Shown one piece after another: positions 1-28,460 of a DNA stretch of 28,460 nucleotides (its first letter is position 1; each line of letters starts with the position of its first letter). Position numbers and translations under genes: made by a program. Under the pieces are notes generated by a model. The model saw only the letters and a program-made list of their open reading frames with translations, was not told the DNA's origin and did not search any database. Origin of the DNA: a virus; IMG/VR virus record IMGVR_UViG_3300042922_000247, positions 1 through 28,460 of that record, one strand, 5' to 3'.

Positions 1-54
1 TTCAGCCTATTTGGTTTTGATCAAAAAGACGCAAAAAAATACGTGAAAAAGTGA
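1..54 (+). CDS. 3' end of an upstream gene (partial)
   Basis: Reading from base 1 in frame gives 17 codons ending FDQKDAKKYVKK and a TGA at 52-54, only 11 bases before the next start. The lysine-rich end and tight spacing fit the last codons of a head-assembly gene in the same operon (scaffold, protease or minor head protein), but the product cannot be identified from so little. Confidence 0.55.
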   Translation, partial: FSLFGFDQKDAKKYVKK

Positions 55-65
55 GGTAATCAACC

Positions 66-479
66 ATGGCGTTCAAATTCGCATTTAACGACTACGGCGC
101 GCCTACGCACCGGGTTAGTTCCATTCTCGCAACAAACTCTGAAGCTTTTGTCCTGGGTGAAGCCGTGAAACTGGCAAGTGGTCGCTGGACTAAAGCAACG
201 AATGGCGCGGCAATCGGAGGATTCGCTGAACAAACGCTGGCAGCTGGCACAGACCAATTCCTGACTGTCACATTGGCGCGTGAAGGCGATTGGTTCGATG
301 CTCCATACACCGGCACACCAGACGCCGGATTCGTTCCGGGAGTGACGGCAGCGGATGTATCTACGGATGGCCTATCTGTACTGGCTTCTGACATTACTGG
401 CGGACCATTCTCCGTGCTTGAAGTGAACACCAACAAAACCACATGCCGCGTAAAAGTAAAACTGCGGACATTTAGCTAA
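66..479 (+). CDS. Probable capsid decoration / cement protein
   Basis: A 137-aa protein immediately upstream of the major capsid gene, with a GTGAGG ribosome site. It is rich in Gly, Ala, Thr and short beta-type segments (VLGEAVKLASGRW, GGFAEQTLAAGTD, FLTVTLAREGDWFDAPY), has no membrane segment and almost no long helix. This is the look of the small beta-barrel proteins (DUF2190-like) that trimerise on the capsid surface and usually sit just before the major capsid gene. Position and composition support the role; no diagnostic motif was seen. It could also be a small head fibre. Confidence 0.6.
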   Translation: MAFKFAFNDYGAPTHRVSSILATNSEAFVLGEAVKLASGRWTKATNGAAIGGFAEQTLAAGTDQFLTVTLAREGDWFDAPYTGTPDAGFVPGVTAADVSTDGLSVLASDITGGPFSVLEVNTNKTTCRVKVKLRTFS

Positions 480-494
480 AAGGGGGAACCATAG

Positions 495-1457
495 ATGGCA
501 GTTACAGCACTTCAATGGGATAAAAACGTACTGGAGTCGGTGTTCCGCGAACTGTATACACGTGAAATGACGAATAAAACGGACTATGTTCCGAAAATGT
601 ACGATGTTCAAAAGTCCGACAAGGCCACAGAAAGCGTTGAAATGATCGGTGGCGAAGGATTGATGGAGGACTGGAAGTTCTCTAACAACCAAGTCAAGTA
701 CGAAGACGTGGATCAACTCTGGCAGAAGTACTTCACACACGCCAAGTACTCCTTGGGACGTGAGATTGACCGCGACTTCGTAGACGATCTTAAGCTTACA
801 GCTATCCGTGACCGCATCCGCAGCTTGGCAGATGCCGTGTACAAAACGCAGCAGATGCAGGGCGCGCAGTGGTTCAACAACGGCGACCGTACAACAACTG
901 CTGTAGATTACCGCGGACGCGTGTACAACGCGGCTCTGCCGGACGGTAAAGCGCTATTTGCCACTGACCATCCATACAGCCCAACAAATTCCGTAGATAC
1001 ACAGTCAAATAAAGGCACAGCAGAACTTTCCATTGATACTTTCGATGCTACATTTGTAGCAATGCAAGGATGGAAGGATGATAAGGGAAATCTTATGGCT
1101 GCTATGGGCGATACGCTGTATGTGGCTCCAGGCCTGAGACGGATTGCGCTTCAAATCGCCGGTCTTCCAAGCTCCAACAAAGTTATCTACGAGCCGGGAA
1201 ACGCAGATCACAACGCTAATATCTATGCTGATGGCAGCGTTAAGGTAGTGGTGAATCCGTTCTTCACAAACCCTAAAGCCTGGGTACTGGCTGATTCCAC
1301 GCGCATGATGAACGCCATGAAATGGTTCAACCGCCGTCTGCCTGAGACCGGGTCCATCACTGACTTTGACACTGAAATTGCAAAGTACAAGGTCGTGAAG
1401 CGTTGCACATTTGGTGCGGTTGACTGGTCATGGGGATATGGAAACTTCCCAACCTAA
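495..1457 (+). CDS. Major capsid protein, Mu gpT-like HK97 fold
   Basis: A 320-aa protein 15 bases after the decoration gene, with ribosome site AGGGGGAACC. Features typical of gpT-like major heads are visible: a charged N-terminal arm helix, the segment ALFATDHPYSP near residues 153-163, then DTLYVAPGLRRIALQIAG (about 205-222), and a late WVLADSTRMMNAMKWF stretch. Length fits capsid proteins that assemble without a covalently fused scaffold; no N-terminal protease-processed delta domain is obvious. It would form the icosahedral shell around the genome. The family call is from motif memory; the capsid role is well supported by position. Confidence 0.85.
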   Translation: MAVTALQWDKNVLESVFRELYTREMTNKTDYVPKMYDVQKSDKATESVEMIGGEGLMEDWKFSNNQVKYEDVDQLWQKYFTHAKYSLGREIDRDFVDDLKLTAIRDRIRSLADAVYKTQQMQGAQWFNNGDRTTTAVDYRGRVYNAALPDGKALFATDHPYSPTNSVDTQSNKGTAELSIDTFDATFVAMQGWKDDKGNLMAAMGDTLYVAPGLRRIALQIAGLPSSNKVIYEPGNADHNANIYADGSVKVVVNPFFTNPKAWVLADSTRMMNAMKWFNRRLPETGSITDFDTEIAKYKVVKRCTFGAVDWSWGYGNFPT

Positions 1458-1468
1458 GGAGGGTAATC

Positions 1469-1786
1469 ATGAACGTTTCTACTATTGGCATTAAAAAGGT
1501 TGGTAGCGTGGCTCAGCCATTTATGACGAATCTCTTCGTAATTACAGCTACCGTTGACCCGGCAAGCTTAGCGACAGTTACAGGGGCACTCACATCGGCA
1601 ATTACAGCTACTGGAGCAGCGTTAGGGGATAGAGTTGAACTCTTCCCTCCTGCTGACATGCAAGGCGTGATGGCCTATGGATTCGTATCTGCTGCCAATG
1701 CAGTGAAGATTTCTTTTTTCAACCCATTGGGCTCTACGATTGATCTTGCGTCTGGTACGTGGATAATCCATGTGATTAGGAAGTGA
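1469..1786 (+). CDS. Small beta-rich head-associated protein, unknown
   Basis: A 105-aa protein. The ATG at 1469 has a perfect AAGGAGG seven bases upstream and is chosen over the upstream in-frame start at 1430, which lies inside the capsid gene. The sequence is Thr/Ala/Ser-rich with alternating beta-type residues (FVITATVDP, VKISFFNPLG, TWIIHVIRK) and no charged helices. This suggests a small beta-sandwich structural protein such as a head fibre or minor decoration protein. The stop overlaps the next start as TGATG, so translation is probably coupled. I do not recognise the family. Confidence 0.7.
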   Translation: MNVSTIGIKKVGSVAQPFMTNLFVITATVDPASLATVTGALTSAITATGAALGDRVELFPPADMQGVMAYGFVSAANAVKISFFNPLGSTIDLASGTWIIHVIRK

Positions 1787-1968
1787 TGGGAATGGAACCG
1801 CAACGCGTTGGTTTTGAGAATCAAGCGAAAAAAAATGATAAAATACCGTACACTCCACTTTTAAAAATCACCGCCTCAATGGGGGCTTCTGAGAAGAAGA
1901 GTGCAGAAAGATGGAACGAAATGGTGAAATGGATCGATAATCGCTGCGGAATGGAGGATAAGGACTGA
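1786..1968 (+). CDS. Small hypothetical protein
   Basis: A 60-aa protein overlapping the previous stop by one base (TGATG). A GTG three bases earlier at 1783 is possible, but the ATG fits coupling better. It is hydrophilic, with a Lys-rich first half (NQAKKNDKIPYTPLLKITASMG) and a C-terminal helix (KKSAERWNEMVKWIDNR). Its stop codon is the start of a strong hairpin terminator, so it is the last gene of this transcription segment. Function unknown; the context suggests a head or scaffold accessory. Confidence 0.55.
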   Translation: MGMEPQRVGFENQAKKNDKIPYTPLLKITASMGASEKKSAERWNEMVKWIDNRCGMEDKD

Positions 1969-1997
1969 GGGGGCTATTTAGCTCCCTCTTTTCTTTT
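1967..1997 (+). terminator. Intrinsic terminator after the capsid genes
   Basis: The stem GAGGGGGCT (1967-1975) pairs with AGCTCCCTC (1980-1988) with a single G-U, around the loop ATTT, followed by TTTTCTTTT. This is a strong Rho-independent signal. It sits in the middle of what should be one late operon, so it may be partial, lowering expression of the tail genes relative to capsid protein. Confidence 0.8.
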
Positions 1998-2003
1998 ATA
2001 ACT

Positions 2004-2255
2004 ATGGAAAATTACCGCATAGAACTAGATGCCTTGAACGCATTGGTCAGAGCGCAACATAGAACAAACGAATTGCTTGAGAAATTACTTGAAAGGGGCG
2101 ATAAAATTGGAATTTCGGACACTCAAGGCATCGACAACGGTGGTACTGGCCGGGAACGAAGTGTACACAATGGAAGCGACAAAGGTAGAAATGTACAACA
2201 AGATAAGGGGCAGAGTGGTAAGCGACCAGGCCGGAAGCCTCGCGTTCCAGTATAG
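2004..2255 (+). CDS. Coiled-coil protein with basic tail; overlaps next gene
   Basis: An 83-aa protein. Residues 6-31 form a clean heptad helix (LDALNALVRAQHRTNELLEKLL); the rest is a Gly/Asp/Arg-rich linker ending in the basic tail KRPGRKPRVPV, an ending often seen on small phage structural proteins. It has no visible ribosome site: the start lies seven bases after the terminator U-tract, and no earlier in-frame start exists. Bases 2107-2255 are shared with the next gene in another frame. The helix looks coding, so I keep the gene, with uncertain translation start and unknown role. Confidence 0.5.
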   Translation: MENYRIELDALNALVRAQHRTNELLEKLLERGDKIGISDTQGIDNGGTGRERSVHNGSDKGRNVQQDKGQSGKRPGRKPRVPV

Positions 2256-2424
2256 TGATGACGGGACCACATGGGATACACTGACCACGACTGCTGTTTC
2301 TGCAAATACACCATTAAAGTTTGATGAACCATGTTACTGTAATTACTTCCGTGTGGTTTATACCAATGGTGCGACCCTACAAGGATCTTTCAGACTGAGT
2401 GTGTATGCTGACCCATTCAGCTAA
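2107..2424 (+). CDS. Small beta-rich structural protein, unknown
   Basis: A 105-aa protein starting at TTG 2107, chosen because GAAAGGGG lies eight bases upstream; the in-frame TTG at 2077 has no ribosome site. The sequence looks like an immunoglobulin-type or jelly-roll beta sandwich: SLAFQYSDDGTTWDTL, then YFRVVYTNGATLQGSFRLSVYADPFS. The segment 'YSDDGTTWDTL' resembles repeats in phage head and tail surface proteins. It begins inside the preceding gene and ends 11 bases before the adaptor gene. Function unknown; a head fibre or connector-surface protein is plausible. Confidence 0.65.
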   Translation: MEFRTLKASTTVVLAGNEVYTMEATKVEMYNKIRGRVVSDQAGSLAFQYSDDGTTWDTLTTTAVSANTPLKFDEPCYCNYFRVVYTNGATLQGSFRLSVYADPFS

Positions 2425-2435
2425 GGGGTGATGAG

Positions 2436-3047
2436 ATGCTAGTTCAAGATATCGTTGAAGAGATCGTAGAAAAGATACCAGAGAATACTATGCCCATCAC
2501 TTCGCTACTTAGAAAGATAACCCAGGTGCGTGACCGTCTATTGCGCAACCTCAGCCCCGCACAGGCTCAGTCAGACGTGCTTAACCAAGCGTTTGATCTA
2601 ACAGCAGGGAGCGGCCTAACGGACCTCATATGCCCCCCTGGTAACATCACAGAGGTGGCTATAAGAAACGCTATATATACCAATCAGACGTTTGATGATG
2701 ATGAGCGCGATTGGAGCCGAATACCATTGCGGCAGTTTGATGAACACACACACAGACCATATTACTATTTCGTGGCCGGACAGATCGGAGTATACCCGCC
2801 TCCGGTCTATGATACTTTCTACGGTATCAAGATATTTTACACTGCGATCATTGGAGAATTGACACTGGATGATCTAAATAACGGTAGCGGATTTGACCCT
2901 GATTTTGACATGCTGCTGGTGTACGGAGTACTGAAGGACATTGCTCCAGGTAACGGAGACTTCTACAACCGGTATCAAGAACTCTACACGGAGTACACAT
3001 CGGCAACAAGCGGTTATGAACGATACGTAGTAAAGGAAAGATGGTGA
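2436..3047 (+). CDS. Head-to-tail adaptor-fold protein
   Basis: A 203-aa protein with ribosome site AAGGGGTG. The architecture matches podoviral and siphoviral adaptors (gp6/gp11-type): an N-terminal helical pair (DIVEEIVEKIP, LLRKITQVRDRLLRNL), a central beta part with GQIGVYPPPVYDTFYGIKIFY (about 127-147; last residues approximate), and a C-terminal helical pair ending FYNRYQELYTEYTSA. It should form the ring under the portal to which the tail attaches. The gene is followed four bases later by the tailspike. Family assignment is by pattern only; the presence of a second similar protein at 5043 leaves open which of the two contacts the portal. Confidence 0.65.
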   Translation: MLVQDIVEEIVEKIPENTMPITSLLRKITQVRDRLLRNLSPAQAQSDVLNQAFDLTAGSGLTDLICPPGNITEVAIRNAIYTNQTFDDDERDWSRIPLRQFDEHTHRPYYYFVAGQIGVYPPPVYDTFYGIKIFYTAIIGELTLDDLNNGSGFDPDFDMLLVYGVLKDIAPGNGDFYNRYQELYTEYTSATSGYERYVVKERW

Positions 3048-3051
3048 TGAA

Positions 3052-4704
3052 ATGACAAATTTATATCCATACCGACCCAATACCACTCCCCCCATAGCAG
3101 CAGAAGATGATTCACGGTACGAGACACCGGGCGGGGCGACAAACAAGGTTGAGACGTATGTATCAAAGACGTATAATATCGGGGATCTTCAGGTAACTAG
3201 GCCGAAAATTGCGAGATATGCAGTGGGCAGTGAACAACTAGACCCTAACTTATTGCCACAATATGGTGACATTGCGACAAATGCTAAGTTTGAAGAAGTG
3301 GATAAACGAAGCAACAGTCAATGGATAAATGTTCTTTACCCTCCACCACCATTTAACGCCGCTTATGGAACTGGAGAAGTAGCGGATACTTCGATAATTC
3401 AAGCAATGATGGATACTGGGAGAAAACTTTATTGGCCTACACCTATTGTCCACTATCTGATAGATGACACTTTGTATCCAAAACTTAACGGTCTTGAGTG
3501 GGAAGGTGAATTCTGGCTAGACACTAAAATCAAGTTTACCGGTGTCAACAAGGAGTTTTTATACGGTGTTTCGCCTACGCCCATCGGTGGGGTAACCTAT
3601 TCTCCAAACTACGGAACAATAAATAATATGTATATCGAAGGGCTCGGTACAGGAAGTCTGCAGACGGCGTTTAACATGGTTGGTTATATTACGACATTCA
3701 AAAAGCTAGTTGTCACTGGATTTAAGACAGTGGGCGTTGTCGCTGGTGTGTATGTATATGTGAAAGATTGCTACATTTACAACAATAACGATGGGATTAT
3801 TATTGGCCCGAATACTTCGCCCGGCGCAGATAACATATCAACCATGATGCAGTTTCAAAACACCATTTTTATGCAGAACACAGGAACTGCTATTACAAAT
3901 AAAAAGGATGGCACATATTCAACAATCATCAATCTGTCTTTGTATGACTGCGGGTTTGAATTAGGTGGTCGCGCATTAGATATCAGGCAGCAGCAAAACC
4001 TCGTTATTAATTCTTGCTGGTTTGAAGGTAATGCTAATCCTCCGTTACTTCAAAAGAGTGGTACTTTTGATCAGGGATGCAAATTCAATAGTGAGGATCA
4101 ACATTTCAGTTATGTCTCTATAGCCAGTGGGATATACGCTTATGGAACAGGCGGAGTGATTTCTAATGATGCGTCAGGCGGATTTAGTGCTAAAAAGTAT
4201 AAGCATCAAATGTATAATAACGACAATCTTGTTGACAACGGCATTATTGAAACCTATGAAAACATCAAGAGTAGTCAACATTATCTTGAGATAAGTAATG
4301 GAACAAAAACAGACGCGCTGGCAACGGTAAATGCGGAGAGCACCTTCCTATACAATCGTTCATTTCACATATCCATAAAGCAAGACGGAACGATTACCCA
4401 TGATATACCAAGTAGCGTAACGATTACGGCTTCTAAACTTGATACCGGCACCTATCAATTGCTGTTTAGTTCAGCCATAGATACACCCATTATTACGTAT
4501 TCTTGCAGAAATAAAGATAGTTTTAATATGACACAAGCATTATTTTGCGCGTTCCAATGCACATATACGGTTGATGCAGGGACGTATAACGATTTCGGCA
4601 TAACGAATAAAATTATTGTTTACTGTTACGATGCAAAAAGTTCCAATGCCTTGGCAGATGCTAAGGTGATGCTGAAAATCACTCCAAATAATTCGGGATG
4701 GTAA
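3052..4704 (+). CDS. Tailspike / receptor-binding protein, right-handed beta-helix
   Basis: A 550-aa protein. Residues 1-85 are a Pro/Thr-rich, low-secondary-structure head that probably anchors it to the virion. Residues 98-130 carry the entry motif of pectate-lyase-like spikes (NAAYGTGEVADTSIIQAM, then GRKLYWPTPIVHYLI). The next 250 residues have the short repeated Asn- and Val-rich rungs expected of a right-handed beta-helix (YVKDCYIYNNNDGIIIG, FQNTIFMQNTGTAI, LVINSCWFEGN). The last 150 form a beta-rich domain. It likely binds or degrades a surface polysaccharide. From about 3250 the DNA is clearly more AT-rich than the neighbouring virion genes, suggesting exchange of the receptor domain by recombination. 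Confidence 0.75.
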   Translation: MTNLYPYRPNTTPPIAAEDDSRYETPGGATNKVETYVSKTYNIGDLQVTRPKIARYAVGSEQLDPNLLPQYGDIATNAKFEEVDKRSNSQWINVLYPPPPFNAAYGTGEVADTSIIQAMMDTGRKLYWPTPIVHYLIDDTLYPKLNGLEWEGEFWLDTKIKFTGVNKEFLYGVSPTPIGGVTYSPNYGTINNMYIEGLGTGSLQTAFNMVGYITTFKKLVVTGFKTVGVVAGVYVYVKDCYIYNNNDGIIIGPNTSPGADNISTMMQFQNTIFMQNTGTAITNKKDGTYSTIINLSLYDCGFELGGRALDIRQQQNLVINSCWFEGNANPPLLQKSGTFDQGCKFNSEDQHFSYVSIASGIYAYGTGGVISNDASGGFSAKKYKHQMYNNDNLVDNGIIETYENIKSSQHYLEISNGTKTDALATVNAESTFLYNRSFHISIKQDGTITHDIPSSVTITASKLDTGTYQLLFSSAIDTPIITYSCRNKDSFNMTQALFCAFQCTYTVDAGTYNDFGITNKIIVYCYDAKSSNALADAKVMLKITPNNSGW

Positions 4705-4720
4705 CTGAGGAGGAAAGAAA

Positions 4721-5002
4721 ATGGCACTACTAACTTCAAAAAGGAAACTCAGCGTGGGCATTGAAGTGGAATCACCTTATGCCAGGGTAGATTCGTTGTC
4801 TGGAAGCAAATATTCTATAAGCATATCGTTGTATTATTACGTTAGCCAAAAAGCATTTCAATCAGGAGCAACAAATTTCATGCAAGATATATTTGCTTTT
4901 CAGCCGTCAGTAGATGATGGATCTAAAAATTTCATCAAACAAGCTTATGAACATATCAAGAGTTTAGCAGAGTTTTCAGATGCAATTGACGTGCTTGAAT
5001 AG
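4721..5002 (+). CDS. Tailspike-associated small protein, unknown
   Basis: A 93-aa protein with an AGGAGG ribosome site, 16 bases after the tailspike. It has a beta-type first half (KLSVGIEVESPYARVDSLSGSKYSISISLYYYVS) and a helical end (FIKQAYEHIKSLAEFSDAIDVLE). Its AT-rich composition matches the tailspike, not the GC-richer genes on either side, so the two probably travel as one cassette. It may be a spike chaperone, a second receptor-binding subunit or a spike-capping protein; I do not recognise the family. Confidence 0.6.
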   Translation: MALLTSKRKLSVGIEVESPYARVDSLSGSKYSISISLYYYVSQKAFQSGATNFMQDIFAFQPSVDDGSKNFIKQAYEHIKSLAEFSDAIDVLE

Positions 5003-5042
5003 TAGTACCATACTGCGCAACACCTAAAGAAAGGGGGTTCCC

Positions 5043-5600
5043 ATGGACATTCAATCCATAATGGACGAAGCCGACCTGCTGGTCCCGAACGAAGTCCCAT
5101 TAGCAGATAAAATCGTCGCCCTGAACGCGCTCAACCAGGACTTTTTCAACACGGTGAAGATCCCGAGGGTTCTGCCACTCACACCGGTAAAGGACCAAGC
5201 CGCATACACCATCTCCACCGAGGTGCGCCTGAAGAACATCGACCTTGTAATGGTGGGCATCATCAAGTACAAGGAACTCATCCCGGGCACCACGAACCCA
5301 CTACAGAACACATACACCTTTGACGACAGCACCCACATCCTTACCTTACGTCCTGCGCCGTATGCAACCGGTTTGCAGGGCGTTTTACGTTACTCCCGGA
5401 TTGCAACTACCACATTCACATCCGGCGTGCTGACGGCGGTCCCAGACGCTCCAGAAGAGTACCATTGGAGTTTCGTGCCAGGGCTGGCAGCATTCTTAGC
5501 CGGTGCGGTGGACGATGATGCTAAAGCGAGCATTTATGAATCACAATACAGGGCGGCATGGAGTGTAGCAGCACAAAACTATGCGGGAAGTGTTGCGTAA
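5043..5600 (+). CDS. Second adaptor-fold / tail tubular protein A-like
   Basis: A 185-aa protein with a strong AAGGGGG ribosome site. The plan is the same as the protein at 2436: N-terminal helices (DKIVALNALNQDFFNTV), a central beta region (HILTLRPAPYATGLQGVLRY), and a C-terminal helical block (YHWSFVPGLAAFLAGAVDDD, SIYESQYRAAWSVAAQNY). It sits directly before the nozzle gene and overlaps its start by one base. In T7 the equivalent pair is gp11 and gp12, so this is the better candidate for the adaptor that binds the nozzle. Assignment is from architecture and context. Confidence 0.6.
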   Translation: MDIQSIMDEADLLVPNEVPLADKIVALNALNQDFFNTVKIPRVLPLTPVKDQAAYTISTEVRLKNIDLVMVGIIKYKELIPGTTNPLQNTYTFDDSTHILTLRPAPYATGLQGVLRYSRIATTTFTSGVLTAVPDAPEEYHWSFVPGLAAFLAGAVDDDAKASIYESQYRAAWSVAAQNYAGSVA

Positions 5601-7006
5601 TGAGCAGACTGATAAAATACGATATACCCGAGCCGCGTGGACCGTTGCCGGGCATGCAGGAGCCGATCAGTATACGGCAATGGCAGGGGCTGAACAAATA
5701 CGATCCGTTTAACATTGCTGATGGCCAACTCACGGAAATGTCTAATATGTCCAATGATAATTACCCGGCTCTCTCTGTGAGGGCTGGGTATTCTGTTTTA
5801 GGGACGTTTGGCACTAAGGTGTTGGGGTTGATGGTCTGGAAGGGTACGCAGCTACACGCAATTTTCAATAGTGGAGAGTGGAAACGCTGGAACGGCAGCA
5901 GCTGGGATACGCTGGCATCCGGTCTGAACACTTCGGCACGCTGGCATTGGACGAACTATCAAGGGAATCTGTCCGACATCAACCTGATTGCCTCAAATGG
6001 CGTTGATCCAGTCAAACGATACGATGGCAGCACTGTCCAGAACCTCACAGGAGCGCCTTCAGGAGGTAACTTCATCACTACCTATAGCAACCGTCTGTGG
6101 CTTGGTGTAGGCAAGGAATTACACGCCTGTGCGCTGGATCAGCCGGAGGAATGGAGTCTATTTGAAGGAACGGACCAGGATAGTTATGTGAAGGATATGG
6201 AATCAACGGCCGGGGAAAACATCAATATGCTTTCAGGCGGGTTATATCGATTAACCATCGGCATGCCATCATCTGTACACCTACTGTTCGGCAATGTGCC
6301 TTCAGATTTCAATACCCGTAAGGTCACGGAAGACGAGGGTGTGGCAAATAATAGCTCTGTGGTCACCCAGGAAGGCACTATGCGGTTCATGCACACAAAC
6401 GGGATATATGAGTACACCGCATCTGCTAACCCGGACAAGGACTTCAGCGAGATTATAAAGCCATACTACAACGATATTAATGCAGACAGTGTAGCCGGTA
6501 CAGACGGAGAGAAACTATATTTCACTCTTGGCACCGGCCGGACGCTGGTATATGACAATTACCTATCTTCGTGGTCGATGATGGACATCCCCCGCCCGGA
6601 GCAATACGCCTTGATTGGTAAGCAGCTGTACATCGGTGACACAACTGGACGTGTGTTGAAGATGAAAGACACCTCAGCGGACGCAGGAGCGCCTGTGAGC
6701 TGGTATTTCATCACCAAGCCATTTACCAACCCGATAATGTCACGGAGGCAGCGGTGGATTAAGATGTGGCTCTATGCGGAGATTCCGGTAGGAACTACGG
6801 TCAACGTCTACCTGTCTACCACCAAAGACGGCAACGACTTCAATCTGGTGCATACTGCGGTTGGTACAGGATCTGGTGTGCAGCGTATCATCATCCCAGT
6901 ACGTAGTGTAGTGCTGGAGAACACGGTCAGAGTTAAGATATCCGGCACCGGACCGGCTAAAATCCACGAGTTGGTACGCCAAGTGCGGCAGCTCTCGCTA
7001 TTCTAA
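5600..7006 (+). CDS. Tail nozzle / tail tubular protein B-like beta-propeller
   Basis: A 468-aa protein starting at ATG 5600, overlapping the previous stop (TAATG); an in-frame ATG at 5558 lies inside the upstream gene and is rejected. The chain shows repeated propeller-type blades: GLMVWKGTQLHAIFNSGEWKRW and NLIASNGVDPVKRYDG, followed by TTYSNRLWLGVGKELHACAL, then MRFMHTNGIYEY and YALIGKQLYIGDTTGRVLKM. Such proteins form the hexameric nozzle that closes the short tail and through which DNA leaves (T7 gp12, P22 gp10 role). The C-terminus is beta-rich. Length is short compared with T7 gp12 (about 790 aa) but similar to P22 gp10. Confidence 0.7.
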   Translation: MSRLIKYDIPEPRGPLPGMQEPISIRQWQGLNKYDPFNIADGQLTEMSNMSNDNYPALSVRAGYSVLGTFGTKVLGLMVWKGTQLHAIFNSGEWKRWNGSSWDTLASGLNTSARWHWTNYQGNLSDINLIASNGVDPVKRYDGSTVQNLTGAPSGGNFITTYSNRLWLGVGKELHACALDQPEEWSLFEGTDQDSYVKDMESTAGENINMLSGGLYRLTIGMPSSVHLLFGNVPSDFNTRKVTEDEGVANNSSVVTQEGTMRFMHTNGIYEYTASANPDKDFSEIIKPYYNDINADSVAGTDGEKLYFTLGTGRTLVYDNYLSSWSMMDIPRPEQYALIGKQLYIGDTTGRVLKMKDTSADAGAPVSWYFITKPFTNPIMSRRQRWIKMWLYAEIPVGTTVNVYLSTTKDGNDFNLVHTAVGTGSGVQRIIIPVRSVVLENTVRVKISGTGPAKIHELVRQVRQLSLF

Positions 7007-7017
7007 GGAGGTATATC

Positions 7018-7713
7018 ATGGGCTTATGGGACACAGCACCATCATTCAACAACCCGCCGACATTCAATGACTTGGAGGACGTAAAGAAATACCTTAAGGA
7101 CAACATCAACAAGATCGCGCGGAGCTTACAGGACATCGACTTCATCATCAATGGAACTTTGAATGTGGACAATATCAAGGCAAACGGCATAGAGACCAAG
7201 AACCTAAAGGCCGGGGCTGTAACTGCGGAAAAGATCACGGTATCCGAGCTATCCGCCATCAGCGCGGACCTGGGTAAGATCACGGCCGGTGAAATATTCG
7301 GAGCCTATATAGCCAGTAGAGAGGCGGCATACCCCCGTGCAGAGTTGAAGAGTTCAGGGGATGTGTTCGCGGCGTTCTACGATGCTGATAACTACATTGC
7401 GGTTGAATCGGATTATTTCGGTGTTCCATCGCTAAACTTTTTCCAAGGCGGAACGCAAAAAGGAAGATTGGACACAATATCGAGTCTATTAGAGATCGTT
7501 GGCTTGGGCGGACTCATATTATTCGCTTCTGGCGGAGATCTTCAATTAGATGCAACTGGAGTCGTAAAGGTTCAGAGTTGGGATAAATTTTATAACTCTG
7601 CAACTAATCGGACACTTCAGCAGGATCTAGATGATATCGATAGCAACTTCGCTGCTCTAGCATCTTTGTATGATAGCCTCGATGCCAGAGTAACCGCACT
7701 GGAAACCCCTTAA
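7018..7713 (+). CDS. Short tail fibre protein
   Basis: A 231-aa protein with ribosome site AAGGAGG. The N-terminal helix (EDVKKYLKDNINKIARSLQDIDFI) leads into a repeat region common in Gram-positive phage fibres: NVDNIKANGIETKNL, KAGAVTAEKITVSEL, SAISADLGKITAGEIFG (residues about 48-100). A beta-rich domain follows, then a C-terminal coiled coil (TLQQDLDDIDSNFAAL, LYDSLDARVTALETP) that probably trimerises the fibre. Ten bases separate it from the nozzle, so it is likely attached there. Receptor binding is inferred from the repeat type. Confidence 0.65.
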   Translation: MGLWDTAPSFNNPPTFNDLEDVKKYLKDNINKIARSLQDIDFIINGTLNVDNIKANGIETKNLKAGAVTAEKITVSELSAISADLGKITAGEIFGAYIASREAAYPRAELKSSGDVFAAFYDADNYIAVESDYFGVPSLNFFQGGTQKGRLDTISSLLEIVGLGGLILFASGGDLQLDATGVVKVQSWDKFYNSATNRTLQQDLDDIDSNFAALASLYDSLDARVTALETP

Positions 7714-7768
7714 CGGAAAGCGAACGCTGTGGTATATTGGTGGAAAATGGTACGAAAAGGGAGAGTAT

Positions 7769-8284
7769 ATGAAAAAATATATTGTTGGATTCTTGGCTGG
7801 AACTGTATTCGCTATCTCTGCTACAGCGTTTGCTGATGATATTCAAAGTCTAATTGGCAAGAAGGTTCAAGCTGAGTACACGGTGCAGGTTAATGGTAAA
7901 GTTCTGAATACTGTTGTCGTGGAAGGAAAAAATTATGCACCAGTAAGGGCGATCGGCGAAGCTGCTGGGTATTCAGTTGTAGTCGATGGGAAAAAAGTGA
8001 TATTGAATAGTGAGGTGAAAGCGGTGGATGGTATTAAATCGTTATCTAATCCTACCTATACTGTAGAGCAAATAAATTATTCCATAAAAAGTGCGCAGGA
8101 AAATGTAGATCGTTATACTTTAGCTGTAAATACATCTGAGGAAGCGATAAAGAAGGAAACAGATCAAAGTCGAATCGAACAATTCACAGTACTACTCGAT
8201 GCGTATAAGCAACAATTGGCCGAAGCGCAGGAATTATTGGATAAATGGCAGACCAAACTCGCGGAGCTGCAAACTACTCCCTAA
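7769..8284 (+). CDS. Secreted stalk-domain protein with C-terminal coiled coil
   Basis: A 171-aa protein. Residues 1-22 are a classical signal peptide (MKKYIVGFLAGTVFAISATAFA). Residues about 38-75 match the copper-amine-oxidase N-terminal-like stalk domain: VQVNGKVLNTVVVEG, NYAPVRAIGEAAGYSVVVDG, KKVIL. Residues 95-168 are helical and charged with coiled-coil spacing (EAIKKETDQSRIEQF, QQLAEAQELLDKWQTKL). It should be exported and sit at or in the cell wall. In a virion operon such a gene may serve lysis or host-surface modification during lysogeny. No enzyme motif was seen; the stalk domain is common in Paenibacillus surface proteins. Confidence 0.7.
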   Translation: MKKYIVGFLAGTVFAISATAFADDIQSLIGKKVQAEYTVQVNGKVLNTVVVEGKNYAPVRAIGEAAGYSVVVDGKKVILNSEVKAVDGIKSLSNPTYTVEQINYSIKSAQENVDRYTLAVNTSEEAIKKETDQSRIEQFTVLLDAYKQQLAEAQELLDKWQTKLAELQTTP

Positions 8285-8318
8285 GTTCAACTTAGGGACT
8301 GTACGGAGTATACACTCC
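8279..8318. repeat. Two adjacent perfect hairpins
   Basis: CCCTAAG (8279-8285) pairs with CTTAGGG (8291-8297), followed by GGAGT (8305-8309) pairing with ACTCC (8314-8318). The first overlaps the stop codon of the stalk-domain gene. Neither has a U-tract, so they may be RNA-processing or mRNA-stability elements. Confidence 0.45.
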
Positions 8319-8358
8319 TTGCAGAAACATGCTATCCTGTACCAAAGGAGATGATACG

Positions 8359-8592
8359 GTGGAAGAGGTACTAATGAAGATCCTGAGCAAACTTCACGAC
8401 ATTGAAAGCAACATGGCGACCAAGGAAGACGTTTCCCGGATCGAACAGAAGCTAGAAGCCACATTCGAACAGGTGGCAAAGAGCGCTGAAGTGATCAACG
8501 ATCTAGCAGAGCGCCAGGAACGGCATGAGCGCATTCTAGAGGTGCTGTCGCTGCGGTCGATTGAGCAGGAGTCATACATCAAGCATAACTGA
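8359..8592 (+). CDS. Small coiled-coil protein
   Basis: A 77-aa protein starting at GTG 8359, eight bases after AAGGAG; an upstream in-frame ATG at 8329 has no ribosome site. Nearly the whole chain is one amphipathic helix (LMKILSKLHDIESNMA, EDVSRIEQKLEATFEQVA, LAERQERHERILEVL). It resembles the XhlA-like lysis accessory proteins in its coiled coil but lacks their C-terminal membrane segment. It closes the first late segment, just before a strong terminator. Function unknown. Confidence 0.65.
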   Translation: MEEVLMKILSKLHDIESNMATKEDVSRIEQKLEATFEQVAKSAEVINDLAERQERHERILEVLSLRSIEQESYIKHN

Positions 8593-8598
8593 TAAAGC

Positions 8599-8639
8599 AA
8601 AAAGACCTTACTCCTAAGAGCAGGGTCTTTTTGTTTTTC
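8599..8639 (+). terminator. Strong terminator closing the tail-gene segment
   Basis: AAAAAGACC (8599-8607) pairs with GGTCTTTTT (8624-8632), followed by GTTTTT. It marks the left edge of the AT-rich regulatory island. Confidence 0.85.
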
Positions 8640-8743
8640 TTGTGGGTGCTTCCCAAAAAAAGAAACACAACGCCATCGATAAGGGTGGTCTATTCCCATT
8701 TCCATAATATCACATAATCCTCCGGTGTTGAGAGTCCTTTTTG

Positions 8744-9208
8744 TTATGGTGTCATTTCTTTGTACTCGTTAATTAGTTCAACCGGGACATAGGGGATTTC
8801 TTGTAATTGAGAGATTATTTCCGTTCTAATCTCATAAAATCTCTGTTTATTATATTCTAGATGCTCGGAATTTTTGATGATAAAGTCAGAGCTGGATTTT
8901 ATGTTTTCAATCTTTGATGAGTACTCTTGTATTAACTCTTCTATTCTTAACATGCTACTTTTCATAACCTCAATATACTCAGTATCCTTACTTAATTTTT
9001 TATCAAAATGGGTAATTCCAAGCAAAAAATCAGAGCTTTCATCAAGCGCTTTACTGATTAATACCAATTTTTCCAAACTCGGTTCCCGTTGTCCATTTTC
9101 AACTTTGCCAAATCCTTGAGGAGACATATCAACAAGTTCAGCTGCTTCTCTTTGGGTTAAACCACGCTTCTCACGAAGCCATTTTACACGCGCAGAAAAA
9201 ATATCCAA
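8744..9208 (-). CDS. XRE-family repressor of the embedded island
   Basis: A 154-aa protein starting at TTG 9208, chosen because AGGAG lies about eight bases upstream; the in-frame GTG at 9217 overlaps that site. Residues 5-60 are a helix-turn-helix of the XRE/CI type (RVKWLREKRGLTQREAAELV, PQGFGKVENGQREPSLEKL). The remainder is long, charged and helical (IKSSSDFIIKNSEHL), likely for dimerisation; there is no S24 peptidase domain. It is divergent from the Cro-like gene at 9305 across a region with a dyad operator, the classic lysogeny-switch layout. It is AT-rich relative to the virion genes on both sides. Confidence 0.8.
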   Translation of the reverse strand: MDIFSARVKWLREKRGLTQREAAELVDMSPQGFGKVENGQREPSLEKLVLISKALDESSDFLLGITHFDKKLSKDTEYIEVMKSSMLRIEELIQEYSSKIENIKSSSDFIIKNSEHLEYNKQRFYEIRTEIISQLQEIPYVPVELINEYKEMTP

Positions 9209-9264
9209 AAAAATCACTCCTGTGTCTTTACATAGAAACCAAAACGATATATTATTAACTCAAG

Positions 9265-9281
9265 GTATCCAACTAGGATAC
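9265..9281. promoter_or_regulatory. Dyad operator between divergent repressor and Cro-like genes
   Basis: GTATCC-AACTA-GGATAC is a perfect inverted repeat with 6-bp arms, placed between the two divergent XRE genes and just upstream of the AAGGAGG of the right-hand gene. The related element AAAAGGATACTT recurs at 9524-9535 after the Cro-like gene and at 10344-10355 inside the antirepressor gene. Operator function is inferred. Confidence 0.6.
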
Positions 9282-9304
9282 ATTATAAGGAGGTGGGAAA
9301 AGAA

Positions 9305-9520
9305 ATGGCTATGCCGAAAACTAAAATTGCTATGATTCGCAGACAAAAATTCCTTAGTCAAAAAGAAGTTGCCACTCACTTGAAAATGTCTGTTGTTAAC
9401 TACTCCAAGATTGAAAGAGGGGAGAGAAGGCTAACTGTGGATGTTGCAAAACAGCTTGTAGATATATTCAAACTAACCTACATTGATGAACTGTTAGATG
9501 ATAATCCTTTAGCAAGTTAG
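9305..9520 (+). CDS. Cro-like XRE regulator of the embedded island
   Basis: A 71-aa protein starting at ATG 9305, 11 bases after AAGGAGG; the in-frame GTG at 9293 lies in that site. Nearly the whole chain is an XRE helix-turn-helix: IAMIRRQKFLSQKEVATHL, MSVVNYSKIERGERRLTVD, AKQLVDIFKL. It is divergent from the repressor at 8744-9208 and probably binds the same dyad at 9265-9281. It likely plays the Cro part, or activates the two genes downstream. Confidence 0.75.
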   Translation: MAMPKTKIAMIRRQKFLSQKEVATHLKMSVVNYSKIERGERRLTVDVAKQLVDIFKLTYIDELLDDNPLAS

Positions 9521-9579
9521 CCTAAAAGGATACTTTTCATTCTACAGTTGTAAATTATTTTTTACAAGGGAGGATTCCG

Positions 9580-9963
9580 ATGATAGAAGCATTTACAACA
9601 TGGTACGAAAAACATAAAGCTACATTTGATATGGAAAACGAAATAATCGCTGACAAACTTTCACAAGGGATCAACGGCATCGAATGGCTTGTCTTACAGA
9701 CGGAAGTAAACAATCGCAACTCAGAAAAACTCAAGTATTGGTTGGAACTTATTAGCGATATTGAGGGAAAGAATGCTGAGGATGTAATGAAAGATGCGTT
9801 GCAAATGAACCATGAAGAATTCTACAAGAAACACGAACTAAATTGGTGGATAAGTGTTAAAGATACACTGACATACCTAAGACTTATGAAAGAAAGAAAG
9901 TATGATCGTTATTTTATGTTCATCCAAAAATTAAATATTAGGGAGAATGAATATGACAATTAA
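9580..9963 (+). CDS. Unknown protein in the embedded regulatory island
   Basis: A 127-aa protein with ribosome site GGGAGG, 59 bases after the Cro-like gene and overlapping the antirepressor by 11 bases. It is acidic, helical and Trp/Tyr-rich (MIEAFTTWYEKHKATF, NGIEWLVLQTEVNNR, ELNWWISVKDTLTYL), with no membrane segment or metal-binding motif. Its position between a Cro-like protein and an ORF6C antirepressor suggests a role in the switch, superinfection exclusion or toxicity to other phages; none of these is shown by the sequence. Family not recognised. Confidence 0.6.
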   Translation: MIEAFTTWYEKHKATFDMENEIIADKLSQGINGIEWLVLQTEVNNRNSEKLKYWLELISDIEGKNAEDVMKDALQMNHEEFYKKHELNWWISVKDTLTYLRLMKERKYDRYFMFIQKLNIRENEYDN

Positions 9964-10711
9964 AAGTGATGTTCTAGTTGAAAGTAAATCAATGCGTGAA
10001 TCGGTAATTGATAGAGAAGAAGTTCTAGAAAAGGTTAAAAAGTTAAGTTTTTTATCTGACAACAGTAGTTTGACCATCGAGATGGCTGCAAATTATTACG
10101 AAGTAGAAAAATCAGTTATCGAGATGACAATCACCCGGAATAGAGACGAGCTTGTAACTGATGGTTTGACTGTACTTAGAGGCAGTGAACTTACCAAATA
10201 CAAGTTGGAGAGTGTTATTCCTAAAAATACTCCTTCATTAACGATAATGACGAAAAGAGCATTGCTCAGAATAGGAATGATACTACAAGAAAGCGATGTG
10301 GCAAAAAGTGTGAGATCGTATTTATTAGACTCTGAACAAGATAAAAAGGATACTTCAATAAACTCATTAAGCCCACAATTGCAATTTCTAATTCAAATGG
10401 AGCAACGAACTAACGAATTGGAGAGCAAACAGGCAGAATTGAACCAAGCATTCACCCACCTTTCCTTGGTGGTGGACAATGAAGTCTGGATTACGGATCA
10501 CCAAAAGGCGGATATCAAACAAGCTGTACTTAGCCGCGTAGGACATTTAAAAAGCCAAGCAGTTGACGCCCACTTCCAAGGTGCATTCAGCGATCTAAAT
10601 AAATTCTTCAACGTACCTAAATACGATAAGATCAAACGCTCAGACTACGCTCAAGCGATGGAATTCGTAAAAGGATGGTTCCCTAAACGCAAAGAATCCA
10701 CTTCTCTCTAA
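9953..10711 (+). CDS. ORF6C-domain antirepressor-like protein
   Basis: A 252-aa protein starting at ATG 9953, seven bases after GGGAG; the in-frame ATG at 9947 is too close to that site. The first 120 residues are a DNA-binding-type helical region (SLTIEMAANYYEVEKSVIEM, TIMTKRALLRIGMILQES). Residues 145-190 are coiled coil, and the C-terminus matches the ORF6C domain: VWITDHQKADIKQAVLSRV, FSDLNKFFNVPKYDKI, AMEFVKGWFP. Such proteins act as antirepressors or regulators in Gram-positive phages. A similar C-terminal domain ends the antirepressor at 23238. Confidence 0.7.
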   Translation: MTIKSDVLVESKSMRESVIDREEVLEKVKKLSFLSDNSSLTIEMAANYYEVEKSVIEMTITRNRDELVTDGLTVLRGSELTKYKLESVIPKNTPSLTIMTKRALLRIGMILQESDVAKSVRSYLLDSEQDKKDTSINSLSPQLQFLIQMEQRTNELESKQAELNQAFTHLSLVVDNEVWITDHQKADIKQAVLSRVGHLKSQAVDAHFQGAFSDLNKFFNVPKYDKIKRSDYAQAMEFVKGWFPKRKESTSL

Positions 10712-10737
10712 ATCCCTGGCAGGAACAAGAAGTGGAT
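10696..10737. repeat. Long inverted repeat over the antirepressor stop codon
   Basis: ATCCACTTCT (10696-10705) is perfectly complementary to AGAAGTGGAT (10728-10737), with a 22-base loop that holds a smaller CCTG/CAGG hairpin. The stop codon at 10709-10711 lies in the loop. There is no U-tract. It may protect the 3' end of the mRNA or be a relic of insertion of the island. Confidence 0.5.
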
Positions 10738-10816
10738 CACATCGAGGGCAGCGCCCTTACACCCACATTGTAACATTACACCACGAACACGGCAATGCCC
10801 TCCACAAGGAGGAAGT

Positions 10817-10936
10817 ATGGAAAATAATCAATTTGTATTGACACCGGAAAGTATAATAGAGGTACTAGGCCCAATGTCTAAAAAAGATATTCAGGAGCTA
10901 ATGGATCGGTTTCGCAAAGGACTTATACATCAATAA
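10817..10936 (+). CDS. 39-aa small protein
   Basis: A short reading frame with a strong AAGGAGG ribosome site seven bases before ATG 10817. The product starts MENNQFVLTPESIIEVLG and continues with an amphipathic helix (SKKDIQELMDRFRKG). It stands alone between the island and two tandem terminators, so it ends the island transcript. It is too short for family assignment; it could be a small DNA- or protein-binding regulator. Confidence 0.55.
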   Translation: MENNQFVLTPESIIEVLGPMSKKDIQELMDRFRKGLIHQ

Positions 10937-10942
10937 TCATTC

Positions 10943-10976
10943 AAGGGTATTCCGCAAATTGCGGAGTGCCCTTTTT
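10943..10976 (+). terminator. First of two tandem terminators
   Basis: AAGGG (10943-10947) and CCCTT (10969-10973) enclose the inner stem TCCGC/GCGGA around AAATT, followed by TTTT. It marks the right edge of the regulatory island. Confidence 0.85.
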
Positions 10977-10992
10977 ATATACAAAAACTAAC

Positions 10993-11016
10993 AGGGACCC
11001 TCTGGGGTCCTTTTTG
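10993..11016 (+). terminator. Second of two tandem terminators
   Basis: GGACCC (10995-11000) pairs with GGGTCC (11005-11010) around TCTG, followed by TTTTT. It lies only about 20 bases after the first terminator and directly before the ribosome site of the ejection-protein gene. Confidence 0.8.
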
Positions 11017-11037
11017 CATGCCAAAAGGAGGGTTAAA

Positions 11038-12642
11038 ATGTCCAGCATATTCAACACGGACGCCTGGAAAAAGGCTGTGCAGACGTACAAATCCAAGTCT
11101 CCAACCCCGTCTGTACCTTCAACGCCGATTGGTGCGCTTGCGGGAGTGAGCCAACCTGCACCGCAGCCAACACCCGCCACACTTCCGCCAGCAGCAATAC
11201 AGGCCGCCAGCAACGTGAGGTCCGGTAAAATGTCTGTACCAACAGTCCCGGAATCCGCAAAGGTCGCAGCGCAGAAGATGGTAACCAGGACATCCCAGCA
11301 ACCTCGTACTGAGCAAGCACTGTCGGCACAGGCGGATCTCGTGAACACACCGTTCAGCTACGACCCTACCTCTGATCCGGCCTATCAAGCAGCACTACGG
11401 GCCGCACAGCAGACGCTTGAGGTAAACCAGAAGAATACAAACGCGCAGCTACGTGCTACGGGGCAGGGAAAATCCTCTTACTCCGAAACGGTAGCCAATC
11501 AGTTAGCGAATCAAAGTTCGGAGAACATCGCAAATAACGTATTACCGGTATACGCGCAGCAGGCCTACCAGCAGTACCAGGACAGCATCGGCAACCAGCG
11601 TAACCTGTACAGTGACTACAACCAGCAGGACTTCCAGAATCCGATTACAGAGTCCAGCGTAACCGGTAATTATATGCCTGCCGAAGCAACTGCAGCCTAC
11701 AAGCAACTAATAGCTAATAAGCAAGCCGCAGAGTCACCAACGATCACCCGGGATGAACGTGCAGCCATCAGCAGCGAAACGGACGCACTCCGGGCCACGC
11801 TGAAGCGTCTTGGCATTGATATCAGCGGACTGGGTGCAGATAAGACATCGGCACAGGCAGGGGCGGTTAATCCAGGTATTCGCACACTGGCCGGACAGAA
11901 CCAGGACTTGGCTGCAAGCAATCAGACGTTCAATCAGAAGCTTTCCACGCGGCAGCAGGACTTTAACGAAGGGATCACAATGGCTGATCTCACTGGATCT
12001 ATCAATGGTAAGGCAACCACGGCAGAGCAGCAGCGGCAACTCACAAATCTCTGGACCGTGGCTGAACAAACCGGAACAATACCAGATACATTGGCCGATC
12101 AATATGGCATCCCACGGGGAACACAGACTCAGTCAGCGAAACAACTCGCAGCTCAAATTGCGAATGATGTTCGTGGGCTCGACATATCACAGCAGAATGC
12201 AGACACATCACAAGCCAACGCAAGCAGCAGCATAACCGGTAACACGTTCAACCGATACCTTGATATCTGGAAGGCCACCGGAACCGCGCCATCCGGATTA
12301 GAGGCGTATGGTGTAGAGGCTGGATCTCCGTGGTACGAAGGTGCACAAAACATTAAAGAAGGCGGGTTAACTGTTAACCAAGTAATTGACAATGTTAAAT
12401 CTTTGTATCAGGAACCCATTACTAGGAAGGAAATAGATCCTTCCACTTTAAAAATGATAGAAACAGATACAGGCAAAACAAAGATAACTTCAGACCCGGC
12501 TCAAAGGAAAAAAATGTTCGACAATGTAGTCGATTCCGGTTTAGGCAATAACGAAACGCTTCAAGCCCTGAATTCACTCGGATTTACTAAAGCCGAAATC
12601 CAAAAGTTTTACGATGAAGGAATCCAATCATCGGGGGAGTGA
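11038..12642 (+). CDS. Q/A-rich internal virion (DNA ejection) protein
   Basis: A 534-aa protein starting at ATG 11038 after AAGGAGGG; an earlier in-frame ATG at 10966 lies in the terminator region. It has a Pro/Ala/Ser-rich N-terminus (TPSVPSTPIGALAGVSQP) and a long middle section dominated by Gln, Ala, Asn and Ser with helical character (AYQAALRAAQQTLEVNQKN, QANASSSITGN). Cys is absent. This is the composition of podoviral internal core or ejection proteins (P22 gp16/gp20, T7 gp14/gp15 roles), supported by its place directly before a lysozyme-like and a giant LPD38 protein. It is presumably packaged in the head and injected with the DNA. Confidence 0.65.
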   Translation: MSSIFNTDAWKKAVQTYKSKSPTPSVPSTPIGALAGVSQPAPQPTPATLPPAAIQAASNVRSGKMSVPTVPESAKVAAQKMVTRTSQQPRTEQALSAQADLVNTPFSYDPTSDPAYQAALRAAQQTLEVNQKNTNAQLRATGQGKSSYSETVANQLANQSSENIANNVLPVYAQQAYQQYQDSIGNQRNLYSDYNQQDFQNPITESSVTGNYMPAEATAAYKQLIANKQAAESPTITRDERAAISSETDALRATLKRLGIDISGLGADKTSAQAGAVNPGIRTLAGQNQDLAASNQTFNQKLSTRQQDFNEGITMADLTGSINGKATTAEQQRQLTNLWTVAEQTGTIPDTLADQYGIPRGTQTQSAKQLAAQIANDVRGLDISQQNADTSQANASSSITGNTFNRYLDIWKATGTAPSGLEAYGVEAGSPWYEGAQNIKEGGLTVNQVIDNVKSLYQEPITRKEIDPSTLKMIETDTGKTKITSDPAQRKKMFDNVVDSGLGNNETLQALNSLGFTKAEIQKFYDEGIQSSGE

Positions 12643-13061
12643 TAAGCCCTACGGCTTCGGCTAGTGGGGCTAAATCAAACCAATATTTAGGCGGAACACT
12701 TAAAGACAAGGGAGACGTATTTGAAGCAGCAGCAGCAAAAGAGGGTATCGACCCTGCATTGTTAAAAGCTATTGCGGTACACGAAACAGGAAATGGAACT
12801 AACCCAGGTTCTAAAAATAGGAACAATGTGGGCGGCATGATGCGCTCAGACGGCAAAGGGCAGCAGAGTTTTGAAAGCATTGATGAAGGCATCTATGCTC
12901 TGGCGTCCTTGTTAAGACGGATGTACATCAGTCAGGGGTTAGATACAATTGAGAAGATTCAAAAGCGATATGCACCGAACGGTGCGGCTAATGATCCAAC
13001 TAATCTAAACAGTTACTGGACGAGTGGAGTTAAAAAGTACTACGACTTATTCTCGAAGTAG
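12639..13061 (+). CDS. Virion-associated lysozyme (glucosaminidase-like)
   Basis: A 140-aa protein starting at GTG 12639, overlapping the previous stop by four bases (GTGA), with GGGGGAG upstream. Residues 25-140 form a lysozyme-like domain of the glucosaminidase type: FEAAAAKEGIDPALLKAIAV, then HETGNGT with the likely catalytic Glu49, then NNVGGMM, SIDEGIYALASLLRRMY and YWTSGVKKYYDLF. It would cleave the peptidoglycan sugar backbone. Its place among ejection proteins, away from the amidase/holin pair, argues that it opens the wall during entry rather than at lysis. Confidence 0.75.
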   Translation: MISPTASASGAKSNQYLGGTLKDKGDVFEAAAAKEGIDPALLKAIAVHETGNGTNPGSKNRNNVGGMMRSDGKGQQSFESIDEGIYALASLLRRMYISQGLDTIEKIQKRYAPNGAANDPTNLNSYWTSGVKKYYDLFSK

Positions 13062-13071
13062 GAGGTGAACC

Positions 13072-16000
13072 ATGACACTTGATTTCGAAGCACTACGCAA
13101 GAAACGCGGCGTGACCACTTCAGGAACAGGGGAATTTGATTTTGATGCATACCGCAATCGGAAAGTTACTGAAACGCCGGATGTTGAAAGAGTAACCGTT
13201 AACCCTATCTTGAAGAGTACGCTCAGTGGAGTGGGGATCGGTGAAAAGCCAATGGAATTCCCTACTTATAGCCGTGCTGTTACGCCGAAACCAGAACCGA
13301 AAAAAGAAGAAAAAAGCACACTGAGCAAAGTCCTGGATAACGTCAATGCATTTACGGACCGTGCAGCGAGCGCCACGACATTCGGCGGTACCGACCTTGT
13401 GGATCGATTGTTTGAGAAATTTGGACCTAAAGCATATAGTGACGAGCTTAAAGAAAAAAGAGAGCGTTCCGAAAACCTTGGAGCAGCTGGGGCCGCAGCA
13501 GATGTGCTCGGCTCTCTGGTAAGTGGGCAGGCGGCATACAAGGCGGCAGGTGCGGCAGTAGATCCTTTAATCAAAACGTTACCTAAATTGACACAAAGTT
13601 TGATACGTGGAGGCGCTGCCGGTGCGGCGTTTGAATTTCCGCGGCAGGCTAATCAAGAAGCTGCGGAGTACCTGGGTGGAGCGCAGCAGAGTGTCCCGCA
13701 GCGCCTTAAAAATGTGGGCTTATCGGCGGCTCTTGGCGGTCTCACTGATTTAGGTATTGGCGCAGGCGGTCTCGCTGCATCTGGGATCAAGAACCCTGTG
13801 CTTGGTAAAGCGGTGGGCGGCGGTATCGGCGTAGGTAGCTTGGGCGCTGCACTGGGACTTGCAAATGAAGTCCAAGAAAAGGCGTCAGGACAACAACAAT
13901 CTTTTGGTGGCAGGCTGGCGGATATCGGAAAGTACACATTGGCCGGGGCTGGATTAGGGATTGCTGGAGGTACAGCGGCAGCTACATTTATGCGTAACAA
14001 AGGTGTTCCGGAAGAAACGATTGCTGAAGTTCTCGCGCTACCAGAAGGACGCGGAACGATCCGTCAATCGGCTGCAGCTGAACGTGCCAGCGTACCGGCC
14101 GGAACTGATCCAATCATTAACCCATCTGACTTTACTCCGGAACCTCTGGGATTGCCGCAAGGTAACACTGTGGGGCCGACTGTGGCGCGCCGGGCAACGC
14201 AGACGAATGTTTATCGGCAGAAGTTTGAGAACCTCATAAGAGAGGCACAGAAGCGTGAATTCAGCCCGGGACGCGAGGACATCGAGCTTGAAAACCTATG
14301 GTCTCAGATGGCTGAACGCAACGATCCGGGCTTAGATGAACTGGTAGATCTGGCCTATCCGAAGCGCACCAATGTGCCACAACGAGGTATGGTTGGCGCG
14401 GCCAGGTCAAATCAGGAAATGCGTGAAGTGGCAGGAGTGGGCAATCCAGTCCGGAGCAGTGCCGACCGTAACCCTTCACAGGTGATCAGCCCGGCCGCGG
14501 CACCACAGACAGTTGCCGGACGCGCCGGAGGTACACCGCGAGCTGAAATATCTAGTATTCCGGATGTTCCTGTTTCTTCAGCACCGAGACAGCCCGTCCA
14601 GGAAAATGTTCCAACCCAAGCCATGAGCCGGGAACAGGACATCATGAATCGTATTAACAATTTGACACAGGATGATATTGAATACATCCAAAGTGGCCAG
14701 TTTGATCAGACGAAGTTACCTCCGGAAGTCTCGTCTATCAGCAGACAGGAGCCAGCGGTAAGAGAACAAACTCCACTTGTAGATGCTGCTCCGGATGTAA
14801 ATGCTCAACCGCAGAGCCAGGACATGTTCACGGATCTGTTCGGCGATCAGGGGTTAGGCATTTCATCCGGAGGAAGCTCAGCAAGAGTCGGTTCCGGACC
14901 GGTAGACACCGCAGATCAGATTGTCCGGCGCGGTATCAAGAACGACAAGCAAGGCATAAAGCAGGCGGCGGCAGCACAGGCTCGGGCGACCTATCAGAAC
15001 CTTGTCGATAACCTTGATCCATTAAAACGGATCAGCGGTGACACATATGAGTCTGCTATGGATGCCACCCGGGCCAATAACCTTGCAAATACTGTTGTTC
15101 GTGACAAATTCGTGAATCTTGAAGGCGAAGTGATCGGCAACAGTTTGAACGATATCTTTAAAAAAGTGGCGCGGGGACAGGATAAGAACTTTATTGATTA
15201 CCTCACGCTGCGACATGCAAAAACGCGCATGGCCCGGGGAGAACGGGTGTATGCAGAAAACCTTGATATGACTCCGGATAAGGTGCAGCAGCGCATCGAC
15301 ACATTAAACTCCCGTTACCCTGGATTCGAAGAGATCGCGAAGGAATGGGATAAATTCAATGATAACGTGCTGCGGGAGATCGGCGTAAAGGAAGGGTTGC
15401 TCTCGAATGAACTGTACAATGCGCTGCGGAAGAAGAATCCGAATTACTCCCCAATGCGCCGGCAGTTCCTTCGTTCAGAAAAGCCCGGAAAGAACTTCAT
15501 CCAGAAGACAACAAAATCATCATTCAGCGGTCAGAAAGCACCAATTCAGCAAGTCAGTCCTACCGGGTCCGTCCGGAACATCGTAGACCCGCGCAAATCC
15601 ACCATTGAGTCCGTGGGCGCATGGACTAATGCAGCCCTACGTAACCGGACGATGCAGTCTATGGTAGATGCGATCAAGCGAGATCCGGAGGCATTCAAAG
15701 GTGTCGCTGAGATCATCCAGCAGCCGAAGAGTAAGGTGAATCTCAAGGATGTACTCACCAATGGTGGTCAGGACGACTTCTTAGAAGCGCTGGATGCAGA
15801 CTTTAAGGACCTGTTCAGCACCGCAAAGGTAGACGGTGATAATGTAGTTCGAGCAATGGTCAACGGGGAACCGGTACACATCAAGGTACAGGATCCGGAG
15901 ATTGTCAAAACGCTAATCGGCATGGGTCCACAGGCTTCCAACATCCTTATTGACACCATGTCTGCATTTTCTAACGCGACCAAGCGCGGTGCAACCGGTC

Positions 16001-17523
16001 TGCTGGCCCCGGCTTTTGCCATCAAGGGAGCGACAATGGACCTTGCACAGTCTGCTATTCAGTCCAAAAACCCACCGAAGCAGATTGCATACACAATTTA
16101 TTCCATCTTCAGCGGTATAGGTGATTCGCTGGGCATTAAAGGACTACGGAATTGGGCGCAGGAGTACCGCCGTGCTGGTGGTGGATACACAGCATCGCTA
16201 AAAGGGGATCGGCGCTTAGACACGGGAATATCCGATATGACACGATACCCAAAATTGTCACCACAGAATGCAGTTAAAATTGGAGTAAAGGCCGTAAAAG
16301 CACCATTCAAAATACTCGAAGGAATAGGTAATATCGCTGAAAATGCACCGCGTATTGCTGCATCGAAAATAGAACGGCAGAGCCTCGGTAACCAGATCAC
16401 GCCGCAGAATATCAGGCAGGCCATGAGCGCCGGGCGTGAAATTACTGTTAACTTCAGCCGGAAGGGTGCACTGACCCGGGATATTGAAGCATTCGTGCCT
16501 TACAACAATGCTGCAGTTCAGGGAACGTATCGTGTGCTACGTGCATTTAAGAATAATCCCGTCCGGACTGTGGCCGCAATCGGCACGCTAGCGGTACTTC
16601 CGAAGCTTTATGAATATTCCAAATTCGGTGATGATCCGGACTATCAGAATCTACCGGCCCGAGACCGTACGCGGTTCCTAATCGTCAAGAAGAACGATGA
16701 TGGTACATTTGTCCGGATCCCAATGGAGCCAGCCTACAACAGCTTTGGGGAGGCGACTATTGAAGCCTTAAGGTATTTCAAGGACAATGACCCAACGGCC
16801 TTCAAGGGAACAATGGACGCTTTGGCGAATGCCTGGACACCTCCACTTGTGACTGGTGCGCTGCAAGGAGCAACTAAGGGTGGCGGAGCAGAGGGAAGTA
16901 TTGCTGGGGTGGTCAATTCAACAGTAGCCGCACCGTTTGTCGCCTCTGTAGCAAACCAAAGTTTCACCGGTGCTCCTATCGTATCTCAGTCTCTCCAGGA
17001 CCGCAGCAGACCGTATCAGTATGATGAACGCACCAGTGCTGTAGCGAAGAAGTTAGGACAGACGCTGGATATGTCGCCTCAGAAGGTAGATTACATTATT
17101 AAGGCGTACGGTGGAGACTTGGCCCGATTGGTTTTACCATTGACTTCCGATCTTGGACAGGGCAACGTCCGAAACACGCTGCTGAAGAACTTCATTGTAG
17201 ATCCGGAATTCAGCAACACCTTGACGGATGACTTCTACGATGCCAAGGACAAACTGAATCAGGCATACGCTGATTTCAACGAGGCCGGGGCAGAATTACC
17301 TAAGTGGTATGATGATGACCTGAGAAAGGCGCTTAATTCGACTGCGAAAGGATCGGTATCGAAGGAGCTTGCCGGACTGCGCGATTACAAGAAAGAAATC
17401 ACCGCTGATAAATCACTGACAGACAAGCAGCGCACCGAGAAACTCCGGGAGGTTCAGAAGCAGATCAACGAAATCTACATCAACATCAACTCTGCGCTGA
17501 AAGAGTATGGGGTAATAAAATGA
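13072..17523 (+). CDS. Giant ejection protein with LPD38 domain
   Basis: A 1483-aa protein with AGGAGGTGA upstream. Residues 1-110 are charged and disordered. Residues about 135-305 are Gly/Ala-rich helices with glycine-zipper spacing (GQAAYKAAGAAVD, GGIGVGSLGAALGLA, GAGLGIAGGTAAATFM) that could insert in a membrane. Residues 330-620 are Pro/Gln-rich linker. Residues 640-950 are a charged helical domain, and about 960-1290 match the large polyvalent protein domain LPD38: REITVNFSRKGAL, then AFVPYNNAAVQGTYRVLRAF, NLPARDRTRFLI. It is comparable in size to T7 gp16. It likely enters the host with the DNA and builds the conduit through the envelope. No separate protease or nuclease motif was recognised. 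Confidence 0.75.
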   Translation: MTLDFEALRKKRGVTTSGTGEFDFDAYRNRKVTETPDVERVTVNPILKSTLSGVGIGEKPMEFPTYSRAVTPKPEPKKEEKSTLSKVLDNVNAFTDRAASATTFGGTDLVDRLFEKFGPKAYSDELKEKRERSENLGAAGAAADVLGSLVSGQAAYKAAGAAVDPLIKTLPKLTQSLIRGGAAGAAFEFPRQANQEAAEYLGGAQQSVPQRLKNVGLSAALGGLTDLGIGAGGLAASGIKNPVLGKAVGGGIGVGSLGAALGLANEVQEKASGQQQSFGGRLADIGKYTLAGAGLGIAGGTAAATFMRNKGVPEETIAEVLALPEGRGTIRQSAAAERASVPAGTDPIINPSDFTPEPLGLPQGNTVGPTVARRATQTNVYRQKFENLIREAQKREFSPGREDIELENLWSQMAERNDPGLDELVDLAYPKRTNVPQRGMVGAARSNQEMREVAGVGNPVRSSADRNPSQVISPAAAPQTVAGRAGGTPRAEISSIPDVPVSSAPRQPVQENVPTQAMSREQDIMNRINNLTQDDIEYIQSGQFDQTKLPPEVSSISRQEPAVREQTPLVDAAPDVNAQPQSQDMFTDLFGDQGLGISSGGSSARVGSGPVDTADQIVRRGIKNDKQGIKQAAAAQARATYQNLVDNLDPLKRISGDTYESAMDATRANNLANTVVRDKFVNLEGEVIGNSLNDIFKKVARGQDKNFIDYLTLRHAKTRMARGERVYAENLDMTPDKVQQRIDTLNSRYPGFEEIAKEWDKFNDNVLREIGVKEGLLSNELYNALRKKNPNYSPMRRQFLRSEKPGKNFIQKTTKSSFSGQKAPIQQVSPTGSVRNIVDPRKSTIESVGAWTNAALRNRTMQSMVDAIKRDPEAFKGVAEIIQQPKSKVNLKDVLTNGGQDDFLEALDADFKDLFSTAKVDGDNVVRAMVNGEPVHIKVQDPEIVKTLIGMGPQASNILIDTMSAFSNATKRGATGLLAPAFAIKGATMDLAQSAIQSKNPPKQIAYTIYSIFSGIGDSLGIKGLRNWAQEYRRAGGGYTASLKGDRRLDTGISDMTRYPKLSPQNAVKIGVKAVKAPFKILEGIGNIAENAPRIAASKIERQSLGNQITPQNIRQAMSAGREITVNFSRKGALTRDIEAFVPYNNAAVQGTYRVLRAFKNNPVRTVAAIGTLAVLPKLYEYSKFGDDPDYQNLPARDRTRFLIVKKNDDGTFVRIPMEPAYNSFGEATIEALRYFKDNDPTAFKGTMDALANAWTPPLVTGALQGATKGGGAEGSIAGVVNSTVAAPFVASVANQSFTGAPIVSQSLQDRSRPYQYDERTSAVAKKLGQTLDMSPQKVDYIIKAYGGDLARLVLPLTSDLGQGNVRNTLLKNFIVDPEFSNTLTDDFYDAKDKLNQAYADFNEAGAELPKWYDDDLRKALNSTAKGSVSKELAGLRDYKKEITADKSLTDKQRTEKLREVQKQINEIYININSALKEYGVIK

Positions 17524-17672
17524 TCCAGTATGACGAAGCAGAATTTCTAAACCAAGCAGTATCAGACGAGACACTCTATCTGGTGCTGCTTTTTTGCGGC
17601 CCTGAAGTGAGGGACAAGTTACTATACGGCGGTGACGATATTGTGGAATTGGATACAGTTTCTAGTCTATGA
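17520..17672 (+). CDS. 50-aa coupled small protein
   Basis: A short frame whose ATG overlaps the stop of the giant gene (ATGA at 17520-17523), so translation can be coupled. The product is acidic (MIQYDEAEFLNQAVSDETLY, then VLLFCGPEVRDKLLYGGDD). It has no clear membrane segment. It overlaps the start of the amidase gene by 41 bases. The coupling is the main evidence that it is real; function unknown. Confidence 0.55.
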   Translation: MIQYDEAEFLNQAVSDETLYLVLLFCGPEVRDKLLYGGDDIVELDTVSSL

Positions 17673-18852
17673 TCTGCCGTATTTCCTATACCGGTCAGCG
17701 GATAATTTCAAGTGGGACGCTGTAATCATCTTTTGCGTGTATCAAATCGGCCGAATCAGCGGAATGCGCCTCTTCAGAAATTACCTGGAGAGGCATTTTC
17801 CATATTTCCAGAGTGAGGAGGTTCAGTTTAAGTCATGGACCATCAAACAGATAACAAAACTAGGCGGGGATCCATTTCTACCCCAAAAAGAATACCGTGG
17901 TGCTGGGCGTTCAAGGAAGTTGCCAGCGAAGAACTTCGATTTATCTTCAATGAGATTACAGGGGGCGGACGCCCCGGAAAGGCGGTACCCGATGAAGACA
18001 GTCATAATTGACGGTGGTCATGGAAAGAAAGATTCTGGAGGCATAGGGGAAAGCGGTAAGCTTGAGAAGGACTTCAATCTATCCATGGTCCTGAAGGTCA
18101 ATGAGCTGCTGAAGAAGAACCCGGAGATTAATGTAATCCTCACACGCTCAACGGACGTATTTGTGGAGCTTGTAGACCGCGCCAAGATCGCCAATAAAGC
18201 GAAGGCAGACGTATTCCTATCTATCCATGCCAATGCCGGGGAACCACCTGCTAATGGCTCTGAGACGCTGTACACGAAGGATATGGACAAACCTTTCGCT
18301 ACGATCATCCATAAATACCTGATGTCTGTGACCGGTCTCACCGACCGCAAATGCCGGTATCAGAACCTATCCGTATGCCGGAACACCACCATGCCCGCGG
18401 CGCTGATCGAACCGGGATTCCTCACAAATCCAGCCGAAGAAGAATTGCTCTTTAATGAAGAGTTTCAAAATCGGCTTGCTGTGGCGATGGCGCAGGGTAT
18501 TTGCGAATACTTGGGCGTTAAATATGGAGTACGAATCACTCCGCCCGGAACGTATCCGGTACCCATATTGATTGGAGAGATGTCGCCGTTTGATGGCCTG
18601 CTTATAGAAGGTAAAAGTTGGATTCCTGCTAAAGCAGTGCTGAACGCCCTGGGCGCTCGCTGGTCCTACGCACTGCGGAGTATCTATGTCGGTGACACAA
18701 AGGTCGATACGAAGAACTACGATGGCACCAGCTACATTAAAGGGACGGATCTCCGGGACCTGGGCGTAGTTCGTGGTGTGTTTCTGGACCCGGATGCCAT
18801 CAATACCAAACGAGTACTCATTTATCCAAAGGAGAGTGTGACAAATGAATGA
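17632..18852 (+). CDS. Endolysin: N-acetylmuramoyl-L-alanine amidase with stalk domain
   Basis: A 406-aa protein read from GTG 17632. Residues 121-300 are an Amidase_3 zinc enzyme: IIDGGHG with His130, Glu145 in LEKDFN, His199 in SIHAN, and catalytic Glu260 in ALIEPGFLTN. It cuts the amide bond between MurNAc and the stem peptide. Residues 310-400 resemble the copper-amine-oxidase stalk domain (GLLIEGKSWIPAKAVLNALG, YIKGTDLRDLG) and probably bind the wall. The first 120 residues are unusual for an endolysin: a hydrophobic helix region (FKWDAVIIFCVYQIGRISGM) and a basic linker. The GTG has a poor ribosome site; ATG 17992, with GGAAAGG upstream, would give a normal amidase alone. Holin overlaps the end. 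Confidence 0.8.
   Translation: MTILWNWIQFLVYDLPYFLYRSADNFKWDAVIIFCVYQIGRISGMRLFRNYLERHFPYFQSEEVQFKSWTIKQITKLGGDPFLPQKEYRGAGRSRKLPAKNFDLSSMRLQGADAPERRYPMKTVIIDGGHGKKDSGGIGESGKLEKDFNLSMVLKVNELLKKNPEINVILTRSTDVFVELVDRAKIANKAKADVFLSIHANAGEPPANGSETLYTKDMDKPFATIIHKYLMSVTGLTDRKCRYQNLSVCRNTTMPAALIEPGFLTNPAEEELLFNEEFQNRLAVAMAQGICEYLGVKYGVRITPPGTYPVPILIGEMSPFDGLLIEGKSWIPAKAVLNALGARWSYALRSIYVGDTKVDTKNYDGTSYIKGTDLRDLGVVRGVFLDPDAINTKRVLIYPKESVTNE
17835..18011 (+). other. Alternative-frame 58-aa reading frame inside the amidase N-terminus
   Basis: ATG 17835 follows GAGGAGG (17815-17821) by 13 bases and opens a frame different from the amidase, giving a product that starts MDHQTDNKTRRGSIST and contains FKEVASEELRFIFNEITGGG. 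It ends at 18011, just after the internal amidase ATG at 17992. The layout looks like a small gene coupled to the amidase domain. It is listed as a possibility, since the amidase frame is also open here. Confidence 0.3.
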
Positions 18853-19114
18853 TGCATTAAATCAGGTGCTTGCTTTGGCGACTGCCCTTACTGTATTCGT
18901 TACTGTCGTGCTGAATGGCGTGAAGGCAACTGTTACTCTTCCGAAGAACCTTATTCCGGTAATCGGCATTGTAATCGGTTTAGGGGTAGGTGCAGCGGCG
19001 TATATCTTCACTGACCTAGAATTGATTTACCGTCTATGGGCTGGGGCCATCGCGGGGTTCTCTGCCACAGGGTTGTATGAGCTGCAAAAGAACAATCCCG
19101 GGACAACAAAATAA
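18845..19114 (+). CDS. Holin
   Basis: An 89-aa membrane protein whose start overlaps the amidase stop by eight bases. Two or three hydrophobic segments are visible: about residues 4-25 (ALNQVLALATALTVFVTVVL), 36-57 (LIPVIGIVIGLGVGAAAYIF) and 62-80 (LIYRLWAGAIAGFSATGLYE), with a short polar C-terminus. It would accumulate in the membrane and release or activate the endolysin. A strong terminator follows, so it is the last late gene. The holin call rests on topology and pairing with the amidase. Confidence 0.8.
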   Translation: MNDALNQVLALATALTVFVTVVLNGVKATVTLPKNLIPVIGIVIGLGVGAAAYIFTDLELIYRLWAGAIAGFSATGLYELQKNNPGTTK

Positions 19115-19163
19115 AAATATGTGTTATAATTAATTAGCGAGGGATTATATTTTGTGTCCGGAT

Positions 19164-19196
19164 AAAAGGCCATTCTTAACTGGATGGTCTTTTTTT
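19164..19196 (+). terminator. Terminator after the lysis genes
   Basis: AAAGGCCAT (19165-19173) pairs with ATGGTCTTT (19184-19192) with one G-U, followed by a further T-run to 19196. Confidence 0.85.
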
Positions 19197-19209
19197 ACTG
19201 TGGATAAAA

Positions 19210-19230
19210 GAACTTACGTTCGCATATAAT
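19210..19230 (+). promoter_or_regulatory. LexA (SOS) box overlapping a promoter -10
   Basis: GAACTTACGTTC (19210-19221) fits the Bacillus LexA half-site pair GAAC-N4-GTTC; read on the minus strand it is CGAACGTAAGTTCT, 12 of 14 positions of the consensus CGAACRNRYGTTYC. A perfect TATAAT follows at 19225-19230, 18 bases before the start of the 135-aa gene. LexA bound here would block transcription until DNA damage. No clear -35 was seen. Confidence 0.65.
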
Positions 19231-19247
19231 AGCATTGAGGTGAGATT

Positions 19248-19655
19248 ATGAGCGAATATATGAGCTATTCAGATAAACCCCTTGGCAACATGCTTACCGA
19301 CCTGGAGCGAACGATGATCCGGGAGCTGATCCTGTTACCCTACATAGATACGATGGTTGCCAAGAGCATGAAGGAGATTGAGCTGTCCGGAAACGTACTG
19401 AGCAGAGCCTACCTGACCACCGGCAGGTACATTCAAAAGCGCATCATCCAGGATGTGTATGATCTGCGGCGAGAGTTGAAGAAGAGAAACATCAAAGTGC
19501 TTGAGGATACGCAGGATGATTTCATCACGTACAACAAGGTGTTTTTCAGAGGCTACCAAGAACGGTTCGGGATGACGCGGGATGTGATGAGGACGGAGAT
19601 CAGCTTAAGACTCACGCAGTACACCGCAGACTTAGGCGATGCTCTCAAAAAATAA
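19248..19655 (+). CDS. Unknown protein under a LexA box; candidate SOS-induced regulator
   Basis: A 135-aa protein with GAGGTGAG upstream. It is helical and strongly charged (LTDLERTMIRELILLPYIDTM, YDLRRELKKRNIKVLED, FFRGYQERFGMTRDVMRTEI), soluble, with no Cys cluster. It has its own LexA-controlled promoter and its own terminator, between the lysis genes and the attP site. An SOS-induced monocistronic gene in a phage whose repressor lacks a peptidase domain could be an antirepressor, an excision factor for the serine integrase, or a damage-response helper. Family not recognised; the role is inference from regulation and place. Confidence 0.65.
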   Translation: MSEYMSYSDKPLGNMLTDLERTMIRELILLPYIDTMVAKSMKEIELSGNVLSRAYLTTGRYIQKRIIQDVYDLRRELKKRNIKVLEDTQDDFITYNKVFFRGYQERFGMTRDVMRTEISLRLTQYTADLGDALKK

Positions 19656-19657
19656 GT

Positions 19658-19688
19658 AAGGCCTACCCATTAACCGGGAGGTCTTTTT
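19658..19688 (+). terminator. Terminator after the SOS-controlled gene
   Basis: AAGGCCT (19658-19664) pairs with AGGTCTT (19679-19685) with one G-U, and an inner CCC/GGG stem closes the loop; a T-run follows to 19688. Confidence 0.75.
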
Positions 19689-19715
19689 ACTTTATAAATA
19701 GAAGAAAACCGCCTT

Positions 19716-19769
19716 ATCGTGTGCGAATTGATATCTATGGAAAACCGTACATAACAATCTACACACGAT
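19716..19769. other. Putative attP of the serine integrase
   Basis: A 54-bp imperfect dyad with 19 of 27 positions matching between half-sites. The outer arms are ATCGTGTG (19716-19723) and CACACGAT (19762-19769); inside come ATTG/CAAT, TAT/ATA, TA/TA and GG/CC at matching distances. The centre is AA at 19742-19743, a non-palindromic dinucleotide as required for directional exchange by large serine integrases. The site directly abuts, and by one base overlaps, the integrase stop codon. Size, symmetry and place all fit; recombination itself is not shown. Confidence 0.7.
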
Positions 19770-21253
19770 TAATTGAAAATAACACTCTGAATAGACGCCG
19801 GAATGAACTTTCCTTTCTTGCCATGTGCTTTATCGAGTGGTGTGTATAACGTGATTTCCTTGAAGATATCCAGGATCATTTCATGCTTATCTACATCATC
19901 CATCTGGTCCCATACTTCAGGCAGGCCGAATAAGATTTCATTCTGCTCTGCAAAATCCTCTATGTGCACATCCGGCATTTTAGCGAGCTCATCCATCAGC
20001 AATTCCTCATTCTGCTTTTCATCGGCGTTGTGATCCCGCAGTTCCTCTTGGGAGATCAAATCATCGGCATACATACGCTGCCACTTCTTGCGCCGGTCCC
20101 GGACCTTATCTAGCTCTCTTACCAGATCCTTGCGCAGATCAACCACCGGATCTTCTTCAGCCGTTGCGGCCAATTCCCGGATCGCTGAATAATCTGTGGA
20201 TAACCTTTCGCCAATCCATTCCAGCAGCAGCGACTCCACCAACTCCTGGCGAAACATTGGCATGGTGCATCCTTTACCAGTCTGGCGCCCGGAGCAGATA
20301 TAAGACAGAATCTTATTGTAGCTGCCATCCTGGCGTTTGTTCTGGTGGTACCGGCCGGACATCTTCCCGCCGCACTTGCTGCACTTCAGCACACCGCTGA
20401 ACCAGTATTCCCGAACCTTAGAGTGTCCGGTGAATGATCGGCGCTTCATTTCCTCTTTGTGCTCCTGATACTCTTCCCAGGTAAAGGTTAAATCCTGTGT
20501 CCCATCCACGATCAGTACATCAACGTGCTCTTCCATTTTCCGATGTGCGTATTTCCCATTTGCTTTTTTAGTCCCGTATCTCCGTTTGCCTGCATAGTAA
20601 GGATTATCCAGTACATACCACACACTGAAGGAGGTCCACCGGTACCCGCGCCGCAGCAGGCCCATATCGTTCAGTTTGGTTGCCACGCCTTTTAGTCCCA
20701 AGCCCTCCAAGTAAAATTTCCTTACCAGCCGATTCTGCGTGTATTCCTCTTGTACAATCTTTTCAAATTTGTCATACCCGAAGTTAACCGGACCGCCCGG
20801 ACGCCGACCATCGTGGACCATCTGCTCCATGCCCATGCGTACGCGCTCTGCTGTGTTCTCACGCTCCCACTGAGCGATATCAGCCACTAGCCGGATAAAT
20901 AGTCTACCTGTCGCTGTGCGTGTCTCAAACGACTCCGTACAGCTCTGAAACTTGACGTTATGGGACTCGAACATCTTGATGAGGTTATCGCAGTCACTGG
21001 CGGACCGGGTCATACGGTCAAGCTTATACACCAACACCACATCAAATGCATGTATCTCCACATCTTTAATCATACGCTGCATCTCAGGGCGCTTCAGATC
21101 CTTTGCAGACCACCCATCATCTATGTACACCTCAGTGACTTCCCAGTCCTGAGAATCGGCGTAGGCCAGCAGCCGGCGCTTCTGTGCGTCAATCGAGAAT
21201 CCTTCAGCTGCTTGCTCGTCTGTAGATACCCTGATGTATATTCCTGCTTTCAC
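19769..21253 (-). CDS. Large serine recombinase (phage integrase)
   Basis: A 494-aa protein from GTG 21253, with AAGGAG upstream. Residues 1-150 are the resolvase catalytic domain with nucleophile Ser10 in YIRVSTDEQ and the supporting motif VLVYKLDRMTRS. Residues about 160-260 are the recombinase domain (GPVNFGYD, KGVATKLNDMG, YYAGKRRYGTK). A zinc ribbon follows (CSKCGGKMSG, then CSGRQTGKGC at about 300-335), and residues 370-425 are coiled coil. It joins attP to the bacterial attB with directionality; excision needs a separate factor, not identified. It is read toward the late genes and ends on the putative attP. Confidence 0.93.
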   Translation of the reverse strand: MKAGIYIRVSTDEQAAEGFSIDAQKRRLLAYADSQDWEVTEVYIDDGWSAKDLKRPEMQRMIKDVEIHAFDVVLVYKLDRMTRSASDCDNLIKMFESHNVKFQSCTESFETRTATGRLFIRLVADIAQWERENTAERVRMGMEQMVHDGRRPGGPVNFGYDKFEKIVQEEYTQNRLVRKFYLEGLGLKGVATKLNDMGLLRRGYRWTSFSVWYVLDNPYYAGKRRYGTKKANGKYAHRKMEEHVDVLIVDGTQDLTFTWEEYQEHKEEMKRRSFTGHSKVREYWFSGVLKCSKCGGKMSGRYHQNKRQDGSYNKILSYICSGRQTGKGCTMPMFRQELVESLLLEWIGERLSTDYSAIRELAATAEEDPVVDLRKDLVRELDKVRDRRKKWQRMYADDLISQEELRDHNADEKQNEELLMDELAKMPDVHIEDFAEQNEILFGLPEVWDQMDDVDKHEMILDIFKEITLYTPLDKAHGKKGKFIPASIQSVIFN

Positions 21254-21310
21254 TGGATCACTCCTTAACTCTATCTATGTCTGTATTGTAGGGGAGGGGT
21301 AGCAAAAAGA

Positions 21311-21330
21311 CCATACCTCATTAAGTATGG
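21311..21330. repeat. Inverted repeat between integrase and LytTR-like gene
   Basis: CCATAC (21311-21316) and GTATGG (21325-21330) form perfect 6-bp arms around eight bases. It lies about 58 bases upstream of the integrase start and could be a regulator site for the integrase promoter. Confidence 0.4.
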
Positions 21331-21335
21331 AATAT

Positions 21336-21364
21336 TTGCCCTGTCATATTTTGTGGAATGATAA
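21336..21364 (+). promoter_or_regulatory. Promoter of the LytTR-like gene
   Basis: TTGCCC (21336-21341), a 17-base spacer and TGATAA (21359-21364) form a reasonable sigma-A promoter about 60 bases before the gene. A perfect palindrome begins at the last base of the -10. Confidence 0.45.
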
Positions 21365-21381
21365 CTTTATTGCAATAAAGT
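21364..21381. promoter_or_regulatory. 18-bp perfect palindrome at the LytTR-like promoter
   Basis: ACTTTATTGCAATAAAGT is its own reverse complement and covers the expected transcription start of the gene at 21422. This is the natural place for a repressor site. Confidence 0.5.
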
Positions 21382-21390
21382 ATGATTTAA

Positions 21391-21414
21391 CTACCCGCGT
21401 TTCGGGTAGGAGGG
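21391..21414 (+). promoter_or_regulatory. mRNA hairpin abutting the ribosome site of the LytTR-like gene
   Basis: CTACCCG (21391-21397) and CGGGTAG (21403-21409) form a perfect 7-bp stem; the Shine-Dalgarno AGGAGG (21408-21413) begins inside its right arm. This could tune translation by partly hiding the ribosome site. Confidence 0.5.
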
Positions 21415-21421
21415 CGACATC

Positions 21422-21754
21422 ATGAAATTACTAACAGTTAAAATGCAGGACAGATTAGGCGATGACGAAGATTTTGTGGAGCTAGATGTTGACGATGTTG
21501 ATTACATTAACATTTGGTATCGCACTAAAAGTTCTACAGGAGTACCAGCGTTTCACACGGTTTACGGTTCTTTCATTTGTCTTTGCAATCTAACCGATTT
21601 AAGCAAGGCACTTAAGTCGTTTGGATTTGAGTCAGCGGATCAGTCAACGATCATAAATACAAAACGTGTCAAAGAAGTGAAGTCTGTTGACAATAACGGT
21701 TCAGTGATTAAATTCACCAGCGGTACCCAAGTAAAGATACGAAAGCAGATTTAA
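21422..21754 (+). CDS. LytTR-type DNA-binding regulator
   Basis: A 110-aa protein with AGGAGGG upstream. The chain follows the LytTR pattern: a start for strand one (DVDYINIWYRTK), then FHTVYGSFICLCNLTDLSKA, a helix (LSKALKSFGFESAD), the S-x-IINT core (QSTIINTKRVKEV) and the final hairpin (SVIKFTSGTQVKIRKQ). LytTR domains normally sit on response regulators (AgrA, LytR) and bind direct repeats; here there is no receiver domain, so activity would depend on expression level or on a ligand. It is divergent from the integrase, which it may control. Confidence 0.65.
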   Translation: MKLLTVKMQDRLGDDEDFVELDVDDVDYINIWYRTKSSTGVPAFHTVYGSFICLCNLTDLSKALKSFGFESADQSTIINTKRVKEVKSVDNNGSVIKFTSGTQVKIRKQI

Positions 21755-21909
21755 TGTGTGATTGTCAACCCCTCCACGGTTGTTGGACGGGTACAATCGT
21801 TCGACCGCGTTCGACAGCGTTTTCATAATCTTGATGTTATATTAACGACATGAAATAATTAGTACTTATGGGCAGGTGATTATATCGATAACATGTATTA
21901 TGATTGTCT

Positions 21910-21933
21910 GTAGTACTCCACGTGGAGTACTAC
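21910..21933. repeat. 24-bp perfect palindrome in a gene-free stretch
   Basis: The half-site GTAGTACTCCAC is followed directly by its reverse complement with no loop. The 213-base gap between the LytTR-like gene and the next minus-strand gene holds this and the tandem GTTCGAC repeat (21799-21805 and 21809-21815, 10 bases apart). With no U-tract it is not a clear terminator; it may be an operator or a bidirectional transcription block between convergent genes. Confidence 0.6.
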
Positions 21934-21967
21934 CTTCCGGGTCGGAGCAGCTGAACGCCACTCAAGC

Positions 21968-22180
21968 CTACTGTTCATAAAAGTCATAGAGATCATCAAT
22001 GTAGCAGCCCAATTTCATGGATATTGTCTTTGCTGTACCTAAAGACATCACCTTCCGATTATTAGCGTAATCAGATATTTGGGCCTTAGGCATACCCAAT
22101 TCCACAGCCAGCCATTGTTGATTTTGTCTAATCTCTCTAAGTCTTTTTTTCAGTAGGCAACGACCAGGTACATAACCCAT
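21968..22180 (-). CDS. Small XRE-family regulator
   Basis: A 70-aa protein with AGGTGA upstream of its ATG. It is almost entirely a helix-turn-helix: LKKRLREIRQNQQWLAVELG, MPKAQISDYANNRKV, MSLGTAKTISMKLGCYIDDL. It is divergent from the 56-aa gene at 22293, and a LexA box lies between them 35 bases upstream of its start, so either gene could be damage-controlled. Its position beside the main immunity switch suggests a second-tier regulator. Confidence 0.75.
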   Translation of the reverse strand: MGYVPGRCLLKKRLREIRQNQQWLAVELGMPKAQISDYANNRKVMSLGTAKTISMKLGCYIDDLYDFYEQ

Positions 22181-22214
22181 GTCGATGTCACCTATATTTT
22201 TTTATTTAAAATAA

Positions 22215-22252
22215 GAACATACGTTTTGTTTGCCCCAGTGATGTGGTAATAT
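22215..22252. promoter_or_regulatory. LexA (SOS) box with adjacent promoter
   Basis: GAACATACGTTT (22215-22226) matches every position of the Bacillus core GAACRNRYGTTY. Directly beside it are TTTTGT (22224-22229) and, 17 bases on, TAATAT (22247-22252), a possible promoter for the 56-aa gene at 22293. The box also lies upstream of the minus-strand XRE gene. Confidence 0.55.
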
Positions 22253-22292
22253 TAACGAATCATCACTGCAAAAACTCTAAGGGGTTGTTTCA

Positions 22293-22463
22293 ATGCAAAA
22301 GGTAAAGGTGGACATAACAAGACAAACGTTGGAAGAGTTAGGAGTACGGACAAGCTGTATATTGCAAGGTATTGAGTCTATGAGCCCCTTGGACATGAAG
22401 CCTGAGTACATTAAAGCTTATCTTCTTTTGCGCCTTGAACCGCAGGAACTTGTTTCTTCATAG
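22293..22463 (+). CDS. 56-aa protein, candidate SOS-induced small regulator
   Basis: A short frame from ATG 22293, with a modest AAGGGG 11 bases upstream. The product has a charged start (MQKVKVDITRQTLEELGVR), a single Cys, and a C-terminal helix (MKPEYIKAYLLLRLEPQEL). It lies just downstream of a LexA box and runs 53 bases into the 3' end of the CI-like repressor gene on the opposite strand. Its transcript would be antisense to the repressor mRNA tail. An anti-repressor role, by protein or antisense, is inference. Confidence 0.5.
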   Translation: MQKVKVDITRQTLEELGVRTSCILQGIESMSPLDMKPEYIKAYLLLRLEPQELVSS

Positions 22464-22839
22464 ACCGTTCAGCCCGGACCAATGCAATAAATCTTCTTAC
22501 ATCGTCATCTTCCAACTTTATCCCATCTACGATAAAGTCCATTTTGGCCATGATCTCTTCATCAGTGAGATCTAAGGAGTCAATTAAAACCCGGGATGGT
22601 TCCGACAAGACCTGTTCTGGGTTATCCGTTCTTCCTAATAGATAATCCATTGATACAGAGAAGTAATCAGCAATAAGTTCTAAACGTTCCCTTTTAGGTA
22701 GTTCTCCCCTTGTTTCATACCTCCTTAGTGATGAAGATGGAATGTCCAAAGCTTCAGCCAATTGATCTTGGGACAAGTTCTTTGTCTTTCTGAGTTCTTT
22801 TAACCTATGTTTGAACTCATTTTCCATATTTGACACCAT
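22411..22839 (-). CDS. CI-like main phage repressor
   Basis: A 142-aa protein starting at ATG 22839, nine bases after a perfect AAGGAGG; a longer in-frame TTG start at 22893 is rejected. Residues 5-65 are an XRE helix-turn-helix (FKHRLKELRKTKNLSQDQLA, IPSSSLRRYETRGELPKRE, DYFSVSMDYLLGR). The C-terminus (LTDEEIMAKMDFIVDGIKLE, RRFIALVRAERSMKKQ) is the short oligomerisation-type tail of ImmR/SinR-like repressors, without a LexA-like S24 peptidase. It is divergent from a Cro-like gene across an operator cluster and likely maintains lysogeny by binding GTTCA-N5-TGAAC. Confidence 0.85.
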   Translation of the reverse strand: MVSNMENEFKHRLKELRKTKNLSQDQLAEALDIPSSSLRRYETRGELPKRERLELIADYFSVSMDYLLGRTDNPEQVLSEPSRVLIDSLDLTDEEIMAKMDFIVDGIKLEDDDVRRFIALVRAERSMKKQVPAVQGAKEDKL

Positions 22840-22872
22840 CCTTTTATTCCTCCTTATATTGTAGTTTAAATT

Positions 22873-22902
22873 GTTCATAAAATAAACGTTCAAAAACTGA
22901 TC
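22873..22902. promoter_or_regulatory. Two abutting degenerate repressor operators
   Basis: GTTCATAAAATAAAC (22873-22887) and GTTCAAAAACTGATC (22888-22902) each match 9 of 10 arm positions of GTTCA-N5-TGAAC and lie back to back upstream of the repressor ribosome site. They are probably the autoregulatory operators of the repressor gene. Confidence 0.6.
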
Positions 22903-22911
22903 AAAAAGGTG

Positions 22912-22966
22912 TTGACATGTTCAGTAATTGAACTTATACTAAGGTCATGAAGTTCAGTAATTGAAC
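22912..22966 (+). promoter_or_regulatory. Main early promoter with two identical operators
   Basis: TTGACA (22912-22917), a 17-base spacer and TATACT (22935-22940) give a near-consensus sigma-A promoter. The spacer contains GTTCAGTAATTGAAC (22919-22933), and an identical 15-mer lies at 22952-22966, 33 bases away centre to centre, about three helical turns. Repressor bound at both would occlude polymerase. The promoter drives the Cro-like gene, the antirepressor and probably the early operon. Confidence 0.85.
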
Positions 22967-22985
22967 AGAAACGAGGTGAACAAAG

Positions 22986-23225
22986 TTGACTGAAAAAGAC
23001 CTTAAACCATTGCCGAATTTGATCAAAGCCAGAAATGAAATAGGATACACTCAAGAGCAGTTAGCCAAGAAATCAAAGGTTTCTCGTCCGTTATTGTGCA
23101 ACATTGAGCGCGGCTATGCTCTTCCATCGCTTCCAGTAGCATATAGGATTGCAAAAGTACTGAAGAAACCAATCGAGCATCTTTTTTTTAATGATAATGT
23201 TCAAAAATTGAACAAAACAGCCTAA
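22986..23225 (+). CDS. Cro-like XRE regulator
   Basis: A 79-aa protein starting at TTG 22986, after GAGGTG. Residues 9-65 form an XRE helix-turn-helix (NLIKARNEIGYTQEQLAKKS, VSRPLLCNIERGYALPS, AYRIAKVLKKPIEHLFF). It is divergent from the CI-like repressor and transcribed from the consensus early promoter, so it fits the Cro role of shutting off the repressor. A further perfect operator lies inside its 3' end. The antirepressor follows after 12 bases. Confidence 0.8.
   Translation: MTEKDLKPLPNLIKARNEIGYTQEQLAKKSKVSRPLLCNIERGYALPSLPVAYRIAKVLKKPIEHLFFNDNVQKLNKTA
23199..23213. promoter_or_regulatory. Intragenic repressor operator
   Basis: GTTCAAAAATTGAAC has arms identical to the two promoter operators and lies in the last codons of the Cro-like gene, about 250 bases downstream. 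It could support DNA looping between repressor oligomers or act as a roadblock before the antirepressor gene. Confidence 0.65.
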
Positions 23226-23237
23226 GGAGGAATATGT

Positions 23238-23861
23238 ATGAATCAACTAACTAAAATGTTCAACTATGAAGATGGACAGCAAGTAAGAACAATTTCTATT
23301 GATGGTCAACCGTGGTTTGTAGCTAAAGACGTTTGCAACATCCTCGGAGTTTCAAACATAACAGAAACGTTCAAAAGGCTTGATGAAGATGAGTTCAGTA
23401 CTACTGAAGTCGTTGATTCAATCGGAAGATCGCAAGAAGTGTACATCATCAATGAATACGGCCTTTATTCACTGGTAATGACCAGTAGGAAAAAGGAAGC
23501 TAAATCATTCAAACGTTGGGTGACACATGAGGTACTTCCTTCCATCAGAAGCAACGGTTTTTACATCAGCGATTCTGACGATAAACATCCTGAACTTCTC
23601 AAAAAGATCAATGAATTAGAAAACAAAATAGAGTCATTTGTAACACTTAACTCTTTTGAAGCAAGGAAGTTGCAGAAGGCCATTGCGAGAAGAGTTTACG
23701 ATTTCGGTTTAACACCTGAAAACAGACCGCTTGCTTTCGCAGAGCTACACAGAGAAATAAGAGACAGATTCGGCGTTGCAAGTTATAGAGATGTTGCGAA
23801 GTTGGATTTTGATAATGCAATAAATTATGTAAAAGCATGGATCCCAAGAAAAGCAGCGTGA
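23238..23861 (+). CDS. BRO-N / ORF6C phage antirepressor
   Basis: A 207-aa protein with TAAGGAGG upstream. Residues 1-110 are a BRO-N domain: VRTISIDGQPWFVAKDVCNI, then LGVSNITETFKRL, INEYGLYSLVMTSRKKEAK, FKRWVTHEVLPSIR. Residues 125-205 match the ORF6C C-terminal domain (EARKLQKAIARRVYDFG, FAELHREIRDRFGV, AINYVKAWIPRK). This domain pair is typical of antirepressors in Gram-positive temperate phages, which bind the repressor or compete at operators. Its C-terminus resembles that of the protein at 9953. Confidence 0.85.
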   Translation: MNQLTKMFNYEDGQQVRTISIDGQPWFVAKDVCNILGVSNITETFKRLDEDEFSTTEVVDSIGRSQEVYIINEYGLYSLVMTSRKKEAKSFKRWVTHEVLPSIRSNGFYISDSDDKHPELLKKINELENKIESFVTLNSFEARKLQKAIARRVYDFGLTPENRPLAFAELHREIRDRFGVASYRDVAKLDFDNAINYVKAWIPRKAA

Positions 23862-23953
23862 TAAATGCTCTCACTACAAACTATCAATCTAGTATCAATT
23901 ATATACCGACATCAATCGACTGAAAAGGATAAAACTTCCAAGGAGGCTACAGC

Positions 23954-24097
23954 ATGAAACTGCAACCACAAGGCAAAAACCCTGGATTATCACCGCAGGC
24001 GTGGTACAAATTGCACGTGAGATTAGCGCGGATGAACTTGAAGTACCGGAAGCAGCTGATGGAGGCATACGTGAAAGGGGAGAAGAAAGTTGGTTGA
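23954..24097 (+). CDS. 47-aa basic small protein
   Basis: A short frame with a strong AAGGAGG eight bases upstream. The product is basic and helical (LSPQAWYKLHVRLARMNLK, YRKQLMEAYVKGEKK), like small nucleic-acid-binding early phage proteins. It overlaps the next gene by eight bases, so translation is probably coupled. The 92 bases before it hold no gene. Function unknown. Confidence 0.65.
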   Translation: MKLQPQGKNPGLSPQAWYKLHVRLARMNLKYRKQLMEAYVKGEKKVG

Positions 24098-24353
24098 ACT
24101 GGCCCTATTACCGGCACACGAGAGGCTGGCTGAGCTGCACATGATCCAGAAGAAACGGAAGCTCACGGCCGAGGAACGTCAGGAACGTGAACACTGCTTA
24201 GATGTAAACGCCGCAGTTATGTACGATGTGGCAAATATCAAGAACCTAACGGATAGTGCGCTTGCTACCAATGACATTCAATGGTTGATGGTGCTGAAGA
24301 AAAGGAAAGAAATCCTGGCAAAACGATTTAAAGGAGGAATTATCTGTGGCTAA
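24090..24353 (+). CDS. Small conserved-type phage protein (DUF7667-like)
   Basis: An 87-aa protein starting at TTG 24090 behind GGGGAG, overlapping the previous gene by eight bases and the next by eight. It is helical and charged: LLPAHERLAELHMIQKKRKL, ERQEREHCLDVNAAVMYD, DIQWLMVLKKRKEILAKR. The opening pattern HERLAELHMIQKKRKLT is one I associate with small early proteins of Paenibacillus and Bacillus phages (DUF7667-like); this is from memory. Role unknown. Confidence 0.65.
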   Translation: MVELALLPAHERLAELHMIQKKRKLTAEERQEREHCLDVNAAVMYDVANIKNLTDSALATNDIQWLMVLKKRKEILAKRFKGGIICG

Positions 24354-24558
24354 GAAGCAATCGGAAGTACGGCGTTTCACATCGGTGTACACCTTCAAAA
24401 TTCCAAATGAGCCTAAATGCGGCTGCGGTAAGCCAGCAGAGTATGAGGTCTATGATCACCACGAACCACATTGCCAATCGTGCATGCTGGAAGCAGTAGA
24501 TTGCCAGATCCCTGTAATGGTACGGAGACTTGAGGGAGGGTTTGACGATGCAAGCTGA
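24346..24558 (+). CDS. Small zinc-finger-like protein
   Basis: A 70-aa protein starting at GTG 24346, seven bases after AAGGAGG. It has a Cys/His set fit for one zinc ion: CGCGKPAEYEVYDHHEPHCQ and the following SCMLEA, i.e. Cys-x-Cys ... His-x-Cys-x2-Cys. The rest is basic and short. Such proteins in early operons often bind nucleic acid or a host protein. Overlaps the next gene by 11 bases. Specific function unknown. Confidence 0.65.
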   Translation: MAKKQSEVRRFTSVYTFKIPNEPKCGCGKPAEYEVYDHHEPHCQSCMLEAVDCQIPVMVRRLEGGFDDAS

Positions 24559-24748
24559 GACAGAGTTCATCGTAGATACGGAGTGCGGCCGGCACTTCTG
24601 CTGGTCGGCTCCCGACTATGAATACTTGGTGCGGAAGATACACGACCGCGGATACAGAGCAACGTTCATCATGCCTTACGAGGAATTCCTGCAGCAAATG
24701 GAAACAGGCAAAGCCTACATCGAAAGAGAGCTGAAAGAATCTGCTTAA
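24548..24748 (+). CDS. Small hypothetical early protein
   Basis: A 66-aa protein starting at ATG 24548, seven bases after GGGAGGG; an earlier in-frame TTG (24530) lies before that site. The product is acidic with an aromatic-rich centre (FIVDTECGRHFCWSAPDYEY, YRATFIMPYEEFLQQME) and a helical end. Two cysteines are present but no full metal site. It is translationally linked to the zinc-finger-like gene. Function unknown. Confidence 0.6.
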   Translation: MQAETEFIVDTECGRHFCWSAPDYEYLVRKIHDRGYRATFIMPYEEFLQQMETGKAYIERELKESA

Positions 24749-24795
24749 GACGGTAGCTGATATTTTAGAACACTACGCGAAGGGAGGAAAGGAGG

Positions 24796-24963
24796 ATGGC
24801 TGCGAGACTGAAGTTTCTGGAGCTTGCGAAGATCGCGAACGGCCGCGGGACGTTGACGGAGAAGCTTAAGCGAGTGTATCTGCTGAACTATGTACGGGAA
24901 GTACGCAAAGAAAAGGCCGCTGCAGCAACAGCGACCCGGGAAAGACTGTTTGAAAATAATTAA
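24796..24963 (+). CDS. 55-aa basic small protein
   Basis: A short frame with AAAGGAGG immediately upstream of ATG 24796. The product is helical and basic (MAARLKFLELAKIANGRGTL, TEKLKRVYLLNYVREVRKEK) with an Ala-rich end. It lies 38 bases before the ERF gene. The composition suggests nucleic-acid binding; no family recognised. Confidence 0.6.
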   Translation: MAARLKFLELAKIANGRGTLTEKLKRVYLLNYVREVRKEKAAAATATRERLFENN

Positions 24964-25001
24964 TACGGATATTATACCAAAACTTTAGGAGGTAGTACAC
25001 A

Positions 25002-25646
25002 TTGAACATCTATCAAAAATTGGTCGAGGTAAGAAAGTCTGTTGATTATCTGAAAAAAGAATCTGAATCAAAACAGTACAAATATACAGGCAGCGCTCAA
25101 GTTTTGGCTTCTGTGAGGGACAAAATCAATGAAATGGGGCTGCTGCTTATCCCGCGAATCATTGAAAAAAACCTTTTGTCTGAAACCGTTGAGTACGAGG
25201 AAGGAAATAAACCAAAGAAGACAACAACATATTTTACAGAATTGATCATGACTTATACGTGGATTAATGCGGAAAAACCTGATGAAACAATAGAATGCCC
25301 GTGGTACTCACAAGGTGTTGATATTGCAGGCGAAAAGGGAGTCGGCAAGGCTCTCACATACGCTGAAAAATATTTCACACTTAAGTTTTTCAACATCCCT
25401 ACGGACAAGGACGATCCAGATGCATTCCAAAACAAGTTCGGCCAGAAAGCAGCTAAAGAGACTTTATCTAAGATAAGAGCTGCCTGGGCAACGTTGGGCA
25501 TGAGGGCCAATCGGTTAGACGATCAGAGTGTAGCTCTGTATGGTGTGCCTGTGATGCAATTGGACGATGAAATGGCCGAATCCTTCCTGAACAAATTGAC
25601 GGAGCAATTGGCGACTGGAGGTAAACGTGATGGAACTAACGGCTGA
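25002..25646 (+). CDS. erf: ERF-family single-strand annealing protein
   Basis: A 214-aa protein starting at TTG 25002, after TAGGAGGT. The N-terminal 150 residues match ERF recombinases: IYQKLVEVRKSVDYLKKE, YKYTGSAQVLASVRDKINEM, and the hallmark GVDIAGEKGVGKALTYAEKY followed by LKFFNIPTDKDDPD. It anneals complementary single strands during phage recombination and repair, and probably works with the nuclease encoded next, which overlaps its end by 17 bases. The C-terminal 60 residues are a variable helical tail. Confidence 0.85.
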   Translation: MNIYQKLVEVRKSVDYLKKESESKQYKYTGSAQVLASVRDKINEMGLLLIPRIIEKNLLSETVEYEEGNKPKKTTTYFTELIMTYTWINAEKPDETIECPWYSQGVDIAGEKGVGKALTYAEKYFTLKFFNIPTDKDDPDAFQNKFGQKAAKETLSKIRAAWATLGMRANRLDDQSVALYGVPVMQLDDEMAESFLNKLTEQLATGGKRDGTNG

Positions 25647-26424
25647 AAACTACTACTCTCGTGAAGCGAATCAGGAATATATGAGCGTTTCACAATACAA
25701 AGACTTCATCAAGTGCGAATCTGCGGCGATGGCTAAGCTCAACGGGTCATATACGGACATGAAGCATGAAGCATTATTGGTTGGGTCCTATGTACACGCT
25801 GCATTGGAAAGTGACGAGGCGTTTGAAGCTTTTAAATCATCAACCCCGGATATTTACACGGCTAAGAAGGAGCTAAAGGCACCTTTTAAGGCAGCTAACA
25901 ATATGATTGATGCGGTTTTAGCTGATGATCTGTGCAATAAGGTGCTTGAAGGAGAGAAAGAAGTGATCCTTACGGCTGATATCTTTGGGACCATGTGGAA
26001 ATCGAAACTAGATGTACTGTCCCGGGAGAATGGACGGTTCACTGATATTAAAACGGTGAAATCAATCCGGGAAAAATATTGGAACGGCACAAAATATGTG
26101 TCCTTCATCCAGATGTACGGATATGACATTCAAATGGCAATGTATGCCGAGATCGAAAGATTAAGTGGCGAAATGAAATTCGAATATCTTGAGCCAACAT
26201 TGCTGGCTGTATCCAAGGAAGAGGTACCAGATAAAGAAATCATCTGGTTTGACGATCAAATTATCCAAGAAAAGCTTCGAGAAGTAGAGCAGAAGCTGCC
26301 ACATATTCTGGATGTTAAATTCGGTAATGTTAAGCCGGCCGGTTGTGGACGCTGCAATTACTGCAAGTCTCAAAAAAGATTGGGCAGCATGACACATTAC
26401 CTTGACTTGCTTGAGGCTATATAA
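25630..26424 (+). CDS. PD-(D/E)XK exonuclease with Cas4/AddB-like cysteines
   Basis: A 264-aa protein starting at ATG 25630 (GTG 25627 also possible), after GGAGG. Nuclease core: Asp128 in KSKLDVL and Asp139-Ile-Lys141 in RFTDIKTVKS, then QMYGYDIQMAMY, the Q-x-Y helix typical of this family. Cys29 near the start and Cys238, Cys241, Cys244 (CGRCNYC) near the end have the one-plus-three layout that holds a 4Fe-4S cluster in Cas4 and AddB nucleases. It would resect DNA ends so the ERF protein can anneal them. Enzyme class is well supported; the cluster is inference. Confidence 0.8.
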   Translation: MELTAENYYSREANQEYMSVSQYKDFIKCESAAMAKLNGSYTDMKHEALLVGSYVHAALESDEAFEAFKSSTPDIYTAKKELKAPFKAANNMIDAVLADDLCNKVLEGEKEVILTADIFGTMWKSKLDVLSRENGRFTDIKTVKSIREKYWNGTKYVSFIQMYGYDIQMAMYAEIERLSGEMKFEYLEPTLLAVSKEEVPDKEIIWFDDQIIQEKLREVEQKLPHILDVKFGNVKPAGCGRCNYCKSQKRLGSMTHYLDLLEAI

Positions 26425-26436
26425 CGGAGGTGACTT

Positions 26437-26769
26437 ATGGCAATCGACATCATCCAGATTAACCAAGAAATCTATGCGGCCTCTCAGCGACTGAGCAAGG
26501 CCGCAGACACTCTGTACGCGCTGGGCAAGTCAAAGGCTGAGTCCGAGCAGGCGTACCGCGTCAAGCTGGCGCAGGAAATGATCAAGCTGAAGACCGAAGG
26601 CATGAGCATCGGCATGATCGGTGATGTAGCCAAGGGTAATGTCGGGGATTACCTATTCAAGCGAGACTATGACGAAACCATTTGGAAGGCTGCTATAGAG
26701 TCCATTGGAGCCATTCAGACACAGATATCTGCATTACAGTCCATCATCAAATATCAAAATGAGGTGTGA
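26437..26769 (+). CDS. Helical protein of the recombination module, unknown
   Basis: A 110-aa protein with CGGAGGTGA upstream. It is mainly helical (IYAASQRLSKAADTLYALG, SEQAYRVKLAQEMIKLKTEG, ESIGAIQTQISALQSIIKYQ). It lies 12 bases after the nuclease and just before the HNH gene, in the same operon. Small helical proteins of this kind are frequent beside ERF and exonuclease genes in Gram-positive phages; their job is not known to me. No catalytic motif was seen. Confidence 0.7.
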   Translation: MAIDIIQINQEIYAASQRLSKAADTLYALGKSKAESEQAYRVKLAQEMIKLKTEGMSIGMIGDVAKGNVGDYLFKRDYDETIWKAAIESIGAIQTQISALQSIIKYQNEV

Positions 26770-26771
26770 CC

Positions 26772-27188
26772 ATGCGAAAGAAGCCCAAAAAGGAAGTGAT
26801 GCCCTGGAGACAGGGCGTCCTTTCCCACCATCAGCGCGGCAGCATGAAGAGAGGTGACGCTACAAAAGTTACCTGGGAGGTTAGGCAGGAGGTTAACAGG
26901 CGATCCATGGAGCTGCGCGGAACGGATATCCCCTGCTGCGAGAAATGCGGGACCACAAAGAACCTCACAAAGGCACACATCGTCAACGCCAGCCAAGGCG
27001 GTTTAGGTTACGATCCGGCTAACATTATGAATCTCTGCGGTACGCATGGATTAACAGATACATGCCATCACAAAAGTGACAACTCATATACCGGCCGGCA
27101 GTGGAAGAAACAATACGGCGCGATGCTGCGGCTCTATTACAGCGAGGGTAACGGTAAAAACTATTGGAGTTATAAGGAGGAAGCCTGA
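26772..27188 (+). CDS. HNH-type nuclease-like protein
   Basis: A 138-aa protein starting at ATG 26772, five bases after GAGGTG. Basic N-terminus. Metal-binding set: Cys55/56-x2-Cys59 (CCEKCG), His69 in LTKAHIV, Cys89 and His92 in LCGTHG, then CHHKSDN (His99/100). The layout is of an HNH (treble-clef) domain with zinc knuckles. In this early module it may process recombination intermediates, as NinG/Rap does in lambdoid phages. The catalytic assignment among the His residues is tentative. Confidence 0.7.
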   Translation: MRKKPKKEVMPWRQGVLSHHQRGSMKRGDATKVTWEVRQEVNRRSMELRGTDIPCCEKCGTTKNLTKAHIVNASQGGLGYDPANIMNLCGTHGLTDTCHHKSDNSYTGRQWKKQYGAMLRLYYSEGNGKNYWSYKEEA

Positions 27189-27424
27189 TGAAACTGTGGG
27201 ATCAATTCCTTGAATTGAAAGCTCAAATCCACAACATCACCATAGACGAAGATAAACGGCACGCAGACGTTCGTTTCCTCCGGTCCGTTGAATCTATCGA
27301 GAGAACCTTGAAACGCTCTCTCACAGGATCTGAGTACCGTATCCTGTTCACTTTGGACGATCCGCAGGCTGAGATTGTTAAAAATCTACTGAAAGAGGCG
27401 AAAGAGAATGGGCAGAGAGATTAA
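27188..27424 (+). CDS. Small hypothetical early protein
   Basis: A 78-aa protein overlapping the HNH stop by one base (TGATG), behind AAGGAGG. It is helical and charged: LWDQFLELKAQIHNITIDED, FLRSVESIERTLKRSLTG, EIVKNLLKEAKENGQRD. Overlaps the YopX gene by 17 bases. It could be a helper of the neighbouring nuclease; no family recognised. Confidence 0.65.
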   Translation: MKLWDQFLELKAQIHNITIDEDKRHADVRFLRSVESIERTLKRSLTGSEYRILFTLDDPQAEIVKNLLKEAKENGQRD

Positions 27425-27833
27425 ATTTAGAGCATGGGATAACGAAAATAAGTGTTTTTTCGCGGATACCAACAGAGCGTATGATAATGTAATCGAGCAA
27501 TTGCTGATATCTCCAGCAGGTGACATCAACCTTCGCAAAATGAACGGAATGTACCACGAGTCAATGTTCCCGGGGCGGTTCGTATTGCAGCAATACACCG
27601 GACTCAAGGATATTGACAGCCGTGATATCTACGAAGGTGATATATGTGAGGCCGAGCAAGTGCTCTATCCACTTACTGGAACTCGTACAGGGATCGTGAA
27701 ATATCATGACGGTTCGTACCTGCTTGAAGATTTAAACGGATTGGATGGAGATTTTCTGTTCAGTGAAACAGCAGAAACTAGGATCATCGGCAACATCTAC
27801 GAAAACCCCGAACTTTTGGAGGTCACCCCATGA
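27408..27833 (+). CDS. yopX: YopX-family protein
   Basis: A 141-aa protein behind AAAGAG. It matches the phage YopX family: MGREIKFRAWDNENKCFF at the start, FVLQQYTGLKDIDSRDIYEG in the middle, GIVKYHDGSYLLE, and the closing IIGNIYENPELLE. YopX-like proteins (first named from phage SPbeta) occur widely in Gram-positive phages, form oligomers, and have no established activity. It is coupled to the next gene by ATGA. Confidence 0.85.
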   Translation: MGREIKFRAWDNENKCFFADTNRAYDNVIEQLLISPAGDINLRKMNGMYHESMFPGRFVLQQYTGLKDIDSRDIYEGDICEAEQVLYPLTGTRTGIVKYHDGSYLLEDLNGLDGDFLFSETAETRIIGNIYENPELLEVTP

Positions 27834-27970
27834 AACAACTCGTAACCCGTGATCAGCACGGCACCATATGCACCACCCGGGAAGAGACACTTCCCACCTT
27901 GAACGAAATGCTGCTACGTGTGAGCGTGGCCCTACTGATCCTTGCTGCGGCACTGGCGGTGATTCTATGA
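27830..27970 (+). CDS. 46-aa single-span membrane protein
   Basis: A short frame overlapping the YopX stop (ATGA at 27830-27833). It has a polar N-terminus (MKQLVTRDQHGTICTTREET) and a C-terminal hydrophobic helix (VSVALLILAAALAVIL), so it is probably a small tail-anchored membrane protein. Its stop overlaps the next start (ATGA). Such proteins in phage early operons can act in exclusion or host takeover; nothing specific is shown. Confidence 0.6.
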   Translation: MKQLVTRDQHGTICTTREETLPTLNEMLLRVSVALLILAAALAVIL

Positions 27971-28128
27971 GAGAACAAATCGCTATGTGGAAGGAATTCA
28001 TCACCGTATATACCACAGCCTTAGCAGAGGCAGAGAAATACGGTGATGTGGGCGGCACAGAGTGGAACAAGCACATGATTGACTTTTACCAGGAGAAGAT
28101 TGACGAGGCGGAAAGGCAGAGTGCTTAG
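27967..28128 (+). CDS. 53-aa acidic small protein
   Basis: Starts at ATG 27967 in an ATGA overlap with the membrane-protein stop; longer in-frame starts upstream lie inside the YopX/membrane-protein region and are rejected. The product is acidic and helical (MREQIAMWKEFITVYTTALA, WNKHMIDFYQEKIDEAER). It ends four bases into the convergent XRE gene. Function unknown. Confidence 0.6.
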   Translation: MREQIAMWKEFITVYTTALAEAEKYGDVGGTEWNKHMIDFYQEKIDEAERQSA

Positions 28129-28331
28129 TCCGGGACGTGCTCAAGCAGATCACCAGGTTGACACTTGAAATATACACATAACTTGTTAAGGGTATCGTAG
28201 TCGATGCCCTTTCCTTCACCATCATATAGCTTCGTCAGCGTTTTCCTGGTGATGTTCGTTTCTTTCTCAAGAGCTGAGAAACTTTTTATCTTATTAACAC
28301 CCATTAGTTCAGATAGTTTCACTTTTATCAT
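28125..28331 (-). CDS. YozG-like small XRE repressor
   Basis: A 68-aa protein from ATG 28331 (ATG 28343 would add four residues; GGTGG lies before 28331). It is a compact XRE helix-turn-helix: MIKVKLSELMGVNKIKSFSA, LEKETNITRKTLTKLYDG, GKGIDYDTLNKLCVYF, ending in GDLLEHVPD. This resembles Bacillus YozG-type regulators. It is divergent from a gene starting beyond the right edge, with repeated GTACAC elements between, so it forms a third switch-like unit in this window. Confidence 0.8.
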   Translation of the reverse strand: MIKVKLSELMGVNKIKSFSALEKETNITRKTLTKLYDGEGKGIDYDTLNKLCVYFKCQPGDLLEHVPD

Positions 28332-28418
28332 AGTTACCACCATTTCATTGATTAATTAATTCTATCATATCCATGGTTACGCAAAAATAAATGATTCAAT
28401 AATAAACTGCGTACTACT

Positions 28419-28460
28419 GTACACATTATGCGTATTATAGTACACTGTAGTTATAGGAGG
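28419..28460 (+). promoter_or_regulatory. Repeats and ribosome site for a gene beyond the right edge
   Basis: GTACAC occurs at 28419-28424 and 28440-28445, 21 bases (two helical turns) apart, flanking TATTAT at 28433-28438, a possible -10. TATAGGAGG at 28452-28460 is a strong ribosome site ending at the window edge, so a plus-strand gene starts within about ten bases outside. Confidence 0.5.

Follow-up and report, generated by a model that had tools for sequence, protein, structure and literature searches.

Why should a temperate phage carry, in the midst of its virion genes, what looks like a second lysogeny switch? The question is raised by a 28,460-base IMG/VR virus record, which was analysed as a whole and is referred to here as the window. 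Its source is a Paenibacillus-type temperate phage, with rightward late genes spanning 66 to ~19,655 and a serine recombinase at 19769–21253 on the minus strand. The block in question (8594–11012) has virion hub/stalk genes on its left, where the neighbour g7769 encodes a secreted stalk-like protein and is followed in the window by an 87-aa gene, and on its right an ejection-type gene starting at 11038. The original prediction had described a complete second lysogeny-type switch at this place; every part that it named (repressor, Cro-like gene, dyad, 127-aa gene, ORF6C gene and 39-aa gene) is present, and the full anatomy, including an HTH_3 domain in both divergent genes, bears the description out. 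We suggest that the block is probably an interchangeable secondary immunity region, which would work in the manner of P22 immI with unrelated proteins.

The boundaries of the block are as follows:

8594..8637, both strands: left-boundary terminator, predicted from fold energies to be bidirectional
10943..10973, plus strand: terminator of the cassette operon (-22.9 kcal/mol, z -7.2)
10993..11012, plus strand: terminator/leader of the ejection gene (fold -12.8 kcal/mol)

The strong terminators expected around the block are indeed found, with folds of about -22 kcal/mol at 8594–8637 and 10943–10973 in addition to the structure at 10993–11012. The left one folds at -22.0 kcal/mol (z -6) on the plus strand and -20.1 kcal/mol (z -5) on the minus strand, and copies of it occur in the relatives L005, L011 and L016 (95–97% identity over 38–42 nt) and in L012 (89% over 55 nt). 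The terminator at 10993–11012 is part of the ejection gene's leader and belongs to the phage backbone, being found also in the cassette-free relatives L002, L004 and L007. As had been noticed, the block is AT-rich (35.7% GC, against 48–51% in the other late genes), whereas the giant gene, of which a 60-base sample had been put at over 60% GC, has 51.4% overall and passes 60% in only 15% of its 60-mers. AT-richness was rejected as proof of foreign origin: since the main switch (38.0% GC) and the fibre region (39.9% GC) are nearly as AT-rich, base composition is not enough to show that the block came from elsewhere. A blastn search of the whole region against 50,697 phage records gave no matches, and among these there is therefore no isolated close relative.

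The regulatory part of the cassette comprises:

8744..9217, minus strand: XRE-family repressor of 154–157 aa (HTH_3, E 4.9e-15; PHROG transcriptional regulator, E 1.4e-15)
9227..9255, plus strand: putative promoter of the rightward cro operon, TTTACA-17-TATTAT (by consensus scan alone)
9265..9281, no strand: dyad operator GTATCCAACTAGGATAC (GTATCC-N5-GGATAC), from the window-wide match and recurrence in relatives
9293..9520, plus strand: Cro-like repressor (HTH_3, E 1.3e-9)
9517..9533, no strand: second operator-like site directly past the cassette cro, with a GGATAC half-site at 9528

The likely true start of the repressor is TTG 9208 and that of the Cro-like gene ATG 9305. The profile of the repressor family matches PDB chains of the ICEBs1 ImmR and 434 repressors; Pfam detected no S24 peptidase domain in the cassette repressor of the window, and a search of the cassette for a LexA-like box found none. 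The dyad by itself was rejected as proof of an operator, since 293 of 2000 shuffles of its own intergenic region (15%) reach the same arm length, which is not significant there. Across the window, the GTATCCAACTAGGATAC dyad is the sole exact match, and there are three matches at no more than two mismatches where 0.65 would be expected. The real evidence for the operator is its recurrence: the half-sites return in L107 (with another spacer) and nearly so in L070, the Cro proteins of which are ~80% identical to that of the window, and Cro is 73–80% identical at the equivalent place in L062, L070 and L107. Both divergent genes encode HTH_3 proteins, flanking half-sites common to L107 and L070.

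The phage also has a complete main switch:

22411..23861: main lysogeny switch, with repressor (minus strand), Cro (plus strand) and Bro-N/ORF6C antirepressor (plus strand)

Its operators GTTCAGTAATTGAAC (GTTCA-N5-TGAAC) lie at 22919 and 22952, with two weaker sites (22873 and 22888) and a further copy near the end of the main cro (23199). The operator layouts of cassette and main switch match and the operator sequences differ; no main operator was found within the cassette. The window contains two complete switches (8744–10711 and 22411–23861) with distinct classes of operator, and the same coexistence was seen in G400, G404 and G405, the main switch being present in the near-full-length cassette-bearing records G000, G400, G404 and G405. 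Because several relatives are contig fragments, the lack of a main switch in others, for instance in G408 (the record of L016), is uninformative.

The effector genes follow the cro gene across a conserved junction:

9538..9576, no strand: conserved non-coding junction from cro to the effectors, TTGTAAATTATTTTTTACAAGGGAGG (relatives L005 and L011)
9580..9963, plus strand: 127-aa gene of unknown function (PHROG 26848, E 3.5e-42)
9947..10711, plus strand: ORF6C-domain antirepressor-family protein (ORF6C, E 4.9e-13; PHROG 373 anti-repressor, E 4.6e-17)

The junction is 91–95% identical over 39–47 nt in L005 and L011 despite their unrelated downstream genes, is confined to these phages within the viral contigs, and doubles as a weak leftward promoter-like sequence. 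Homologues of the 127-aa gene occur in the primary immunity operons of the P. larvae phage Hayley and of L008; in Hayley this homologue is accompanied by a gene 56% identical to the N-terminal half of the ORF6C protein. Proteins of the ORF6C, Bro-N and pRha families are called antirepressors mostly by annotation, and the structures that AlphaFold gave for the ORF6C and 127-aa proteins (mean pLDDT 41 and 55) were too poor for use.

To learn how the cassette is distributed, we used an alignment of the ejection gene as anchor in viral contigs and 396 Paenibacillaceae genomes, read the regions upstream of that gene, and mapped flanking genes and HTH proteins; an earlier profile search of genome contigs with the ejection-gene alignment had yielded one locus. 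Since the survey is centred on the ejection gene of the window, its frequencies hold for the window's lineage. The presence/absence comparison that had been proposed places a repressor/Cro pair precisely at this site, between the homologue of g7769 and the ejection gene, in 7 of 50 non-redundant prophages and contigs (the window included); the remaining 43 have no HTH pair at the site, with a gap of 0–1.4 kb in most. Two further cassettes (L107, L121) were found through their repressor and Cro proteins and are left out of this frequency. All nine (window, L005, L011, L012, L016, L062, L070, L107 and L121) occupy the same late site between g7769 and the ejection gene, and no other HTH pairs like theirs were seen in the rest of the late sequence that was examined. 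A hub-protein tree of 52 relatives needs 8 changes to account for the nine cassettes, against a mean of 8.4 with shuffled labels, so that presence is scattered as if at random.

The pair L005 and L006 is particularly informative. Their hub and ejection genes are 97–98% identical in DNA and their ejection proteins 99.7% identical, and the cassette is present in L005 and absent from L006; it is therefore dispensable for the late genes, and it is neither universal among relatives nor needed for late-gene expression, the two findings that would have spoken against a mobile module. The two phages carry different sequence all the way from g7018 to the ejection leader. As this replaced stretch is longer than the cassette, clean insertion at a target site is unsupported, and exchange by recombination is indicated instead.

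The contents of the nine cassettes vary considerably. Repressors are roughly 29–52% and Cro proteins roughly 30–80% identical between cassettes, operators differ, and the genes downstream of cro are often unrelated, although no cassette is without a protein from one of the antirepressor-associated families (ORF6C, Bro-N, KilAC or pRha):

Window: 127-aa unknown protein and ORF6C
L005, L070: Bro-N
L062: Bro-N and KilAC; L121 likewise, by similarity
L011, L016, L107: pRha (L016 and L107 by similarity)
L012: DUF3102 and ORF6C as separate genes, in an unusual operon

The L016 repressor bears an S24 peptidase domain, which would tie that cassette to DNA damage. The mobile or exchangeable character proposed for the block is thus upheld by presence or absence at the same site and by swapping of content, both of which are directly observed, as are its anatomy and the two operator classes. 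The same repressor/Cro family forms the integrase-adjacent main switch in L104 and probably the main switch in L119, and adjoins another repressor/Cro pair in L106. Given these homologues and those in Hayley, the late cassettes are drawn from the general pool of lysogeny switches.

At its right end the cassette carries a further putative regulatory unit:

10680..10761, minus strand: predicted small RNA, 5' GTAAGGGC..GCCCTC and then a hairpin (layout common to 12 units)
10767..10795, minus strand: predicted promoter of the small RNA, TTGCCG-17-TACAAT with extended -10 (promoter scan)
10744..10812, plus strand: leader of the small gene, with GAGGGCA, TGCCCTCC and the Shine-Dalgarno sequence GGAGG (alternative pairings predicted)
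10817..10936, plus strand: 39-aa gene (52–56 aa homologues, SIIxxLGPM-like)

An equivalent layout was found in 12 units at the cassette site, 11 of them with an extended -10: between the effector and the last gene lie, in order, a leftward promoter, a stretch complementary to the small-gene leader, and a hairpin. Nearly all cassettes close with such a small RNA, predicted to be leftward and to overlap a small gene's leader, and homologues of 52–56 aa terminate most of the other cassettes. The hairpin (10696–10737 in the window) has the loop CTGGCAGG here and CTTGGCGG in most relatives, the latter motif being found in both orientations across units. The predicted RNA has a weak terminator in the window; in the other units the hairpin is usually accompanied by a U-run or a second terminator. 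Of 396 Paenibacillaceae genomes, two contain the hairpin with its commonest arms, in each case at the cassette prophage site; in viral contigs all intergenic copies belong to these cassettes, the others lying in coding sequence and resembling chance hits. L070 and L107 each have the unit in duplicate, and in L065 it occurs without a repressor/Cro pair. Within the leader, a stretch complementary to the Shine-Dalgarno sequence is predicted to form one of two pairings, with a segment further upstream or with the Shine-Dalgarno sequence itself, and both the small RNA and these alternative pairings are predictions from sequence. Rfam gave chance matches only on the cassette, far below cut-off, and at E values up to 1 its models, that of the C4 antisense RNA of P1/P7/N15 immI included, did not match the right part of the cassette.

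How might such a cassette work? Each functional step, including the identity of the target repressor, we infer. The cassette would constitute a self-contained repressor/Cro/antirepressor switch amid the late genes, with terminators insulating it. In the lysogenic state, the divergent repressor (8744–9217) may act on the GTATCC operators to keep the rightward operon off; upon entry of the DNA into a cell that has no cassette repressor, or upon loss of the repressor, Cro and the antirepressor would be made. The antirepressor could then disable a CI-type repressor, either the phage's own main repressor or that of a resident prophage, tilting the outcome to lysis or prophage induction, and Cro would damp the burst from the antirepressor operon. 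Because the cassette appears to be exchanged as a unit, second operator specificities and antirepressors would differ between phages.

Other readings of the block have to be considered. It could be a neutral or transient mosaic, in which a segment of another phage's main switch was caught at a permissive site between transcription units and has no selected role. The main switches of L104 and probably L119 are in keeping with this, as is the varied cargo that the site accepts (a BsrG-type toxin–antitoxin, for example). However, the whole divergent arrangement, a gene of antirepressor type and the operators are retained in independent cassettes, as is usually the small RNA/small gene end, and their frames are still open though the proteins have diverged to 30–40% identity, and we therefore regard a neutral origin as unlikely. 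A local regulator that times the downstream ejection operon would fit the place of the cassette directly 5' of the ejection gene, with which it shares a strand, but two terminators intervene and most relatives, L006 among them, have an ejection gene without a cassette; this role seems highly improbable.

A dedicated superinfection-immunity or anti-phage module, in which incoming phages are stopped by the lysogen's repressor (or by the unknown protein or the small one) and the antirepressor is secondary, comes nearer to the original prediction of a block acting on other phages, and we consider it decidedly unlikely. That prediction has partial support, in that GTATCC-type operators do occur in the cassettes of other phages (L107, L070). 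So far, however, they sit on antirepressor cassettes and not on main lytic promoters, so that repressor binding there would silence that cassette and leave the main promoters alone. The P22-like phage BTP1 offers a precedent, an antisense RNA between its injection and tailspike genes conferring superinfection immunity (PMC7067206), and the varied accessory cargo at the site is also compatible with such a module. Against it, lysogens are predicted not to express the effector genes, and a separate anti-phage defence function found no backing in PADLOC, which reported no known defence effector on the cassette but generic HTH models and one uncharacterised 'candidate' match covering the N-terminal part of the ORF6C antirepressor.

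We therefore return to the exchangeable secondary immunity region as the probable explanation, which would mean that entire immunity switches are traded between phages as accessory cargo; the benefit of a second immunity region could be tested directly on natural pairs like L005 and L006. More speculatively, and with considerable doubt, late cassettes might serve as an immunity currency of Gram-positive temperate phages, combining a second repressor specificity, an antirepressor against competing prophages and a new RNA-controlled small-protein unit. Our literature search, in which few subscription papers were covered, brought up no account of a region of this kind from Gram-positive phages. 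Hayley-type lysogeny modules of Gram-positive phages likewise have an XRE repressor divergent from Cro and then antirepressor-type genes, but as the sole switch next to the integrase, whereas the cassette is a second switch among virion genes. The TF-smORF modules of vibriophages and other phages, which inactivate CI, are also accessory regulatory modules that lie apart from the main switch and include a small protein; in them this protein is divergently encoded and is activated by a transcription factor, in contrast to a repressor/Cro pair over a large-antirepressor operon (PMC10432266). The trans-acting antirepressors of Gifsy phages are similarly encoded outside the immunity region and possibly hit the repressors of other prophages, but are LexA-controlled, unlike the cassette with no LexA-like box (PMC3121763).

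Finally, the P22 immI region (mnt–arc–ant, sar RNA) resembles the cassette in its late-operon place by ejection/tail genes, its insulated expression, its high variability and absence in relatives, and its arrangement of a divergent repressor, a small second repressor and an antirepressor. Multi-locus immunity is a classic trait of a few enterobacterial phages (P22, P1, P7 and N15). P22 is a Salmonella phage and the cassette phages are those of Paenibacillaceae; where P22 has the ribbon-helix-helix proteins Mnt and Arc together with Ant, the cassettes have an XRE repressor, Cro and ORF6C, Bro-N, pRha or KilAC proteins. No homologues of Mnt, Arc or P22 Ant were detected among the cassette proteins (Pfam: HTH_3 and ORF6C alone), and the resemblance lies in arrangement and position rather than in shared ancestry. 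The P22 repressor Mnt shuts off arc and ant, and the Ant protein attaches to the main repressor (PMC11016777). An antisense RNA takes part in P22, to which the leftward promoter-like sequence of the junction and the predicted small RNA before the last gene may be compared; the predicted cassette RNA, however, overlaps the leader of a separate small gene and not that of the antirepressor gene, and the small gene looks like its target in place of the antirepressor. If our reading is correct, a same-place counterpart of P22 immI has been built from unrelated proteins in Paenibacillaceae phages, as a convergent solution.

LexA-like boxes were found at two places in the window:

22210-22230, LexA-like box GAACATACGTTT, upstream of a 70-aa XRE gene (21968-22180)
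19205-19225, LexA-like box GAACTTACGTTC, upstream of 19248

In two relatives, one with the cassette (L005) and one without it (L006), GAACATAAGTTC stands ahead of an XRE gene homologous to the 70-aa gene. These sequences ahead of the XRE gene, in the window and in both relatives, suggest that the main switch (22411-23861) receives an SOS input. The interval from the recombinase to the main repressor contains a gene for a 110-aa LytTR-domain protein (21422-21754), homologues of which occupy the same position in L008 and apparently also in L106. The latter, a phage record lacking the ejection gene, carries two neighbouring switches (1104-5462), a window-like repressor/Cro/antirepressor set adjoining a second repressor/Cro pair. 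Elsewhere in the window, 13072-17523 encodes a 1483-aa protein with an LPD38 domain (residues 1188-1363, E 5e-40), the middle part of which diverges strongly among relatives.

Within the cassette, a conserved, leftward small-RNA-like unit (10680-10812) overlaps the leader of the 39-aa gene and recurs at the same site in L005, L011, L012, L016, L062, L065, L070, L107 and L121. Its hairpin loop is asymmetric, CTTGGCGG or CCGCCAAG, and is flipped from relative to relative; an Rfam search with the window copy gave no match. Adjoining the cassette in L107, within this accessory site, are three genes on the minus strand of the locus (6337-7702; 119, 192 and 147 aa), none with a match in Pfam or PADLOC.

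The accessory site, between the stalk-like gene and the ejection gene, holds further cargo in relatives. In L003, an Rfam match to BsrG (9596-9835; 57.6 bits against a gathering threshold of 55) is accompanied by a small hydrophobic ORF, with a closely similar counterpart in L007, and the L003 pair is a type I toxin–antitoxin. In L004 the site contains two solitary CRISPR-repeat-like sequences:

8890-8940, GTCGCTCCTAATTTAGGAGTGGGGATTGAAAT
9185-9230, GGTCACTCCCGCACAGGGAGTGTGGATTGAAAC

A looser CRISPR-repeat-like sequence occurs in L006 (near 9770-9812). The L004 repeats, which may be RNA anti-CRISPRs, resemble type I-C repeats.
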